A stretch of DNA of 64,000 bases from Candidatus Aegiribacteria sp. GTDB lineage: Bacteria > Fermentibacterota > Fermentibacteria > Fermentibacterales > JCC-6. Every line of letters starts with the position of its first letter. Within the stretch, counting starts at the first letter, position 1. The notes beneath the pieces were generated by a model. It worked only from the letters and a program-made list of their open reading frames with translations, did no database searches and was not told where the DNA came from. The stretch covers positions 1 through 64,000 of the forward strand of contig WTBT01000003.1 in the NCBI GenBank assembly GCA_013138965.1, read 5' to 3'. Made by a program: the position numbers and the translations under genes. Positions 1-64,000 of the stretch are shown one piece after another.

Positions 1-523
1 GAAGCAACTCCCTTCCAGGAAAGGGTATTCCAATTACTGGATTTGTAGACAGTAACTTGAAATTAAAAATCGCTCTATCTATTTGTTCTCCATGGATATA
101 GATATGAATTACCCAAGAAACTACAGGCTAGAGATGTTGCTAACGGAATGAATAAGGTTGCTATCAGGATTAAATAAAGTATAGGATGCGGGACTGTAGA
201 GGAAGATACTATGAAAACAGCATTACTAGTATTTTGAGTATAATTCCTCATTATTCTTTGTTACTCCTATGGTTCCTTATACTAGATACAGGATACTCGC
301 TAATTCGGCGGTGTCTAGTATTACTGAAAAAGCACTAGAACAATTAGTCTATATTTATTAAAGAAGTGAATTGATCTCACAGATATTTGAAGTATCTGTA
401 GAATCATTGCTACACAAATGAGAAACTCGAGAAGGCTTAATCATCCGTGAGTAGAATTTAAATGTGTGATGTAAGAGGGTTTTGAGGATATCCATAGGCT
501 TGTGATGAAAATAGGCAAAACCA
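1..523. other. AT-rich non-coding left edge
   Basis: I see no convincing gene here. The stretch is clearly more AT-rich than the core genes further right and has stops in all frames at short intervals. It lies downstream of the methyltransferase stop at 524 and shares its low GC, so it probably belongs to the same acquired segment. Confidence 0.5.
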
Positions 524-1729
524 CTACACAACATTTCGTTCCGTGACTAAGTATTTCTCTGGTACATCTCTCTGCCACTCCACAGTCGGTACCCCTGGGC
601 GTTTCTTGGGGGCCAAAGTGCTTTCTGATGAGTCAAACTGGTCTTTAAAGAATTGAATTCGAATTTCCTTTGCAAGTATCTCTGCAAGAGCTGAAGGTAC
701 AGCATTACCAATCTGCTTCTGAATTTGAGTAACCCCACCCAGAATATTGACATTATCTGGGAAGGTCTGTATCCGAGCCATCTCTCGCATTGTCAGTCGA
801 CGATTCTCCCAATGAAAAGGACCGATCGCAGATCCCGGCTGAGCTTGAATAGTCCAACTAGGTAACTCAGGATGTAGCTTGAGTAGAAAGCTCCAGAAAC
901 GTGATCTCCATTTAAAAATCGGTGAGCCCAAGCCTCTATCAGTATGAAATAGATAGTTCTCTCCTGGAGGAATTGTTGGGAGTAATTCAGACCACTTGCC
1001 ACCGATTTCAGATCTTGGAATTAAGTCAGGAGATGTTTTGACAAGATCCCCTATTGCGTCCCAAGAGCTTCTATAAGTTTGAGGAGGGTCGAATAGGTTC
1101 AAAGTGTGAATCGAAGCTTTTGCATCATTCCTAGGAACAAACTTTGATTTTGGAAAACGAAAAACATGACCATCCCGCGAGCCTATAATGAAGACTCGTT
1201 CCCTGATTTGTGGAACCCCGAAATTCGCTGAATTCAGAACCGCCCAATTAAAGGTGTAGTTAACGTTATTCGACTTATTGATATCCTCTATGGCAGATCT
1301 AAGATAAAGCAATCCTTCATTCTTCCCTTCGTATGCAATACCATAGACATTCTCTAATAGGAAGGCTCTGGGTAAAGTGCTGTCGAGAATTCGGATGTAC
1401 TCATTCAGCGTTTGAGCTCGAGGATCTTCTAATCGTTTCGCATCACCAGTGGACCAATATCCTGATTTCGAAAATGGTTGGCAGGGAGGACCACCTATTA
1501 AGACATCGACATCTCCCTTCTTCAGATTTGCTGCTTCAAGGAGGCTATCTGAAGTAATTCCTTCGATTCGATCTTCAATCACAGGCCAACTACGATTAGC
1601 CCTAAGGGTTATGCAACACCACTTGTCCATCTCAACTGCAACTCTGGTTTCAAACCCGCTTGCTTCAAATCCATAATCAAGGCCACCTGCACCTGTGAAT
1701 AAACTGATGCAAGAAAGATTGATTGACAT
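524..1729 (-). CDS. DNA (cytosine-5-)-methyltransferase
   Basis: C5-cytosine DNA methyltransferase of the Dcm/HhaI type, 401 residues, which transfers a methyl group from SAM to cytosine within a specific site. The conserved motifs are present in order: the SAM-binding FTGAGG motif I at about residues 11-16, the GGPPCQPF catalytic loop with nucleophile Cys83, ENV at 126-128, the QIRER motif VIII at 174-178, the RExARIQTFPD stretch near 316-325 and QIGNAVP (motif X) at 339-345. The variable region between about 185 and 310 should carry the target-recognition domain. The ATG at 1729 follows a GAAGGGG ribosome site. It is divergent from an HTH gene and a nuclease-like gene, which together make a type II restriction-modification locus. 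The recognition site cannot be read from sequence alone. Confidence 0.95.
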   Translation of the reverse strand: MSINLSCISLFTGAGGLDYGFEASGFETRVAVEMDKWCCITLRANRSWPVIEDRIEGITSDSLLEAANLKKGDVDVLIGGPPCQPFSKSGYWSTGDAKRLEDPRAQTLNEYIRILDSTLPRAFLLENVYGIAYEGKNEGLLYLRSAIEDINKSNNVNYTFNWAVLNSANFGVPQIRERVFIIGSRDGHVFRFPKSKFVPRNDAKASIHTLNLFDPPQTYRSSWDAIGDLVKTSPDLIPRSEIGGKWSELLPTIPPGENYLFHTDRGLGSPIFKWRSRFWSFLLKLHPELPSWTIQAQPGSAIGPFHWENRRLTMREMARIQTFPDNVNILGGVTQIQKQIGNAVPSALAEILAKEIRIQFFKDQFDSSESTLAPKKRPGVPTVEWQRDVPEKYLVTERNVV

Positions 1730-1770
1730 AAGAACCCCTTCAGTGAAATAATCGAAAGACTTAAGATGAA

Positions 1771-1798
1771 TATATACTTAAACACGGTGTACTGTCAA
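1771..1798 (-). promoter_or_regulatory. sigma70-like promoter of the methyltransferase
   Basis: On the minus strand a perfect TTGACA (1793-1798) is followed after 16 bp by TATATA (1771-1776), about 40 bp upstream of the methyltransferase ATG. An alternative TATATT lies at 18-bp spacing. Confidence 0.55.
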
Positions 1799-1803
1799 TA
1801 CAC
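1787..1803. promoter_or_regulatory. candidate controller operator (GTGTA-N7-TACAC)
   Basis: Perfect 5-bp arms GTGTA/TACAC separated by 7 bp. The dyad overlaps the -35 box of the divergent methyltransferase promoter and ends 14 bp before the TTG start of the HTH gene. That is the usual place for a controller-protein site in a type II restriction-modification system. Binding by the neighbouring HTH protein is inferred. Confidence 0.45.
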
Positions 1804-1817
1804 GAGAAGAGGGCATT

Positions 1818-2045
1818 TTGCTTAGTTTTCACTTGCGTGAGGCAATGGATGCTTATGAGGCTAAGACTGGAATACATCTGACATACAATGAATTAAGCCA
1901 GGTAACAGGGATTTCTATGAGCACATTAAAATCCATTGCAACACGAAAACACTACAACACGACTTTAAACAATCTCTCAAGAATTTCTGAAGTCTTGCAT
2001 ATTAATCCCATAAAATACTTAAGTTGGAATCCAAAGAATGAGTAA
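1818..2045 (+). CDS. XRE/Cro-family HTH regulator (R-M controller candidate)
   Basis: A 75-residue protein that is essentially one lambda-repressor-type helix-turn-helix. The central stretch with YNELSQVTGISMSTLKSI reads as the second and third helices, followed by a typical scaffold (LSRISEVLHINPIKYL). It starts at TTG 1818, preceded by AGAAGAGGG. Its 3' end overlaps the start of the downstream nuclease-like gene by 8 bp, so the two are translationally coupled. Size, position and the palindrome in the divergent intergenic region fit a controller (C) protein that delays nuclease expression and represses the methyltransferase. The role is inferred from context. Confidence 0.75.
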   Translation: MLSFHLREAMDAYEAKTGIHLTYNELSQVTGISMSTLKSIATRKHYNTTLNNLSRISEVLHINPIKYLSWNPKNE

Positions 2046-2844
2046 TACAAATACACTTTATGAATTGACAGGTCTGGAGCCGGATGACTTGGCCGAAGTC
2101 CTTGCTGAAAACCCACGTGCATACATGGCAGTAAAAGGTGCTGTTGCTGAAAAGCACCTTGAGAAATATCTCGAACGCGCCAAAGCGACAGGGTCTATTC
2201 GGAACTTCCGGAAGGCAAGTGGTGACTTTGATAAGGACTTTTATCTCACATCAAATACTGGTAGCGAGGTAATTGTCGAATGCAAGAATGTGCAGGTTAT
2301 TCCAGTAACCAGAAAGCAAGTTATGAAAGAATTCGTGATATTCTGCATCTCGAAGGGTTGGATACAGCAAAATGCACTCCTCGAACATATAATATCTGAC
2401 TACTTACCTGATCAAGATGCATCATTCGAATGTAGTTTAGAATTGCTTTCATGTAAGAATCTTGAATCACTTCTTCGATTTCTTCCTCAAGAAATACGGA
2501 AGTCAGGTTTGCCTCGCTTTCAGTTCAGTGCTGAGAAGATGATCATTGAAGACATAGGAAACACGTTGCCCTTCCTTGATCAATTTGATCCACCTTTAAA
2601 GATTGATTTTCAGCGCACAAGAAATTCAACTGATGGCACCGGTGATACAAGAGTTCGGCGATTTTATAGAGTTGGAGAAATTAATGTCGTTGCTGCTTGT
2701 CTCTTTTCTCGATCCTTGAAATGGGAATTTGTATTCGGACATGAATCGTCCCTGCAAATACATCCAGAATTCTCTGATCGTTATTCAAATAAGCTTGTGA
2801 TACAGCCTGAATCTTGGACTGCCGATCTATCTAATGTTCTTTAG
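2038..2844 (+). CDS. putative PD-(D/E)XK restriction endonuclease
   Basis: A 268-residue protein I do not recognise by name. Residues 64-83 carry what looks like a PD-(D/E)XK nuclease core: acidic residues in DFDKDF, a spacer, then a hydrophobic strand ending in VIVECK, giving E81-C-K83. A helix with E38 precedes it, as expected for this fold. The gene is coupled to the HTH regulator and sits opposite a 5mC methyltransferase. By position and motif it is the best candidate for the cognate type II restriction enzyme. The C-terminal half has no motif I can name and may hold the DNA-recognition part. The locus is AT-rich compared with the rest of the window, suggesting horizontal transfer. Confidence 0.65.
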   Translation: MSNTNTLYELTGLEPDDLAEVLAENPRAYMAVKGAVAEKHLEKYLERAKATGSIRNFRKASGDFDKDFYLTSNTGSEVIVECKNVQVIPVTRKQVMKEFVIFCISKGWIQQNALLEHIISDYLPDQDASFECSLELLSCKNLESLLRFLPQEIRKSGLPRFQFSAEKMIIEDIGNTLPFLDQFDPPLKIDFQRTRNSTDGTGDTRVRRFYRVGEINVVAACLFSRSLKWEFVFGHESSLQIHPEFSDRYSNKLVIQPESWTADLSNVL

Positions 2845-3524
2845 TCGTGCATTTACGGTTACAATCTTCAAAATTATACGTTAGAAATGGGAAGATATCC
2901 GCAGAGATATGAAATACGAACCAAAAATGGTATTATCCAAGCATAACTGTATGAACCTGACACAGAGGCGTAAAGATGGGTTGAGTTAGCAGGTGCGATT
3001 GTCTTCGTGCAACCTTTTTTAGACCCTTTATACATCTTCGTGCAACTGGGGCGAAAACATCCCCAATAATTCCCTCAACCTCTTTGATAACTTTGTCAGC
3101 TTCAGCTCGGTTGGGAAACTCCGCGCGGTGAATTACGTCGTTTCGAGGGCCAAGAATCAAGCTCTCATATTCTTTCCATCGTGATTGATAAGTTCAATGC
3201 GTCCCGGCCCGTTACCGCCATAGATTCTTTTATGGGAATTAAGTCATGGAGAACTTACGGGTTATGAGACGGATGGTTATGCGGAACCGGAGTATCTGGA
3301 GCTTGAAACAGGTCGGGACAGAATTATGACCCCTATAATTTGGGAATCGCTGGTTGAGAATAATCGTAAATATTTCTGCCACACCGGAAATACTTGCAAC
3401 AGTGTTTTTCGACAGAACAGCGGAAGAGATAAGGCAGTGAGCATCAATTATTTGAATACACCGCTTGGCACTTCCCGGTTGCTACAGAAGTTTCTCTTTT
3501 CAGGGACGGGAAACCGCTCCTATT
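2845..3524. other. gene-poor interval with decayed coding fragments
   Basis: No intact gene is visible. On the minus strand an open frame at 2933-3160 (75 residues, containing FPNRAEADKVIKEVEGIIGD) has a plausible soluble composition but no recognisable relative. On the plus strand a frame opens near 3227 (reading HGELTGYETDGYAEPEYLE) and runs into the 3' end of the next gene. Both look like gene remnants at the junction between the acquired R-M locus and the core chromosome. I cannot assign either. Confidence 0.35.
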
Positions 3525-5120
3525 TCACCGCTGCAGCCATATCTTGCCCATGGAAGAAGGATCGAAATCAATGGGATATACCCAGGTACCGAAATTTTCA
3601 CCAGTGGATCTGTATACATGCGCTGATACATAATCATCCTCTTGCTCAAGAAGGGCAATTTCAACGGACAACTCGATACACCAGCCGTTTTCGGCAACCA
3701 TAACCCTGGTGTCGAAACCGTCCTCCCAATCGATCATCTCACCTTCAGAGGTAAATATCAATGCCTCCGAGGAGCCGTCATGATATACTTTCAGCCACAG
3801 GACAGAGCCATCAGACGAATTAAAAATGAAACCTCCGTAGTCTTCACTCTCTTCCGCGCATTCCTCCATTTCCACGAAGATGAAGAGTCGCTCTCCGTCA
3901 TTGGCGGCTGCAAACTGCGTTTCCGGAATTGGGGTTGGCTGACCTGATAAATCCGCGAAATTTGTGTGGAATGGAGCTCTGTACTCTCCCTCCGATCCTT
4001 CTCCGTCAAGTACGGTTTCCGAATAGAAAGCGTTAGCTGTGCGTAGAACCTGCCATGAATAATCGAACTGCAATTGTTTGTCCCGACTGCCGTATTCCAG
4101 GTTCACGGTTATTACAGGTGATGGGTAGGGGCTGCCCTCCGGGGACTGGGTGAACACCAGATCCACCGGTTGACTGTCAATTTCCACTTCCAGCATTTCG
4201 GGATTAAAATTCCAGGTTCCCGGATTGATATTCAGAGTTACCGTGCGAGGGCGGTTTTCCAGGGGAATCAGAGTCATGATTGCGGATTCCAGTTCCTGTT
4301 CGAGGGGTCTTGCCCTTATAAGCTGTTTCTCGTAAAGGTACGAGAGGTTCATCTCCTCACCGGTATTGATGGTTTCAGGATAAACCCCTCTGGCGTCAAC
4401 AACCGCGAAGGCAACAGAGTCAGGCCAGACGGTCATCCATCCCAGTTGAGTGAAATTTCCTGTTTCCGGGTCGGGCTCCGGAACAGCGCTGCCGGACGGC
4501 CCGGCGGATACGTACAGGATCCCGTTCTCGCGCTGGGCGGCGAAGAGATGGATATGTCCGCCAATAACCGCAAGGGGGCCTGTTTCCTCCATGATATTTT
4601 TAAAATCACTTACAACGGTCGAATCCTGCCAGGCCATGAACCAGAATGGTTTATGGGTAACGAAGATCCAGGGACTATCGGTATCTATCCCGTCTATGAG
4701 GTCTTTTACAGTTTCCAGGCTCGCTGCTGTGAGTTCGTATTCCATTGAAGAATCCCAGACTACGAACGTGATGCCCAGTATCTCTTCGATCCTTGAGGGT
4801 TCGGTCCCGGTGTACTGCCTCCAGTATTCAGCGGTCTCCTCGTTCCAGATATCGTTATTTCCAGGTGTGTATACGAATGGAAAGGTATTGGCAAGCCTTT
4901 GAAGTACGGGGAGGATGTTTTCCCAGTCCTCAAGCGCTGTTTCAACATCACCGTCACCCTCAACGAAATCTCCGACGGAAAGAACGATATCCGGTGACAT
5001 CTCGATTATCGCGTTGACAGCTATTTCAAACTCGGCATCATCCGGTCTGCCGGTTCTGTCTCCCAGAACAGCTATTCTCACCGGAAAGGAAGCGAGAAGG
5101 ATTAGAAGCATGGCAATCAT
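3525..5120 (-). CDS. secreted calcineurin-like metallophosphoesterase
   Basis: A 531-residue exported protein with a short hydrophobic N-terminus (residues 1-13) that looks like a signal peptide or anchor. The metallophosphoesterase core follows: GDRTG (Asp21), SVGDFVEG (Asp51), PGNND (88-90), THKP (His156) and GGHIH (His189, His191). The DxH motif reads D-R-T and the GNHD motif reads GNND, so two usual His positions are replaced. The DRTG form is known to me from other secreted members. Residues from about 370 to the end, with an ANDGERLFIFVEM stretch and GWCIELSVEIALL, resemble a CBM9/DOMON-type beta-sandwich that may bind sugar or another ligand. Start ATG follows GGGGATAAAG. It is the last gene of a four-gene operon, 2 bp after tadA. 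The substrate is unknown. Confidence 0.85.
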   Translation of the reverse strand: MIAMLLILLASFPVRIAVLGDRTGRPDDAEFEIAVNAIIEMSPDIVLSVGDFVEGDGDVETALEDWENILPVLQRLANTFPFVYTPGNNDIWNEETAEYWRQYTGTEPSRIEEILGITFVVWDSSMEYELTAASLETVKDLIDGIDTDSPWIFVTHKPFWFMAWQDSTVVSDFKNIMEETGPLAVIGGHIHLFAAQRENGILYVSAGPSGSAVPEPDPETGNFTQLGWMTVWPDSVAFAVVDARGVYPETINTGEEMNLSYLYEKQLIRARPLEQELESAIMTLIPLENRPRTVTLNINPGTWNFNPEMLEVEIDSQPVDLVFTQSPEGSPYPSPVITVNLEYGSRDKQLQFDYSWQVLRTANAFYSETVLDGEGSEGEYRAPFHTNFADLSGQPTPIPETQFAAANDGERLFIFVEMEECAEESEDYGGFIFNSSDGSVLWLKVYHDGSSEALIFTSEGEMIDWEDGFDTRVMVAENGWCIELSVEIALLEQEDDYVSAHVYRSTGENFGTWVYPIDFDPSSMGKIWLQR

Positions 5121-5122
5121 CT

Positions 5123-5605
5123 TTATCCCCTTTTCCCTGTTTTCTTTTCCCTGCCCTGGCGGAAGAATTCCTTCAGAAGTTTGGCGGATTCGTCACTGTA
5201 ATATCCACCGAAAACTTCGGGATAGTGGTTGAGACCGGGCATCTTGAGAACATCAGTGACTGACCCAAATGCACCGAAGCGTTTGTCCATGGCCCCATAC
5301 ACTATTCTTGGTATCCGCGAGAGCACCGCCAGGCCGGCGCACATCAGACAGGGTTCAAGAGTGGTATAGAGTGTGCATTCCTCAAGCCTCCAGTCTTCTC
5401 TATCCTCAGCGGCAGCCGTTATCACGAGATGTTCAGCGTGAGAGGTCGGCATTCCCGTCTCAGATGTTCTGTTGCGGTCGGCAAAATACCTTCCTGACGA
5501 TTCCACAAGAACCGCTCCGACTGGAACTTCTCCCGCCTGAAATGCTTCCTCGGCCTTTTCAAGGGCGATTTTCATCCAGTACATATCCATTTCAGAAAGT
5601 CCCAT
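5123..5605 (-). CDS. tadA: tRNA adenosine(34) deaminase TadA
   Basis: A 160-residue zinc deaminase that converts wobble A34 of tRNA-Arg(ACG) to inosine. The zinc site is H56-A-E58 (general base E58) and P85-C86-xx-C89. The TLYTTLEPCLMCAG block, the GAFGSVTDVL segment and the LNHYPEVFGG tail are arranged as in TadA rather than in cytidine deaminases. HAEH replaces the usual HAEI, which I do not expect to matter. The start ATG follows GGGAGGG. The gene is 1 bp from the aminopeptidase upstream and 2 bp from the phosphoesterase downstream. A tRNA-Arg with an ACG anticodon lies at 32 kb, which is its expected substrate. A guanine-deaminase relative is a less likely alternative. Confidence 0.88.
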   Translation of the reverse strand: MGLSEMDMYWMKIALEKAEEAFQAGEVPVGAVLVESSGRYFADRNRTSETGMPTSHAEHLVITAAAEDREDWRLEECTLYTTLEPCLMCAGLAVLSRIPRIVYGAMDKRFGAFGSVTDVLKMPGLNHYPEVFGGYYSDESAKLLKEFFRQGREKKTGKRG

Positions 5606-5606
5606 T

Positions 5607-6860
5607 TCAGCCCTCCCTTGCCATCACTGCCTCTATCTCATCCGGATACTTCGGAATATTCGCTGAGAGTATGACATTCTCCCTCTCGCCAATGAGAACA
5701 TCATCCTCTATCCTTATCCCTATTTCCTCTTCTTCCGAGTAGAAGCCCGGCTCTACGGTAAGCACCATGCCTGCCTTCAACTCATCACTTATCACGTTCT
5801 CATCATGTGTGTCCAGCCCGATGTGGTGGCCGATATTGTGATAGTAGAATTTTTCTATATCCTCTTCGTTTTCAATGATGCCCTTTTTCATGAGGACTCC
5901 AGTGAAGAATTCCTTGACTTCGCGGTTCCATTCGGAATGGAGCTTCCCCGGTCTCAGAAGGCGGATAGCCTCTTCCTGAACCTCGATAACCATTTCAACG
6001 AGTTCCCTCTGCCTATCAGTATACCTGCCGTTCACCGGGAAGGTTCTTGTGATATCAGCGTTGTAGTAATCCTTCCTCGCGCCGAAATCAAGAAGAAGCA
6101 GAGTTCCGTCCTCAAGTGGTTTGTCATTTTCAGCGTAATGAAGGCATGTGGCCCTGCTTCCACCGGCGATAATAGCGGGGAAGGCCGGTGTTTTTTCACC
6201 ATTCTTCATGAATTCGTAAAGAAGCTCCGCCTCGAACTCGTACTCGAGCATTCCCGGTTTCAGGGCCTTCAGAGCATGTAGAAAACCCCTGCGGGTGATT
6301 TCAATAGCCTCTTTCATGGTTTCCAGTTCTTCCGGTTCCTTGATCATCCGCAGGCGGAATACATCCTCTGAAAGCCTCCTGAATTTCAGGTGAGGGTACG
6401 AGTATATCAGCCTGTTGGCAAATTCCAGGCGCCTGCCGCTGTCCCCCGTAATGCCTGCCACCGCGAAATCAACCCATACGCTCTCGATCCCCCAGCGCAT
6501 TATTATCCGGTCTATCCACTTCTCAACCGTGCTGTTGAAGGAGATCTTCTCTATACCGCTACTGTCGGCGGCTTCCTCCTTCGTAAGTACGGTACCAATC
6601 CATTTTGCATGGGTTTCGTCATAGGCGTCGATAAAAAGGTCCTCGCGGGTATCCATGCCCTTTCTGCGATGTATGACAAGCCATGTCCCGGGCTGATCAA
6701 TCCCCGTCAGGTAAACAAGGTTCAGGTTGGGAGTGTATGGATAGTGACCGTCAGCGCTGGTGGGCTTCGAAGTGGATGGAGGAAGGATAACCAGGAATTC
6801 CTCCGGCATTATTTTGATCAGCCTGTTTCTGCGTCGGGTGTAAACTTCTGAACTGAACAT
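5607..6860 (-). CDS. pepP: M24B Xaa-Pro aminopeptidase
   Basis: A 417-residue metallopeptidase that removes an N-terminal residue preceding proline. The N-terminal AMP_N-type domain covers about residues 5-150 (LVYLTGIDQPGTWLVI). The pita-bread catalytic domain carries LLLLDFGA with the first metal Asp, NADITRTFPV with the second, YHNIGHHIGLDTHD with the His ligand, TVEPGFY and GIRIEDDVL with the two Glu ligands. All five ligands are present, so it should be active, probably in the cytoplasm as there is no signal peptide. I start it at the ATG preceded by GGAGGAAGTG and not at the GTG one codon earlier. It is the second gene of the nitroreductase-pepP-tadA-phosphoesterase operon. Confidence 0.92.
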   Translation of the reverse strand: MFSSEVYTRRRNRLIKIMPEEFLVILPPSTSKPTSADGHYPYTPNLNLVYLTGIDQPGTWLVIHRRKGMDTREDLFIDAYDETHAKWIGTVLTKEEAADSSGIEKISFNSTVEKWIDRIIMRWGIESVWVDFAVAGITGDSGRRLEFANRLIYSYPHLKFRRLSEDVFRLRMIKEPEELETMKEAIEITRRGFLHALKALKPGMLEYEFEAELLYEFMKNGEKTPAFPAIIAGGSRATCLHYAENDKPLEDGTLLLLDFGARKDYYNADITRTFPVNGRYTDRQRELVEMVIEVQEEAIRLLRPGKLHSEWNREVKEFFTGVLMKKGIIENEEDIEKFYYHNIGHHIGLDTHDENVISDELKAGMVLTVEPGFYSEEEEIGIRIEDDVLIGERENVILSANIPKYPDEIEAVMAREG

Positions 6861-6871
6861 CACTTCCTCCG

Positions 6872-7447
6872 TTAATCCTTTACCGGGACGATTATTTCCT
6901 GGAGGGCAAGCTTGGGAACATGGTGCCTGTCCTTCGCGTCTCTGTAATATCTGATGCTTCCATCAGCTTTCTCAAGTACGATTTTCTCACCGGGCATGCC
7001 AAGGGCGATTATCAGAAAGGGATGATACCCCTGAGGGGTCCCTGCAGCTTCTTCTATCAGGTTTTCGTCAAAACTCATTATCATGCACGATCCGTAACCG
7101 GATTCCCTGGCAGCAAGCGCTATATACGCGGCAGCAATCCCTGAATCCACGGGAATATGGCGTCTTCCCGCGATCGGGGCATGAATGATTATGTAGGCTG
7201 GAGGTCTTTCACCTTCCTCAGGGCCATTCCAGTCTTCAAGGTAGCCCGCCCATTTCAGCGCGGGGAAAATCCGCGAGCAGTGTTTTTTTTCCGTGACCGG
7301 CGTGAAGCGAAGAAGCTGGAGATTGGCGCCGCAGGGAGCAAGACGGGCTGAATCTATGAAGCGGAGAAGGTCTCTTTCCGATATGCTGATTTCCTGCCTG
7401 AAGCGCCGGATCGACCTGTTCTCCCTCGCGAGTTCATGTATTTCCAT
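6872..7447 (-). CDS. nitroreductase-family flavoprotein
   Basis: A member of the FMN-dependent nitroreductase superfamily, 191 residues from the ATG at 7447. The N-terminal NRSIRRFRQEISI segment and SARLAPCGANLQLLRF form the characteristic FMN phosphate site, and residues near 130-150 (GYGSCMIMSFDE) and LIIALGMPGE complete the fold. The reaction cannot be fixed beyond NAD(P)H-dependent reduction of an organic acceptor. The chosen ATG has GGAG 7 bp upstream; an in-frame TTG seven codons earlier is less likely. It is the first gene of the four-gene minus-strand operon, 11 bp before pepP. Confidence 0.85.
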   Translation of the reverse strand: MEIHELARENRSIRRFRQEISISERDLLRFIDSARLAPCGANLQLLRFTPVTEKKHCSRIFPALKWAGYLEDWNGPEEGERPPAYIIIHAPIAGRRHIPVDSGIAAAYIALAARESGYGSCMIMSFDENLIEEAAGTPQGYHPFLIIALGMPGEKIVLEKADGSIRYYRDAKDRHHVPKLALQEIIVPVKD

Positions 7448-7524
7448 TCGCTCTCCTTCGCTGTTCAACCCGGATTAGATTAAGAATATAGTAATTTGCG
7501 GAGTAACTGCGCGACGGAACAGAA

Positions 7525-7546
7525 GGGGCAGGCCGAAGCCCGCCCC
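7525..7546 (-). terminator. hairpin downstream of hsp20
   Basis: A GC-rich stem of nine positions with one mismatch (GGGGCAGGC against GCCCGCCCC) and a short loop lies 36 bp beyond the hsp20 stop on the minus strand. The following T-tract is weak, so termination may be partial. Confidence 0.5.
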
Positions 7547-7581
7547 TGATTCTGTAACGAAGGCTGGTGAAAAATGCCGGC

Positions 7582-8010
7582 TTAGTCTTCTATCTTTATC
7601 TTCCTGTGAAGGGCTTTCTCTTCCTTGGGAAGAACTATCTTCAGCACTCCGTTTTCGTAAGATGCTTTGGCTTCATCACCATCGACATCTGTGGGAAGAG
7701 TGAACGAGCGAGAAAAACATCCGTACCTGATCTCTCTGCGGTGCCAGGTCTTGTTCTTATTTTCTATCTCCTCCATCTTCTCTCCCCTGATGGCAAGCAC
7801 TCCGTTCGCGATGTCAATTTCAATATCGTCCCTGTTCATGCCTGGAAGCTCGATCATTACCACGATGGTTTCAGCATCTTCGGTTATATCAACCTCGGGA
7901 GCCCATTCACGTTCTCTGTTGAAGACATCGTACTCCGGAGCAATACTCCTGAGAACAACCTCCATAGGGGACAAGTAGCGTCCTCGTCTTCTGCTATCTT
8001 CATTTCTCAC
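7582..8010 (-). CDS. Hsp20/alpha-crystallin small heat-shock protein
   Basis: An ATP-independent holdase chaperone, 142 residues from the GTG at 8010. The alpha-crystallin domain spans about residues 40-135: PEVDITEDAETIVVMIELPG begins it and GVLAIRGEK and ENGVLKIVLPKEE (the conserved A-x-x-x-n-GVL motif) close it. I chose GTG because a strong AAAGGAGG site lies 7 bp upstream; the in-frame ATG at 8028 would place that site inside the coding region. No CIRCE element is visible. A TTTCAT-AA-ATGAAA dyad lies at 8042-8055, about 30 bp upstream of the start, and could be a regulatory site. Confidence 0.93.
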   Translation of the reverse strand: MRNEDSRRRGRYLSPMEVVLRSIAPEYDVFNREREWAPEVDITEDAETIVVMIELPGMNRDDIEIDIANGVLAIRGEKMEEIENKNKTWHRREIRYGCFSRSFTLPTDVDGDEAKASYENGVLKIVLPKEEKALHRKIKIED

Positions 8011-8325
8011 AATACTGCCTCCTTTCATTTGCAGTTAATGCTTTCATAAATGAAATGAGCAAGAGACTTTCCAGAAGAAATGAATCAGTTTATTCATGTT
8101 ATACATATGATTAAAGGCCGGACAGCGGGTAAGTGCATCCGTCCGGTCATTCGCACGAACTTGTTGTGTCATATCGGCGCGGCTGTTACTTTACCGCTAC
8201 ACTGACATCATATTCTTTTCCTTGACCTTAAGCTGTAATGAAAATATTATAGCGGAACGAATTTCCGATTCATATGTTCATACTGACGAAACAGTTAAAA
8301 AATTCCTTTCGCTCTGGAGGTTATT
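8011..8325. other. divergent regulatory interval between hsp20 and the C1 protease
   Basis: No gene. It holds the upstream region of hsp20 (with the dyad TTTCAT-AA-ATGAAA at 8042-8055), an inverted repeat CCGGAC (8118-8123)/GTCCGG (8141-8146) and the protease promoter at 8222-8250. Confidence 0.6.
8222..8250 (+). promoter_or_regulatory. sigma70-like promoter of the C1 protease
   Basis: TTGACC (8222-8227), a 17-bp spacer, then TATTAT (8245-8250), about 75 bp upstream of the protease ATG. Confidence 0.6.
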
Positions 8326-9942
8326 ATGAAAAAGCTCCTGCTCACGATTGCTCTTTTATTCACAGTTTCAATCGTATCGGCTGTCCCGCCAGCTACTTAC
8401 GATCTTCGTGATGTTGGGGGCACAAATTATGTCACCTCTGTTAAAGACCAGCAGGGCGGCACCTGCTGGACATTCGGGGCAATGTCTTCGATCGAGGGCA
8501 ATCTTCTAATGACGGGCGCCTGGGCGGCTGCCGGGGAAACGGGAGAGCCGGACCTGGCCGAATACCATCTTGACTGGTGGAACGGCTTCAACCAGCATAA
8601 CAACGATGATTTAACCCCCCCTACCGGAAACGGGCTCACCGTACATCAGGGGGGAGATTACCTCGTAACCTCGGCATACCTTACAAGAGGAGAGGGGGCT
8701 GTGCGGAATATCGACGGACAGTCCTATGATACCGCTCCTGAGCGACACCTTGATTCGTACCACTATTATTACCCGCGGGAGATAATCTGGTACATCGCAG
8801 GCAGCAGCCTTCAGAATATCGATGTCATCAAGCAGGCCATAATGGATTACGGTGTAATGGGAACCTGCATGTGCTATGACGGCTCATTCATGAATTTCGA
8901 CTACGAACACTACCAGCCGCCATCGAGTCCTCTGGACCCGAACCACGCGATTTCGATAGTCGGCTGGAATGATTCAAGAGTGACCGACGCTCCCAACCCC
9001 GGGGCCTGGCTCTGCAAGAACAGCTGGGGAGAAGACTGGGGAATAAGCGGCTACTTCTGGATATCCTATTACGACAAGCACTGCTGCCAGAACCCGACCA
9101 TGGGGGCCATATCCCTCCGGGAGGTCGAGCTCATGAAGTACGGCAACGTTTACTATCACGATTACCACGGCTGGCGTGATACTCTTACTACCGCAATCGA
9201 AATCTTTAATACATTCACGTCCGAACAGGAAGAGGAGCTTGCGGCTGTGAGCTTCTTCACTGTAGAAAACAACGTTGACTATACGGCAAAGATCTACGGC
9301 TCTTTCTCCGGCGGACAGCTTTCCAATGAACTTGCATCCGTTACGGGAATGGCTTCCTGCACGGGATTTCACACCGTTGACCTTTCCAGTCCTGTACTGC
9401 TTGATCAGGGAGATGTTTTCTACGCCTACCTTCAGCTGTCAGACGGAGGGCAGCCTTTTGACTGCACCTCCGATGTGCCTGTTCTTCTTGGCGCGTCAAC
9501 CAGAACTATCGTGGAATCAAGGGCAAATCCCGGGGAGAGTTTCTACCTTCAGGGTTCATCCTGGGTTGATCTCACCACGCTGAACTCAACCGCCAATTTC
9601 TGCATAAAGGCACTGACCAATCCGACAGGCACTTCGATTTCCGGGGATGAGCTTGCTGCATTGCTGCCTCTGTCCGCAGATCCTGTTTATCCGAATCCCT
9701 TCTCATCACATGTTATGGTTCCCTTCACAATCGCTGAGGCTGGAGGGGTTAGCATTTCCGTTTTCGATCTTTCCGGCAGGCAGGTCCGCACAATCACGTC
9801 GGAGGAATTCTCCGCCGGCGCTCATACCGTTTCCTGGGAAGGAACGGACGACAGCGGCAACAGCGTAACTTCGGGAATCTACTTCGTGAGAGTGTGCACG
9901 GATAATTCAACAGTAACCAGAAAAGTGGTTCTTTCCAGGTAG
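8326..9942 (+). CDS. secreted papain-like (C1) cysteine protease with T9SS-type C-terminal domain
   Basis: A 538-residue extracellular protease. Residues 1-19 are a clear signal peptide ([12 protein letters not shown], cleavage near VSA). The C1 catalytic core shows [12 protein letters not shown] with Cys47 preceded by the oxyanion Gln, [11 protein letters not shown] with His207, and [17 protein letters not shown] with Asn232, so the triad is complete. Unlike typical papains it has no obvious propeptide before the core. Residues about 265-430 look like the lectin-like beta domain seen in other prokaryotic C1 proteases. The last 85 residues ([42 protein letters not shown]) form a FlgD-like/Por type A sorting domain, implying export by a type IX-like system. 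The ATG follows CTGGAGG. Confidence 0.92.
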
Positions 9943-9952
9943 TTTTCTTAAG

Positions 9953-9982
9953 GCGGGGGGTATTTTTATTAGTACCCCCCGC
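9953..9982. terminator. convergent hairpin between protease and phosphomannomutase
   Basis: Perfect 10-bp arms GCGGGGGGTA/TACCCCCCGC with a T-rich 10-base loop. It lies 10 bp past the protease stop and overlaps the last codons of the convergent phosphomannomutase, so it could serve both strands, although neither side has a long T-tract. Confidence 0.6.
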
Positions 9983-11306
9983 ATTTCTGGATCAGCTCTC
10001 TTATTTTTCCCAGTTTCTCCTTCAGGAGTTCCGGGGTCTCCGCTTCGGCAACAAGACGCAGATACGGTTCTGTATTCGAAGGGCGGATATTGAACCACCA
10101 TTGAGGGAATTCCACCCTGTATCCATCAAAATCATAGAATGCTGTAGGTTTTTCTATTCCGGTGAAATAATCTCTTACTCTGTCCATGGCGGATTCCTTA
10201 TCATCTATCCGGAAGTTTATTTCTCCTGAATTCGAATACACGTTAATGGAATCAATAAGTCGGGAAAATGTCTCCCCCAGTTCCGAAAGAATGTTCAGAA
10301 CCAGAATCGCGGCAAGCATACCCGAATCGCAGTTGAAGAAATTTCTGAAATAGTAATGCCCGGCCAGTTCTCCTCCGTAAATTGCGTTCAATTCACGCAT
10401 TTTCATCTTCGCGTGGGAATGTCCCACTTTCCACATGAACGGCCTTCCTCCCAGCTTCTCTATGAATTCAATCACTGCCCTCGAAGTCCTGATGTCGTGC
10501 AGAACTCTACCCTTCTCTTCCTTGAGAAAGTGGATCCCGAGAATGCCGGTGATCAGGTCGGGCCGTACGAATCTCCCCTTCTCATCGATGAACATCACCC
10601 TGTCTCCATCACCGTCGAAGATCACCCCCACATCAAGGCCGGCATCCACGACAAGTCTTTTCAGATCGGCTGTATTCCTTTCGTCAAGCGGGTTGGGAGG
10701 GTGATTAGGGAAGGAACCATCCATTCTGTCGTACAGGTATTCAGGTTCGTTGCCGAAAACATCCCTGACAAGCAGAGAAGCCATTCCGTTGGAACAGTCG
10801 ATTCCGAATTTCAGATTCGAATAATCCCCGCGGGACTTCTCCAGGAAAGTGATGTATTCCGCCTTTATGCCTGGAAGCTCTTTAACCTCTCCCCTGAACA
10901 CAGCAGGCTGGATACCACCTGTTTCAACAATTTTCTCAAGCTCTCTCAGGCCGGTATCGTATCCTACCGGCAGGGCATCTGAACGGGATATCTTCAGGCC
11001 GTTGTATTCCGCAGGATTATGGGACGCGGTAATCTGTACCGACGCCTGAAACCCGTGAACAACGGTCGCAAAATAAACCATTGGCGTTGTAGCGAGACCA
11101 ATATCGTAAACATCAGCTCCGGAATCGGTGATACCCTGAACAAGGTGACCGAGAACATCCGGAGTAGATTCCCTGCAGTCGTAACCCACAAGAACCTTTT
11201 CGGTTTCGAGGAGCCCCGGAAGGAAGAAGCCTATCCTGTATACTGTCTCTCCATTAAAGTCATTGCCGTATACTCCTCTGATATCGTACGCCTTGAATGC
11301 CTTCAT
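9969..11306 (-). CDS. manB: phosphomannomutase/phosphoglucomutase
   Basis: An alpha-D-phosphohexomutase of 445 residues that interconverts hexose 6- and 1-phosphates for nucleotide-sugar synthesis. The four domains are marked by FKAYDIRGVYG at the N-terminus, the phosphoserine loop ITASHNPAEYNGLK, the metal loop DGDGDRVMFID, the sugar-binding GGELAGHYYF and the phosphate-binding RPSNTEPYLRLVAE near the C-terminus. All key residues are present. The start is the ATG with GGAG 9 bp upstream; the TTG five codons earlier lies on the Shine-Dalgarno itself. It follows the hybrid kinase by 26 bp on the same strand and may be co-transcribed with it. Confidence 0.93.
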   Translation of the reverse strand: MKAFKAYDIRGVYGNDFNGETVYRIGFFLPGLLETEKVLVGYDCRESTPDVLGHLVQGITDSGADVYDIGLATTPMVYFATVVHGFQASVQITASHNPAEYNGLKISRSDALPVGYDTGLRELEKIVETGGIQPAVFRGEVKELPGIKAEYITFLEKSRGDYSNLKFGIDCSNGMASLLVRDVFGNEPEYLYDRMDGSFPNHPPNPLDERNTADLKRLVVDAGLDVGVIFDGDGDRVMFIDEKGRFVRPDLITGILGIHFLKEEKGRVLHDIRTSRAVIEFIEKLGGRPFMWKVGHSHAKMKMRELNAIYGGELAGHYYFRNFFNCDSGMLAAILVLNILSELGETFSRLIDSINVYSNSGEINFRIDDKESAMDRVRDYFTGIEKPTAFYDFDGYRVEFPQWWFNIRPSNTEPYLRLVAEAETPELLKEKLGKIRELIQKCGGY

Positions 11307-11332
11307 CTTACATATCTCCAAAATAACTGTAT

Positions 11333-14047
11333 TTATGCCTGTGTCAGAACCGTATTCAGTTCTTTCTTGAGAGTGGATATTCTGAACGGCTTGACAAGTC
11401 TTCCGCTGAATCCGTATTCGGAATAATTGGACAGCACCATATTATTGGCATACCCGCTGGAAACGATAGCTCTAACATCCGGATCAATCTCCTTCAGCTT
11501 TTCTATCGCGGCTTCCCCTCCCATTCCCCCCGGAACAGTAAGGTCCATGATTACGGCGTCGAAAGGCTCTCCGGACGCGAATCTCTCCCGGTAAAGTTCA
11601 ATAGCCTCAGCTCCATCGGAAGACTCTGTAGCATCATGCCCGAGAACGTCCAGCATTCCCGAAAGAACCTCCCTTACTATGCGGTCATCGTCCATAATCA
11701 GTATATGTGCCGATGTGGAATCGATCTCCTTTTCCGGTTCGTCCCGAGAAACAGTCTTCTTCCCGTCGCTGTCGATAACGGGAAGATATATTACGAACTC
11801 GGTTCCCCTGCCCTCTTCGGAGAAGACTCTTATGGCTCCGGAATGCCTTGATATTATAGAATAACTGGTTGAAAGCCCCAGGCCGGACCCGCCAAACTTC
11901 GTAGTAAAATACGGGTTGAATATTTTTTTCAGGTCACCGGGGGGAATTCCTTCCCCTTTATCCTTTATGGAAATCCTTACGTATTCTCCTTCTCCCAGAT
12001 GAATATCCGAATCCTCCCCCATCTCAACATTGTCGCAGCTAACGTTAATCCGCCCGCCGCCGGTCAGAGCCTGGACGGAGTTCAACGTTATATTATGTAT
12101 AACCTGAGTGATCTGCTCTCCGTCGGCCTCTATACTTTTAAGGTTTTTTTCAAAGTCGAAAACAACTTCCACCTCCGAGCCCCTGAGAGCAAAAATAACG
12201 GCTTCCTGTATGAATGGAGCAACTTCAATCAATTTCTTCAACGGGACTCCTCCCTTGGCGAATGTAAGAAGTTGTCTGGTAAGAATCGTGGCCTTCTCAG
12301 TGGAAGCCTCAGCCTGTTCAAGGCGCATGATGAGTTTCGAGGGATCTTCTTCATTCCGCGCAAGGGAGATGTTCCCCTGTATTGCCATGAGCAGATTGTT
12401 GAAATCATGTGCTATACCGCCAGCCAGAGTTCCAATGGATTCCAGATGTTCTATCCTCGAAAGCTCTTCCTCTACACGGCGCTGGTCTGTAATATCCCTC
12501 ATTATTCCCTCTATGTATTCCTCTTGCCCCTCTTTTGTTGAAACTTTTCGAGCAGAAATGGATGCCAGGAAAGTTGAACCGTCCAGCCTTTTCAGTTCAG
12601 TTTCGAAACCTCGCACTTCATTGTTCTTCGCAAGCATGTCCAGGAAATCTTTCCTGCCGGACTCCTCTACGTAGAGGTCTTTAACAGAAACTTCGTCAAA
12701 ATCACCGGTTTCTTCTCCAAAGAACATCCTTTGCATCTCGGGATTGTAGAAGACTATTTTACCTCCCGACTCCGTTGTAGTTCTGTATATGGCCGTAGGT
12801 ATGTTTTCGGTCAGTTCTCTGTACTGATTCCTGGTTTCCTTCAATTCTACTTTTGCTTTAAGCGATTCCGTAAGATCAAGTGTGAGGATAACCACTTTAT
12901 CCACTTCAGCATTGTCATCCTTCAGAGCGTAGAAGTGATGGGAGATAAACTCTGCTCCACCGGGAGTGGGATTGGGGATTTTCAGCTTCGGAATGTACAG
13001 CTCCCCGCCCTTTCTGTAGATTTCCTCAACATCATCAATGTATTTTCCCAGGTAGGTATCCTTACTGTCCATGCGCAGTTCGGAACGGGGAGCCATTTTC
13101 CCCTTCGTGTCTTCAATGCTGTTTTTCCAGATGTTGCGCCATGAAGCATTGGCCATAAGGAGGGTTCCATTCCTGTCACGCACGGAGATGCCAACCGGAG
13201 AATTGTCTACTATAGCTTTCATGAGCTTATGGCTTTCCCTGAGTTTCTTCTCCGTCTCTTTCCGCTCTGTAAGGTCCCTTACCGAAGCTAGAAGAACCTC
13301 TGTATCTCTATAAATCATGGGTGTTGAGGAGAGCTCAACGGACAGGAATCCTTTCCTCTTTTTTATGAGGGTTTCAAATACCGATGCTTTTATTGCTTCG
13401 TTCCCGGATTTCAGAAAAAGGGATTCTATCTTGTCCCTCTCAGCTTCATGGAATAAATTCACAGGCAAGAAGGTGTAGATCTCTTCTCTGGAAAGACCTG
13501 TCATCCTGCAGAAACTGTTATTCGCAAAGAGAATTCTGTCTTCGCCGCATATAAGGATCCCATCCTTTGTATTCTCTACTACAGTGCGGTACCGCTCTTC
13601 CGTCTCCGCCGTTTTCCGCTGTTCATGTACAACCTGGGATAAGTCCTTCAGCACAATAACTCTGTCTTCAGTTGCAGGGATAAAAGCCACGTTCACTCGC
13701 ATGAAACGGGATTCCGTCCCGGGGGTTTTCACTCTCAGTGTATATGTTGACGGGGGATTGCCTGTTCCCTTTGCTCTATCATGGAAATAGCCGGAAACAC
13801 GCTTTATATCTTCATCTGGAATCAAAATTTCCCAGGATATCTTTCCGATGATATCCTTGAGAGGAATTCCCATGATATCTTCAATCTGATCGCTTGCCTC
13901 AATTATTATACCGTTTTTATCCAGCACAAGAACAATATTATCACTCAGGCGCAGTATTGTCCTGAGGGTTGATCCGCAGAGATGGAGCTTATCCTTGAGT
14001 TCCCTGATAAGGTCTGGTTCTCTGCTGGCATCTTTGATTGGTGGCAT
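11333..14047 (-). CDS. multi-PAS hybrid sensor histidine kinase/response regulator
   Basis: A 904-residue hybrid two-component protein without membrane segments, so a cytoplasmic sensor. Four PAS-type units are visible at about residues 30-140, 150-262, 272-400 and 405-522; the second to fourth end in typical PAC linkers (RDLTERKETEK, LTLDLTESLKAK, MRDITDQRRVEEE). A HisKA domain follows with GTLAGGIAHDFNN (His547), then an HATPase with N652 in HNITLNSVQAL, DKGEGIPPG and GGSGLGLS. The C-terminal receiver (about 780-900) has the acidic MDDD pocket, phospho-acceptor Asp835 in VIMDLTVPGG and the LVKPF Lys. The design is that of phosphorelay kinases of the NtrB-like HDFNN class. No DNA-binding partner is adjacent, so the output is unknown. 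ATG follows GGGAGAACG. Confidence 0.93.
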   Translation of the reverse strand: MPPIKDASREPDLIRELKDKLHLCGSTLRTILRLSDNIVLVLDKNGIIIEASDQIEDIMGIPLKDIIGKISWEILIPDEDIKRVSGYFHDRAKGTGNPPSTYTLRVKTPGTESRFMRVNVAFIPATEDRVIVLKDLSQVVHEQRKTAETEERYRTVVENTKDGILICGEDRILFANNSFCRMTGLSREEIYTFLPVNLFHEAERDKIESLFLKSGNEAIKASVFETLIKKRKGFLSVELSSTPMIYRDTEVLLASVRDLTERKETEKKLRESHKLMKAIVDNSPVGISVRDRNGTLLMANASWRNIWKNSIEDTKGKMAPRSELRMDSKDTYLGKYIDDVEEIYRKGGELYIPKLKIPNPTPGGAEFISHHFYALKDDNAEVDKVVILTLDLTESLKAKVELKETRNQYRELTENIPTAIYRTTTESGGKIVFYNPEMQRMFFGEETGDFDEVSVKDLYVEESGRKDFLDMLAKNNEVRGFETELKRLDGSTFLASISARKVSTKEGQEEYIEGIMRDITDQRRVEEELSRIEHLESIGTLAGGIAHDFNNLLMAIQGNISLARNEEDPSKLIMRLEQAEASTEKATILTRQLLTFAKGGVPLKKLIEVAPFIQEAVIFALRGSEVEVVFDFEKNLKSIEADGEQITQVIHNITLNSVQALTGGGRINVSCDNVEMGEDSDIHLGEGEYVRISIKDKGEGIPPGDLKKIFNPYFTTKFGGSGLGLSTSYSIISRHSGAIRVFSEEGRGTEFVIYLPVIDSDGKKTVSRDEPEKEIDSTSAHILIMDDDRIVREVLSGMLDVLGHDATESSDGAEAIELYRERFASGEPFDAVIMDLTVPGGMGGEAAIEKLKEIDPDVRAIVSSGYANNMVLSNYSEYGFSGRLVKPFRISTLKKELNTVLTQA

Positions 14048-14101
14048 ATCGTTCTCCCGGAAAATCGCCTTATAGTTAGTATATACATACAGAGCATATT
14101 C

Positions 14102-14986
14102 TCACAACCCTGCGGACCTTCGCGCCTTAGTCCGGGCCGATAAAATCATAGCTGTTAACATAAGAACGCCGCCTGCTGTCCCCTGGATAGTTACCGGCTC
14201 TGCAAGCATGATCCATCCGCCGATCAGGGCGAAAACAGCTTCAAAGCTCATAATTATCGCAGCATGGGCCGGTTGCGCCCGTTTCTGGGCTATAATCTGC
14301 AGTGTATATGCTATTCCAACCGATACCATCCCGCCGTAAAGAATGGGAACGGCGGCCATGCGAATACCGCTCAATGACAGCTTCTCCGTAAGAAGCGCAA
14401 AGGCGGCACTCAGAAGCGAGCAGCTTACGAACTGCACTGCAGCCAGAGGAAGAGCTTCGTACTGCTTCATCAGCCTTGAGATAAGCTGTATGTGAACAGC
14501 CCAGAATATCGCCCCTGCGAAAACGATCACATCTCCCGAAAGCATACGGGATGAACCCGCTGTCGTAAGAAGGAACATGCCGGAGACGGCCAGAACAGCT
14601 CCGGCCCATGTTCTTTTTCCGCAGGACTGTCTTGAGAACAGGCCCAGAACGGGAACGATGACCACGTACAGGCCGGTTACAAAACCGGCGTTTCCCGCGG
14701 TTGTATAGACAAGCCCCACCTGCTGCAGGGATGCCCCCGCAAAGAGGATCAGCCCGGCGAGTACGCCATACTTAAGCGGAGCACGCTGAGCGCGCTTCTT
14801 TTTTCCGGAGACGAGAACCAAAGGCAGAAGCACTGCCGCGCCCAGAGCGAACCTGATAGCGTTGAACAGGAACGGACCGATGTACTCCATACCTGCCCTC
14901 TGGGCTACAAAGCCGAAGCCCCAAATGGCCGCAGTAAGCAGAAGGAGCAGGTCTGTTTTGAAAGGAGCCCTGTTATCTGTGAACAT
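14102..14986 (-). CDS. EamA/DMT-family transporter
   Basis: A 294-residue drug/metabolite transporter-type permease with ten predicted hydrophobic helices in two repeated halves of five. The first half begins LLLLLTAAIWGFGFVAQRAG, the usual EamA opening with the W-G-x-x-F signature; the second begins near VIVFAGAIFWAVHIQLISRL. It should sit in the inner membrane and export or exchange a small metabolite, but the substrate is not evident. The ATG is preceded by GAAGAAAG. It is 54 bp upstream of the hybrid kinase on the same strand and divergent from the PadR gene. Confidence 0.88.
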   Translation of the reverse strand: MFTDNRAPFKTDLLLLLTAAIWGFGFVAQRAGMEYIGPFLFNAIRFALGAAVLLPLVLVSGKKKRAQRAPLKYGVLAGLILFAGASLQQVGLVYTTAGNAGFVTGLYVVIVPVLGLFSRQSCGKRTWAGAVLAVSGMFLLTTAGSSRMLSGDVIVFAGAIFWAVHIQLISRLMKQYEALPLAAVQFVSCSLLSAAFALLTEKLSLSGIRMAAVPILYGGMVSVGIAYTLQIIAQKRAQPAHAAIIMSFEAVFALIGGWIMLAEPVTIQGTAGGVLMLTAMILSARTKARRSAGL

Positions 14987-15037
14987 CTTTCTTCAATCAA
15001 TCCGTCAGATTATTCCGGAGGTTACAGAACGGACTGA

Positions 15038-15120
15038 ATATGCAATCATGAGTATGGAAGGTACAATCCACACTTGACAATACGGATACTGCTGTTATCA
15101 TCTAGGTGCAGGTTGCATAT
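15038..15120 (+). promoter_or_regulatory. promoter and candidate PadR operator
   Basis: TTGACA (15074-15079), a 16-bp spacer and TATCAT (15096-15101) form a good promoter 36 bp upstream of the PadR ATG. Two perfectly complementary 8-bp elements, ATATGCAA (15038-15045) and TTGCATAT (15113-15120), flank it. This arrangement suggests autoregulation by the PadR protein; the binding itself is inferred. Confidence 0.5.
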
Positions 15121-15136
15121 AGATGAAGGAGGCACA

Positions 15137-15535
15137 ATGCCCGGAAGAAGAAGAGGGAGAGTTCAGAATCGCTGCGGCAGAAGGATAAACAGGTTCCTTG
15201 AGCCCTGCCTTCTGCTTCTGCTCCATGGTGGGGAATCGTACGGTTACGAATTACTTGAGAACCTCGGAAAATTCGGTTTCACCGAAAACCCCGCGGATTC
15301 AAGCACTATCTATCGTATCCTAAGAAGCCTTGAAAACAGGGGTTTTGCAACTTCAAGGTGGGCCGAGGGTGATTCAGGCCCCGCAAGAAGGGTTTACACT
15401 CTCTCAACCGCAGGTGATGGATACCTCCTGATGTGGATGAGAGACCTTGAGGAAACCGACAGGATACTGCACCGCTTCTTCAGCGAGTACAGGAATCATA
15501 TGGAACTGCATCACAGTAACGACAAGAAAACTTAA
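15137..15535 (+). CDS. PadR-family transcriptional regulator
   Basis: A 132-residue winged-helix regulator. The core LEPCLLLLLHGGESYGYELLENL, then PADSSTIYRILRSLENRGF (recognition helix) and a wing ending RRVYTLSTAGDGYL, match the PadR/PF03551 family closely. The basic N-terminal tail (GRRRGRVQNRCGRR) is unusual and is often seen in PadR proteins next to NifX/MinD clusters. The start ATG has GGAGG 5 bp upstream. It is the first gene of a seven-gene plus-strand run to 18867 and is the obvious candidate for its local control. Confidence 0.9.
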   Translation: MPGRRRGRVQNRCGRRINRFLEPCLLLLLHGGESYGYELLENLGKFGFTENPADSSTIYRILRSLENRGFATSRWAEGDSGPARRVYTLSTAGDGYLLMWMRDLEETDRILHRFFSEYRNHMELHHSNDKKT

Positions 15536-15553
15536 CAAGAGAAAGGAGTTATC

Positions 15554-15895
15554 ATGCCGGCAGGAAATGGAACAGGTCCCAGGGGAGAAGGACCCCTGAC
15601 CGGAAGAGCTATGGGAAGATGCGCCGGATATCCGGCTGCTGGATACGCAACCGCTCCGGGCCGCGGAGGAGGGTACGGTTCCTTCGAAAGGAGAGGTGGC
15701 GGCGGTAGAGGCTTCAGGAACAGATACTACGAAACTGGTCGGCGCAGGTATCCACAGTATGACGTCCCCGTTTACGTCCAGGAACCCACTGAAACAGATT
15801 CACTGAAAAGACAGGTTCAGTTTGTAGCGGACACTATCGAACAGATCACCTGTCGCGTGAATCAACTTATGAAAAGGAAAACAGAAAAGGAATAA
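15554..15895 (+). CDS. DUF5320-type glycine-rich protein
   Basis: A 113-residue protein with the family signature at its N-terminus (MPAGNGTGPRGEGPLTGRAM then GRCAGY), a Gly/Arg/Tyr-rich middle and a short C-terminal helix (about 78-113) predicted to form a coiled coil. Proteins of this type are found beside dinitrogenase-cofactor-like (NifX/NifB) proteins and MinD ATPases in many anaerobes; their function is not known to me. ATG follows AAAGGAG. It lies 18 bp after padR and 3 bp before the next gene. Confidence 0.8.
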   Translation: MPAGNGTGPRGEGPLTGRAMGRCAGYPAAGYATAPGRGGGYGSFERRGGGGRGFRNRYYETGRRRYPQYDVPVYVQEPTETDSLKRQVQFVADTIEQITCRVNQLMKRKTEKE

Positions 15896-15898
15896 TCG

Positions 15899-16402
15899 AT
15901 GAAAGTAATCGTAAGTTCAACCGGAAAAAGCGTTGATGATGCAATCAGTACTGTATTCGGCAGAACGGAGTTCTACCTTCTGGTGGATACCAAGGATTTC
16001 AGCAGCGAGAGCTTCGATAACCCGGCTCTGAACCAGAGCAGCGGAGCCGGCATACAGGCGGCGCAGTTCGTTCTGAAAAAGAACCCCGGATCAGTGATAT
16101 CTTCAAGTATCGGCCCCAACGCGTACGAAGTACTCAGCGCAGGTTCCGTGCCCTGCTATACCGCCACAGGAGGAACAGTCAGGGAAACCGTTGAGGCTTT
16201 CAACCGGGGAGAACTCCCTATGATGGGGACAGCGAATGCCGATTCCCATTCCGGAATGGCAGGAAACGCGTCAGGTCCTTCGGAAAACATTGGTGATAAA
16301 GAGAATGAACTGGAAATACTATCCGCAAGGCTCCGGGATCTGCGAGGCCAGATTGCTGAGATCCTCCAGCAGCTGGATAGAATCAAGGGGGAAGAGATCT
16401 AA
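15899..16402 (+). CDS. NifX/NifB-C-like dinitrogenase cofactor family protein (copy 1)
   Basis: A 167-residue protein whose first 110 residues are a ribonuclease-H-like NifX/NafY/VnfX domain, a family that binds iron-molybdenum cofactor or related clusters. The strand MKVIVSSTGKSVDDAISTVFGR, then IQAAQFVLKK, SSSIGPNAYEVLSAG and the TGGTVRETVEAFNRGEL tail are characteristic. After about residue 125 it continues into a coiled-coil helix (ELEILSARLRDLRGQIAEIL), shared with its neighbour. No nitrogenase genes are in the window, so a role in nitrogen fixation is unlikely. The stop overlaps the start of copy 2 (TAATG). Confidence 0.85.
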   Translation: MKVIVSSTGKSVDDAISTVFGRTEFYLLVDTKDFSSESFDNPALNQSSGAGIQAAQFVLKKNPGSVISSSIGPNAYEVLSAGSVPCYTATGGTVRETVEAFNRGELPMMGTANADSHSGMAGNASGPSENIGDKENELEILSARLRDLRGQIAEILQQLDRIKGEEI

Positions 16403-16875
16403 TGAAAATTGTCGTGTCATCGGACAGCAATAGAAAACTTGACAGCTCGGTAAGCCATCATTTCGGAAGGTGCCCCTACTTTACAATAGTCGATCTCGAA
16501 GAAAACGAGATCATCAATGTGGAATCGGTAGAAAACCCTTACTTTAACGGTCATTCCCCCGGGCAGGTACCTTCCTTCATAAAGGAGCTTGATGCCGACG
16601 TAATGCTTGCCGGAGGTATGGGTAGAAGAGCTATATCCATATTTGAGAACTACGGGATAAGCTGCTCTACAGGCGCTGCAGGCACAGTGAGAAATGCTGT
16701 GAACAATTATGCAGCAGGCAGCCTTTCAGCGGCTTCGCCATGCCGCGAGAGCATAGAACATGCCCATGACGGCTATGAGCATAAACCCGTAGAGCGCCTC
16801 AGGGAAGAGGCCGCAGCTCTTCTTGCGAAGCTTGATGAGGTAATAGTCAAGCTCCCGGACAGAAAGAAAGAGTAG
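16402..16875 (+). CDS. NifX/NifB-C-like dinitrogenase cofactor family protein (copy 2)
   Basis: A 157-residue paralogue of the preceding gene with the same fold: MKIVVSSDSNRKLDSSVSHHFGRC, YFTIVDLEE, the Gly-rich VMLAGGMGRRAISIFENYGI and TGAAGTVRNAVNNY. It keeps the HHFGRCPYF motif (paired His plus Cys) that copy 1 lacks, so this copy is the more likely metal or cluster binder. It ends in a short coiled coil (LREEAAALLAKLDEVI). It is translationally coupled to copy 1. The two may act as a heteromer, which is inferred. Confidence 0.85.
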   Translation: MKIVVSSDSNRKLDSSVSHHFGRCPYFTIVDLEENEIINVESVENPYFNGHSPGQVPSFIKELDADVMLAGGMGRRAISIFENYGISCSTGAAGTVRNAVNNYAAGSLSAASPCRESIEHAHDGYEHKPVERLREEAAALLAKLDEVIVKLPDRKKE

Positions 16876-16891
16876 CAGGGAGGACGAATTT

Positions 16892-17086
16892 ATGTACATC
16901 GGAGGAGGAAGAGGACAGGGTAGGAATCCCTCAGGCGGCAGAGGTCGTGGCGGAGGACCATACGCAGCAGGGCCCGGCGGCGACTGCGTCTGTCCCGGCT
17001 GCGGACACAAGCAGAAGCATCAAGTTGGCCAGCCGTGTAACAGCCTGACCTGTTCCAAATGCGGGACAAGAATGACCCGCGAGTAA
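16892..17086 (+). CDS. small zinc-ribbon protein
   Basis: A 64-residue protein with a Gly/Arg-rich N-terminus and a C-terminal treble-clef-like ribbon: CVCPGCGHKQKHQVGQPCN then LTCSKCGTRM, giving a C-xx-C ... C ... C-xx-C set that could bind zinc or iron. The ATG follows GGGAGGAC. Small ribbons of this kind accompany MinD/NifX clusters in other anaerobes. I infer a scaffold or metal-binding accessory role. Confidence 0.75.
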   Translation: MYIGGGRGQGRNPSGGRGRGGGPYAAGPGGDCVCPGCGHKQKHQVGQPCNSLTCSKCGTRMTRE

Positions 17087-17095
17087 ACCGCTGAC

Positions 17096-17950
17096 ATGGT
17101 TATCGCTGTAGCAAGCGGTAAAGGCGGCACAGGCAAGACAACAGTAGCGGTAAGCCTTGCTATGGCCGCCGCTGATCTGTCATCTGAAAAACCTATGCTC
17201 CTTGACTGCGACGTGGAGGAACCTAATTCGGGGCTGTTCCTTGACATAGACTACTCCTCCGGTAGAGATACCGGAGTGCTGGTTCCGGAAGTCGATCTTG
17301 ATAAATGTACCTACTGCGGCAGATGTGCCGAGGTATGTGTATGGAACGCTATAGCTGTCGCAGGAGATAAAGTGCTTGTTTTCCGCGACCTCTGCCACGG
17401 CTGCGGAAGCTGCGGTCTTGTCTGTCCGGAAAATGCCATCGGCGAGATAACCCATGTAACAGGTAGAATAGAGGGCGGAACGGACGGTTCTATTAACTTT
17501 GCAAGAGGAATTCTCAATATAGGACAGGCCATGCCCGTTCCCGTCATTTCATCCCTGCTCAACGAGTACCTGGGCAGTTCCACCGTCATTATTGACTCTT
17601 CCCCCGGAACATCCTGTCCGGTAGTCGAAGCAGTCAGTAGAAGTGATTACGTTATTCTTGTAACGGAACCGACTCCGTTCGGGCTTCATGACCTCAAGGC
17701 AGCTGTGGATGTGGTAGTCAACCAGTTGAAGATTTCTGCCGGTGTTATCATCAACCGTGACGGAATCGGCAACAACGACGTTGAGAAGTACTGCCAAACC
17801 GCAAATCTGCCCGTTCTGGCAAAAATACCCATGGATAGAAGAATTGCAGAGATGCTTTCCGAGGGAATTCCTCTACTGAGCGGACTTCCCGAATACAAGA
17901 AAGTTTTCCTGGATATTCTGGCGGCTGTCAGGGAAGAGGTAATGAAGTGA
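17096..17950 (+). CDS. MinD/Mrp-superfamily ATPase with ferredoxin insert (copy 1)
   Basis: A 284-residue deviant-Walker P-loop ATPase. SGKGGTGKTT (residues 7-16) is the Walker A' with the signature Lys. DCDVEEPN follows, and near 154-163 lies the second acidic strand TVIIDSSPG. Between them is an inserted 2x[4Fe-4S] ferredoxin domain with C71-C74-C77-C81 and C100-C103-C106-C110. This architecture (CooC/Mrp-like with ferredoxin) is known from anaerobes and is thought to be involved in cluster or metal handling. It overlaps the next, paralogous gene by 4 bp (GTGA), so the two are probably made in equal amounts and may dimerise. Confidence 0.92.
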   Translation: MVIAVASGKGGTGKTTVAVSLAMAAADLSSEKPMLLDCDVEEPNSGLFLDIDYSSGRDTGVLVPEVDLDKCTYCGRCAEVCVWNAIAVAGDKVLVFRDLCHGCGSCGLVCPENAIGEITHVTGRIEGGTDGSINFARGILNIGQAMPVPVISSLLNEYLGSSTVIIDSSPGTSCPVVEAVSRSDYVILVTEPTPFGLHDLKAAVDVVVNQLKISAGVIINRDGIGNNDVEKYCQTANLPVLAKIPMDRRIAEMLSEGIPLLSGLPEYKKVFLDILAAVREEVMK

Positions 17951-18867
17951 AGCAGATCGTTATTCTCAGCGGAAAGGGCGGAACGGGGAAAACATCTCTT
18001 ACGGCTGCTCTTGCTCATAAGGCTGCAGATCTGCACAGGCTTGTTCTGGCGGATGCGGATGTTGACGCCGCGAATCTGGAAATACTGCTAAAACCTGCGA
18101 AACTGGAAGAATTCCCCTTTATCGGGGGATACAAGGCCCGTATCGACAATGAGAAGTGTACCGGCTGCGGCAGGTGCTATGATGTTTGCAGGTTCACTGC
18201 AGTGATTCCCCCGGATTCTTCCGAAAACAGCTACAGGATCGACAGAATCTCCTGCGAAGGGTGCAACTCGTGCGTCTACCAATGTCCTGAGAATGCTATA
18301 ACAAGCGCAAGAACAACTGCGGGTGCCTGGTTTGTGTCCAGATCTGTCTATGGTACTCTTTACCATGCTGAAATGAAGGCAGGCGAGGAGAATTCAGGCA
18401 AACTCGTTACAACCGTCAAAAATGCGGCAGTCAATAAATCCAGAGAAATCGGTGAATCCATCCTTCTGGTTGACGGCCCTCCGGGAATAGGCTGTCCCGT
18501 AATAGCCGCGTGCGCTGGGGCTGATCTTGCCATTATATCTACGGAACCCGGTGTATCGGCAATTCATGACCTCTCCCGTATTCTTGCAACTGTAAGACAC
18601 TTCGGAGTTACATCCGCGGTATGCATTAACCGAAGCGACATCAACCCAGGCAAAACCCGGGAAATAGAGGAGTTCTGTGAACAGGATGGTATCCCTCTGC
18701 TGGGCAGAATACCCTACGATCCCAACGTTACACGGTCCATGTCAAAGGGTCTTCCGGTAAATGCGTTTGATCCTTCCTCTCCGGCTTCAATCGCTATTTC
18801 CGGAATCTGGGAAGCCACTTATTCCCTTATCAGAAGAGATTCAGATGCTGCCGGAACAAAGGAGTGA
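17947..18867 (+). CDS. MinD/Mrp-superfamily ATPase with ferredoxin insert (copy 2)
   Basis: A 306-residue paralogue of the previous gene, starting at GTG in a 4-bp overlap. Walker A' is SGKGGTGKTS (residues 8-17); DADVDAANLE and VDGPPGIGCP carry the acidic strands. The ferredoxin insert has two complete Cys sets, C71-C74-C77-C81 and C103-C106-C109-C113. About 50 residues after the insert are longer than in copy 1 and include the VSRSVYGTLYHAEMKAGEEN segment, which I recall from other second-copy members. It is the last clear member of the PadR-led cluster. Confidence 0.92.
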   Translation: MKQIVILSGKGGTGKTSLTAALAHKAADLHRLVLADADVDAANLEILLKPAKLEEFPFIGGYKARIDNEKCTGCGRCYDVCRFTAVIPPDSSENSYRIDRISCEGCNSCVYQCPENAITSARTTAGAWFVSRSVYGTLYHAEMKAGEENSGKLVTTVKNAAVNKSREIGESILLVDGPPGIGCPVIAACAGADLAIISTEPGVSAIHDLSRILATVRHFGVTSAVCINRSDINPGKTREIEEFCEQDGIPLLGRIPYDPNVTRSMSKGLPVNAFDPSSPASIAISGIWEATYSLIRRDSDAAGTKE

Positions 18868-18942
18868 GTTACGATTGTTGATGAGTGGTACTGAAACCGG
18901 ATACGAACTTCTGCTGCCACCAGCCCGATGGGAAAAGAACTG

Positions 18943-19428
18943 ATGAAAGTTCGATCGCCTGCTCACGCGAACTGCGTCGTGTGCAGTTCCCTGAACGAAC
19001 ACGGACTCGGCCTGAGCTTCAAAAGTCTTCCCGATGGTAGCGTGGAAGCGACGTTTGATTGTAATCAGGCCTTCGAGGGATATCGCAATGTGCTGCACGG
19101 CGGGATTACATCTACTCTTCTCGACGGGGCGATGACGAATTGCATGTTTGCGCACGGCATTCATGCTGTAACTGCCGAATTGAATATCAGGTTCCTGCAT
19201 CCTGTAGCATGCTGCCTGTCAGTTACCGTCCGGGCATGGATCACTCGATCCTCTTCGAAACTTCACCTTCTGAAGGCCGAGATATCACAGAACGATCAGA
19301 TCATGGCGACCGCGACGGGCAAGTTCGTACGGATAGAGGAACAGCCTGATCCTGATTCAACCGGAGTTGAGACAGCTACAACCAGCAAGAAGGTTAGCCC
19401 CGGGCTTTCTGTGCTGAGAAGCTCATAA
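18943..19428 (+). CDS. PaaI-type hotdog-fold thioesterase
   Basis: A 161-residue acyl-CoA thioesterase-like protein with a single hotdog domain. The YRNVLHGGITSTLLDGAM segment carries the HGG motif and the helix-borne acidic residue of the active site, and AELNIRFLHPV is the conserved beta strand. An N-terminal pair CVVC (with SPAHANC) suggests an optional metal site. I favour the ATG at 18943 because it overlaps the stop of a short reading frame (18881-18943, 20 codons) that would couple its translation to the MinD gene; an ATG at 18928 in the same frame is possible. The substrate is unknown. Confidence 0.82.
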   Translation: MKVRSPAHANCVVCSSLNEHGLGLSFKSLPDGSVEATFDCNQAFEGYRNVLHGGITSTLLDGAMTNCMFAHGIHAVTAELNIRFLHPVACCLSVTVRAWITRSSSKLHLLKAEISQNDQIMATATGKFVRIEEQPDPDSTGVETATTSKKVSPGLSVLRSS

Positions 19429-19545
19429 CCGCCATTTCGGACAGGGATTAGCCTGCGTATTTCAGACTGTTCCTTTTCCGGCGTTGGCCTGATTTATACA
19501 TTTTGTTTATCGTACAGGCGTATACTCAGCTGATAGGAGCGGGAA

Positions 19546-22263
19546 ATGAAAAATATGAAGGATGCGAGCAGGGTAGCGGCAAGGCTGGCAACTGCGGTTT
19601 CTTCACAGGAAACCCCCGAGGATCGAGTCGAAGCTCTCGCCAAATTCGTCTCCGGGTATAAATCGAACGAAATCGGCAAAGTTCTGGGTTCGATTATCGT
19701 AGATGCCTGCCAGCGTATTGAGGCCGGTATAACATTCCTTTCATTCATAGACTGGCCTCTCCTTAAAAAAAGCTCTCCGGACTGGGACTGGGGCGGTCTG
19801 GATAGCTGGTTCTCAAAAACGAAACTCGAAGAGGTATGGAACCTTTACAACCACGTTCCTTCAGGTTCAAGAAAATATGTCATAGCAAAGATATCGTTAC
19901 TTATCGAGGTTATTTTCGTGCTTATAGAGGATGATCTTCTCGATCCCGAATCGGATCTGGACTGCACGGGCGCGGACATTGCGCTGACCATACTCAAGGG
20001 GGCGGGAAAAGGTGATCCTACTTTCAGGCTAACTCTCACTTCCTTCCCGGTAGAGTTACGTAAATTCATGAAAGATATTCTTGCCGAATTTGACTTCATT
20101 GAGAAAACTCCCGGAATCTGGCAATTCACTTTCAGTCAGGCGGCTCTGGAGAACTTCGCTTCGGGAAACAATCTCCGGGTTCATATGGGGTCCGGTCAGA
20201 TGTCGTTGGCTGTAGCCCAGAGAAACGCTGAAAACCTTGTGAAAAGGCTTGAACTTCTCGTAAAAGTCCTTCAGATGTTTCCCTCGGGACACCCATCAAT
20301 AGACCCCTCAGCAGAATCCTTTCTTAACACCCTTTCAAAATTTGATAATAAAGATAATGAACAGGTGACTCTTTCGGTAGTGGGTGATACCGTTATGGTT
20401 AACGATATAAGCGTGGCAAGAAAGAACACCAGTATCAGCGGGTTTATCAGAGCTTTCACAGAACGGAATATGAGAAGCCTGACCTTCGATCATAGAGTAA
20501 CAGCTAAAGATGTGAAAACCTTCTCAAGAATATTCAACAGACCCGCCGCATACATTTCGGAACACGGCGGTATGGACAGGCTTCTTGAACTCAGGGGATT
20601 GGATTCCATTACCGTAAACCGATTCCATTACCAGCTTATGTCAGAAGGCGAGGAGGCAGGTCAGACTCTGGCTCGGGGAGAAGTCACCATTGAGGACGCC
20701 ATCTTCTCCGAGCTGATAGACAGGCTTGAAAGGGGAGAAAGCATAGATTCCCTTCCAGGCAGCAAGATCGGTGATGCCCTTAAATCCGTTCTTGCGGCCG
20801 CGAGGGAAAACAGGGAGGAACAGAGAGGGATGATAGCCAGGTTCGTATTTGCCCTTGATCCCACCCTCCTTGAAAAGGGGCTTCTTTCAAACCGTGTAAT
20901 TCAGAGAGGAATGGCATGGAAGGCTGTCCGCAAGATTATAGACAGGCTTCTGGCAAGCCTTCCCTCACCTGACCCTGACACAAGGCACAGGACAGTGGGC
21001 AAGCTGCAGGACATGGCTCTCCTTGCCGTGGAGCGGGGAAAAGAAAACTCGACAATACAGATAATCGAGAATGTCTCCATGCTTCTGAAGCGCGAACAGG
21101 ATCCGGATGTTCTGTACAGGGGGGTAATCCTCACAGCTTCCCTTATGGAAGCGCTTCTTGCCAGGGGTATGATGACTATAGCCCTTGAAGCGGGGAAAAT
21201 TCTTCATAATCTGGAATCGATGCGGTACTCAAGGACTGAACTGGAAGCTGCCAGGAAGCGGTCTCTGGCGGAAGCCCAGAGAAAGATGGATACTATAAAT
21301 GCGGCAGAAGCCCTTGTTCAGAATATACTATCCGATGATGAGATCGTTTCCAGGGAGGCCAGCAACCTTGCGATGATAACTCCCCCGGATAACCTCGTGT
21401 CTCAGCTGGTGAATATTTTTCACGATGACAGCAGAAGGCTCAGATCAAAAGCCTTCCGTATGCTCCTTAAAATGGGCGAAAGAGGGCTCTCTGCAATCCA
21501 TGAAAGACTCACTGAGACAGTAACGGCCTTCAATTCAAAGGTGGGTGGAGGCACCTATCTCCTGCCGGACACGGAATGGTACAAAGCCAGAAACATGATA
21601 CAGGTTCTTCGTGATCTCAGCTCTCCCTCCAGCGAGAACATTCTAGCGGAACTCTGCAAAGTTCCTGATCCAAGGATCAGGCGAGAATGTCTTCTGGCCC
21701 TCACTAAAGTATCCACGACAACGGCGGAAAGCCTTTCTATGTCCCTCATCATTGATAAGTCAAAGGAAGTTGCGGAGATAGCTCTTAACATCCTCACCAA
21801 ACAGGCCATGCGCAATCCGGCTTTCATTCCCAGGATAACTGAGGCCTTCCGCAAAAACAGTGATATCAGAATCGAAATTATGGAGTCATTCAGCATACTT
21901 GGCAAGCACAAAACAGTCATCAGTTTTCTTTCCAGGAGCCTCCAGGATGGTCCTTCCAGCATACTTTTCGAACACCATAACCTTATCTCGGGAGCTTTTC
22001 GAATCATCAACAGATACGGAGGAACCTCCGAGCTCCCTGTACTGGAAAATCTTCTGACTGAAGTGGAGGGAGGTTTCTTCAGGAAGAGTAAGATCGACAA
22101 ATCATTAATTCAGCAGTTAAAGGAGACTATCCAGAACCTGAGGCTTTCAGAAAGTGTGATTGAAAGCGATGTCTCTCCGGAGCCTCCACCTGACAAACCG
22201 CGCAAACCCCCGGAAGATGATGAGATAACCATCCTTGGCCCAGATTTCGGCATAAACGGCTGA
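19546..22263 (+). CDS. large HEAT-repeat-like protein of unknown function
   Basis: A 905-residue soluble protein without signal peptide or membrane segments. I do not recognise a named family. Roughly residues 600-870 are helical pairs resembling HEAT repeats (for example LVNIFHDDSRRLRSKAFRMLLKMG, and PDPRIRRECLLALTKVS, and SKEVAEIALNILTK), which usually mediate protein contacts. Residues about 270-330 (LSVVGDTVMVNDISV, then ISGFIRAFTERNMRSLTF) resemble a beta-rich module that I have seen ahead of HEAT arrays in signalling proteins of delta-proteobacteria and related phyla. The C-terminus is Pro/Asp-rich (SPEPPPDKPRKPPEDDE). The ATG follows GATAGGAGCGGG. It stands alone between the thioesterase and ybaK. 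Confidence 0.7.
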   Translation: MKNMKDASRVAARLATAVSSQETPEDRVEALAKFVSGYKSNEIGKVLGSIIVDACQRIEAGITFLSFIDWPLLKKSSPDWDWGGLDSWFSKTKLEEVWNLYNHVPSGSRKYVIAKISLLIEVIFVLIEDDLLDPESDLDCTGADIALTILKGAGKGDPTFRLTLTSFPVELRKFMKDILAEFDFIEKTPGIWQFTFSQAALENFASGNNLRVHMGSGQMSLAVAQRNAENLVKRLELLVKVLQMFPSGHPSIDPSAESFLNTLSKFDNKDNEQVTLSVVGDTVMVNDISVARKNTSISGFIRAFTERNMRSLTFDHRVTAKDVKTFSRIFNRPAAYISEHGGMDRLLELRGLDSITVNRFHYQLMSEGEEAGQTLARGEVTIEDAIFSELIDRLERGESIDSLPGSKIGDALKSVLAAARENREEQRGMIARFVFALDPTLLEKGLLSNRVIQRGMAWKAVRKIIDRLLASLPSPDPDTRHRTVGKLQDMALLAVERGKENSTIQIIENVSMLLKREQDPDVLYRGVILTASLMEALLARGMMTIALEAGKILHNLESMRYSRTELEAARKRSLAEAQRKMDTINAAEALVQNILSDDEIVSREASNLAMITPPDNLVSQLVNIFHDDSRRLRSKAFRMLLKMGERGLSAIHERLTETVTAFNSKVGGGTYLLPDTEWYKARNMIQVLRDLSSPSSENILAELCKVPDPRIRRECLLALTKVSTTTAESLSMSLIIDKSKEVAEIALNILTKQAMRNPAFIPRITEAFRKNSDIRIEIMESFSILGKHKTVISFLSRSLQDGPSSILFEHHNLISGAFRIINRYGGTSELPVLENLLTEVEGGFFRKSKIDKSLIQQLKETIQNLRLSESVIESDVSPEPPPDKPRKPPEDDEITILGPDFGING

Positions 22264-22570
22264 CAGTCGTCACAGATCGGGCTCATGAATGATTGTGCTC
22301 GACTTGATTCCAATCCCCTAACGCGTAACACAACGTCGCATGAAAGCCATCTATTTATTCCTTGACAGGGCAGGATTATTCTCGGTATTCTTATATCAGG
22401 CTGGAAATACGGTTTGATGGAAAGTACTGCAGGATTTTCAGGGCTACGTTGCCTGATGAAGTAAAATCAAGTTTTCTATCGCTCCGCTTATCGGTTATGA
22501 TGAACTGATGAGCAAGGCTCAACTCGAACCCTGGACGTCCGTACTCCAGGCAGGATAAGGGAGGCTAATC
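22264..22570. other. intergenic region before ybaK
   Basis: No gene seen. A possible promoter (22362-22391) lies in its middle, about 180 bp upstream of the ybaK ATG. I find no strong terminator after the HEAT protein. Confidence 0.5.
22362..22391 (+). promoter_or_regulatory. possible promoter upstream of ybaK
   Basis: TTGACA (22362-22367) and TATTCT (22386-22391) at 18-bp spacing. The distance to the gene implies a long leader, so confidence is low. Confidence 0.3.
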
Positions 22571-23038
22571 ATGCCGGTTGAAAAACTGAGGGACTTCCTC
22601 GATTCGAACGGAGTAAAGTACATTACAATCCGTCACTCCCCTGCGTTCACAGCCCAGGAGATCGCAGCTTCCGCGCATATCAAGGGCAGGGATCTGGCCA
22701 AGACAGTAATGGTCAAGATCGACGGCAAGCTGGCCATGGCTGTCATCCCCGCCCAGCGAATGCTGGACCTCGAGATGCTGAGCAAGGCGGCTGGCGGAAC
22801 GGAGGTTGAGATCGCGGTCGAGAACGAATTCATCGAGGCCTTCCCCGGATGCGAACTCGGCGCCATGCCCCCCTTCGGGAACATCTACGGCATAGATGTG
22901 TTCGTGGCTCTCGAGCTGACGGAGGATGAGGAGATTGCGTTCAACGCGGGTTCCCACAGCGAACTTGTCCAGCTTTCCTACGCCGACTTCGAGTCACTGG
23001 CAATGCCGAAGGTTGCGCCGCTCTCGCGGTCGAACTAG
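22571..23038 (+). CDS. YbaK/ProX-type aminoacyl-tRNA deacylase
   Basis: A 155-residue trans-editing domain that hydrolyses mischarged aminoacyl-tRNA. HSPAFTAQEIAASAHIKGRD is the conserved substrate-pocket helix; LAKTVMVKIDGKLAMAVIPA contains the essential Lys; MPPFGNIYGIDVFVA and FNAGSHSELVQLSYADF complete the fold. It stands alone, not fused to ProRS. Which mischarged tRNA it edits (Cys-tRNA-Pro, Ala-tRNA-Pro or other) cannot be decided. Codons are noticeably more G/C-ending than in the neighbours, which may mean transfer. The start ATG follows AAGGGAGG. Confidence 0.9.
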   Translation: MPVEKLRDFLDSNGVKYITIRHSPAFTAQEIAASAHIKGRDLAKTVMVKIDGKLAMAVIPAQRMLDLEMLSKAAGGTEVEIAVENEFIEAFPGCELGAMPPFGNIYGIDVFVALELTEDEEIAFNAGSHSELVQLSYADFESLAMPKVAPLSRSN

Positions 23039-23088
23039 GCTGTCCGAGAATGCGGCATCGGCATAAGGAACCACATATCTGGATATAA

Positions 23089-23144
23089 TAATAATTGGGG
23101 ACGGAGGTAATTAGAATTTCTGATTACCTCCGTCCCCATTATTT
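23089..23144. repeat. 56-bp palindromic repeat, left copy
   Basis: A nearly perfect hairpin: an arm AATAATTGGGGACGGAGGT plus AAT, a short AT-rich loop, and its complement, with a single bulged T. A second copy at 24517-24572 in the same orientation has only a few differences, all around the loop. Together they bracket one ATPase gene. It resembles REP/MITE-like palindromes mobilised by IS200/RAYT-type transposases, but no transposase is in the window. Confidence 0.85.
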
Positions 23145-23212
23145 ATCATTGTACCCTTGACAGAAGGACACAAATTGCATAATATTTCCTTAGCGAAAGG
23201 AAACATGCAAAA

Positions 23213-24538
23213 ATGCTGGAACAACTGATAGCCGGGTTCCGTGAAAGATCTCTTCCTGAGTTAACTCCCCGGACAATTCGATTCTCTCCTGTAAAGAAGA
23301 TGGCTTCAGTGATAATCGGGATGCGTCGGTCCGGGAAGACGTGCCTGCTGTTTCAGGAGATTCGACGGTTGATTGATTCTGGTGTCGATCCCGGACATAT
23401 CCTCTATCTGAACTTCGAGGATGACAGATTGCAACCTCTTGAATCGGGAATACTCGATCGAGTTCTGGAGGCTTTCTTCAGAATAAATCCCGGTGCCAGA
23501 TCGGGGAAATCGTACCTGTTCTTTGATGAGATCCAGATTGTGGATGGATGGTCCCGCTTCGCGCGGAGGGTGCTGGATACAGAGGAAACCAATCTGTACA
23601 TTACTGGTTCTTCGGCAAGGATGCTCTCAACGGAGGTTGCTACAGAGTTCCGGGGCAGGGGTTATTCTGTGGAAGTGCTTCCATTCAGCTTCAGTGAAGC
23701 CCTGCTTCACAGAGGAATTCAAATACCTCAGAGTACTCCTGGACCCAGACTCAGGTCGAAGCTGGAAGCAGCATTCGATGAATACCTTCGTATTGGTGGC
23801 TTCCCGGATGTCCAGTTCCTGGAAGAATCTCAGAGAATCCAAGTGCTGCAGGATTACGTAGAACTGGTACTTCTAAGAGATATCATCGAACGACACGAAG
23901 TGAGAAACATGCATGCTGTGCGGTATTTTTCGCTTGCTTTGCTCCAATCGTCGGGAACTCTCGTATCTGTTAACAAGCAGGCCAATTACCTGAAAACACT
24001 GGGAATCGCGGTCGGAAAGGATACTCTTTACAGCCTGCTTGATTTTTTCATCGATGCGTTTCTGCTTTTTACTGTCCCGAAGTTTCACAGATCGCTTCGG
24101 GTTCGCGAGTCTAATCCAAGGAAGATCTATGCGGTTGATCCGGGGCTTGCCTTTGCAGTAATGCCTGCCGTAGCATCAAATTTGGGAGCTCGACTTGAGA
24201 CTGCTGTTTATCTTGAGTTGCGCAGACGCCTTCCAACCCGCAGGGAAGGGATGATTTCTTATTATGTGACTGAAGCCGGACATGAAGTGGACTTCGTTGT
24301 GGGAGACACTGTACATGGAGGAGCAACAGAGTTGATTCAGGTCTGTGCCGACATATCCGGGCAAGAAGTCCTTAATCGTGAACTTCGCGCACTCTCTGAG
24401 GCAATGGTGGAACTGGGATTGACAGAGTCGCTGATAATCACCAATCGGTTTCGGGAGAGTATTCCGGTAGAAGGCGGCATAGTCAGCTTTGTTCCTGCAT
24501 GGAACTGGATGCTGTGTAATAATTGGGGACGGAGGTAA
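23213..24538 (+). CDS. AAA_14/DUF4143-type ATPase in a palindrome-bounded cassette
   Basis: A 441-residue ATPase of the AAA_14 plus DUF4143 class common in accessory regions. Walker A is GMRRSGKT (36-43), Walker B is YLFFDEIQ near 101-108, and TGSSARML is the sensor region. The C-terminal DUF4143 part (about 200-400) has the LRDIIERHEVRN and ALLQSSGTLVSVNKQANYL motifs typical of the family; a nuclease-like strand pair HEVDFVVGD and LIQVCADIS lies near 358-385. The function is not established; proteins of this family are suspected of roles in defence or stress. The stop codon and the last codons (N-N-W-G-R-R) lie inside the right palindrome copy. Confidence 0.88.
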   Translation: MLEQLIAGFRERSLPELTPRTIRFSPVKKMASVIIGMRRSGKTCLLFQEIRRLIDSGVDPGHILYLNFEDDRLQPLESGILDRVLEAFFRINPGARSGKSYLFFDEIQIVDGWSRFARRVLDTEETNLYITGSSARMLSTEVATEFRGRGYSVEVLPFSFSEALLHRGIQIPQSTPGPRLRSKLEAAFDEYLRIGGFPDVQFLEESQRIQVLQDYVELVLLRDIIERHEVRNMHAVRYFSLALLQSSGTLVSVNKQANYLKTLGIAVGKDTLYSLLDFFIDAFLLFTVPKFHRSLRVRESNPRKIYAVDPGLAFAVMPAVASNLGARLETAVYLELRRRLPTRREGMISYYVTEAGHEVDFVVGDTVHGGATELIQVCADISGQEVLNRELRALSEAMVELGLTESLIITNRFRESIPVEGGIVSFVPAWNWMLCNNWGRR

Positions 24539-24572
24539 TTAGAAATTCTAATCACCTCCGTCCCCATTATTT
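24517..24572. repeat. 56-bp palindromic repeat, right copy
   Basis: Direct copy of the hairpin at 23089-23144. Its left arm encodes the last six residues and the TAA stop of the ATPase gene, so the repeat supplied or replaced the 3' end of that gene. It could also act as a bidirectional terminator. Confidence 0.85.
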
Positions 24573-24594
24573 CAGTCGACAGTGAAACAATAGT

Positions 24595-24852
24595 TTAGTG
24601 TATCATTATTATAGATTGCTGAAATAGCTTCTTGTTCACATGAGAGAAATTGAGTTGAATAAAGGATGAGTAGCCCGACAATTCCTTGAAATCATCAGGA
24701 TTATGGGCAATATTCATGCTGGAGTTTGGAATTTTACAGGCTCTGCCGTCAGAATACACTAGGAGCGCGTCCGAAGGTCGCAATATGATTTTGCGCTCCG
24801 AAGCTTGAAAAGTATCCAATACGGAGTACCACAATTCCTTTTGCCGGATCAA
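24595..24852 (-). CDS. hypothetical small protein, possibly divergent from the wHTH gene
   Basis: An open frame of 85 codons (starting MIRQKELWYSVLDTF, with KIILRPSDALLVYSDGR and NFSHVNKKLFQQ) in an interval that otherwise lacks a gene. Its start abuts the TTGGT dyads in front of the winged-helix gene, which would make it a divergently controlled partner. I do not recognise a family and composition alone does not prove that it is coding; it could be the remnant of a longer gene. Confidence 0.3.
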   Translation of the reverse strand: MIRQKELWYSVLDTFQASERKIILRPSDALLVYSDGRACKIPNSSMNIAHNPDDFKELSGYSSFIQLNFSHVNKKLFQQSIIMIH

Positions 24853-24857
24853 CTGTA

Positions 24858-24904
24858 TTGGTTATATTACCAATGAAGTTGGTACAGTAACCATATAAAT
24901 TGGT
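24858..24904. promoter_or_regulatory. TTGGT/ACCAA operator cluster
   Basis: A near-perfect dyad TTGGTTATATTACCAA (24858-24873) is followed by an imperfect copy TTGGTACAGTAACC (24879-24892) and a half-site TTGGT (24900-24904), spaced about two helical turns apart, ending 11 bp before the winged-helix gene. Very likely the autoregulatory site of that protein. Confidence 0.6.
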
Positions 24905-24915
24905 AATGAGGGATT

Positions 24916-25248
24916 ATGCTTTTAGGGTCGTTATTCGTCTCGGAGGATGCAGAGAGAGTTCTTCTCTTCCTTACTGCAAGGGGAGAGGGGTATGCAAAAG
25001 AAATCTCTGATTATTACCAGAGAAGTATCTTCGGCATACAAAAGCAGTTGGAGAAGTTTGATGCCGGCGGAGTGCTTATTAGCAGAAAAATCGGAAGAAC
25101 CAGATTATACCGCTTCAACCCGAGATACCCCCTGCTTGATGAGCTGCGGATTCTTCTTAAAAAGGCAATTCAATTTCTTCCTGAGGAGGAAATTAAGAAA
25201 CTGACAATCTACAGGAGCAGACCCAGGCGCAAGGGGAAGACTCTGTGA
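24916..25248 (+). CDS. winged-helix transcriptional regulator of an NTase module
   Basis: A 110-residue ArsR-like winged-helix protein. Helix-turn-helix residues run about 10-60 (SEDAERVLLFLTARGEGYA, KEISDYYQRSIFGIQKQLEKF) and the wing is GVLISRKIGRTRLYRFNP. The C-terminus is helical and basic (RSRPRRKGKTL). It is coupled to the following nucleotidyltransferase-like gene by a GTGA overlap. I recall this pairing as widespread in mobile regions of bacteria and archaea, where it resembles two-gene toxin-antitoxin units. The ATG at 24916 has a GAGGG site upstream. Confidence 0.75.
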   Translation: MLLGSLFVSEDAERVLLFLTARGEGYAKEISDYYQRSIFGIQKQLEKFDAGGVLISRKIGRTRLYRFNPRYPLLDELRILLKKAIQFLPEEEIKKLTIYRSRPRRKGKTL

Positions 25249-25805
25249 AATCTGTTTCAGAGATGAGTCGAATCGAGTTCGCTGCATATGTTGCCACACA
25301 GCTTGAACAAAGTGGAATAGCAGTTGTGCTTAGTGGTGGTTCATGCGTGTCCATATATAGTTCTGACAAGTATGTATCAATGGATCTTGATTTCATCGAG
25401 ACTGGTATTTCATCCAGAAACGCTGTTGCAAGGTGCATGAGGAACATTGGATTTTCAGAAGAAAACCGGTACTTCAAACATCCGGAATCTGAACTTCTAG
25501 TGGACTTTCCGCCTGGACCACTTGGGATAGGGAACGAACCCATTACTGATTTCAATGAAGTGACCACAGTTACAGGAACTCTGCGCATGCTTTCGCCCAC
25601 TGATTGTGTGAAAGACAGGCTGTCATGGTTCTACCATACAGGTGATACTGAGTGCCTCGAGCAGGCGTTTATGGTTACCCTTAGCAACGAGATCGATATT
25701 GAGGAGATCAAGCGCTGGTCTGCAGGCGAAGGTAAAGCCAAAGAATTCAAAAGTTTGAAACACCAGCTTACAGCTTATCAAAAGGGAAGCAATCTTTCTC
25801 AATAG
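25245..25805 (+). CDS. nucleotidyltransferase-fold protein (AbiEii-like candidate toxin)
   Basis: A 186-residue protein starting at GTG in a 4-bp overlap with the winged-helix gene. The nucleotidyltransferase signature is LSGGSCVSIY followed by SMDLDFIE, that is hGGS-x(n)-hDhDh as in AbiEii/MNT-type enzymes; a third acidic strand may be LLVDFPPG. The C-terminal part is helical with a charged tail. The organisation (DNA-binding partner first, NTase second, translationally coupled, preceded by dyad operators) fits a toxin-antitoxin or abortive-infection unit in which the NTase modifies tRNA or protein. Activity is inferred from motifs only. Confidence 0.65.
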   Translation: MKSVSEMSRIEFAAYVATQLEQSGIAVVLSGGSCVSIYSSDKYVSMDLDFIETGISSRNAVARCMRNIGFSEENRYFKHPESELLVDFPPGPLGIGNEPITDFNEVTTVTGTLRMLSPTDCVKDRLSWFYHTGDTECLEQAFMVTLSNEIDIEEIKRWSAGEGKAKEFKSLKHQLTAYQKGSNLSQ

Positions 25806-25933
25806 TTCGATAAGTGTCTACTAAGGGGTGCCGAATTCAGAAATTCCAGTTTCGGCGCACATAGGATTTTGTATCGAAAAAGAAATCCCATACCAAGACG
25901 ATATTCAGCGAACACCCGGAAGAACAGTAATAA

Positions 25934-27307
25934 TCAAGTGATGATAACGTGTTTCCCTGAAATGACTTCAGGATGATTGATATCATCATCAGGAACGAAC
26001 AATCGGTACCTTATGTTCTCTGCATCTGAGAATAGCGGAGTACGTTCCACCTTGTTTCGGAGCTTTCTTATCAGTGGTTCGACCTCATCAGGTGAAACAT
26101 GGAGTTTAGCCTCTCCGATCAGCAGTTCTCCTTTTCTTTCAGAGCTTGCTGATACAATATCCAGTTCGATACCGCGATCTCTTCTTCCTGACCACCAGCC
26201 CGAGGCAGGTCCCCAATGCAATTCATCGATGATCATCCGGGGTACAGTTGCTCTGACAAGATCTTCCCATATGTGACCCAGGAACTGATTCCAGGACGAT
26301 ATGATGGATTTCAGAACAAATTCCTTGCCACCGGATTCAAGCAGAGACATTTCTGGTTCAACAAAACGGAACCAGAAACGAAGAAATGAATCCTTAATAA
26401 TATAGTAACTGAGTTTTGATTTCTGAGGAGACTGCCCGAATGGTATGCGCCGTTCAATATAATCCAGTTCCTGAAGCCTTGAGATGGGTCTCGAGATCGA
26501 TGTAGCCTGCTTACCCAGTCTTCCGGCTATTTCAGATATTCTGTGCGAGCCTCTTCCAATCAATGACAATATGGACAGCGGCTGAACTATGTCTCTCATA
26601 TCATCTTGAAGAAGTCTTTCCGGTTCTCTGTGAAATACTCCCAGCGGGTCCAGAACTGTTTCTAAAACTGCCTGCCACAGGTTATCGTAGTCTGCAGCAA
26701 TCTCCCAATATCTTGGCACCCCACCCCATACTGCCCAGTTATCAAGTGATTGCATCGAGGTTGATGTGTGCAGTGCATCAACCAAATACTCAATATGGAT
26801 AGGAGTGAGTCTGATCAGTTCAGTAGCTCTGCCGTAAAGCGGTGCTGCGGCATCAAGCAGGAGTCCCGTCATCATTCTTTGAGATGATCCGCATACTGCA
26901 AAATGTCTTGTATTCGCATGATCATGGTCAATGTACTTCTGAAGAATTCCGGGTAACTCCGGAGCCTGTTCAACGATCCATGGAAACTCATCAAGCACAA
27001 GAACCGCACCAGAAGGAGCATCACTGCACCATCTCTGAAGCAGTTCATCCCAGCCGGGATATTCTACACTGTCGAATCCAGGCAAAAGTCTTGACATATC
27101 TCTCGCAATTACGGAGAGTTGCACCCTCCGCTCACGTCTTGCTCCGGAATAATAGACATGAGTAGTATCTTTCAGTGCTTCCATAAGGAGCCGTGTTTTC
27201 CCGCACCTTCTTCTACCGTACAGACAGACGAAAGAAGATGATCTTCCATTAAAGGAATTTTCAAGCCTTTTCAGCTCATCGTATCTGTTCAGAAATCTCA
27301 ATCTCAT
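25934..27307 (-). CDS. archaeal-type ATPase with C-terminal DUF234 nuclease-like domain
   Basis: A 457-residue ATPase. It opens with FLNRYDELKRLENSF, the usual start of the Pfam 'ATPase domain, prokaryote' group, then Walker A GRRRCGKT (31-38) and Walker B VLVLDEFPW. Residues about 240-300 form a winged helix (HRISEIAGRLGKQATSISRPISRL), and the last 130 residues match DUF234, a PD-(D/E)XK-like domain, with GIELDIVSAS and ELLIGEAKL giving the D...ExK pattern. This family is abundant in archaea and accessory loci and is of uncertain function; defence-related or DNA-maintenance roles are suspected. Start ATG at 27307 sits just below a perfect dyad. Confidence 0.85.
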   Translation of the reverse strand: MRLRFLNRYDELKRLENSFNGRSSSFVCLYGRRRCGKTRLLMEALKDTTHVYYSGARRERRVQLSVIARDMSRLLPGFDSVEYPGWDELLQRWCSDAPSGAVLVLDEFPWIVEQAPELPGILQKYIDHDHANTRHFAVCGSSQRMMTGLLLDAAAPLYGRATELIRLTPIHIEYLVDALHTSTSMQSLDNWAVWGGVPRYWEIAADYDNLWQAVLETVLDPLGVFHREPERLLQDDMRDIVQPLSILSLIGRGSHRISEIAGRLGKQATSISRPISRLQELDYIERRIPFGQSPQKSKLSYYIIKDSFLRFWFRFVEPEMSLLESGGKEFVLKSIISSWNQFLGHIWEDLVRATVPRMIIDELHWGPASGWWSGRRDRGIELDIVSASSERKGELLIGEAKLHVSPDEVEPLIRKLRNKVERTPLFSDAENIRYRLFVPDDDINHPEVISGKHVIIT

Positions 27308-27324
27308 ATTGCACCCCCTTAGTA

Positions 27325-27345
27325 ATTATGTAGTAGTTACATAAT
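27325..27345. promoter_or_regulatory. dyad upstream of the DUF234 ATPase
   Basis: Perfect 8-bp arms ATTATGTA/TACATAAT separated by 5 bp, 18 bp upstream of the ATPase start codon. This is probably a repressor or activator site for that gene. Confidence 0.5.
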
Positions 27346-27522
27346 GTACCAGCTGCATAATAGCAATGAGTGTATTACTCTTGAGGAGGATTCACTCTCA
27401 ATATGGAGTGAAGTATTTATTCAGATGCTTAATCTTCATAATGCGTCCTGGCCCGAATAAGGTGGCCTGGATTGTCAAGACAGAAAACGGTGTTGTTTAA
27501 GGTGGGATTCTGCCCTGTGTTC

Positions 27523-27571
27523 TCGGCAGCCACGGAGCGGAGGGCGTAGCCCGAAGCGAAGTGGCTGCCGA
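27523..27571. repeat. 11-bp inverted repeat enclosing a GC-rich 27-bp core
   Basis: TCGGCAGCCAC (27523-27533) and its exact complement GTGGCTGCCGA (27561-27571), with a core that contains the smaller inverted repeat GGGC-GTA-GCCC. It could be a structured RNA, a recombination site or the remnant of a mobile element. Confidence 0.55.
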
Positions 27572-27652
27572 ACTCTTTCTGATTCACGCCATTACCTTCA
27601 GTGGTTTATTGCTTTCATGATATAAAATACAATAAGCACTTAATTCAACACA

Positions 27653-27684
27653 GGATTGCAGCGCACCAAGTGCGCTACGAATCC
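27653..27684. repeat. hairpin upstream of higBA
   Basis: Stem AGCGCAC/GTGCGCT with a 3-base loop, extended by outer arms GGATT/AATCC. There is no T-tract after it, so I do not call it a terminator. Confidence 0.5.
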
Positions 27685-27724
27685 TTATTCGTTGGCCGCA
27701 GGAATAGGATGCTCAATTCAAACC

Positions 27725-27753
27725 TTGACAATGCGTAGCCTGTAGGCTACAGT
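27725..27753 (+). promoter_or_regulatory. higBA promoter with embedded operator
   Basis: TTGACA (27725-27730), 17 bp, TACAGT (27748-27753). The dyad GTAGCC-TGTA-GGCTAC (27735-27750) fills the spacer and runs into the -10 box, so a bound repressor would exclude polymerase. The predicted transcription start falls at about 27760, on or next to the toxin start codon. Confidence 0.65.
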
Positions 27754-28050
27754 ATGAATATGATTGAGATTCGCAAAACGGAGAAGTTTGCCAAGTGGAT
27801 TGACAATCTGCGTGACATACATGCACGTGCCCGTGTCCAAGCGAGAATCGAACGTTTTGCCACCGGACATGCAGGAGACACCAAACCGGTGGGCGAAGGG
27901 GTATCAGAGATGCGGATCGACTATGGCCCCGGATACCGAGTCTACTTCAGGAAGCAGGGTCGAGCTGTGATAATACTGCTGGCAGGTGGTGATAAGCGGA
28001 CCCAAAGGAGGGACATTGAGACAGCATTGCGCCTTGCGCGCAACCTATAG
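27754..28050 (+). CDS. higB: RelE/HigB-type toxin
   Basis: A 98-residue ribosome-dependent mRNA interferase candidate of the 'addiction module killer' (HigB/RelE-like) family. IEIRKTEKFAKWIDNLRD opens the fold, ARIERFATGHAGDTKPV is the basic core, and the C-terminal strand block GYRVYFRKQGRAVIILLAGGDKRTQ carries the Arg, Tyr and Lys residues expected around the active site. Two ATGs are possible, 27754 and 27760. The promoter analysis favours the second (MIEIRK) with a leaderless or nearly leaderless mRNA. The antitoxin follows 10 bp downstream. Confidence 0.9.
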   Translation: MNMIEIRKTEKFAKWIDNLRDIHARARVQARIERFATGHAGDTKPVGEGVSEMRIDYGPGYRVYFRKQGRAVIILLAGGDKRTQRRDIETALRLARNL

Positions 28051-28060
28051 GAGGAATGAT

Positions 28061-28360
28061 ATGAACAAGACGAAAACGACTCGATACGATGTGGCCGAAC
28101 ATCTCCGGACACCCGAAGAAATCGCAGCTTATCTGGAAGCAAGTTTTGAAGAGGCAAAAGGAGATGCGTCATTAATAGCAAAAGCACTAGGCGATATCGC
28201 CAGAGCCAAAGGCATGACACAGGTGGCACTTGATGCTGGCCTATCACGAGAAAGTCTATACAAAGCCTTATCGGGTGAACGTACGCCTAGCTTTGACACA
28301 ATCCTTAAAGTTCTTCATGCGCTCGGCATCGAACTGCATGCAACCCCTCTGCATACTTAA
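28061..28360 (+). CDS. higA: HigA-type antitoxin (XRE HTH)
   Basis: A 99-residue antitoxin of the putative addiction-module antidote type. The N-terminal part (VAEHLRTPEEIAAYLEASFEE) is the typical opening, and an HTH covers about residues 45-85 (IARAKGMTQVALDAGL, SRESLYKALSGERTPSFDTILKVL). The start is the ATG with GGAGG 7 bp upstream; longer in-frame extensions run into the toxin gene. It should neutralise HigB and repress the operon by binding the 27735-27750 dyad. Confidence 0.9.
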   Translation: MNKTKTTRYDVAEHLRTPEEIAAYLEASFEEAKGDASLIAKALGDIARAKGMTQVALDAGLSRESLYKALSGERTPSFDTILKVLHALGIELHATPLHT

Positions 28361-28503
28361 TCAGGAAGAGACCAATCATTGTTGACGAGCAGGAACGGCA
28401 GGGTCAAGAGAACAGGGAACAGTAGTAACCGGGTTCACAGGAAATCGGATCCAAAAATCAAGAAAAGCCGTCGTCGAGACGAAAACCGGAAACGTAAACA
28501 GGA

Positions 28504-28842
28504 TCAGAACATAGCAGCAGAGAAGATAGATGCGCCAATCGAGTAGCCGGAGGTTTTTCTCCTCCAGCCCCCCACATATTCTGCCAGCTTTCTATAGCGA
28601 TATTCCATGGAGACTCCCCAGCTTCTTCCTGTCAAAAGGCGTACCCGCCTCTTGAATTCAAGGAAGGCTTTGTCACTCCATCGAATTTTACCTCTTACAA
28701 AGATAAAGCCAAGGTAACTGCACTCACTCACCGGAACCACCTTGCTTTTCTTCTCATTCACCGTAAGCTTGAGCTTACTGACAAGGAAGTGCGTCACACT
28801 TGCCATTACCCGGTTACCAGCAGAAATGCTTCTAACCAGTAT
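28504..28842 (-). pseudogene. group II intron reverse transcriptase fragment (central RT part)
   Basis: Reads as an interior piece of an LtrA-type intron-encoded protein: D-S-I-I-L-V-R-S (the tail of the YADD catalytic box), then VMASVTHFLVSKLKLTVNEK, KSKVVPVSECSYLGFIF, FKRRVRLLTGRSWGVSME and KLAEYVGGW. It breaks off immediately after the GGW motif that would lead into the maturase domain and runs into unrelated sequence to its stop. The N-terminal RT fingers are absent and the first Asp of the catalytic pair is lost at a hairpin junction. Non-functional. Confidence 0.85.
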
Positions 28843-28856
28843 GATGGAATCGGGTA

Positions 28857-28880
28857 GGCGGTAGTTTCACAGCTACCGCC
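28857..28880. repeat. 8-bp hairpin at the intron-fragment junction
   Basis: GGCGGTAG/CTACCGCC with an 8-base loop lies exactly between the two group II intron protein fragments. On the plus strand it is followed by TCGCCTTTTT and could terminate transcription from the higBA side. Confidence 0.6.
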
Positions 28881-29067
28881 TCGCCTTTTTCCGGCTAACT
28901 CCTCTGTTCATCAGTTTCTTCACACGGTACCGAGGCCGTTTCCACTGTCGCCACAGTATGTTACGAAGGTGTCTTCGTATCCACATGTCAAGCTCCTCGA
29001 AAACATTCTTAACTTCGACCAGTGCAAAGTAATTGAACCAACATCTCAGTTTCAGGTTCAAGTCAGC
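28873..29067 (-). pseudogene. group II intron reverse transcriptase fragment (maturase C-terminus)
   Basis: Reads L-N-L-K-L-R-C-W-F-N-Y-F then VKNVFEELDMWIRRHLRNIL, WRQWKRPRYRVKKLMNRGVS, which is the X/maturase domain of an LtrA-type protein (consensus ELDxWIRRxLRxxxWKQWK). It should follow the other fragment in a normal protein, yet it lies upstream of it on the same strand, so the two pieces are in swapped order. A stop precedes it and the DNA-binding/endonuclease tail is missing. Confidence 0.85.
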
Positions 29068-29440
29068 CTACAGTCAGGCATGGAGGGGAAGGGAACGCCG
29101 CCAGGGCATTTTACCGAAAGCACCAACCGAAGAGGAAGCTGCTTTGGGAGCAGGTAGGGGATTGTGGAAAATCCAGTTTCCTATTGCTCGTCTCCGAGTC
29201 GAATGGCGTCCCGAAGACGACGCTCCGCTGCACGAGAGTGGCAACCGGGTAGAGCATCAGAAGAGCGAGAAGCAGAAAAGAATTGAAGCATGTCGGAAAA
29301 GGTCTTATGCTCCCCCCGAGAATCCCTGTCAACTACCGATCGGTCGGGTCTGTACCCGCACGGATTGACCGTGAGTCTTTCCTGTGCTATTTATTCCACA
29401 TTGGTTGTAGTAGTTCAGATTGACTGAGGGGGGAACGGCA
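29068..29440. other. interval between intron fragments and the secreted protein
   Basis: An open frame on the plus strand (29033-29368, rich in Glu/Arg) overlaps the maturase fragment in antisense and has no recognisable motif; I regard it as chance. I could not find a group II intron domain V, so the intron RNA ends are not identifiable. Confidence 0.4.
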
Positions 29441-30124
29441 ATGGTCATGAGGATATTGCTCGCATTGATCCTGTGCGCAAGTTTCGCAGGTGTCGCAATT
29501 GGTCAGGACAACTGGTTCTCGGATGACTTCGAGGATGGCATCATCGATCCTCAGTACTGGGACGTCAACGGTGACATCACAGAATCCGGAGGCTTCCTGA
29601 ATCTCGACAGAGAAGATCCCGCCGACTGGGTTAAAACAGTTTCGGACTACAGCGGTGACTGGGTGATCGAAGTGGACATACGTCTCAATTACATCGTGTT
29701 GAACGACATGTTGCACGGCATCGCAATAGGACCAGAGAACGGTCCCTCGAGCGTGGGGATCATCTTCGGTTACTCCATGTACGGCAAACTGTTCATAGCA
29801 CAGAGATGGGGTAACGGAATCACCACCTTCTCCTACGGACCAGACGGCTCCAATAAGCCAGGCACCTGGCTCCACTGGAAATTCGAGAAAACGGGGGGCT
29901 CCATCACCATCGAGGTCGACGGTCAGCCGGTTCCGGGGATAGGCACAGCGAACATCGCGGAGGGATCGTACGTCTACCTGCCAGGTCTCTACGAAGACGG
30001 AGACGGTCTTCCTCACGTGGGATTCACGTCCTCGACGGTAGACAACTTCTCCATAACCGAGTCGGGAATGGCGCTCGAGATATCGACCTGGGGAGAGCTG
30101 AAGACCCTGTACTACGGGAACTGA
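29441..30124 (+). CDS. secreted LamG/jelly-roll-like protein with TWGELK C-terminal tail
   Basis: A 227-residue exported protein. The start ATG at 29441 follows GAGGGGGGAACG and opens a signal peptide (MVMRILLALILCASFAG, cleavage near IGQ). The mature part begins DNWFSDDFEDGIIDPQYW, a familiar opening of concanavalin-like beta-sandwich (DUF1080/LamG-like) domains, and continues with beta-rich repeats to about residue 200 (DGDGLPHVGFTSSTVDNFSI). The C-terminus ends TWGELKTLYYGN, matching the tail of the otherwise different secreted protein at 60127-60720. Ligand binding, perhaps polysaccharide, is plausible but unproven. G/C-ending codons are more common than in neighbours. Confidence 0.8.
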   Translation: MVMRILLALILCASFAGVAIGQDNWFSDDFEDGIIDPQYWDVNGDITESGGFLNLDREDPADWVKTVSDYSGDWVIEVDIRLNYIVLNDMLHGIAIGPENGPSSVGIIFGYSMYGKLFIAQRWGNGITTFSYGPDGSNKPGTWLHWKFEKTGGSITIEVDGQPVPGIGTANIAEGSYVYLPGLYEDGDGLPHVGFTSSTVDNFSITESGMALEISTWGELKTLYYGN

Positions 30125-30462
30125 TACACAGTAGCATCTGGCGACCCCAACGGGCGAAAGTTCGAACTCCATCTGGGAGTGCCTGACCACCCTTTACAGA
30201 CTACACTGGTCTTCCTTCCGAGAGCACTCGATGCATCTCTGAGGTCAGCTCTCAACCGTGGGTCGGTGATAACAGGTTCCTTGTTCATCGAAAGTCAACG
30301 ATATGCCCCCTCTCAAGTGCTGCAAAGATACATGGAATCCAGCACAATTAATGCAGTTAATCCAATAAGCCAAGTTAATGATCTTGAACTGACTACTTTT
30401 CGTAAGTTGAAGAAATGTGGTACACCCCAGTTGAAGAATAGATCTCTTAGATTAAATCCCTT
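30125..30462. other. non-coding interval downstream of the Fic gene
   Basis: No gene seen; an open frame on the plus strand here has no recognisable motif and runs into the Fic gene in antisense. It contains one copy of the 20-bp repeat (30397-30416) also found twice beyond the other end of the Fic gene. Confidence 0.5.
30397..30416 (+). repeat. 20-bp dispersed repeat, copy 1
   Basis: TTTTCGTAAGTTGAAGAAAT, followed by a G-TAC-CCCC-like extension. Identical to copy 2 (31880-31899). Confidence 0.7.
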
Positions 30463-31593
30463 CTATGAATGTGTTGGCCAAATAAGAGAATAGTTTACGC
30501 TACGGCCTTCACCAGGATTTTTCTGAAGAACACCTTTTTTAAGAAGGTCTGCAATATCTCTTTTCGCGGTTTCCCTTGAGGTTTTTACCATACTCCTGTA
30601 CTTACGATTAGTCAGTCCTCCCCTAAAACCCCCTCGCCCTTTGTCAGAGAGCTTGTTAATAACCTTTTTCTGCCTGGAATTCAGAGAGATTTCAGCTAAA
30701 CTCAGCCAGAGCTCTGCCCTTTCTCCTGCTCTTTCAATCTCACACATTGCTGAAACAAGCGCTCTTTGCATACATGCAAAAAACCAAACCAACCATTCTG
30801 TGATGTCTCCGTTTCCCTTTTGCATTTTCTCAAGAACATCGTAGTACTCTGAGCGTTCAGATAATATCTGCGCCGAAATACTGAAAAATCTTTTTTCCAT
30901 TCGGTCATCCTGAGCTATTGCCATATCGGCAACGGCTCGGGCAATCCGCCCGTTCCCATCCTCAAAAGGATGTATCGTTACAAAGTATAGATGAGTTTGT
31001 GCCGCTCTCACAAGACCATCCATCGTATCCTTTGAGGAGTTGAACCAGTCAAGAAATGAACGCATCTCAGCCTCAAGACGATTCGCAGGAGGCGCCTCAA
31101 AATGTACTGTTTCCTTATCAGGTGGACCGGAAACAACCTGCATCGGCGAAGATCCTTTTCTCCACTCACCAACTACTATCTTTTGGAGGCCGGAATAACC
31201 TGTAGGGAAAAGGGCCGCCTGCCAGCTTTTTAACTTGCTGGAAGTTAGATGAGCCGTATGGTTCTCCGTAGCATCCATAAGTATTTGAACCAGTCCATCA
31301 GCATACCTATCCGGGCTTCCAAGACCTGCGGTTTCCATTCCTAGTCGCCGGGCAATTGAAGACCTCAATCCTCTACGATCCAGATGTGTGTTTTCTATGG
31401 CAGCGGTAGCAATAGCCTCATTCTCAAGCTGCCTGGCAAGGAAATCAAAACCCAGCAAACCTGCTTTTGCAAACACCATTCCCTGGAGTTGTCTGACCCT
31501 TCCCAGAGGTTGAAGAATATCAGTGCTGTTCCAGATCATCTTCGGCCACATGGGTCGTTCCCAGATATACTTGTTCAACTCTCTTCCTCTCAT
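30463..31593 (-). CDS. Fic-family AMPylase with N-terminal inhibitory helix
   Basis: A 376-residue Fic protein (DUF4172-Fic-winged helix), which transfers AMP to target proteins. The N-terminal DUF4172 part opens with YIWERPMWPKMIWN and carries TAAIEN at about residues 63-68, matching the class II inhibitory (S/T)xxxE(G/N) motif that blocks ATP until relieved. The catalytic Fic motif is HPFEDGNGRIAR near residue 208 with the essential His. A C-terminal winged helix (SMVKTSRETAKRDIADLLKKGVL) may bind DNA. I start at ATG 31593 because a consensus promoter overlaps the longer frame. The target is unknown; single Fic genes of this class are often stress- or toxin-like. Confidence 0.92.
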   Translation of the reverse strand: MRGRELNKYIWERPMWPKMIWNSTDILQPLGRVRQLQGMVFAKAGLLGFDFLARQLENEAIATAAIENTHLDRRGLRSSIARRLGMETAGLGSPDRYADGLVQILMDATENHTAHLTSSKLKSWQAALFPTGYSGLQKIVVGEWRKGSSPMQVVSGPPDKETVHFEAPPANRLEAEMRSFLDWFNSSKDTMDGLVRAAQTHLYFVTIHPFEDGNGRIARAVADMAIAQDDRMEKRFFSISAQILSERSEYYDVLEKMQKGNGDITEWLVWFFACMQRALVSAMCEIERAGERAELWLSLAEISLNSRQKKVINKLSDKGRGGFRGGLTNRKYRSMVKTSRETAKRDIADLLKKGVLQKNPGEGRSVNYSLIWPTHS

Positions 31594-31618
31594 TCTGACC
31601 CAATTGACCTTTCTTATT

Positions 31619-31635
31619 GGGTCAGCCACTGACCC
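31619..31635. promoter_or_regulatory. dyad in the fic leader
   Basis: GGGTCA-GCCAC-TGACCC, perfect 6-bp arms, between the fic -10 box and start codon. A likely repressor site, possibly for the Fic protein's own winged helix. Confidence 0.5.
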
Positions 31636-31636
31636 G

Positions 31637-31664
31637 ATTATATGTGCCAAATGGTTCTTGTCAA
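31637..31664 (-). promoter_or_regulatory. fic promoter
   Basis: Perfect TTGACA (31659-31664) and TATAAT (31637-31642) at 16-bp spacing on the minus strand, 43 bp upstream of the ATG at 31593. It is the best sigma70-type match in the window. Confidence 0.75.
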
Positions 31665-31879
31665 GTCATCTTCCTTGCAAATAATCTCGTTCTTTCTTTC
31701 CATCTCAGGATTCGTTCGTCTATCATATGGATTCAGAAACTTCGCAAACTATAGACTGAGAGTCAGAGCCTTATGTACTTGAATTGGATAGGTGCCCCTG
31801 CAGTATCTTCCTTAAACTCGTTTCGGCTCGATCAGGATAAATCCACCCTTGTTGATTCGATGAAGAAAATAGAGCCTTG

Positions 31880-31899
31880 TTTTCGTAAGTTGAAGAAAT
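31880..31899 (+). repeat. 20-bp dispersed repeat, copy 2
   Basis: TTTTCGTAAGTTGAAGAAAT, identical to copy 1; flank reads ACCGCACGACC. Confidence 0.7.
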
Positions 31900-31965
31900 A
31901 CCGCACGACCTGCTATCAATTTTGAAAATATGCGATCCATGTTTTTGCGCTGATAAGGCGGTTTC

Positions 31966-31985
31966 TTTTTGTAAGTTGAAGAAGT
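31966..31985 (+). repeat. 20-bp dispersed repeat, copy 3
   Basis: TTTTTGTAAGTTGAAGAAGT, two substitutions from the other copies; flank GTGTTACGTCCCC resembles the extension after copy 1. Confidence 0.65.
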
Positions 31986-32016
31986 GTGTTACGTCCCCGG
32001 TGTTTCCACTGTTTGC

Positions 32017-32093
32017 TGGTACGCCCGCCAGGATTTGAACCCGGAACCTCCTGGTCCGTAGCCAAGCGCTCTATCCAATTGAGCTACGGGCGC
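32017..32093 (-). tRNA. tRNA-Arg(ACG)
   Basis: A complete cloverleaf on the minus strand: acceptor GCGCCCG/CGGGCGT, D stem GCTC/GAGC, anticodon stem CTTGG/CCAGG with loop CTACGGA (anticodon ACG), T stem CCGGG/CCTGG with loop TTCAAAT, discriminator A and an encoded CCA. It reads CGN codons after A34 is converted to inosine by TadA, encoded at 5123-5605. Confidence 0.97.
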
Positions 32094-32153
32094 ACCGTTT
32101 TCCATGGGTTGGACGACTATTCTAACAAATCAAATGCCCTCCGGTCAAGACGA

Positions 32154-33083
32154 TCAGTTGTAAAGTATTCCGTATTCAAGGATTACCAGATCACCAGGCT
32201 GCAGGCCAAGAAATGAAGAAAAGTTTTCCAGGGGCTGAAAAAGTGCTCCTCGTGGAGTTCTATCAGGATGCGCTATTCTGATTTCAGTATACACATCTGT
32301 CTGGTTGTAGATCTGGAGTGTGCAATCGTACCCGGTCGTATTCTGATGAACGGTTTCAGTTATCTCTATCTCTATTTCCGGTCGAATCCATAGGGTGTCT
32401 CCCGTTCTGAGGGGCCATTCATGTATACTTGTTATCAATTCGCCCGCATGCGGAACAACGCAGGGTACAAGCTGATTCCACTGGGAGTTCACCGGCCATC
32501 CGTAGCTCAGTGTAAGGGGAAGGGCGGAGCCCCCGGCGTTCCACCATCCCAGTTCCATGTCGCCGTTCCTGATCAGCAGCGTATCAGAGACCGTGCATAC
32601 GGGATTTTCTGAAAGATCTTTCATAACTGTTTTCTGTGAGAACCATTCCCTGCCGGTATAGTTGCTGACGATAACCGTAGCCACAAAAAAACAACTATCT
32701 CCATTCACTGTCCAATGATAGCCAGGCTGCCAGGTAATTCCCTCCTGCCAGTACTCAACCAAGGGAATACCGCTGTATGCAGCTGCTGATACTTCGAATG
32801 GAATTTCCGCTTCGGACATTTGTTCAAAGAGTTTGGTGGAATCTTCAGGGTTGCAGATGAATGACAGTCGGCTGATTCCCGACAGATCAGGATATTCCAC
32901 CGTATGGCGGGGAGACGCCCCCTGCCTGAGAACCCCGGCAACCTCCGCGGGCCTGTTCATGTGAAGCGCAAGACCGATAGAATCGAGATAACGTTCCGCG
33001 TATCTTTCCTTTTCGGCACACCCAACAATCATCATAGTTAGCATGAGGGTGGTCACAATCGCCTTCATGGGGTATTTATCCAT
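32154..33083 (-). CDS. hypothetical lipoprotein
   Basis: A protein of about 309 residues from the ATG at 33083 (MDKYPMKAIVTT); a start at 33068 (MKAIV) is equally possible. A lipobox MMIVGC-AEK ends a hydrophobic segment, so Cys is the likely lipid-modified first residue of the mature protein. The rest is beta-rich with several Trp and no recognised domain (TGDTLWIRPEIEIEITE, VYTEIRIAHPD). It is divergent from the ABC transporter pair with only about 25 bp between starts. The function is unknown; an envelope location is inferred. Confidence 0.75.
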   Translation of the reverse strand: MDKYPMKAIVTTLMLTMMIVGCAEKERYAERYLDSIGLALHMNRPAEVAGVLRQGASPRHTVEYPDLSGISRLSFICNPEDSTKLFEQMSEAEIPFEVSAAAYSGIPLVEYWQEGITWQPGYHWTVNGDSCFFVATVIVSNYTGREWFSQKTVMKDLSENPVCTVSDTLLIRNGDMELGWWNAGGSALPLTLSYGWPVNSQWNQLVPCVVPHAGELITSIHEWPLRTGDTLWIRPEIEIEITETVHQNTTGYDCTLQIYNQTDVYTEIRIAHPDRTPRGALFQPLENFSSFLGLQPGDLVILEYGILYN

Positions 33084-33108
33084 CTCGACTGATTTTTGAA
33101 AGGAACAT

Positions 33109-33720
33109 ATGCCTCCATATATTTCCATTGGCGGTTACTCCGATCCCCCAAGGATACCTTACTTCTCGATCGAAGCGGACTGTGGTGAGCTTGTAGCCCT
33201 TGTGGGCGGACCGGGAAGCGGCAAGAGTAATCTAATCAAATCCATTGCGGGTATCAGGGCTGCAGGCAGCGGTTCCATAAGGATTATGGGTGCCAGGCCC
33301 GCTTCCATGAGAGCCAGGGAGAAGACTGTCTTCATTTTTCAGAACAGTAATTTTGCGCCGGATTTACCTGTCAGGAACCAGCTTGAGCGCAGGATAGCTC
33401 TCATCCGCGGGGTTGCCGCAGGAACAGTTAAAAGGGAGGTTGCCGGCTGGTGCGAGAAGATGGAGCTTACGGAGGCTGCAGGTGAGAGCCCGAAGCAGAT
33501 GAATCGTTCACAGCTTCAGATGCTTTCGCTGGCTCCACTTGCCCTTGCAAACCCTTCAGTGGCGGTTCTGGACGAACCACTGGCCAACCTGTCGTCTTTG
33601 AGGGTCAGCTCAGCTCTTTCAATCATCATTACTCTGCTTGAAAAGGCTTCTGTGCTGGTGCTTGTACAGAACAATTCCCCTCTGGTAAAAAGAGCGGACA
33701 GGGTGGTGAACCTCCCATGA
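33109..33720 (+). CDS. ABC transporter ATP-binding protein with degenerate signature
   Basis: A short (203-residue) ABC ATPase. Walker A is GGPGSGKS (33-40), the Q-loop is FIFQNSNF near 75, and Walker B is VAVLDEPLAN near 157. The C-loop, normally LSGGQ, reads MNRSQLQML, and the H-loop His is replaced (VQNNSPLVKRAD), so ATP hydrolysis may be weak or depend on a partner. The order of motifs resembles the FtsE/LolD type. ATG follows AAAGGAAC. Its stop overlaps the permease start by 4 bp, so the two make one transporter of unknown substrate. Confidence 0.82.
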   Translation: MPPYISIGGYSDPPRIPYFSIEADCGELVALVGGPGSGKSNLIKSIAGIRAAGSGSIRIMGARPASMRAREKTVFIFQNSNFAPDLPVRNQLERRIALIRGVAAGTVKREVAGWCEKMELTEAAGESPKQMNRSQLQMLSLAPLALANPSVAVLDEPLANLSSLRVSSALSIIITLLEKASVLVLVQNNSPLVKRADRVVNLP

Positions 33721-34442
33721 AGGGCCGGAATACCTATCATTTCAGGGAAAGTATCATCACTCTTCTCAAGACGAAGTGGGTTGGCCCGTACCTTCTTCTT
33801 CCACCCATGCTGGCTTTCATGGTGTATGCGGAATCGTACCTCTCCGCTCACGGTATAACAGGAATTTTCACCATGGAACAGAGAACTGTGCTTGCCATCT
33901 GGAACGGTTCCCTTCTCCTTACGCTCATTGCCGGAATCAGCTCCTGCCTGTTCTTTTCGGGAATATGGGAATCCGGCTGGTTCAGAAACACACTGGCGCT
34001 TCCCGTCAGCAGATCCTCGGGGTTTTGGGGACCCTACCTTGCTGTGCTCTCCATTGTATCCGTTATTTTCATACTTACAACCGGAGCGGTGCTGGCAGCG
34101 CTTCCGGAACCAGGTCGCTTTCCTCTTTTTACGATTATCGCAGAATCCTACATACCAGTAGTGTGGGCAGTATCAATGGGAGCGTTTCTGGGAATACTCA
34201 CCACGGGAACAGCAGGATCCATGTTCTTCACCGCCCTGCTGCTGCTTGGGTTCCTCACCGGGCTTCCGATCGTCAGGCTGCCGGAATGGATTTACGCCGT
34301 CATTCCTCCTGTTGGAAGAATAATGACCCTGGGACTGGTGTATCCGCAGGGCCTTATTCAGATAGTTATTCTTATCTTACACTCGGCATTTGTCCTTATA
34401 CTGGGCAGATTCCTTTACGGTATAGGGTCGAAGAGGAGGTAA
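33717..34442 (+). CDS. membrane permease partner of the ABC ATPase
   Basis: A 241-residue integral membrane protein with about six hydrophobic segments (for example YLLLPPMLAFMVYAESYLS, LLTLIAGISSCLFFSGIW, MFFTALLLLGFLTGLPIV, IVILILHSAFVLILGRFL). It follows the ATPase in an ATGA overlap. The layout resembles ABC-2/CcmB-like permeases, but I do not recognise a family. It is probably the inner-membrane half of the transporter. Confidence 0.7.
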   Translation: MKGRNTYHFRESIITLLKTKWVGPYLLLPPMLAFMVYAESYLSAHGITGIFTMEQRTVLAIWNGSLLLTLIAGISSCLFFSGIWESGWFRNTLALPVSRSSGFWGPYLAVLSIVSVIFILTTGAVLAALPEPGRFPLFTIIAESYIPVVWAVSMGAFLGILTTGTAGSMFFTALLLLGFLTGLPIVRLPEWIYAVIPPVGRIMTLGLVYPQGLIQIVILILHSAFVLILGRFLYGIGSKRR

Positions 34443-34448
34443 CTGCTC

Positions 34449-35003
34449 CTACTCCCCTGTCAGGTACATTTGTGAAATTATATAATCAAACCCCGTTCTC
34501 ACATCAGTGGAAGCGGTGGTTGGTGTGATGATGTAGAAGAGTATCGAGTGATCCTCGGTGAAAATCGCGCAGGCCACTCCCTTGCTGAGAATGTCTCCTC
34601 TGTCGTTTATCATGTTGAAATTCATAACCGGCACAAGTCCTATGGAACGGGTTTCCCAGGAGGGCGAGGAGGTGCTTCCTTCAATCCATTCAGGATCGCC
34701 GATCAGAAGGGATGGAAAAATATCAGGTGAGATTATGTTGCGGAATCTTCTGGTGAGCCATTCGTCCTTTCTTGTGTTGGGTTCAAGGTCTTCCTTCCAG
34801 TAATGCAGCTGATATTCAGTCCCGGTGGTGTTGGGGCTGCTTGTTATGACGCCGGCTTCTTCGGTTAAAGTTCCTTCGACAGGAGGATTCATTTCATCAG
34901 GGAGCCAGCCGAATGCTATTCCGGGATATTCAAGCACGTACACCGGTTCAGCCTGCTGAGAACCTGTAAGAGAAAGAGCAACTATTATAAGCGTTGTAAG
35001 CAT
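34449..35003 (-). CDS. hypothetical secreted protein
   Basis: A 184-residue protein with an N-terminal signal sequence (MLTTLIIVALSLTG, cleavage near SQQAEP). The mature part is mixed alpha/beta, with ASTDVRTGFDYIISQMYL at the C-terminus and a WETRSIGLVPVMNFNMI strand. No family is recognised. An AAGGA site precedes the ATG. It is convergent with the ABC permease, with stops 6 bp apart. Confidence 0.65.
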   Translation of the reverse strand: MLTTLIIVALSLTGSQQAEPVYVLEYPGIAFGWLPDEMNPPVEGTLTEEAGVITSSPNTTGTEYQLHYWKEDLEPNTRKDEWLTRRFRNIISPDIFPSLLIGDPEWIEGSTSSPSWETRSIGLVPVMNFNMINDRGDILSKGVACAIFTEDHSILFYIITPTTASTDVRTGFDYIISQMYLTGE

Positions 35004-35100
35004 ATTGACTGTCCTTCTTTTTTAGTGATTGGCATGTTTACTGTTTCACAATAGAATAAGTTTTGTGTCTGTCAATAATCGAAAGATGTAGTCATATCTC

Positions 35101-35290
35101 CTGTTCAACAGCCATAAGCTCCTGATTGTGGAAGATGATGAATCCCCTGCTTCCCTCCCGCAGAAATACCTTCAGCGACACGAATTCATAGTCAGCCTTC
35201 TTCACAAAGGTTCCAGAACACTTGAGACCGTTCTGGAAACCAACCCTGATCTTGTGATACTTGACCTTATGCTTCCGGATGCCAGCGATC
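35101..35290 (+). pseudogene. truncated response-regulator receiver domain
   Basis: Codons read K-L-L-I-V-E-D-D-E, then LQRHEFIVSLLHKG, TLETVLETNPDLVILDLMLP and DASDL: the first two-thirds of a REC domain including the acidic pair and the phospho-acceptor Asp in LVILDLMLP. The frame then runs straight into the secDF terminator hairpin, so the rest of the domain and any output domain are gone. No convincing start codon precedes it. A decayed gene. Confidence 0.7.
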
Positions 35291-35315
35291 TCGTACCGGA
35301 GAACTCATCAAAAGA

Positions 35316-35348
35316 TCAGGCGGAACAGGCTGAACCCGTTCCGCCTGA
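35316..35348 (-). terminator. terminator downstream of secDF
   Basis: Perfect 11-bp arms TCAGGCGGAAC/GTTCCGCCTGA with an 11-base loop, 26 bp past the secDF stop on the minus strand and followed by TCTTTT. Confidence 0.75.
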
Positions 35349-35373
35349 CAGTATCGTAGTTCCTGTACTTTAA

Positions 35374-38223
35374 CTACTTCTTCTTCAGCTTCGCGTGCCA
35401 GTCGACAAGTATCGGGCTTGCAATGAATATGGAAGAGTAGGTTCCTACAATTATCCCGATCATGAGTGTAAGGGCGAAGTTTGACAGCACTCCGCCAGAT
35501 ATAATGAAGAGTATGAAGGCGGCCATGAACGTTGTAAGGGATGTTACTACCGTTCTGCTGAGAACTTCGTTTATGGAGATGTTGACCGTCTCCGCCATGG
35601 TTTTGCCCTTCCTGAGCCTCCTGTCCTCGCGGATCCTGTCAAAAACGACAATGGTGTCGTTAATGGAGTAACCCACTATCGTCAGAATCGCGGCGATAAT
35701 GGTCAGTGATATATCAAGCCTTATCAGCGCCAGGAGACCGATGGTTATAATCGTGTCGTGGGCCAGGGCTATCACTGCCGCTACCCCCCACTTGAACTGG
35801 AACCGGTACCAGACATAGATGATTATGAATAACATGGCCATGAAGATTGCATTAAGTGCCTTTGACTTGAGTTCTTCTCCAACCCTCGGGCCGATCTGCT
35901 TGATGAAGGAGAGAGCTTCGGTATCAGCTTCCAGCTCCATGGGGACACATCCGTTCTCCTGCAAAGCGGTGTAGACAACATCCTTGTCTAATTCCGAAGC
36001 CCGAACAACAAATGCGGCGGCTCCTTCCCCCTCATAATCCATGAGTTTCTGAACTTGAACATCCTGAAGACCATCATTCTCCAGAGCTTCTCGCAGTTCT
36101 GCCGTATTAGTTACAGTGTAGCTGACCACATTCGTTTCAAGGCCACCTGTAAAGTCAATTGAGAGATCAAGGCCACCGTTGATAAAGAACGCGCCCACTC
36201 CAATGAGAATCACAACGGCGGAAATGATGTACGTCTTCTTCCGCATTTCCACAAAAGAGAAATGTCTGTCTCCCAGAATGGACCATTTCCCGAAACCGAG
36301 GTCCTTCTTGATCCTGAGGAGGAGTTCAATAACTGCCCTTGAGAAGACAAGGGAACAGAACATACTGGCCAGAATACCTATCGAGAGAGTAACAGCGAAT
36401 CCTTTTATGGGGCCGGTTCCGAATTTGTACAGCACCAGGGCTACGATCAGCGTGGTGAGGTTAGCATCGAGGATAGTAACGAAGGCCCGTGAATATCCTG
36501 CCCTGACGGCTGCCTTTATACCCTTGCCGGACTTCTTTTCCTCCCTGATCCTCTCGTATATGAGAACGCTGGCATCAACGGCCATACCGATTGTCAGAAT
36601 GATACCCGCTATTCCGGGCAGAGTAAGGGTTGCGTTAAGACCCTTGAGCCCCAGCTGTGCCAGTGGCCCTGGAAAACTTAGAACGGCCATAATGATAAGC
36701 ATATCGAACATCAGAGCCATAATAGCTACGATACCACCGGTTCCGTAATAGATGATAATGAAAGCAGCCACAAGGCATAAAGCGATTATTCCCGCCATCA
36801 TGCCCCTGTTAATGGACTGCTGACCCAGGCTTGGTCCTATGGTCTGTTCTTCAGCGATTACAAGCTCCGCCGGCAGGGAGCCGGCCTTCAGAACCAGTCT
36901 GAGATCCCTTGCTTCTTCGGTTGAGAATCCACCCGATAACCTTGTTCCGGATCCGGATATCCGCTCGCGTATGGTCGCGGCGGAGTATACGGTACCGTCA
37001 AGAACTATGGCTACCCGCTTATCGACGTTGTTCCCTGTAATCTGCTCCCAGTTCCGGCTTCCATCCGAATCGAACTCCAGAATAAGGTAAGGATTGTTCG
37101 TAAGTGACTGAGCGTTTCCCATGCGGATTCTGACATCGGTAAGGTTCGCTCCTGTAAGAACGTAATTCTCCATTACCTGATCAGTCTGTCGTTCCCAGCC
37201 CCGGCTCATATCCCGGGGAAGAAGATAGAGAGCCCTGAGAGACCCCTCTGGAGCCTCTTCCAGCCTGCCGAAAGTAAAACGGAGATTGGCTCCAGCCAAT
37301 ATAGAATCCACATCAGGCCGGTTGATAATGTCATTGAGCTGATCCATTTTATCGCCGGTATAGACGATCCAGTCTCCGGGTGATAGCCCCCTTGAGCTTC
37401 TTGCTATTTCTTCGGGCGCCAGCTCTATGAAACTTGCAAGGCTTCCCGGGCGTTCCATCTCCGGAAGGGATATTTCATCCGGCAAGTCATCTCCCCCGGT
37501 TCCCTGCTGGGGAAGAGTGAATCCTTCCGGCGCATCTGATTGAACTGCTGAATCGGGGTCCGCAAGGGATACTTCTGCGGCACTCATGGTTTCGAAAGAT
37601 TCTCCCAGAAGGCTGTCAAGTGAGGCCGGCTCTTCAAAATCATTACCGGTCAGAAGGTTATCCACTTCCCTTAAAACGGGTACGCTGGATATAGTGGGGT
37701 TTTCTTCGGTAGGGTATGCAATGAGCTTGAACTCCAGCAATGCCTGCCGTTCTACAATTGACCTTGCTCTTTCAGGGTCACGCACTCCAGGCAGCTGTAC
37801 TACTATCCTGTCGCTGCCCTGCCGGGTAATGGAAGGTTCGGATACGCCGAACTCATTTATCCTGTTCCTGATAACTTCCAGCGCCTGATCGATGGCTTCT
37901 TCCTCGTCCAGGCCAGGTGTCGGTATTACCATGTAGGACAGATACATGCCTCCCTGAAGATCAAGTCCAAGCTTTATCGTTCCTTCACTGGAACGGTAAA
38001 GATCTCTGTATTCCTCCAGAAGGCTTTCTCCCCCCTGGCTCTGCAGACTGTCCAGTACTGCTCTGAGATGAGGGTTGTCCGTATCGGGCTGAACGCTGGC
38101 CTCCGCACGATCCCTTTCACGGGAAGGCAGCGTATACCATCGTATCGTTGGCCAGACCATAAAGATTGACACTATAAATAAAGCTATTGAAGTCCAGTTA
38201 CGCCATTTGGCGACCTTAGTCAT
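35374..38223 (-). CDS. secDF: fused protein translocase SecDF
   Basis: A 949-residue fusion of SecD and SecF, the proton-driven accessory unit of the Sec translocon that pulls exported proteins across the inner membrane. A first TM lies at about residues 12-28. The SecD periplasmic motif KLGLDLQGGMYL follows at about 85-96, then the P1 region, and five TMs around 460-620 with the conserved LTLPGIAGIILTIGMAVDAS. SecF starts after about residue 640 (SFVEMRKKTYIISAVVIL) with SIDFTGGLE and VGYSINDTIVVFDRIRED. An insert of roughly 120 residues in the SecD P1 part (about 175-300, acidic, Ser/Pro-rich) is longer than usual. Start ATG has GGAGG 9 bp upstream. It ends at a terminator. Confidence 0.95.
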   Translation of the reverse strand: MTKVAKWRNWTSIALFIVSIFMVWPTIRWYTLPSRERDRAEASVQPDTDNPHLRAVLDSLQSQGGESLLEEYRDLYRSSEGTIKLGLDLQGGMYLSYMVIPTPGLDEEEAIDQALEVIRNRINEFGVSEPSITRQGSDRIVVQLPGVRDPERARSIVERQALLEFKLIAYPTEENPTISSVPVLREVDNLLTGNDFEEPASLDSLLGESFETMSAAEVSLADPDSAVQSDAPEGFTLPQQGTGGDDLPDEISLPEMERPGSLASFIELAPEEIARSSRGLSPGDWIVYTGDKMDQLNDIINRPDVDSILAGANLRFTFGRLEEAPEGSLRALYLLPRDMSRGWERQTDQVMENYVLTGANLTDVRIRMGNAQSLTNNPYLILEFDSDGSRNWEQITGNNVDKRVAIVLDGTVYSAATIRERISGSGTRLSGGFSTEEARDLRLVLKAGSLPAELVIAEEQTIGPSLGQQSINRGMMAGIIALCLVAAFIIIYYGTGGIVAIMALMFDMLIIMAVLSFPGPLAQLGLKGLNATLTLPGIAGIILTIGMAVDASVLIYERIREEKKSGKGIKAAVRAGYSRAFVTILDANLTTLIVALVLYKFGTGPIKGFAVTLSIGILASMFCSLVFSRAVIELLLRIKKDLGFGKWSILGDRHFSFVEMRKKTYIISAVVILIGVGAFFINGGLDLSIDFTGGLETNVVSYTVTNTAELREALENDGLQDVQVQKLMDYEGEGAAAFVVRASELDKDVVYTALQENGCVPMELEADTEALSFIKQIGPRVGEELKSKALNAIFMAMLFIIIYVWYRFQFKWGVAAVIALAHDTIITIGLLALIRLDISLTIIAAILTIVGYSINDTIVVFDRIREDRRLRKGKTMAETVNISINEVLSRTVVTSLTTFMAAFILFIISGGVLSNFALTLMIGIIVGTYSSIFIASPILVDWHAKLKKK

Positions 38224-38418
38224 ATAAAACAACCTCCGAGGAACATTCGTCAGATGTCAGGAAACCTTGACATACCGAGAAAATGCGGCTGGCATCAGCT
38301 TACCGGCCATGCCGCGATTTAGCAATCCAGTACAAATTCAGGCAGAATATACTAATTCTACAGGAACTGATGAATACCGACTGAAACAGAATGTGTCAAC
38401 AACAGGAGTTCTTAGTGC

Positions 38419-38817
38419 CTACCTGCTTGTATCGTTCAATTCGAACCGCATAGGTTCTCCGTCAGGGGTATGACAGAGAAAGGAAAGACCCCTGTCCGGC
38501 ACACGATATGTTACCACGTGACCGAAACCGTGACTGCGAAGTGTCCTGGTTATGTAAAGATTGGCCTGATGTACCGATATGGTATCCAGCAGGTCCATGG
38601 ACTTCACTATCGTATCCGCCGATGCCGAAGGCACGTCTCGGAACCCGGTACCGCAGCAGATTTCCGCGAAATCACGCTCAATAAGCATAAGGGGATTCGT
38701 CTCCTCAGGAACTCCATCTTCACCTTCGATGGTTTCCTGCCCGCCTGTGACTACAGAGAATAAACCCGCCACTGCAGCGAGCGCAAGAATTATCAGGCCT
38801 ATCTCACTCCACTTCAT
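38419..38817 (-). CDS. hypothetical membrane-anchored protein
   Basis: A 132-residue protein with one N-terminal transmembrane segment (IGLIILALAAVAGLFSVVTG) and an extracytoplasmic remainder of about 100 residues with a Cys pair (EICCGTGF) and a C-terminal beta region (HGFGHVVTYRVPDRGLSFLC). No family is recognised. It is on the same strand as secDF, about 195 bp upstream of it. Confidence 0.6.
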   Translation of the reverse strand: MKWSEIGLIILALAAVAGLFSVVTGGQETIEGEDGVPEETNPLMLIERDFAEICCGTGFRDVPSASADTIVKSMDLLDTISVHQANLYITRTLRSHGFGHVVTYRVPDRGLSFLCHTPDGEPMRFELNDTSR

Positions 38818-38920
38818 TTTCTATTAGTTTCCCCCGGTACGTTCATGTTTGAGCCATATTTGACAAAAAGAAGATTCTCTTCATCCACATGCCAGATCAG
38901 AACGAATATAAGGGAGTATC

Positions 38921-39676
38921 ATGATAAAAGTATTTCTTGCAGTTATTACCATATTGGCAGCAGGGATTGCAAACGGTGACCCCGCTGCGGGAACAGCAAC
39001 TCAGGGAGGGCTCAGCGGTTTTCTCTTCCTGCCCGAAAGCGACATACTGCAAGAGGGCTGCCTGCGTATTCAGGGTCGTTTGAGTTATATAGACCTGAAA
39101 AGCTCTTCCGACAGTTACCTTGTTCTTCCGCTGAGCATAACCTGGGGATGGAAGGATGGTTTTGAGATAGGGGGAGAAATCCCCTTCTACCTTGACGATT
39201 CCGCGGGAGAAGGCAGGCTGTTTGGAGATATTACCGCAGGATGCGCCTGGCTGTACGAAACCGCAAGGGGAGGTTCCGCCATTGTTCTAAGGGGTCAGCT
39301 CAGGCTGCCGACAGGGCTTGCGGGACGGGATCGGGGTTCCGAGCTTGTTCTTGGAGCTGCAACCGGTACGACCTTCCGCCTTTTCCGGCTTCAGGCTTCC
39401 GCTTCGTACATACTCAACGGAAGCGGAAATCCATTTAAGGATAGGATCAGCGATTATATGCGTTTTTCATTTGGGGGCGCCAGCTACGTTACGGAGGATA
39501 TTCAGATAGTCTGCGCGATGGACGGTAACACATGGGGTGATTTTGGCCTTAGCGGTTCAGGAGTTCTGTACGTTGTCGACGGGCTCTCTCTGTTTGGAGT
39601 CCTCAGGGCAGGATTGGGCGGCAGAGAAACGTACAGTATCTCTGCAGGAGCTGCCTGGACAGGATCGGGTTTTTAA
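38921..39676 (+). CDS. outer-membrane beta-barrel protein
   Basis: A 251-residue protein with signal peptide (MIKVFLAVITILAAGIANG) and a series of alternating amphipathic strands, with PLSITWGWKDGFEIGGEIPF and AIVLRGQLRLPTG typical of transporter-like or DUF3187-type barrels. It ends in Phe (WTGSGF), the usual C-terminal signal of outer-membrane barrels recognised by BamA. The ATG follows AAGGGAG. Single gene, convergent with iscS. Substrate unknown. Confidence 0.75.
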   Translation: MIKVFLAVITILAAGIANGDPAAGTATQGGLSGFLFLPESDILQEGCLRIQGRLSYIDLKSSSDSYLVLPLSITWGWKDGFEIGGEIPFYLDDSAGEGRLFGDITAGCAWLYETARGGSAIVLRGQLRLPTGLAGRDRGSELVLGAATGTTFRLFRLQASASYILNGSGNPFKDRISDYMRFSFGGASYVTEDIQIVCAMDGNTWGDFGLSGSGVLYVVDGLSLFGVLRAGLGGRETYSISAGAAWTGSGF

Positions 39677-39698
39677 CTGTTAATCCGGCTTCGCATTA

Positions 39699-40847
39699 CT
39701 ATGCGTAGGGTGAAATCTCCATGAGCTTTTCAATGATGGGTGGAAGAACTTCCAATACGCAGTCGATCTCCCTCCCGGTGGTATATCTGCTCAGACTGAA
39801 CCGCAAGGCCGTGTTGGCATCAACAGCGTCAATACCCATAGCCGAGAGGACATAACTGGAGGATCCGTCCCCGCTGCTGCATGCGGAACCCGAAGAAACG
39901 CAGATGCCCTCCATGTCCAGAAGGGTCATCACCGCCTCACTTTCCACTCCCCTGAACAACACCGTCGCGGTATTGGGAAGCCTCTCGACATCTGCACCCA
40001 CAATAACCGCCCCGGGGCATTTTTCAAGGATGCCGCCCTCCAGCCTTTCAAGCAGCAGCCCTGTTCTGCCGTTTTCCTCCGAAAGATGCCTGACCGCCAG
40101 GGAGGCCGCCACACCGAGCCCTACTATGCCAGCGGTATTGTAAGTGCCTGCCCGCATTCCTTTTTCCTGGTGACCTCCCAGCATGAAGGGAGGGATTTCT
40201 ATCCCCTTTCTGATGAAAAGGGCACCCACTCCCTTGGGTCCGTGAAGCTTGTGGGCTGAAATACTGAGCATGTCTATACCTGATGACCTCACATCCACCG
40301 GGATCTTACTAACAGCCTGAACCGCATCGGTGTGAAAAAGCGCCCCTCTTTCATGCGCTATAAGAGCTGCTTCCGCAACCGGCATTATGAGACCGGTTTC
40401 GTTGTTAGCCATCATTATGGAAACCAGGCCGGTCTGTTCGCTTATACAACTTTCCAGAGAGTCCATATTCAGGGTTCCATTGCTGTTAACTTCTGCTAAT
40501 CCAACAGGATGTCCCTTACTCTTAATGTATTCAGCTGTTTCAAGAACTGCAGGATGTTCAATTCTTGATGTAACAAGTCCCGGTTTCAGCGGATTTATCT
40601 TCATCGCTCCAAGGAGGGCCATATTATCGCTTTCGGTTCCACCTGACGTAAACACTATCTCTTCGGCATGAGCGCCAAGGAGGGCGGCAACCTTTTCCCT
40701 TGCCGCTTCAATATCTTCCATTTGATCGCTTCCGAAGGAATGGAAGCTGGATGGGTTGCCAAACCTTTCCGTAAGAAAGGGAAGCATCGCGTCCAATACT
40801 TCCGGCGCAATTCTTGTGGTGGCATTATTGTCCAGGTAAATTTTCAT
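39699..40847 (-). CDS. iscS: cysteine desulfurase IscS/NifS
   Basis: A PLP enzyme of 382 residues that takes sulfur from cysteine for Fe-S cluster assembly. YLDNNATTRIAPEVLDAM opens it, FTSGGTESDNMALLGA and NNETGLIMPV line the cofactor site, SAHKLHGPKGVGAL carries the PLP Lys, and CVSSGSACSSGDGSSSYVL has the mobile catalytic Cys. The Cys loop is short, as in group II-like NifS/IscS proteins. It overlaps iscU by 4 bp and is the last gene of an rrf2-iscU-iscS operon on the minus strand. Confidence 0.95.
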   Translation of the reverse strand: MKIYLDNNATTRIAPEVLDAMLPFLTERFGNPSSFHSFGSDQMEDIEAAREKVAALLGAHAEEIVFTSGGTESDNMALLGAMKINPLKPGLVTSRIEHPAVLETAEYIKSKGHPVGLAEVNSNGTLNMDSLESCISEQTGLVSIMMANNETGLIMPVAEAALIAHERGALFHTDAVQAVSKIPVDVRSSGIDMLSISAHKLHGPKGVGALFIRKGIEIPPFMLGGHQEKGMRAGTYNTAGIVGLGVAASLAVRHLSEENGRTGLLLERLEGGILEKCPGAVIVGADVERLPNTATVLFRGVESEAVMTLLDMEGICVSSGSACSSGDGSSSYVLSAMGIDAVDANTALRFSLSRYTTGREIDCVLEVLPPIIEKLMEISPYA

Positions 40848-41431
40848 CGTGTGACACTCACTTTCACGATCTTCCCGGTACGCTTCCGCAATTCTTTTTC
40901 CAGTACTGCTGTGACGGGTTCCTCATCTCCGCCCGAAAGCCTGACAAATACGCGCAGAGGGTGGATATGTTCAATACTGATACTTCCATTTCCAACGGCT
41001 GCCGCAAGATCGAAAGGTATTTCACTGAGAATGGAATCAAGATGTTCCGCCGTGCTGTCCCTCCTGTGTCTGAAATCAGCAATCGCCAGCGAAAGAGCTT
41101 CATGCCCCATTACGGAACAGTGATACTTCTCCTTCGGCATTCCGCCGAGGAATTCCACTATCTGATCGTTACTGATAGCGAGAGCCTCTTCCAGAGTCTT
41201 TCCCTTTGCTATTTCAGTCAGGGCGGAAGCGGCGGCGATGGCACCCGCGCAGCCGAAGGTCATGAATCTGATTTCCGCTATTCTATCTTCGTCATCCACC
41301 TGAATATCAAGGGTCATGGCATCACCGCACTGGGGGGAACCCACCTCTGAATGGCAGTCGGGATTCAACAGCTGCCCGGAATTCCTTGGATTCATGAAAT
41401 GATCCATGAGTTTTTTCGAATACTTCCACAT
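40844..41431 (-). CDS. iscU: IscU/NifU-type Fe-S scaffold with extra C-terminal domain
   Basis: A 195-residue scaffold on which clusters are built with sulfur from IscS. The three ligand cysteines are Cys35 (GSPQCGDAM), Cys61 (MTFGCAGAIAAAS) and Cys105 (KYHCSVMGHEAL). After about residue 125 an additional 70-residue alpha/beta part (FDLAAAVGNGSISIEHIHPL, RVFVRLSGGDEEPVTAVLEK) continues; it looks NifU-C-like in size and fold pattern but lacks the CxxC pair and so should not bind a cluster itself. It is overlapped by iscS and preceded by an Rrf2 regulator. Confidence 0.9.
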   Translation of the reverse strand: MWKYSKKLMDHFMNPRNSGQLLNPDCHSEVGSPQCGDAMTLDIQVDDEDRIAEIRFMTFGCAGAIAAASALTEIAKGKTLEEALAISNDQIVEFLGGMPKEKYHCSVMGHEALSLAIADFRHRRDSTAEHLDSILSEIPFDLAAAVGNGSISIEHIHPLRVFVRLSGGDEEPVTAVLEKELRKRTGKIVKVSVTR

Positions 41432-41499
41432 TGCTATGTTCCAAGAAGCGCGTCCGGCAATATATCATCGGCATGAAAGCCACACGGCCGGACACACTC

Positions 41500-41949
41500 C
41501 TAGATTTTCCCTTCAGTAAGATCTTCCAGCGTTTTGTCCTTCATATAGGAGTAGTACATATTCCTGAGCGTCATCCATAGAGGCCTGGTTACACATTTGT
41601 CCATAAGTGTGCAACTCGCCCGCCGGAAACCATCCTCAGGTGAACAACTCGTTTCTCCTGACATACAGTTCGTCGGGAGAAAATCTGCTTCAAGAACATC
41701 TACTACATCGAAGAGACTTATCTCCCCCGGAGGCATTCCCAGAACATACCCGCCGCCCGGGCCCCTTTTTCCCTTTACTATTCCGTTGCTCCTGAGCAGA
41801 CCGAAAATTTGTTCAAGATAGCGTACCGAAACCTGCTCCTGCTCTGACAGCAGGGCAAGGGATACTGGCTGTTTTTCGCCCATACTCATCATTCTGGTCA
41901 TCCGGGCGAGAATACGCAACGCGTACCTGCTTCTTGTAGAAATAAGCAT
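41500..41949 (-). CDS. Rrf2/IscR-family regulator
   Basis: A 149-residue winged-helix regulator. SRYALRILARM opens the domain, VSVRYLEQIFGLLRSNGIVK is the recognition helix, and GPGGGYVLGMPPGEISLFDVVD is the family hallmark. Four cysteines follow (C-x6-... in TNCMSGETSCSPEDG, RASCTLMDKC), consistent with an Fe-S cluster-sensing protein like IscR, although spacing differs from E. coli. As first gene of the iscUS operon it probably adjusts cluster synthesis to supply. A good promoter lies 34 bp upstream. Confidence 0.9.
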   Translation of the reverse strand: MLISTRSRYALRILARMTRMMSMGEKQPVSLALLSEQEQVSVRYLEQIFGLLRSNGIVKGKRGPGGGYVLGMPPGEISLFDVVDVLEADFLPTNCMSGETSCSPEDGFRRASCTLMDKCVTRPLWMTLRNMYYSYMKDKTLEDLTEGKI

Positions 41950-41982
41950 AGTATATTTACCCCTTTCTCTTGTCGGAATATG

Positions 41983-42010
41983 AGTATATAGAAATTTGCC
42001 GTCCCGTCAA
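41983..42010 (-). promoter_or_regulatory. promoter of the rrf2-iscUS operon
   Basis: TTGACG (42005-42010) and TATACT (41983-41988) at 16-bp spacing on the minus strand, at the 3' end of the preceding gene. The leader between -10 and the ATG is AT-rich and may contain the Rrf2 site. Confidence 0.55.
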
Positions 42011-42543
42011 GTAATGTGCTTTCGCCGATAGAAGTATTTTGACAGTACGCTTCCCACCGCGATAGCTACCGTTCCCGTCATCATAAGAAACAGGGCAAGT
42101 CTCAGAGCGGCTGGGAGAGGGTCTCCGGTTTTACCACTTCCGGCAAAGAACACATCCAGGTCAAGAACTATCGAGACGGGACGGTAATTACCTCTATTGC
42201 TGACAATAAGGGCATAGCTGCCCAGTCCCGGGACTTCAATTTCAAACGGGCCTGTAGATATAGACAGATACTCCAGCGTATCAACCGTACCGGTATTGCC
42301 TCTCCACCTCATATAATCATCAATGTGAAGAAGTATCAGTTCAATGGATGCCGTGTCGGGACTGATACTGATAATTCCCCGCAGGCTGGCGCTGTCCGAC
42401 AAATGCTCCGGGAGCGCGAATCTCACGGTTCTGTACCGGGCTACGGGTATGTCCATTGTTTCCCGCTTCAGCAGAGTAATACTTCCTGCATTCAGCAGAT
42501 GAACCATGAGAGCGATCGCAATCATAAAATTCTTCATTATCAT
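42007..42543 (-). CDS. hypothetical exported protein with C-terminal membrane anchor
   Basis: A 178-residue protein with signal peptide (MKNFMIAIALMVHLLNAG), a beta-sandwich-like middle (GPFEIEVPGLGSYALIVSNR) and one TM at about residues 144-168 (LRLALFLMMTGTVAIAVGSV) followed by a basic tail (YFYRRKH). This topology, a type I membrane protein with its domain outside the inner membrane, is clear; function is not. The start may be the first or the second of two close ATGs (42543 or 42537), and no good ribosome site is visible. Confidence 0.6.
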   Translation of the reverse strand: MIMKNFMIAIALMVHLLNAGSITLLKRETMDIPVARYRTVRFALPEHLSDSASLRGIISISPDTASIELILLHIDDYMRWRGNTGTVDTLEYLSISTGPFEIEVPGLGSYALIVSNRGNYRPVSIVLDLDVFFAGSGKTGDPLPAALRLALFLMMTGTVAIAVGSVLSKYFYRRKHIT

Positions 42544-42631
42544 TTAGTATAGTACCGACAGGCAAAAATGACATGTCCCGGAACCGGCTGAGGATGGATG
42601 CAAGGTTACCTGCAGAAAAGAAGGTGGAAAT

Positions 42632-43630
42632 CTGTCACTGAGAGCAAACTATTATCTCGCTATCTCCGGTCTGACGAAAATTCTAGGTTTCAGGGGTGCG
42701 GAACTCCTCGCGGGGATTCTCTCCTCGGTCAGATATCAAGGCAACAGGAAAATGAACAGTGTCTATCTGGGACACCTTTCAAGAGTCTTTCCCGACAGGA
42801 GTCCCGCCCGACTGAGATATCTGCTTAAAGGGTATTGGAGAGTACACCAGAGAGCTCTTCTCGGCCTTTTCTACTCGGGCCGGCTCAGCAGGGAAAATGT
42901 ACCAGGGATAGTGTCCTGGGAGAACAGGGATTTTCTGGACGAGGCTGTTAACGAGGGAAAGGGTGTTCTGCTGCTCGTACCTCACTTCGGCGACGAGCGG
43001 ACTCTTCATATTCTACTGGCGATTACAGGTTATACAATGCACGTGATATCATCAAGGTACGCCGATGCTCCGGAAATTCTGAGGAAGGCGAGGCTTTCAG
43101 TAAGCCGGAGATGGCACCATGTTGCCTTCCCCGATGAGCCTCTCCGCTGGGTATATGATGGCATAGAAAGGGGAGAAGTCATTCAGATATCCCCTACGGG
43201 CTGGGGAGGGCCCAAAGGACACTGGGTGGAGAGTTTCGGGGTACCGGTTCTCGCTTCCTCTACACCTGTCAGGCTGGCGAAATCAACGGGGTGCAGGCTG
43301 CTGATTGCCTACAACAGAGTCCTTCCCGGAATGAAGAATCATATGGCGTTTCACAGGTTCGACCCTGAGAACCTGGATGTCAATGGCACCGGACAGCTTT
43401 TTGCGAAGTTTGAAGCCATCGCGAAACAGTATCCCGAGCAGTACAACTGGATGAACCTTGTAATAAGGCACAGAGAAACAAATACCATTGCAAGGCTGGG
43501 AGGCATTCCCAGGGATGAGTCAGTCGTTGAAGCAGCCGCTGTTCATGCTGATTGGGATCCTGCAAATATCAAGGACTTTCAGACGATTTCCTCCACATCA
43601 GCCTTACCGGTTTCAACCCGGGAGGAATAG
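42632..43630 (+). CDS. LpxL/HtrB-type lipid A acyltransferase, non-canonical start
   Basis: A lysophospholipid acyltransferase-like enzyme that adds a fatty acid to lipid A or a similar lipid at the inner membrane. The internal ATG at 42752 gives a protein too short at the N-terminus: upstream codons in the same frame read S-L-R-A-N-Y-Y-L-A-I-S-G and AELLAGILSSVRYQGNRK, the expected family N-terminus. The only initiators there are CTG codons at 42632 and 42638 behind AAGGTGG; there is no ATG, GTG or TTG. A separate ATG frame (42594-42641, 15 codons) ends at this point, so a frameshift is an alternative. The catalytic region is VPHFGDERTLH, a variant of the HX4(D/E) motif; ISPTGWGGPKG is the second conserved block. 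It overlaps the convergent gene by 52 bp. Confidence 0.75.
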   Translation: MSLRANYYLAISGLTKILGFRGAELLAGILSSVRYQGNRKMNSVYLGHLSRVFPDRSPARLRYLLKGYWRVHQRALLGLFYSGRLSRENVPGIVSWENRDFLDEAVNEGKGVLLLVPHFGDERTLHILLAITGYTMHVISSRYADAPEILRKARLSVSRRWHHVAFPDEPLRWVYDGIERGEVIQISPTGWGGPKGHWVESFGVPVLASSTPVRLAKSTGCRLLIAYNRVLPGMKNHMAFHRFDPENLDVNGTGQLFAKFEAIAKQYPEQYNWMNLVIRHRETNTIARLGGIPRDESVVEAAAVHADWDPANIKDFQTISSTSALPVSTREE

Positions 43631-44343
43631 AGCCTTCCCAGAGCAATCCCCTGGATTATCAGGTAGATACCTACAAGCAGAGGAATAAGACCCGTTCCAG
43701 CTGCTATCAGCGGAAGGATTGATGAATCAGCGGCATTCTCAATGGCTTCGGCAGCCCTTATAAGGTGCTGTGTGGCTTCGCTGAAAGCTTCCTCGGTGGA
43801 GAAAAGGTCACCTGCCAGAGAATCAACTCCGTCGGCAACTTCTTCAAGGATCGGTTCCAGCGGCTCCAGCGTGACGGAAAGATGTTCCATCTGAGATATC
43901 ATCTCTCCCGACGAAAAGTAGGCATTGCTCAGGCTGGATATCGCTTCAGAGAAATAGTTCCTGCCTATCATCGAAGTTATGGCGGGTGGAAGGTTTTCAA
44001 GGCTTTCTCCCACGGTGAGAACCAGCTTCCTTATCTCCTCCGTTGTCTGACGGATGCTGTTCACCGTAATCCAGGTTTCATGAACAATTTCCTTCATGCT
44101 TCTTATTGAATTGCTTACTTCGCTGACAAGGGAGGATGATGTCCCGAAATCCTTCCCTATCAGCTCCACCGCCGCGTTGGCGTTGCGAAGACCTTCCGAT
44201 ATCGATACAAGGCTGCCCCTGACGGGGCCCCAGGCCGTTAACGCTACAATGATTATCCCACCCCCCGCAACAATGGCAATTACTCCAAGAATCCATGATA
44301 GCAAGATGGATATGCTATGAGATATCAGGTTCTTTCTTTTCAT
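43579..44343 (-). CDS. hypothetical membrane protein with coiled-coil domain
   Basis: A 254-residue protein with an N-terminal TM (ILLSWILGVIAIVAGGGIIIV), a helical, coiled-coil-like extracytoplasmic stretch (about 45-205, e.g. SSLVSEVSNSIRSMKEIVHE) and a C-terminal TM (LIAAGTGLIPLLVGIYLIIQ). The middle resembles helical linkers of chemoreceptor-like proteins but lacks the signalling tip. Function unknown. Its 3' end overlaps the acyltransferase on the other strand. Confidence 0.65.
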   Translation of the reverse strand: MKRKNLISHSISILLSWILGVIAIVAGGGIIIVALTAWGPVRGSLVSISEGLRNANAAVELIGKDFGTSSSLVSEVSNSIRSMKEIVHETWITVNSIRQTTEEIRKLVLTVGESLENLPPAITSMIGRNYFSEAISSLSNAYFSSGEMISQMEHLSVTLEPLEPILEEVADGVDSLAGDLFSTEEAFSEATQHLIRAAEAIENAADSSILPLIAAGTGLIPLLVGIYLIIQGIALGRLYSSRVETGKADVEEIV

Positions 44344-44434
44344 TTCATGTCCCCTGTCTTATTATGTTCTCTAAAAGTTTGAATTAAAGTATCAAACTGA
44401 AGGGAGAAAGACAAGACTGAATCCAACGGATCTG

Positions 44435-45253
44435 ATGGAGAGGGTTCAGGAAATTTTCAGAAAGGCTGATGATCAGATGATTGATGAGATTATTCAGGCG
44501 GCTCACGAAGCCGGTTCAATCCTTCTCGCCGCCGCTCGGAGCGGGGTATCCATATCAAGGAAGAGTAATCACGAACTGGTGACAACCGCTGATCTGCTCT
44601 CGGAGAAGTACCTGAAAACACGCCTTCTGGAAATCGAACCGAAAGCGGGTTTCCTGGGCGAGGAAAGCTGGGAAGGAGAGTTTCCTGAACCACCTTTCTG
44701 GATTGTCGACCCGCTGGACGGCACGAATAACTACGCTCACGGGTATCCTGTCTGGGCCGTGAGCATAGCGTACTGGAACGGTAGTAATGTGGAGCACGGC
44801 TGCGTGCATGATCCCGGCAGGAACGAAACCTTTTCCGCGTCAAGGGGATCGGGAGCATGGATGAACGGTCGACAGGTATTTTCTACGAGGGTGGAAATAA
44901 TGTCGGACTGCATTTTCGCCACCGGCTTCCCCTACCACAGGAAAATAGATGATCCCGGCATGGACATTGATGTTCTCAGATATTTCCTCGAAAGAGTACA
45001 GGGGATACGCAGGGGGGGCTCCGCGGCGCTTGATCTGGCATACGTGGCATGCGGGAGACTTGACGGATTCTGGGAGGAGCATCTGAAACCCTGGGACATG
45101 GCCGCCGGTTTTCTTCTTACAACGGAATCGGGAGGTAAAGTCTCCTCATACCAAGGAGAAAAATGGACCCCTTTTTCCGGAGGAGTGGCTGCTTCCGGAA
45201 AACCCATTCACCGCACGATGCTGCAGGGAATTATGAATAAAAAAAACAGGTGA
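44435..45253 (+). CDS. suhB: inositol monophosphatase family protein
   Basis: A Mg-dependent, Li-sensitive-type sugar phosphatase of 272 residues. The metal sites are GEESWEGEF, WIVDPLDGTNNYAHGYP and WDMAAGFLLTTESGG, all intact, and RRGGSAALDLAYVACGRLDG is the conserved C-terminal helix. The physiological substrate may be inositol-1-phosphate or another sugar phosphate; an NADP phosphatase or SuhB-like role in ribosome biogenesis is possible. Start is uncertain: ATG 44435 or ATG 44477, which has AGAAAGG upstream. Confidence 0.9.
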   Translation: MERVQEIFRKADDQMIDEIIQAAHEAGSILLAAARSGVSISRKSNHELVTTADLLSEKYLKTRLLEIEPKAGFLGEESWEGEFPEPPFWIVDPLDGTNNYAHGYPVWAVSIAYWNGSNVEHGCVHDPGRNETFSASRGSGAWMNGRQVFSTRVEIMSDCIFATGFPYHRKIDDPGMDIDVLRYFLERVQGIRRGGSAALDLAYVACGRLDGFWEEHLKPWDMAAGFLLTTESGGKVSSYQGEKWTPFSGGVAASGKPIHRTMLQGIMNKKNR

Positions 45254-45281
45254 CACAGAAGGCGAACTCCGTGTCACCTGT
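45246..45281 (-). terminator. strong terminator between suhB and the OMP gene
   Basis: Perfect 11-bp arms ACAGGTGACAC/GTGTCACCTGT and 14-base loop. On the minus strand a run of seven T residues follows, so it is a classic intrinsic terminator for the outer-membrane protein gene ending at 45305; its left arm overlaps the suhB stop. Confidence 0.85.
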
Positions 45282-45304
45282 CTATAAATTTATTCTGCCG
45301 GCTG

Positions 45305-46000
45305 TTAGAATCCCAGATTCACGCCGGCATAGAACATGCTGATCCCGTCCACCCCTTTGGAAGATATGGGTTTGGTGTACTTGTACTCTCCGAATACGCT
45401 GATTGGAATCATGGGAGGCTCGAAGGCAACCCCGACAACACCATGAATGCCGGGATGAACATGGTCGTAGGGGTCTATACTCAAGCTGCCGTTCGTTTCC
45501 TCATTGACAACCCGCATCAGAATATCGGCGTCGCTGAATAGTATGTGTGCCCCGCCGCCCGCGCCTATATAGGGTCTAAGGGGCAAAGCTCCGATAGGTA
45601 TTTTAATTTTCATGGTAGCTCCCAGATCGATATCATGGAAAGTAGCTGTGTAATTGTTAAGCAGCTGGGAGCTGATACTGTCCGGAGACCATCCCCATTC
45701 GTCTTCAAGGTACTGGTAAAGACCCGTTGTGTTCCCCTGGAAGCTCTGGCCGTATTCATCTTCGATATAGGAGACAAGGTACTGCTGCATCGTGATATCA
45801 CTCTCACTGGAGGCGTACGATCCGCTGATCTCAAGATCAACAAGGCCCATGAGAGGAAAAGTAAGCTGTCCCCCGAAAACGGCACCTGAGGCGTTCTGGC
45901 CGGTTCTGGGATCGCCTCCGTTATAGTAACCTATCCTTCCTCCGATCTTCATTCCGGCTGTGGCTATACCGCAAACCAGCATCAGTATAAGAATTTTCAT
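45305..46000 (-). CDS. outer-membrane beta-barrel protein
   Basis: A 231-residue protein with signal peptide (MKILILMLVCGIATAG) and a small-barrel (OmpA/OmpX-like) pattern: GGQLTFPLMGLVDLEISGSY, IGALPLRPYIGAGGGAHILF, PISVFGEYKYTKPI, ending YAGVNLGF with the terminal Phe recognised by the Bam machine. A middle loop (about 70-110) is extended. Single gene with a promoter upstream not resolved and a strong terminator after it. Confidence 0.8.
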   Translation of the reverse strand: MKILILMLVCGIATAGMKIGGRIGYYNGGDPRTGQNASGAVFGGQLTFPLMGLVDLEISGSYASSESDITMQQYLVSYIEDEYGQSFQGNTTGLYQYLEDEWGWSPDSISSQLLNNYTATFHDIDLGATMKIKIPIGALPLRPYIGAGGGAHILFSDADILMRVVNEETNGSLSIDPYDHVHPGIHGVVGVAFEPPMIPISVFGEYKYTKPISSKGVDGISMFYAGVNLGF

Positions 46001-46172
46001 TTAAAGCTCCTTTCGTTGTTACTTTGAATATACTGTATGATTGACAGTGGTGACTGCCGGTCAGAAATGGCGCCTTGACTCTTGCTAAGTATTAAAATTC
46101 TTTGTATTGCTTATTGTATCTATTCGTATTTGCATAAGTTCATTAGAAAAAATTAGAAGGAGGCTTTTAAGT

Positions 46173-48461
46173 ATGAAGAGAACTTTTCTAATCCTGCTCC
46201 TGGCTGTTACGTCTATTTTCGCCGCGGGACAGGGAGGCGTGGGAAGCTGGCAATCCTTCGGCGGCTCCGAGGGAGAAATTCCAGAGGTGACGGTACTTGA
46301 ATCCGACCGGAACCACATGGTACTGGAAATCTCCATCCCCGGCTTCTGGCTTTTCGACAGACCGGCGGAGGGAAGAATATGGAACTGCGTTGAACTGCCG
46401 GGGTGCCACCCACAGGGAAGAGTCGGTCTGCCTGATCTGCCATCCGTAATCGAGATGTTCGCCCTTCCTTTCGGAACCGAGGCGGTTGTAACGATTGAAG
46501 ATGTTTCTTCAGCGGTTTACGGAAACATGGATATCCTTCCCAGACAGACCCCTGAGATCGACATGCCTCATGCGCCGTACCCCTTCGTCATAAACGATGA
46601 ATTCTACCAGGGAGGCGAAAGCTACCCCTTCGCGCGGGTAGAGGTTGATAACGAAGGTATATGGTCCGGGCTGAATGTCGCGAGGCTCGTGGTAAACCCG
46701 TTCAGTTACAACCCTGAAGCGGGAACCCTGGAAGCCGCGAGCAGTATTACCCTGAGGGTAGATTTTGAGGGCTCCGCTTCACGTATTGCCGATCCGGTCA
46801 ATCCCTCCATGGTTCCGGCGATGGAACAGAATGTAATCAACTGGAGTGTCTTTGAGCCTTATGCCGCCCCCCCCGGCGGCGCCAGGGACGCCGGTGTAGA
46901 GTACGTCTTTGTTTGTACCGCGGACAATGTAGACTGGGTTTCAGAACTCTTCAAGACCCATCATTACCTGGGACTTCACGTAAGGGTTGAAACCCTTGCT
47001 GCCCCCGCAACCACCGATGCCATAAAACTTGCCATAACGGATAATTACACTACCGGTGTAACCCGCTTCGCGTGCATAGTCGGCACACACAGCGAGCTTC
47101 CTTCCTATATCTGGTCGGGAAAATTGGGAGATTACTGGTACGCCTGCATCACCAGTGACAATCTTCCTGAGATAGCTGTCGGAAGGCTTACCGGTGACTC
47201 GGCGCAGATAGTCACGCAGGTTAACAAGATCATCAACGGCTACATGGACTTCGATTTCGGGAGCTCAAAAGCCTCCGGCATCATTCCAAGCGAGGCTGTG
47301 CTTGCTGCGTGGGACCGATCTGATTATAAAGCGTGCTGTGATCTGATAGCCGCTTATTCCTACAGCCTCTGTGATATGACCTTCACCAAGGTATACGACG
47401 GCACTACGGGTGGTACGAATACAGATGTTTCGAACGCCATTAACACCGGTATAGGCACAGTCACCTACAGAGGCCACGGGAACAATACCATCTGGTCATG
47501 GTCCGCTCCCGGCTACTGGAGCGCCACCAACATCAACGCTCTGACCAACACTTTCATGCCCCCCGTTTTCAACATCGCATGCAACTGCGGTAGATATTCG
47601 ACTGCCAGCACATGCCTTGCTGAAGCCTGGCAGTGGGCGACGAACGGAGCGAGCGGTAACGTTGCGGCCACGGATCCTTCCTATACTACCCCGAACCATG
47701 ATTACATCAAGCAGATCTATATAGCCCTTTTCGACACAGGTACTTTCCGCGTCGGTGAGGCGATAAACGCCGGAACTGCCTGGATAGTAAACAATCACGG
47801 CTCTTCCGGTCTTAGTAACGCAAGAATGTACATATGGTTCGGTGACCCGGCCATGGATGTATGGACCTTCGACACTGCGGACGAGCCGGGAGAACTTCTT
47901 ATCGCCGCTCCAGCGTCGGTACCTCCCGGACCCCAGGACATTACAGTAACTGTGACCGACAACGGTTCTCTTGTTGAGGGTGTTAACGTTACATTGACAG
48001 ACGGTGTTGACAACTACGACGCCATGTCATGCTACGAAGAGGGCACGACCAACTCTTCCGGCCAGGCCACCATCAACGTCACAGTTCCTGCTAGCGGCGT
48101 AATGCACGTTGGCGCATTCCTGCATGATTACAGATACGACATCAGCGCGATCACCATCAGCTCTGTCGGTATCGGCGAACAGGAGGGAGCCGCTTCTGTC
48201 CTCTCCCTTAACCTGCCTTACCCCAATCCGGTTACCGAAAACGCATCCCTTGGATTCAGCCTTCCTTTCAGCGGAAACGTTGAGATCACCGTTTACGATG
48301 TCTCCGGTCGAATGGTCGAGACCATACTTGACGGTTCGGTTGAATCGGGAAGCCACTGCGTACTGTGGGTTCCAGAGGATGAAATGACCAGTGGCGTCTA
48401 CTTCATCAGGCTCACAACTGATGGGGGAACTCTTACACGGCAGGTTATGGTTATCAGATAG
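46173..48461 (+). CDS. gingipain-like C25 cysteine peptidase with T9SS-type sorting domain (copy 1)
   Basis: A 762-residue secreted peptidase. Start ATG with GGAGG 9 bp upstream opens a signal peptide (MKRTFLILLLAVTSIFA, cleavage near AAG). An N-terminal propeptide-like region of about 225 residues (family N-terminal C25 domain) precedes the catalytic domain, with His435 in TYRGHGNN and Cys470 in FNIACNCG as catalytic dyad. IAVGRLTGDSAQIVTQVNKI is the typical structural helix. Residues about 575-665 form an Ig-like domain (SVPPGPQDITVTVTDNGS). The C-terminal 85 residues (YPNPVTENASLGFSL, VYDVSGRMVETIL, GVYFIRLTTD) are the sorting domain. Specificity (Arg or Lys) is not evident. Tandem with a close paralogue. 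Confidence 0.92.
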   Translation: MKRTFLILLLAVTSIFAAGQGGVGSWQSFGGSEGEIPEVTVLESDRNHMVLEISIPGFWLFDRPAEGRIWNCVELPGCHPQGRVGLPDLPSVIEMFALPFGTEAVVTIEDVSSAVYGNMDILPRQTPEIDMPHAPYPFVINDEFYQGGESYPFARVEVDNEGIWSGLNVARLVVNPFSYNPEAGTLEAASSITLRVDFEGSASRIADPVNPSMVPAMEQNVINWSVFEPYAAPPGGARDAGVEYVFVCTADNVDWVSELFKTHHYLGLHVRVETLAAPATTDAIKLAITDNYTTGVTRFACIVGTHSELPSYIWSGKLGDYWYACITSDNLPEIAVGRLTGDSAQIVTQVNKIINGYMDFDFGSSKASGIIPSEAVLAAWDRSDYKACCDLIAAYSYSLCDMTFTKVYDGTTGGTNTDVSNAINTGIGTVTYRGHGNNTIWSWSAPGYWSATNINALTNTFMPPVFNIACNCGRYSTASTCLAEAWQWATNGASGNVAATDPSYTTPNHDYIKQIYIALFDTGTFRVGEAINAGTAWIVNNHGSSGLSNARMYIWFGDPAMDVWTFDTADEPGELLIAAPASVPPGPQDITVTVTDNGSLVEGVNVTLTDGVDNYDAMSCYEEGTTNSSGQATINVTVPASGVMHVGAFLHDYRYDISAITISSVGIGEQEGAASVLSLNLPYPNPVTENASLGFSLPFSGNVEITVYDVSGRMVETILDGSVESGSHCVLWVPEDEMTSGVYFIRLTTDGGTLTRQVMVIR

Positions 48462-48488
48462 CACGCTGACCTGCATAACTGATACGGA

Positions 48489-48518
48489 AGGCGGGTTTTC
48501 GAACCCGCCTTTATCTTG
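48489..48518 (+). terminator. intrinsic terminator after C25 copy 1
   Basis: Stem AGGCGGGTT/AACCCGCCT with a TTCG tetraloop at 48489-48510, then TTTATCTT. It separates the two C25 genes, so copy 2 must have its own promoter. Confidence 0.85.
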
Positions 48519-48605
48519 ACCGGTATACCGGGGAACGGTTAGTGTTTCTGTTGTGTTAATGACATTGAAAGGTTCTTTTTCATTTTTTCAGGGAGATGAT
48601 TGACC

Positions 48606-50891
48606 ATGAAATTTCTTCTATCGGCTGTTCTTATTTTCGCGTCCGCCTTCGCGGCCGGACCCGTAAGCGTTGGAAGCTGGCAGTCCTTCGGCGGCGGCGA
48701 AGGCTCCGTCCCGCAGGTAACTGTCCTGGAATCGGACATTTATCATATGCTTGTTGAAGTGTCTATTCCCGGATTCCGGCTCTACGACTCCCCGGCCGGC
48801 GGCAGGATATGGGATCTGGCCGAGCTGCCCGGGTGTTATTCTCAGGGCGATGAGGGCCTTCCCGATCTTCCGTCCGTTCCCAGGCTTTTCGCCCTTCCCT
48901 GGGGAATGGAAGCTGTTGTGACTGTAGAGGATGTCAGCTTTACAGTCTACGAGAACATGGAGATACTTCCAAGACAGACTCCGGAGATCGACATGTATCA
49001 CCCCCCCTTCCCTTTCGTTATGAACGAAGAATTCTACGAAGGAACCGGCAGCTTCCCGCATGATTGGGCTTACATAGACAACGAAGGCGGGTGGTCCGGG
49101 CTTAACGCCGCAAGGCTGGTTGTGAATCCCCTGCGCTTCAATCCGAATACAGGTACCCTTAAAGTTGCGTCAAGCATAACCCTGAGAGTGGATTTCAACG
49201 GCTCTCCCGGAGCCCTTGCCCTTCCCGTGAATCCTTCGATGATTCCGGCGATGGAACAGAATATCATCAACTGGGATACTTTCAGGTACGCAGCCGTTCC
49301 TCTTGAAGGCTCCCGTGATGCCGGTGTGGAATATATATTTGTGTGCACGGAGGACAACGTTGACTGGGTTTCAGAACTCTTCGAGACTCACCATTACCTC
49401 GGGCTTCACGCCAGAGTGGAGACCCTCACGGCACCTGCCACTCCCGCCCAGATTTTGAACGCCATTTCCAGTAATTACATCTCCGGTGTAACACGTTTCG
49501 CTTGTATAGTGGGTACTCACGACGAATTGCCTTCTTACAACTATGGATCTTACGTAGGAGATTACTACTACGCGATGATGAACGCGGGAAACTACCCGGA
49601 TTTATCGGTAGGACGTCTTACGGGGGATTCAGCCCAGATCGTACACCAGGTAGAGAAGATTCTCAGCGGATACATGGACTACGATTTCGGGAATTCAAAA
49701 ACTCCGGGAATCATTCCCAGCGAAACCATCCTTGCGGCACATCAGGAAAATTATCCCAACAAGTATACGCTCTGCTGCAACCAGGTAGCCGCTTATAACT
49801 ACAGCCTCTGCGATATTACTTTCACAAAGGTTTACCCCCCTGAAGGCGGAACCGCCGCAATGGTTTCCGATAGCATAAACAACGGAACAGGCACTGTTTG
49901 CTACAGAGGTCATGGCAGCACGTATACATGGCAGTGGTCACCGGGCTGGTACGCAGGAAGAATCAACGCTCTGACCAACACTTTCATGCCCCCCGTTTTC
50001 AATATCGCGTGCCTGAACGGAAAGCACAATACATCCGGAAGGTGTCTCAGTGAAGCATGGCAGTGGGCAGCACACGGAGCCAGCGGCAACCTTGGGGCCA
50101 CCAATACATCCTATACCATAGCTAACAACTACTACGTGAAAAAGATCTATATGGCCCTCTACAGTACCGGTACTTTCCGGGTGTGTGAAGCGATCATGGA
50201 AGCCACGACTTATATCATCTCCACCCAGGGCGCTCCGGGCCTTACCAACGCCAAGATGTATATCTGGTTCGGTGACCCTGCGATGGATATCTGGACATTC
50301 GATTCCGCCGGACATCCCGGTGAGCTGAATATCTCGCATCCGGCGAACATACTTCCCGGAAACCAGGATGTTACAATAACAGTCACCGATGGAGGCAGCC
50401 CTGTTAGCGGAGTTAACGTCACACTGACCGATGGTGTCGATAACTACGGGGACGGAATGACCTTCTACGAAGAAGGAACAACCAACGCTTCGGGCGAAGT
50501 TACCATCAATATTACCGCTCCCTCCACTGGAACCGTCTTTATAGGCGCGCAGCTGCACAATTACAGGTACGACATCAGCTGGGTTGTCATAGGCACCGGA
50601 ATAGAGGGATCACCCGGAGCCGGTCCTGCTCTTTCTCTTGAAACCCCCCTGCCGAATCCTGTTGCGACGGGAGCTTCACTGGCATTCACCGTTCCGTCAG
50701 GCGGTAATGTCCGCCTTAACGTTTACGATGTTTCAGGCAGGATCGTTGAAACTGTTTTCAATGGTCATCTTGAAAAGGGGTCTCACTCCGTTGAATGGAG
50801 CCCTGAAAGCGGTATTGCCAGCGGTTTGTACTTTGTAAGACTTGATACTGAAGAGGGATCAGTCACAACACAGGCTATGGTTATCAGGTAG
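48606..50891 (+). CDS. gingipain-like C25 cysteine peptidase with T9SS-type sorting domain (copy 2)
   Basis: A 761-residue paralogue of the previous gene, colinear over its whole length. Signal peptide MKFLLSAVLIFASAFA; start ATG 10 bp after GGGAG, not the TTG two codons earlier. The catalytic dyad is His436 (CYRGHGST) and Cys469 (FNIACLNG), the latter closer to the gingipain ACVNG motif than in copy 1. An Ig-like domain and sorting domain (LPNPVATGASLAFTV, VYDVSGRIVETVF, GLYFVRLDTE) are present. The copies differ mostly in surface segments, suggesting different substrate preference after tandem duplication. A terminator hairpin follows. Confidence 0.92.
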   Translation: MKFLLSAVLIFASAFAAGPVSVGSWQSFGGGEGSVPQVTVLESDIYHMLVEVSIPGFRLYDSPAGGRIWDLAELPGCYSQGDEGLPDLPSVPRLFALPWGMEAVVTVEDVSFTVYENMEILPRQTPEIDMYHPPFPFVMNEEFYEGTGSFPHDWAYIDNEGGWSGLNAARLVVNPLRFNPNTGTLKVASSITLRVDFNGSPGALALPVNPSMIPAMEQNIINWDTFRYAAVPLEGSRDAGVEYIFVCTEDNVDWVSELFETHHYLGLHARVETLTAPATPAQILNAISSNYISGVTRFACIVGTHDELPSYNYGSYVGDYYYAMMNAGNYPDLSVGRLTGDSAQIVHQVEKILSGYMDYDFGNSKTPGIIPSETILAAHQENYPNKYTLCCNQVAAYNYSLCDITFTKVYPPEGGTAAMVSDSINNGTGTVCYRGHGSTYTWQWSPGWYAGRINALTNTFMPPVFNIACLNGKHNTSGRCLSEAWQWAAHGASGNLGATNTSYTIANNYYVKKIYMALYSTGTFRVCEAIMEATTYIISTQGAPGLTNAKMYIWFGDPAMDIWTFDSAGHPGELNISHPANILPGNQDVTITVTDGGSPVSGVNVTLTDGVDNYGDGMTFYEEGTTNASGEVTINITAPSTGTVFIGAQLHNYRYDISWVVIGTGIEGSPGAGPALSLETPLPNPVATGASLAFTVPSGGNVRLNVYDVSGRIVETVFNGHLEKGSHSVEWSPESGIASGLYFVRLDTEEGSVTTQAMVIR

Positions 50892-51002
50892 CCATCAGAT
50901 ACAATCCTGCGGGTTTTCCAGCCCCTTCGGAGGGGCGGTCGAGTACTTCCGCGAGCAAGAGTGTCAGCTGGCGGTTGACAGGAAGCCGGCGCAGGTCGTT
51001 GA

Positions 51003-51043
51003 CGTTCCCCGTAACGTTTTAAAGCGGAGCGGGGAACGCTTTT
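51003..51043 (+). terminator. terminator after C25 copy 2
   Basis: Perfect 9-bp arms CGTTCCCCG/CGGGGAACG followed by CTTTTCC. A second, smaller hairpin GCCCCTTCGGAGGGGC is at 50921-50936. Confidence 0.6.
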
Positions 51044-51088
51044 CCATTTACGACGCAGAGTGGTCTTTCAGTGAAGGAAGCTTGATTG

Positions 51089-52594
51089 ATGCAGCAAACA
51101 GGATTCGATAACGATAAATACCTTGAGGAGCAGACCAGAGAAATCCTGGAAAGGGTTGAGAGTGCAAAGGGAAGATTGTATCTGGAATTCGGCGGAAAAC
51201 TGATGTTCGACCATCACGCGGCAAGGGTTCTCCCGGGTTACGATCCGAACGTAAAAATAAGGCTTCTTGAAAAGCTGCGTGACCGTGCAGAGATCATTCT
51301 TTGCATATTTGCAGGGGATATAGAGAAGAGAAAGATAAGAGGAGATTTCGGTATCACTTACGATACGGATGCCCTTATGCTTATAGACGGGTTCAGAGAC
51401 ATGGGCATACAACTCAGGGGAGTAGTAATAACAAGGTTCGAAGATCAGCCCTCCGCCATCTCTTTCGAGAACCGCCTTAAAAGGAGAGGCGTTGATGTAT
51501 TCAGGCACTACTACACCAGAGGCTACCCGACTGATGTTAATCTTATAGTAAGTGAGGAGGGATACGGCAGGAACGACTACATTAAGCCCTCGAAGTCCCT
51601 TGTCGTTGTTACAGGGCCGGGGCCGGGCAGCGGAAAACTGGCCACCTGCCTGTCGCAGCTCTACCATGATTTCCAAAAAGGAACGCATGCGGGTTACGCG
51701 AAATTCGAAACTTTCCCTATATGGAACATTCCGCTTAAGCACCCTGCGAATGCCGCATACGAAGCCGCAACCGCCGATCTGCGTGATGTGAATCTTGTAG
51801 ACCCTTTCCACCTCGAAGCCTACGGCACCACAGCAATCAACTACAACAGAGACGTGGAAGCTTTCCCCCTTCTTAAGAGGATACTTGGGAAGATAACAGG
51901 TGATAAATCTCCCTACGCTTCTCCCACGGATATGGGAGTGAACAGAGTGGGTTTCGGGATAACCGATGAACATGTGGTACGCAGAGCAGCCGAGCAGGAA
52001 ATTATCAGAAGGTATTTCCGATACAGCTGCGAGTACGTCATGGGTGTTACAGATAAGGGAACGGTCCAGAAGGTTGAACTGCTCATGGATGATTACGGTC
52101 TGACTCCCGAGAGCAGGCTCGTGGTTGAACCCGCCCGCAGAAACATACCTGAAAGGGAATCGGAGGGAGCTTCGGATCCTGCGGCTGCGGCCGCGCTGAT
52201 GCTAAAAGACGGTACTATTATTACAGGCAGAAGCTCTGACCTGATGAATGCTTCCGCTGCCGTAGTACTGAACGCTATTAAGAAACTTGCGAAAATCGAC
52301 AGCGATGTTCATCTTCTGGCGCCTGCCACCATTGAATCGATAAGACGTCTGAAGAGGTCTATTAACACTTTTCCTCTTCTTCTTGACCTCGAAGAAGTTC
52401 TTGTTGCGCTGAGCGTGAATGCCGCCGTCTTCAAACCCGCATCTGACGGAATGACGAAACTTACCAAGCTGAGAAACTGCGAAGCTCATCTTACCCATAT
52501 GCCTTCATCGGGAGACGAAAGCGGTCTGAGGAGCCTTGGTATTTATCTGACCTGTGACCCTCTTTTCGGCAGCAGAAGACTCTACAACAGCTGA
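51089..52594 (+). CDS. DUF1846 family protein
   Basis: A 501-residue cytosolic protein of the DUF1846 family, structurally characterised in other bacteria but without a firm function. The N-terminal region YLEFGGKLMFDHHAARVLPG and RAEIILCIFAGDIEKRKIRGDFGITYD is the family hallmark; a P-loop-like TGPGPGSGKLATCLSQLYHD lies near residues 175-195, so a nucleotide may be bound. YDPF-like KLVDPFHLEAYGTTAINYNRD and the last third are conserved as well. The start ATG is preceded by GAAGGAAG; a TTG one codon earlier is less likely. It is about 185 bp upstream of rpsF. Confidence 0.88.
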   Translation: MQQTGFDNDKYLEEQTREILERVESAKGRLYLEFGGKLMFDHHAARVLPGYDPNVKIRLLEKLRDRAEIILCIFAGDIEKRKIRGDFGITYDTDALMLIDGFRDMGIQLRGVVITRFEDQPSAISFENRLKRRGVDVFRHYYTRGYPTDVNLIVSEEGYGRNDYIKPSKSLVVVTGPGPGSGKLATCLSQLYHDFQKGTHAGYAKFETFPIWNIPLKHPANAAYEAATADLRDVNLVDPFHLEAYGTTAINYNRDVEAFPLLKRILGKITGDKSPYASPTDMGVNRVGFGITDEHVVRRAAEQEIIRRYFRYSCEYVMGVTDKGTVQKVELLMDDYGLTPESRLVVEPARRNIPERESEGASDPAAAAALMLKDGTIITGRSSDLMNASAAVVLNAIKKLAKIDSDVHLLAPATIESIRRLKRSINTFPLLLDLEEVLVALSVNAAVFKPASDGMTKLTKLRNCEAHLTHMPSSGDESGLRSLGIYLTCDPLFGSRRLYNS

Positions 52595-52686
52595 AAAGAT
52601 CAGCACGCCAGGGCTTGACCCCGCGGCTTGACTTGCTGATGATAGCGTTGTTGTTTGCTGCGAATACGCAGCCCGAAGTGACGCAG

Positions 52687-52741
52687 GTCACCGGACCGGA
52701 AACGATTATCAGTAAGAAAGTGCTCCTTCCGGTCGGGTGAC
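52687..52741 (+). promoter_or_regulatory. rpsF leader hairpin, possible S6:S18 autoregulatory site
   Basis: A long stem of outer arms GTCACC/GGTGAC and inner arms CCGGAA/TTCCGG, joined by a 3x3 internal segment with one mismatch, and a 25-base loop. It ends 37 bp before the rpsF start codon. Known S6 leaders use a stem with an unpaired CCG trinucleotide; here a CCG occurs within the stem, so identity with that family is only suggested. Confidence 0.45.
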
Positions 52742-52778
52742 GTAAGTGTTTTACCTGAATATGGAAGGAGTTTCTGGT

Positions 52779-53141
52779 TTGCGAGACTACGAAACTGTAA
52801 TAATCTGGACTGCCAGCATCCCCGAAGGTGATATCGAAAAAGGACACGATCGTGTCGTAGAGATCATCAAGGGTGATGGAGGCACATACAAAGGTTCCGA
52901 CAAATGGAGCCGCCGCATTCTGGCCTATCCCATCAGAAAACAGACCGAAGGCATATACCATTTCCTTAAGTGGAATGGCAGCATGAATGTAACAAGCGCT
53001 ATCGACAAACATCTCAAGATCAATGAAGACTGCCTGAGATTTCTTACTCTCCGGAGCGACGGAGATGGACTGTCCTCCTGGGAGGATGCGGTCGATGATG
53101 AGGTGGAAGAAGACGAAGAAATGGAGAGCGAGGATCAGTAA
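52779..53141 (+). CDS. rpsF: 30S ribosomal protein S6
   Basis: A 120-residue S6 protein. RDYETVIIWTASIPEGDI is the usual opening and KLINEDCLRFLTLR-like HLKINEDCLRFLTLR the conserved end of the fold; the C-terminus is a long acidic tail (VDDEVEEDEEMESEDQ). I place the start at TTG 52779, because AAGGAG lies 8 bp upstream and S6 proteins begin M-R-x-Y-E; the ATG 11 codons earlier overlaps that ribosome site. First gene of the ribosomal/ssb operon; its stop overlaps the ssb start (TAATG). Confidence 0.95.
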   Translation: MRDYETVIIWTASIPEGDIEKGHDRVVEIIKGDGGTYKGSDKWSRRILAYPIRKQTEGIYHFLKWNGSMNVTSAIDKHLKINEDCLRFLTLRSDGDGLSSWEDAVDDEVEEDEEMESEDQ

Positions 53142-53599
53142 TGGATCTGAGAATGCCCAGTATCAACAAGGTTATCATCTCGGGAAATCTTGTCCGGGAC
53201 CCTGATACAAGGATCCTGGAAAACGGTACTCATCTCGCCAAGATGTCCGTTGCGAACAACCAGCGCTACCGGGACAGGAACGGGGAATGGCAGGAAAAGA
53301 CATGCTACGTGAACGTTATAGCGTGGAGAAAGACTGCGGAACTTGTAAGTGAATTCTGCAGAAAGGGTTCGCCCGTCCTGATTGAAGGGGAACTTGTATT
53401 CAATTCCTGGGAAGACAGGGATGGCAACAAAAGAAATCAGCTGGAAGTTAACGCCAGGAGAATACAGTTTCTCGAGAAAAAGGGTCAGAATTCTTCCTAT
53501 ACAGATGACTCCACTGAGCGTTCCGGCAGTATACCGGACGGTAATAAACACGATTCCGCGCCGGAGCCCGTGGCACAGGATGACGATATCCCGTTCTGA
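53141..53599 (+). CDS. ssb: single-stranded DNA-binding protein
   Basis: A 152-residue SSB. An OB-fold covers residues 5-110 (NKVIISGNLVRDPDTRIL, then KTCYVNVIAWRKTAELV, and GSPVLIEGELVFNSWEDRDGN), a flexible middle follows and the acidic tip DDDIPF is the interaction motif for replication and repair partners. Translationally coupled to rpsF. Located as in many bacteria between rpsF and rpsR. Confidence 0.95.
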   Translation: MDLRMPSINKVIISGNLVRDPDTRILENGTHLAKMSVANNQRYRDRNGEWQEKTCYVNVIAWRKTAELVSEFCRKGSPVLIEGELVFNSWEDRDGNKRNQLEVNARRIQFLEKKGQNSSYTDDSTERSGSIPDGNKHDSAPEPVAQDDDIPF

Positions 53600-53604
53600 T
53601 AACC

Positions 53605-53958
53605 ATGACTGTCTCGCGAGAAACACCCGAGTTGAACTACATCGTCCTTACCGGACGGATTATAGAAAAAGGTGAACTAAGATCATCCAGCTTCGGTATC
53701 TTCGTAATAAGGTTCAAGCTGGAAAATTCACTATCGTATTCTGTTGGAAGTTCGGAAGAAGGGAAGAAAACCTACGTCATCAATGTTGAGGCGTGGGGAA
53801 GCCTCGCGGAGAGAATTGACCGCAGTATTACGAATGGGAACTTTGTATTACTTGAGGGTAATCTTGTAAGTAGATCCTACGAAGACAGATCTAAAGGATT
53901 ACACCATAGAATGATCGTTAAGGCTACCGACGTAATGGCGTTGGAATCCGGATCATAA
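53605..53958 (+). CDS. second SSB-like OB-fold protein
   Basis: A 117-residue paralogue-like OB-fold protein directly after ssb. LNYIVLTGRIIEKGELR and KKTYVINVEAWGSLAERID, then GNFVLLEGNLVSRSYEDRS follow the SSB fold, and Trp in NVEAWG is conserved. It has no acidic DDDIPF tip, so it cannot recruit partners in the usual way. It may be a PriB-like or accessory ssDNA-binding protein; it might also form mixed oligomers with Ssb. Start ATG 5 bp after the ssb stop. Confidence 0.8.
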   Translation: MTVSRETPELNYIVLTGRIIEKGELRSSSFGIFVIRFKLENSLSYSVGSSEEGKKTYVINVEAWGSLAERIDRSITNGNFVLLEGNLVSRSYEDRSKGLHHRMIVKATDVMALESGS

Positions 53959-53979
53959 GGACCATCAGGAGGAACCGAT

Positions 53980-54237
53980 TTGGTCGCGAAAATAAGAATG
54001 AAGAAAAAGAACAGTAAGTTCGGACGTAAGAAAAAATGTCGTTTCTGCGTAAATCCGAAGATGGAAATATCGTATAAGAACGAAAGAATGCTCCAGAGGT
54101 ATGTTTCAGACAGGGGGAAAATCGTAGCCAGGCGCGTTACGGGCAACTGCGCGAAGCACCAGAGAAGGGTTGCCAATGCCATCAAGGTGGCGCGGTTCCT
54201 TGCTCTCGTTCCCTACGTTAGAGAACACTACAGATAA
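53980..54237 (+). CDS. rpsR: 30S ribosomal protein S18
   Basis: An 85-residue S18 protein with the zinc-site variant CRFCVNPK, DRGKIVARRVTGNCAKHQRR and VARFLALVPYV typical of the family. It begins at TTG 53980, 7 bp after a perfect AGGAGG. Partner of S6 in the 30S platform. Third ribosome-related position in the operon. Confidence 0.97.
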   Translation: MVAKIRMKKKNSKFGRKKKCRFCVNPKMEISYKNERMLQRYVSDRGKIVARRVTGNCAKHQRRVANAIKVARFLALVPYVREHYR

Positions 54238-54257
54238 ACACTCGGCAGGCCTGCACG

Positions 54258-55130
54258 ATGCTAAATAAGCCAGCAGGAACGGGAAGCGGTTTCTTCGGTA
54301 TTATTGCCGTGGGGATTATTCTCGTTCTTATGGGAATTCCATTCGTTGGAATGACTGTAATGACGGTGATGCTGCTTACCCCGAATTCAAGATTCGGCCT
54401 GCCTTTGGCTCTGGCAACTCTTTTCGTCGTTTACCTGATATCCGACTTCACCGGTGCTCTCATAGCGGCAACGGGAGCAGGGCTCATCACGGCCTGCATA
54501 CGATCCGGCAGGAGTTTCCGGTTTTCCGTCGCGGCAGCTGCAGCAGCTACTGCGCTGGCTTCAATTTTCGGAACACTTCTGCTTCCGGAGCAGTCAGTGC
54601 TGTCAGGAGACAATGTTGAAACCCTTGTGCAGTTTTACAGCTCCACGGGAATGAGTTCAACGGAGATTATTTTTGTAATGAATGTTCTGATGTACATACT
54701 GCCTTCCATTCTGGCACTATGGGCAGCGGCGGGAGTGATCGCTTCGGCATCGGCTGTAAAGCTGATTAACAGACGAAGAGGCATTGAGCTTGCTCTTCCC
54801 GGGGATCATTCCCTGAGGATGGGCTTGATACCCGCCTGGATTCTTATAGCGGCACTGGCAGTTAATCTTGCAGGCAGCAGCCTTCCCGTTTTTCTTCAGC
54901 AGGCAGCTGTAAATATTTCGATTTTCATGATTCTGCCCTACTCCGCTGTGGGGCTTGCAGTGTGCAGAAAAGTATTGTCAATGTATCCTCAGGGACTTAT
55001 CCTGGCGGCCCTTTTAGCAATAGTGTTTCCGCCTTTTGCCCTTGGAGTACTGCTAATTACCGGTATACTTGATACATGGTTCGATTTCAGAACACGTCTT
55101 AAGAAGATAAATGAAAGGAAAAATCAATAA
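54258..55130 (+). CDS. DUF2232-type integral membrane protein
   Basis: A 290-residue protein with about eight TMs (first FFGIIAVGIILVLMGIPF, last LILAALLAIVFPPFALGVLL) between rpsR and rplI. Position and topology agree with the YybS/DUF2232 family, which commonly occupies this place in bacterial genomes. The function is unknown. Start ATG 20 bp after rpsR; its stop overlaps the rplI start by one base. Confidence 0.8.
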   Translation: MLNKPAGTGSGFFGIIAVGIILVLMGIPFVGMTVMTVMLLTPNSRFGLPLALATLFVVYLISDFTGALIAATGAGLITACIRSGRSFRFSVAAAAAATALASIFGTLLLPEQSVLSGDNVETLVQFYSSTGMSSTEIIFVMNVLMYILPSILALWAAAGVIASASAVKLINRRRGIELALPGDHSLRMGLIPAWILIAALAVNLAGSSLPVFLQQAAVNISIFMILPYSAVGLAVCRKVLSMYPQGLILAALLAIVFPPFALGVLLITGILDTWFDFRTRLKKINERKNQ

Positions 55131-55582
55131 TGAAAGTACTTCTTATCAAAAGCGTAGAAGACCTTGGTCTTGGAGGTGATATTGTGGATGTAGCCAACGG
55201 CTACGCCAGAAATTACCTGTTTCCGAGGAATTTCGCTGTAAAGGCTACGTCAGCCGCTATAAAATCGGCAGAACTATACAGGTCAAGGGCTGTTGAAGAA
55301 CAGACCAGAGTATCCGCTGAGTCCCAGCAGCTCGCTGATAAGCTCAAGGGTTTTGCTGTCGAGATCAAAACGGCGGCTGATGAGAACGGACACCTTTACG
55401 GAAGTGTCAATGAAAGGCACATTTCCGATATCATAAATGAGGCCGGCTTCAACATAGATATCGAGCAGGTTCTTCTTAGCGAACACCTTAAAACCATTGG
55501 AGAGTACCCCGTTACCGTTAAGATCTACGGTGATATCCGTACAGAGATAACAGTCAGGATTCTCCGCGAAGAGCAGGAATAA
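55130..55582 (+). CDS. rplI: 50S ribosomal protein L9
   Basis: A 150-residue L9: N-terminal domain MKVLLIKSVEDLGLGGDIVD with VANGYARNYLFPRNFAVKAT (the signature), a connecting helix and C-terminal domain with GHLYGSVNERHISDII. Full length. Starts within the DUF2232 stop overlap and is followed after 5 bp by tsaD. Confidence 0.97.
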   Translation: MKVLLIKSVEDLGLGGDIVDVANGYARNYLFPRNFAVKATSAAIKSAELYRSRAVEEQTRVSAESQQLADKLKGFAVEIKTAADENGHLYGSVNERHISDIINEAGFNIDIEQVLLSEHLKTIGEYPVTVKIYGDIRTEITVRILREEQE

Positions 55583-55587
55583 TTCTT

Positions 55588-56601
55588 TTGAGAATACTGG
55601 CCGTAGAAACATCCTGCGATGATACAGCGGTTGCTCTGCTTGATGGATGCAGTGCGATTGAGGAACGGGTTTTCACTCAGCAAGGACACTCAAAACACGG
55701 AGGGGTTGTACCGGAACTGGCTTCACGCAGCCATATGAGGATCCTTCCCGGACTTGTGAGTGATATTCTTATTGCAGCGGGAATGGATAGCCTTGAGGGA
55801 ATCGACGTTTTCGCGGCAACAGCCGGTCCCGGGCTTACAGGCTCTTTGCTGGTGGGTCTGACCTGGAGCAAGGCAGCGGCCTGGGCCGCCGGAAAACGTT
55901 TCCTTGGCATAAATCACCTGGCAGCTCACCTCTACATTCACTACGGGCAGAAGCGACAGGTAGCCTTTCCCGCAGCCGCTCTTCTCGTTTCCGGTGGTCA
56001 TACGAGTCTTTTTCGGATGAACTCATGGCAGGAGATCCTTCTTCTGGGCTCAACAAGGGATGACGCTGCAGGAGAGGCCTTTGACAAAACAGCTAAACTT
56101 ACCGGTCTTGGCTATCCGGGGGGGGCGGCTCTTGATGTTGCCGCCGACAGCGGCAACCCTGAGAACTGTTCACTTCCGTCTCCCATGCCTGACCCATCAC
56201 TGCCCGAATTCAGTTTCAGCGGGCTCAAAACCGCTGCTAAACTGCTCTGGGAAGGGGGAGCGGACCGCAACGATCTTGCTGCTTCGTTCAGAAGAACAGT
56301 CGTAGATCTCCTGGTTTCCAAACTGATGTATCAGGCTGAGAAGCTCGAAGCGAAAAGTGTTCTTGCCGCAGGCGGCGTTATTGCCAACAGTCTTCTGCGG
56401 AAAGCTCTCAGGCAGGAATGTGCCGCAAGAAAACTGGAACTGTTCCTTCCCGATAAAGAACATTCCACTGACAACGCTCTGATGGTCGGGCGGGCTGCTG
56501 CTGCCATTCTCGAACGGAACCCTGAGGCTTCATCTCCTCTATCCTGCAACGCATTCGCCAGATGGTCGGGAAGCAGGCTTTCTCCTGTCGGTTGCCCCTG
56601 A
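55588..56601 (+). CDS. tsaD: tRNA N6-adenosine threonylcarbamoyltransferase TsaD
   Basis: A 337-residue ASKHA-fold enzyme that transfers threonylcarbamoyl to A37 of ANN-decoding tRNAs together with TsaB/E/C. LAVETSCDDTAVALL opens it; HSKHGGVVPELASRSHM, GLTGSLLVGLTW, INHLAAHLYIHY (metal-binding HxxxH), LVSGGHTSLF and SGLKTA complete the signature. Starts at TTG 55588 (M-R-I-L-A-V-E), with GCAGGA upstream; no ATG or GTG upstream gives a better fit. Confidence 0.95.
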   Translation: MRILAVETSCDDTAVALLDGCSAIEERVFTQQGHSKHGGVVPELASRSHMRILPGLVSDILIAAGMDSLEGIDVFAATAGPGLTGSLLVGLTWSKAAAWAAGKRFLGINHLAAHLYIHYGQKRQVAFPAAALLVSGGHTSLFRMNSWQEILLLGSTRDDAAGEAFDKTAKLTGLGYPGGAALDVAADSGNPENCSLPSPMPDPSLPEFSFSGLKTAAKLLWEGGADRNDLAASFRRTVVDLLVSKLMYQAEKLEAKSVLAAGGVIANSLLRKALRQECAARKLELFLPDKEHSTDNALMVGRAAAAILERNPEASSPLSCNAFARWSGSRLSPVGCP

Positions 56602-56657
56602 TCTCTATAGTACAGTATTTATGATTGAACGGTCATATGTATTCAGGAGAAGATTTT

Positions 56658-57053
56658 ATGCAGGCAGATTTCTCGCAGGGTATTGATATTGTCAGTATCA
56701 GACGTATAGAGAAAGCCCTCGAAAGAAGCGGAATCAGTTTCCTGCACAGAATTTTCAATGGGAGGGAACTTGAATTGCAGGGGGATACCGGTTTCCTGGC
56801 AACCAGATTCGCCGCGAAGGAAGCTTTTTTTAAAGCCCTCGGAACAGGTGTTTCTTTCGGCGTCAGGTGGCATGATTTCATTCTACCGCCTGCGAAACAG
56901 CTTTCTCTGATCCCTGTTGTAAGCGGCAGGTCATTGGAATTGCTGGAAAGCAGAAGAGTTCTGGTAAGCGTCTCCCGCACGAAAACTACCGCGGTAGCCG
57001 TTGTATTTCTTGAAGCTGCAGGGGAGGGGTATGAAGTACTGGGTAACACCTGA
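56658..57053 (+). CDS. acpS: holo-[acyl-carrier-protein] synthase AcpS
   Basis: A 131-residue phosphopantetheinyl transferase that activates acyl-carrier protein. GIDIVSIRRIEKAL (metal Asp) and RFAAKEAFFKALGTG (metal Glu) are the two signatures. I start it at ATG 56658 with AGGAGA 7 bp upstream, not at the further upstream in-frame ATG. It overlaps nnr by 23 bp, a conserved pairing in many bacteria. Confidence 0.93.
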   Translation: MQADFSQGIDIVSIRRIEKALERSGISFLHRIFNGRELELQGDTGFLATRFAAKEAFFKALGTGVSFGVRWHDFILPPAKQLSLIPVVSGRSLELLESRRVLVSVSRTKTTAVAVVFLEAAGEGYEVLGNT

Positions 57054-58578
57054 GGAAATGGCTGAATACGACAGGAGAGCCATTGAAAATGAAACTCCTG
57101 GAGATGTTCTGATGGAAAGGGCCGGAACCGCAGCGGCAGAAACAGCCATGAAAATGACGAAACCGGAAAACGGTCCGGTCATCGTATTCGCCGGTCCTGG
57201 AAATAACGGCGGTGACGGCCTTGTCCTTGCGAGAAAACTCGGGAAAAGTGCATACAAAGTATTCGTTGTTCTTGCTGCCGTTGCCGGAAGGAGCCTCTCT
57301 CACGACTGCCAGACCAATCTGGGCAGGTACGCCCAGGGAGGCGGAACTGTCCTTTCACCGAAGAACATGCATGACCTTCCCGATTCCGCAGGCCTTGTCG
57401 TTGACGCTCTTCTGGGCACCGGGTTCAGAGGAGAGATCCGGGATGTATTCGCCGAATGTCTTGAGAAGATCAAGGATTACGACTGCAAAGTTCTTGCTGT
57501 GGATACTCCCTCCGGGATCAACGGAAAAACAGGCAAGGTGGACCCCCTTGCGGTACGCGCCGATGTAACGATAACCTTTGCCGCGCCCAAAGCGGGGCTT
57601 CTTTTCCCGCCCGGCTGCAGCTGTTCAGGAAGCATTTTCACGGCTGATATCGGAATAGGCGTTGATGAGTCCAGTAACCGCATGATCCCCGGACTGAGTG
57701 ATGTTTCGGCTCTTCTTCCTGACCGGCCCGTGGACGGACATAAAGGTACATTTGGAAGACTGCTGCTTGTCGGTGGTTCCGAAACGATGCCGGGCGCTCC
57801 TCAGCTGATGTCACTTGGAGCTCTGCGTTCCGGAGCCGGCCTTGTGACCCTTTCGGTACCGCTTTCCGCGCATCAGCTTATAGCAGGGCGTATTCCCGAA
57901 GTGCTTTCATCCTACTTTCTTCCCGGTGATGCCGCGGGTATTACCGATCCGGGGAATTTCCAGGCGGCAGCAGTCGGGCCGGGAATGGGAAATAACACAG
58001 CAACAAAAAAGGTCATTACCCATATACTGAAAAACTGGTCCGTTCCCCTGGTACTGGACGCGGATGCCCTGAATGTCCTTGATGACCACCCCGCGACAAT
58101 TCTGAAGGAATACGCTGGACCTCTCCTGATAACACCTCATCCCGGAGAAATGTCAAGACTTATGAAATGCGACCCCTCAAACATCGTCAGCAGGTCCTGG
58201 GCAGCGCGAAGACTGGCCGAATCAGCGGGTATCACCGTTATTCTTAAGGGCAGGCCGACTATGGTTTTCCATCAGGACAAAGGCTGCTGCACCATACCTG
58301 CGGGCAACAGCGGTCTTGCCACGGGTGGAAGCGGTGACATTCTCACAGGGATCGTGTCATCCCTCATGGCCCAGGGCATGGAGCCCTTCGACGCGGGTGT
58401 ACTCGGAGTATACGTACATGGTCTGGCTGCGGATATCGCCATAGAAAATTCCTCCGAAAGGTCTCTTATACCCTCTGATGTAGCTTCCAGCCTTGGAAAG
58501 GCTTTTCGCGTTATAGAAAAAGGCGGGAACAGTGATCTTCTGACATCGGGAGGCAAGTGGAACAGTGACTACTTGTAA
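57031..58578 (+). CDS. nnr: bifunctional NAD(P)H-hydrate repair enzyme Nnr
   Basis: A 515-residue fusion of the NAD(P)H-hydrate epimerase (NnrE, about 1-215) and ADP/ATP-dependent dehydratase (NnrD, about 225-510), which repair damaged NAD(P)HX. NnrE has FAGPGNNGGDGLVLAR, VDALLGTGFRGE and DTPSGINGKTGK; NnrD has HKGTFGRLLLVGGS, AVGPGMGNN, DADALNVL, TPHPGEMSRL and ATGGSGDILTGIV. Both active sites are complete. Start is the ATG right after GGGGAGGGGT; a longer in-frame form overlaps acpS further. Confidence 0.95.
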   Translation: MKYWVTPEEMAEYDRRAIENETPGDVLMERAGTAAAETAMKMTKPENGPVIVFAGPGNNGGDGLVLARKLGKSAYKVFVVLAAVAGRSLSHDCQTNLGRYAQGGGTVLSPKNMHDLPDSAGLVVDALLGTGFRGEIRDVFAECLEKIKDYDCKVLAVDTPSGINGKTGKVDPLAVRADVTITFAAPKAGLLFPPGCSCSGSIFTADIGIGVDESSNRMIPGLSDVSALLPDRPVDGHKGTFGRLLLVGGSETMPGAPQLMSLGALRSGAGLVTLSVPLSAHQLIAGRIPEVLSSYFLPGDAAGITDPGNFQAAAVGPGMGNNTATKKVITHILKNWSVPLVLDADALNVLDDHPATILKEYAGPLLITPHPGEMSRLMKCDPSNIVSRSWAARRLAESAGITVILKGRPTMVFHQDKGCCTIPAGNSGLATGGSGDILTGIVSSLMAQGMEPFDAGVLGVYVHGLAADIAIENSSERSLIPSDVASSLGKAFRVIEKGGNSDLLTSGGKWNSDYL

Positions 58579-58939
58579 GGAAATTGGATTTGCACCATTT
58601 CACCAAAATGACCCAAAACGACATATCCGACCCGATATCATCCAATTTCGCTACCCGAAACTGACCACACTACCCGAACTCCGCAGCCGTCACCTCCGAT
58701 CCCTGCGAAACCCCCGCATTGGGCCACCCATGAAGCCCGATTGCTTTGTTCCTAACCGACTTCTATCTCAGGAACATCATCCTGATCTGGATGGTCATAA
58801 CCTCGAGGGTTATTCCAGAATCTGACTGAAATCTCCCAATGCGAACAGAGCCATACAGGGTTCTCTTGAAGACAGACGTAGTTGACCTCAATAAATCCGT
58901 GTTCTAGAATATTATCACTCCAAGAAAGAAAGGTGAAAT
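58579..58939. other. non-coding interval with repeat copy A
   Basis: No intact gene. It starts inside the sequence following nnr and contains copy A of the approximately 110-bp direct repeat (58603-58720). A short frame on the plus strand is probably chance. Confidence 0.5.
58603..58720 (+). repeat. dispersed direct repeat, copy A
   Basis: 118 bp starting CCAAAATGACCCAAAACGAC and ending CCCCGCATT. Copy B lies at 61051-61160 in the same orientation. The two differ by a few substitutions; copy A has an 18-bp insertion that partly duplicates ACCCGA-AC, and copy B has a 12-bp insertion near AATGAAATCAAC. Confidence 0.85.
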
Positions 58940-59449
58940 ATGAAATTTCTTCTGATTGTGCTTCTTGCAGCTTCCTTCTCAGCTTTCTCTGGTCTTTTTG
59001 AATTCGGTGGTCACGCCGGCATATTCCTGCCGGCAGGGGATGATCTTGATCAATTTAAAACCAGCCCTATCTTCGGTGTGGATGCTCTCGTGCACATGCC
59101 TATGTTCGCTATTGAGGGAAGTATCAGTTACGCTCCTCTCAGCACGGATGGGTTACCCGGTGTAACTGATTATTCGGCTAACATAATTCCTGTACTGGCT
59201 GGAATCCGCACCTATGCAGGACCGCTCTTCTACGCCGGAGGTCTGGCATATCATATAACATCGGTCAGTTTCGTTGATATTGCGGGTGTTAAGCAAGATG
59301 AAACGAAAAGCAAGTTCGGCGGCTACGCAAACGTCGGGACGGTCTTACCCGTTGGAGGCATGGACATCGAAGCAAGTCTGAAATACCACCTTGTGGATTT
59401 CGATTTCGATAGTGCCTGGTTCGGTCTGACAGCAGGTATCAACCTCTAG
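58940..59449 (+). CDS. outer-membrane beta-barrel protein
   Basis: A 169-residue protein with signal peptide (MKFLLIVLLAASFSAFSG) and eight short amphipathic strands, typical of small OmpX/OmpW-like barrels (GHAGIFLPAGDDLDQF, VDALVHMPMFAIEGSISYAP, KFGGYANVGTVLPVGGMDIE, AWFGLTAGINL). Terminal residue is Leu rather than Phe. AAGAAAGG precedes the ATG. Confidence 0.75.
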   Translation: MKFLLIVLLAASFSAFSGLFEFGGHAGIFLPAGDDLDQFKTSPIFGVDALVHMPMFAIEGSISYAPLSTDGLPGVTDYSANIIPVLAGIRTYAGPLFYAGGLAYHITSVSFVDIAGVKQDETKSKFGGYANVGTVLPVGGMDIEASLKYHLVDFDFDSAWFGLTAGINL

Positions 59450-59519
59450 GAGGTTGTCCGATAATGGGCATTGAGCAGGGGGACTCTCATCAGGATGGTG
59501 AGTGTCCCTTACTTCTCCG

Positions 59520-59906
59520 TTACAATCCCTTTGCCCGGTACATTCTGTGAAATCGGCACGAAGCCACGAACATAACAGTTGTGAAAAGAAACAGCATAAG
59601 AAAACAGAGCCATACAGGGAAGTAAGGAACAGCTCCGTACGCCGCTCTTATCAGAGAGCCTGCATAGGACAGAGGAGAGAGTGGCGCCACCCATCCTGCC
59701 CAGGCCGGCATCTGCTCTATGGGAACGAATATCCCGCTTACAAACAGCAGCGGCAGTCGAACCAGGTTCGAAAGAAGCATGATGTTGGAAGGGCTGGCTG
59801 CGGGTGGTGACGAGAGAAGAACTCCCAGAGACGCGAAAGTCAACGCGCCTGCCGGAATGCTGACTCGCTCGCGCAACTTGTGATTAATTCTCTGAATGAC
59901 TATCAT
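59520..59906 (-). pseudogene. ABC-2 type permease, C-terminal fragment
   Basis: About 128 residues with the C-terminal half of an ABC-2 transporter permease: LLSSPPAASPSNIMLLSNL, LPLLFVSGIFVPIEQMP and APLSPLSYAGSLIRAA (the family's xxFSGxFxPxxxMPxWxxxxxxxSPLxY pattern), followed by a last TM and basic tail. The N-terminal half with the first TMs is missing, and no ATPase partner is adjacent, so I regard it as a remnant. It may still be translated. Confidence 0.75.
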
Positions 59907-60126
59907 TAACAGTGCAAGTTATACAATTAAGGCAACGGACATAAGAACCTGATAATCGGGATGTATCGAAATTACGAAAACTGAGAGTCAAGACCTATTG
60001 AATGACAAATGGATATCGACTCGTGTTATCAGGCAGGAAAACCAGCATATAACCGTATCAAATGCACCCTGGCTGATATCAAGGCGACATTCAAAAGGAA
60101 TAGTGCATACTCTGGAAAGGACATTT

Positions 60127-60720
60127 ATGAAATCAGTACTGAGGATTCTAGCTGTCTTTGCGTTATTCGGTATAGCGACTGCTGATTATACGAAAACCTG
60201 TAGCTGGGAAGGCACCGCAACTATTCTGGGGCAGTACGGAGACGTTCTTGCCTCCATTTCCACAGTCAATGTACACGCCGGAACACAGTCACTTTACCTT
60301 GTGCACGATGCCGGATCCGGAATCCCCCAGGCCTTCGTCGCTCTTATTACGGGATTACTTCCGGGGGACAATGTTCACGGTGAATTCTGGCGTTACGATG
60401 TCACATCGGGCGCTTCACCCTCATGCAGAATCTGGGGTCACTGGATTTCTGATCCCGGTGATATCAATAGTTACTCGGGTTATGCCGGTGGCAACACTTC
60501 TCACGGCCCGGGTACGGGCTGGGATCTTGCTTCCTGGACATGGAGCGCTGGAGCTGGAAATGAAAATCTTGTAATTGAAGTGAGAATCCACGAATCTGCC
60601 GGTGATTACATATGGATAGACGACATGAGCATTACCGCTCCCGATAATGCCACGATTCTTACCCCTGACGAAACTCCCGTTCATCGCACCACATGGGGTG
60701 AAATAAAGGTAGCGTTTTAG
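60127..60720 (+). CDS. secreted beta-sandwich protein with TWGEIK C-terminal tail
   Basis: A 197-residue exported protein. The signal peptide is MKSVLRILAVFALFGIATA; the ATG at 60127 follows AAAGGAC. The mature domain is a jelly-roll (CBM/discoidin-like) with SWEGTATILGQYGDVLASI, GTQSLYLVHDAGSG, GEFWRYDVTSGASP and DYIWIDDMSITAP. After a short linker (ILTPDETPVH) it ends RTTWGEIKVAF, nearly identical in pattern to the tail of the protein at 29441-30124. No catalytic residues are visible. It could bind carbohydrate or another surface ligand. Confidence 0.78.
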   Translation: MKSVLRILAVFALFGIATADYTKTCSWEGTATILGQYGDVLASISTVNVHAGTQSLYLVHDAGSGIPQAFVALITGLLPGDNVHGEFWRYDVTSGASPSCRIWGHWISDPGDINSYSGYAGGNTSHGPGTGWDLASWTWSAGAGNENLVIEVRIHESAGDYIWIDDMSITAPDNATILTPDETPVHRTTWGEIKVAF

Positions 60721-60800
60721 CCCGGATGCGAAGATAGTATCCCGGGAGTAACAAAATATCTGAACCTGTCCCAGTTCAAATTCCCAGAGGAGGTCTGAGT

Positions 60801-61064
60801 TTAGGGTTTTACCGTCTGTGGTATAATGTCAGATCTGATCAATCTTTTAGACACGCTTGCCGAATGGCCTCCTTCACCCGCCGGGTCATCCACGTCAATC
60901 CAGAAGCGTCCGCTGATTTCGAACGTTTTGGCCTTGCCCTCGGCAGCTAATAATTTCACCGCCCCGGATAGGGTATCGCCGTCTTGCTTTGCGTTGCGCT
61001 CCAACGCATTGAAAATAGCAGGAGTACATAAAAAAATACCAGTGTCAAAACCAAAATGACCCAA
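60801..61064 (-). pseudogene. sugar-nucleotidyltransferase fragment
   Basis: About 80 residues matching the C-terminal half of a MobA-like NTP-transferase of the kind fused to CDP-alcohol transferases: G-I-F-L-C-T-P-A-I-F-N-A-L, TLSGAVKLLAAEGKAKTFEI, GRFWIDVDDP and LIRSDIIP. The N-terminal half with the nucleotide-binding motif is absent and the fragment begins within direct repeat copy B, suggesting that the repeat or a deletion at it truncated the gene. Confidence 0.65.
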
Positions 61065-61160
61065 AACGACATATCCGACCCAATATCATCCTATTTCGCT
61101 ACCCGAACTCCGCAGCCGTCAATGAAATCAACCCTCCGATCCCTGCGAAACCGCCGCATT
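61051..61160 (+). repeat. dispersed direct repeat, copy B
   Basis: 110 bp, same orientation as copy A at 58603-58720, with high identity except for two indels. It abuts the truncated end of the nucleotidyltransferase fragment. Confidence 0.85.
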
Positions 61161-61227
61161 CAGGATAATCCTCTTCGTCCGTCATTCCCCTTGAAGCGAT
61201 GAAGGGTATAGCTTCGGGTATGGGTCT

Positions 61228-61809
61228 TTAATTACCGAAGAGTTCACGACCTTTCCTGAATGCCTCGAGGTTCACTTCCAGCGCCTTGGGGGGCACCCGT
61301 TCCTCTATTGCCTTCTTCCAGTGTACTTCATCAATCGGCAGATGAGGTGACACCGCTCCTATCAGTACGACATTCACAACCCTGAGGTTGCCGAGTTCCT
61401 CTGCGATCTCTACAGCGGGAATGAGGGTTACCGGAAGGTTCTCTTTTTCAATTATCGCGTTCACGTCCGGATATTCCGCATGCCCTGTATTAACCGTCAT
61501 GGGAGTGATCGCAAGATCGCAGGCTACAAGTTTGCCGTGGGGAGCAAGGTAATGAGACCATCTCAGGCTTTCCATCTTTTCCATGGAAAGGATAAGATCC
61601 GCACATCCCTTTTCTACAAGTGGACTGTTTATTTTGTCCCCGAAACGGACATGGCTTGATACGCTTCCGCCGCGCTGGGACATTCCGTGGACTTCGCTCT
61701 TCTTGACATCATTCCCCGCGAGAAGGGCAGCCGCGCACATAATTTCACTGGCAAGTAGTATCCCCTGTCCGCCGGTTCCGCAGATGATAACATTGGTTAC
61801 GGATTTCAT
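61228..61809 (-). CDS. iorB: indolepyruvate:ferredoxin oxidoreductase beta subunit
   Basis: A 193-residue gamma-type (POR-gamma-like) subunit of the 2-oxoacid:ferredoxin oxidoreductase superfamily. NVIICGTGGQGILLASEIM is the classical opening, and EVHGMSQRGGSVSSHVRFGD and PLVEKGCADLILSMEKMES are diagnostic of IorB. It starts at ATG 61809 behind GGGAGGA in a 4-bp overlap with iorA. With IorA it oxidatively decarboxylates aromatic 2-oxoacids to acyl-CoA and reduces ferredoxin. Confidence 0.93.
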   Translation of the reverse strand: MKSVTNVIICGTGGQGILLASEIMCAAALLAGNDVKKSEVHGMSQRGGSVSSHVRFGDKINSPLVEKGCADLILSMEKMESLRWSHYLAPHGKLVACDLAITPMTVNTGHAEYPDVNAIIEKENLPVTLIPAVEIAEELGNLRVVNVVLIGAVSPHLPIDEVHWKKAIEERVPPKALEVNLEAFRKGRELFGN

Positions 61810-63590
61810 GTCAGTCCTCCCATATCCTTGGAGATGGCATCTACAGGGCATACCTGAACACACATATCACAGTCGGGCCAGCAGAGATGTCTGCTGATCT
61901 CCGGCTTTTCACCGTCCCAGGTTATGGCGGGACAACCCAGTTTCATACAGAGCCTGCAGCTTATGCATTTTTCGGAGTCCACCACCGCAATGCCTTTTCG
62001 AATCGGTTTGTAAGCCATTATGCAAGGTCTCCTAGTAATAATTACGGAGAGTTCTTCGCGGTCCATTTCCTCTTTGAAAACCTTTTCCATTTCCGTCAGA
62101 TCGTGTGGATCGACAACACGGATATGTTTGACTCCGCAGGCTGCAACCATCTTCTCCAGATCAAGAACGGGAGCGGGTTCTCCTCGGAGATTCTTCCCTG
62201 TGGTTGGGTTTTCCTGTCCTCCGGTCATAGCCGTAAGGCTGTTGTCCATGATCATTACCGTTCCGGTATTGCCGTTATACACCATATCTATAAGGCCGGT
62301 TATTCCCGAATGGACGAAAGTTGACTCGCCTATGGCAGCAACAAGTTTGCCCATTCCTTCCCTTCCCACAGCCTTTTCGATACCCGCGAGGACACCAATG
62401 GAGGCTCCCATGCATACCGTTGTTTCCAGCGCGTTGTGAGGAGGCATCAGCCCCAGTGTATAACAGCCTATATCACCTGTTGAACTGCCGCCAAGTTTGC
62501 TCAGACAGTAGAAAGCCCCTCTATGGGGACATCCCGCACACAGGGCCGGAGGTCTCGCCGGGAGCTTTATCTCGCTGAAGGTTATTTCCCTGGTAGTACC
62601 GGGGTGAACCGCTTTCCTTACGATCTCAGGATTCAGCTCTCCCTCAATGGGAATGATGTTCTTTCCATCAGCCTGAATGAGGAACCTGGCTTTGATGTTC
62701 TCCTCGAGGTAGGGATCGTTCTCCTCAATGAAGACAATTCTGTCCACCATATTAATGAATTTTTCTATAAGATTCCAGGGCAATGGATTAGATATGCCTA
62801 TCTTGAGTACGCTGGCTTCGGGGCTTACTTCCTTGACGTACTGGTAGGATATTCCGCCTGTGATTATGCCAAGTGATGTGTCTCCCTCTTCAATTCTGTT
62901 CAGAGAGCATTCCGAACCCCAGGCGGAAATATCTTCAAGTCTTTGCTCAACTCTGCTGTGCATCGCCCTTGCGTGGGCGGGAATAGGAACCCTTTTCTTT
63001 ATATCTGCCACGTAACCCTTTACGGGCACTTCCTTTCTGGGGCCGACCTTTACCATGCTTTTTGAATGACAGATCCTTGTTGTCAGCCTGAGAAGAACAG
63101 GTGTGTCGAAATCTTCGGAGATCCTCAGCCCCTCTCCCACCATATCCTTGGCTTCCTGGCTGTCCGAGGGCTCCAGGATAACTACTTTGGCGGCTTTTCC
63201 CATGAGCCTGTTGTCCTGCTCGTTCTGGCTCGAATGCATGCCCGGATCATCAGCGGATACGATTACGATACCACCCGTCGCGCCGATATAGCTGAGCGTG
63301 AAAAGAGGATCAGCGGCCACGTTAAGCCCCACATGCTTCATTGCCGACAGAACCCGTGCTCCCGCGAACGAAGCGCCGGCAACTACTTCAAGCCCTACCT
63401 TTTCATTTGGAGCCCACTGAGCGTCTATCTCATCGTACTCTTCAGCGATCGTTTCAAGAATTTCGGTTGAAGGTGTTCCGGGATAGGCCGAGGCAAAGTG
63501 AACACCGTATTCCCAGGCCCCTCTGGCCACGGCTTCATTACCCGAAAGAAGGATGGTTCCTTCTTCTATAGTATTCAGTTTTTTCCTCAT
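61806..63590 (-). CDS. iorA: indolepyruvate:ferredoxin oxidoreductase alpha subunit
   Basis: A 594-residue TPP-dependent catalytic subunit. The N-terminal domain has GNEAVARGAWEYGVHFASAY, YPGTPSTEI and the ADDPGMHSSQNEQDNR motif. The TPP domain carries CAGCPHRGAFYCLSKL, GDIGCYTLG and MGASIGVLAGIEKAVG, with GNTGTVMIMDNSLTAMTGGQ. The C-terminus ends in two [4Fe-4S] ferredoxin motifs, CISCRLCMKLGCP and CWPDCDMCVQVCP, the first slightly modified (C-xx-C-xx-C-xxx-C). It follows the butyrate kinase gene by 16 bp and overlaps iorB by 4 bp, so all three are probably co-transcribed. Confidence 0.95.
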   Translation of the reverse strand: MRKKLNTIEEGTILLSGNEAVARGAWEYGVHFASAYPGTPSTEILETIAEEYDEIDAQWAPNEKVGLEVVAGASFAGARVLSAMKHVGLNVAADPLFTLSYIGATGGIVIVSADDPGMHSSQNEQDNRLMGKAAKVVILEPSDSQEAKDMVGEGLRISEDFDTPVLLRLTTRICHSKSMVKVGPRKEVPVKGYVADIKKRVPIPAHARAMHSRVEQRLEDISAWGSECSLNRIEEGDTSLGIITGGISYQYVKEVSPEASVLKIGISNPLPWNLIEKFINMVDRIVFIEENDPYLEENIKARFLIQADGKNIIPIEGELNPEIVRKAVHPGTTREITFSEIKLPARPPALCAGCPHRGAFYCLSKLGGSSTGDIGCYTLGLMPPHNALETTVCMGASIGVLAGIEKAVGREGMGKLVAAIGESTFVHSGITGLIDMVYNGNTGTVMIMDNSLTAMTGGQENPTTGKNLRGEPAPVLDLEKMVAACGVKHIRVVDPHDLTEMEKVFKEEMDREELSVIITRRPCIMAYKPIRKGIAVVDSEKCISCRLCMKLGCPAITWDGEKPEISRHLCWPDCDMCVQVCPVDAISKDMGGLT

Positions 63591-63606
63591 TTGCCGCCTT
63601 TCGTGT

Positions 63607-64000
63607 CTATCTGTATACCTTTACTTCTTCAACGGAATCGAGAACTCTGAGAACACCTCTCATAAGCGCTTCGAGTTCTTCTTCTCCGGGAAAGATAATG
63701 ATCTTTCCAAGGTACTCAAGGTTCTGCTCAAGTCTGTTCATCATCCATCTGTTGTGCGCTATACCCCCGGTAACGACAACCGCGTCAACTTTCCCCGCAA
63801 GGGCTGCTGCCATGGCTCCCGCTTCCTTTGTTATCTGGTATGCCATCGCGCGGAGAGCGATGTCACAACTCTCATCACCTTCCTCAGCCCGTTTCAGAGC
63901 CTCGCCCACATGATCGGTGCCGGTATAAGCCATAAGGCCACCGCGCTTCAGCAGCATCACTTTCATCTCTTTCCAGGTGTAATCACCTGACAGACACAGC
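63607..64000 (-). CDS. buk: butyrate kinase, partial (continues past the right edge)
   Basis: The C-terminal 130 residues of a butyrate kinase (acyl-phosphate + ADP to carboxylate + ATP). Codons to the window edge continue in frame without a stop (L-S-G-D-Y-T-W-K-E ahead of MKVMLLKRGGLMAYTG). Diagnostic stretches are GGLMAYTGTDHVGEALKRAE, MAYQITKEAGAMAAALAGKV, DAVVVTGGIAHNRWMM and IIIFPGEEELEALMRGVL. The N-terminal nucleotide-binding part lies outside the window. The ATG at 63966 is an internal Met. First visible gene of the buk-iorA-iorB run. Confidence 0.92.
   Translation of the reverse strand, partial: LCLSGDYTWKEMKVMLLKRGGLMAYTGTDHVGEALKRAEEGDESCDIALRAMAYQITKEAGAMAAALAGKVDAVVVTGGIAHNRWMMNRLEQNLEYLGKIIIFPGEEELEALMRGVLRVLDSVEEVKVYR

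Follow-up and report, generated by a model that had tools for sequence, protein, structure and literature searches.

The locus lies in the window, a 64,000-nucleotide stretch from Candidatus Aegiribacteria sp., and consists of a single gene between two 56-bp palindromes, neither of them assigned to a strand. The left palindrome (positions 23089 to 23144) starts 51 bp past the stop codon of a tRNA_edit (YbaK-like) gene (22571 to 23038, forward strand), and the right palindrome (24517 to 24572), 1,428 bp farther on from start to start, spans the six final codons and the stop codon of the bracketed gene. The two are 95% identical, and each folds as DNA into a near-perfect hairpin (left, -22.2 kcal/mol, z = -9.4; right, -21.1 kcal/mol, z = -8.5), whereas none of the shuffled versions of either folded equally well; as a sequence, the pair is far beyond chance. 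An earlier note on this DNA had described them as direct copies of a near-perfect hairpin. The hairpins were recovered as described, and the label "direct" is weak because the repeat is self-complementary (the two align at 90% when one is inverted).

The only long open reading frame between the palindromes is an intact AAA_14/DUF4143 ATPase gene of 441 codons (23213 to 24538, forward strand) that matched both domains (AAA_14, E = 5.5e-32; DUF4143, E = 4.2e-19), in agreement with the earlier note, which had placed one such gene between the copies and its end inside the right one. The ATPase matched the PADLOC candidate class PDC-S01, which conveys a class name and not a tested function. A promoter-like TTGACA-17-TAATAT (23157 to 23185, forward strand), a consensus match only, lies between the left palindrome and the ATPase start. 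By the same kind of match, the left palindrome scored as terminator-like on the forward strand, with a 20-pair stem and the tail TTATTTAT, and the right palindrome failed the simple terminator pattern.

Codons 436 to 441 (NNWGRR) and the TAA at 24536 to 24538 lie entirely within the right repeat, with the last base of codon 435 (TGT, 24515 to 24517) also belonging to it. The palindrome and its junction are thus translated as a foreign tail of seven codons, CNNWGRR, followed by TAA (24515 to 24538, forward strand). The 434 residues before this tail can be aligned to homologues. Among tblastn matches to 110 other ATPase records, some of which overlap in locus, residue 434, directly before the repeat, was the commonest alignment end (50 of 111 with the window gene itself included). 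Close homologues terminate right after PAWxWML, the closest with a stop 2 to 3 codons past L434, and the nearest C-termini read PAWSWMLRV* or PAWSWMLGVK*. Neither the NNWGRR tail nor a GGGACGG/CCGTCCC motif near the stop occurred in any of the 110 other records, both being confined to the window gene, and a broad contig scan yielded 80 ATPase relatives from many phyla, none with the motif near the stop. The nearest homologues in related genomes, 60 to 67% identical, likewise have no palindromes at their stops. Since homologues end at PAWxWML and none carries the palindrome tail, this comparison indicates that the repeat overwrote the natural 3′ end of the ATPase gene. Such a capture had been offered in the earlier note, and as no homologue ending in NNWGRR away from a palindrome was found, it stands.

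Both palindromes and the ATPase gene belong to a hypervariable island (about 22264 to 32016-32093, no strand assigned) that extends from a HEAT-repeat gene, kept in 19 of 19 genomes of the genus, to a tRNA-Arg gene. This segment measures 9.7 kb here, approximately 1 kb in G004, 3.6 kb in G010, and 0.6 kb in G007. Genome G013 has a 61% identical ATPase homologue within the corresponding segment, without the motif, and the ATPase insertion was common to none of the relatives in the island comparison. Because the island is not common to the relatives compared, no empty site for either window copy was found among them. We rejected the tRNA_edit gene as an anchor for comparison, its orthologue occurring in one congener only (92% identity), with no palindrome and unrelated flanks. 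The island also holds a RelE-type toxin-antitoxin pair, a Fic-like gene, and DUF4143 and DUF234 ATPases.

A search of the genome and its relatives for the 56-bp element, as the earlier note had advised, revealed a dispersed family. The own genome (G000; 2.9 Mb, 110 contigs) has nine short palindromes, two in the window, two on contig C108, and one each on C37, C93, C54, C49, and C87, the window pair being the sole pair of short copies within 1.5 kb of each other. It also has about eight longer elements of approximately 100 to 115 bp whose outer ends are as in the short palindromes. The strict short form was found in 12 of the 36 genomes of the taxonomic family, including G002 (23 copies), G013 (18), and G015 (16), and yielded 99 short copies with flanks for the analysis of placement. 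The hairpin foot is a variable four-base sequence with A at position -4 in 93 of 98 copies.

Several features of the copies themselves were also observed. Bases outside the core pair copy by copy, with a mean of 2.79 contiguous pairs; shuffling the right flanks lowered this to 1.28 ± 0.17, in a test where related copies among the 99 are not independent. Such pairing might have arisen because longer stems were selected or as a by-product of how copies insert. Nested palindromes at L268, L269, L275, L178, and L248 have extra GGGACGG layers beyond the core hairpin, as might result if copies grew via repeated insertion or template switching. One and the same site may hold the long element or the short palindrome depending on the species (G000 C37:14150, C41, C64, and C76 versus loci in G008, G011, G015, and G002), which suggests turnover between the two forms.

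The family is associated with a RAYT-type Y1 transposase. PF01797 matches above the cut-off were found in the own genome, with the cognate Y1/RAYT gene at C13:32528-33190 (Y1_Tnp, 54 bits, above the cut-off; NF047646 REP_Tyr_transpos, 63 bits, below the cut-off of 80). Its locus is conserved and adjoins an ABC transporter gene. The RAYT gene lies between two full palindromes 761 to 762 bp apart in G002, G013, and G015, and between inverted GGGGACGG ends in G001 and G035 (another genus); in G000 and G008 a GGGACGGAGG end precedes it, only the upstream end being seen. The palindrome-richest genomes, G002, G013, and G015, are those with the closest RAYTs. A close RAYT was not found in G010 (assembly 73% complete) or G011 (61%), though both have palindromes. 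The suggestions of a REP/MITE-type palindrome and of a Y1/RAYT transposase to be sought were thereby borne out. The repeat would be transposed by this RAYT, of whose action we found no direct sign.

With the palindromes as its ends, palindrome-ATPase-palindrome might be moved by the RAYT as one unit, much as the earlier note had envisaged in a cassette mobilized by an IS200/RAYT-type transposase. That the RAYT gene itself lies between two palindromes in three species shows a gene between two copies to be a real arrangement, and 10 other close palindrome pairs exist. However, neither the own genome nor its 35 relatives contained a second palindrome-ATPase-palindrome unit, the 36 genomes contained no second close copy of the ATPase, and its nearest homologues, as noted above, end without palindromes. 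The RAYT-palindrome unit was itself seen at a single conserved locus only, and therefore no movement as a unit was seen even for the RAYT. At the DUF1028 locus, moreover, the gene order is stable with one or both palindromes, one empty site included (G013 C73 versus G015 C114). Identical cargo bounded by both ends at multiple sites, the mark of a composite transposon, was not observed, the copies are mostly single, and the surroundings of the ATPase are a variable island. We consider movement of the ATPase as such a unit improbable and did not retain this part of the earlier proposal.

The placement of the copies offers a simpler account of the bracketing. By simple, uncurated ORF calls, 74 of the 99 copies sit no farther than 30 bp from the 3′ end of a gene, 25 overlap a stop codon, and 21 give proteins a DGGN tail; a further property of the set is that 12 copies abut tRNA 3′ ends. 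After orthologous copies were merged into about 30 slots, some tRNA slots probably being fused through similar flanks, 15 slots were convergent, 12 tandem, and 3 divergent, against 28/53/31 among baseline gaps (Fisher p = 0.013 for convergent). The earlier note had held that single copies occurring genome-wide in many orientations, with no genes bounded, would make the flanking a coincidence. This largely applies: copies are mostly single and sit mainly at gene 3′ ends. They also cluster: 13 pairs lie no more than 1.5 kb apart, where uniform placement would predict 0.7; 3 of these pairs are RAYT units and several others are orthologous to one another. Because copies favor gene 3′ ends and tend to cluster, the bracketing of the ATPase gene is explained without any cassette; because they cluster beyond random expectation, the two window insertions may not be independent.

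At the EndoI locus, the gene g329 is enclosed by a pair of short palindromes in G002 and by a pair of long elements in G008; G013, G011, G015, and G000 lack it and retain a single element. Such precise presence and absence between elements implies that recombination between copies probably occurs, and one may ask whether homologous recombination between paired palindromes can remove or introduce single genes, leaving one palindrome. The outgroup G001, however, has the order g292-g329-EndoI with no strict palindromes, which argues that g329 is ancestral, that deletion suffices, and that loss between repeats is likelier than transposition of a cassette. Since G002 and G008 group as sisters in the tree of the HEAT protein, g329 was either lost several times or lost once and regained once. 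For the ATPase, no site lacking the gene with one palindrome left was found among relatives. We thus regard recombination at the EndoI locus most simply as deletion, and find it unlikely that exchange placed the ATPase in the window. It is equally doubtful that RAYT-spread gene-end palindromes make single genes exchangeable modules, with host recombination between neighboring copies deleting or swapping the enclosed gene; if they did, genes would turn over much as in an integron, but with no integrase involved.

The arrangement, a single gene for each palindrome and a stop codon that falls within the right copy, also resembles an integron cassette, in which the palindromes would be attC sites recombined by an integron integrase, and the own genome encodes one (TIGR02249, 359 bits, cut-off 265, C72:7263-8183). 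The spacers beside that integrase, however, have attC-like ends (ACCTAAC...GTTATAC and GTCTAAC...GTTAGGT) unlike GGGACGGAGG, and the palindromes occur behind tRNA genes and between convergent genes as well. A simple attC scan of window positions 21000 to 33000 gave zero matches, a weak result given that it also missed the C72 sites. We rejected attC identity for the palindromes, as RYYYAAC...GTTRRRY ends are absent from the listed repeats and the C72 spacers differ; this origin is hardly credible. On C72 itself (L360, positions 1 to 8189), a gene row that includes, by eye, SIR2-like and NUDIX-like ORFs points away from the integrase, with attC-like spacers.

We therefore favor, with a probability of roughly 0.8, the reading that RAYT-linked, TIRtron-like repeats prefer gene 3′ ends and that the window pair represents two separate insertions, not transposition of the ATPase. 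The palindromes would represent the ends of a RAYT-type (Y1, HUH) transposase unit, copied in nonautonomous form, and would settle at gene 3′ ends, on or just past the stop codon or a tRNA 3′ end. One copy would have inserted downstream of the tRNA_edit gene and the other, presumably independently, on the stop codon of the ATPase, the one that gives this gene seven added residues and a new stop. The hairpins, with their flanking A/T tracts, probably serve to terminate transcription. Where two copies are in direct order, recombination could also delete the gene between them and leave one copy, a pattern seen at the EndoI locus and not at the ATPase. In this bacterial lineage, RAYT-linked palindromes hit gene 3′ ends so frequently that protein C-termini are rewritten, whereby a DGGN tail has become common to many unrelated proteins, and gene-end palindromes also set genes up for loss between repeats. 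As a caution, a palindrome pair around a gene does not amount to a transposable cassette unless the genome-wide pattern has been checked.

The palindrome translated as protein recalls the Rickettsia RPE and other intragenic palindromes (described in PMC3733652), but here the final codons and the stop are taken over, with no in-frame insert within the gene. As with GTAG/CGTC REPs and REPtrons (PMC3733652, PMC6006769), small palindromes lie downstream of genes, often less than 20 bp from 3′ ends, and supply stops; 3′-end bias and stop-codon supply are already published for REPs (PMC3733652). Unlike these, the 99 copies listed have no GTAG/CGTC tag at the hairpin foot, which is a variable four-base sequence with A outermost, and copies per genome are few. 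The family is close to the published TIRtrons, or TIRYT genes (PMC3733652), a kind already known. These likewise have a RAYT-like Y1 transposase with inverted repeats on both sides that are not GTAG REPs, repeat copies dispersed away from the transposase, ends starting with GGGG, and some self-complementary repeats; our genomes match them in the Y1/HUH gene, the dispersed copies, and the transposase flanked on both sides (G002, G013, G015, G001, and G035). The ends here, GGGGACGG, are off at one position from the published GGGGWSAS, a motif reported for some TIRs only and so not strictly defining (PMC3733652). In further contrast to TIRtrons, the RAYT of three species is bordered by full palindromes in place of such ends, and a longer and a shorter form occupy equivalent sites in different species.
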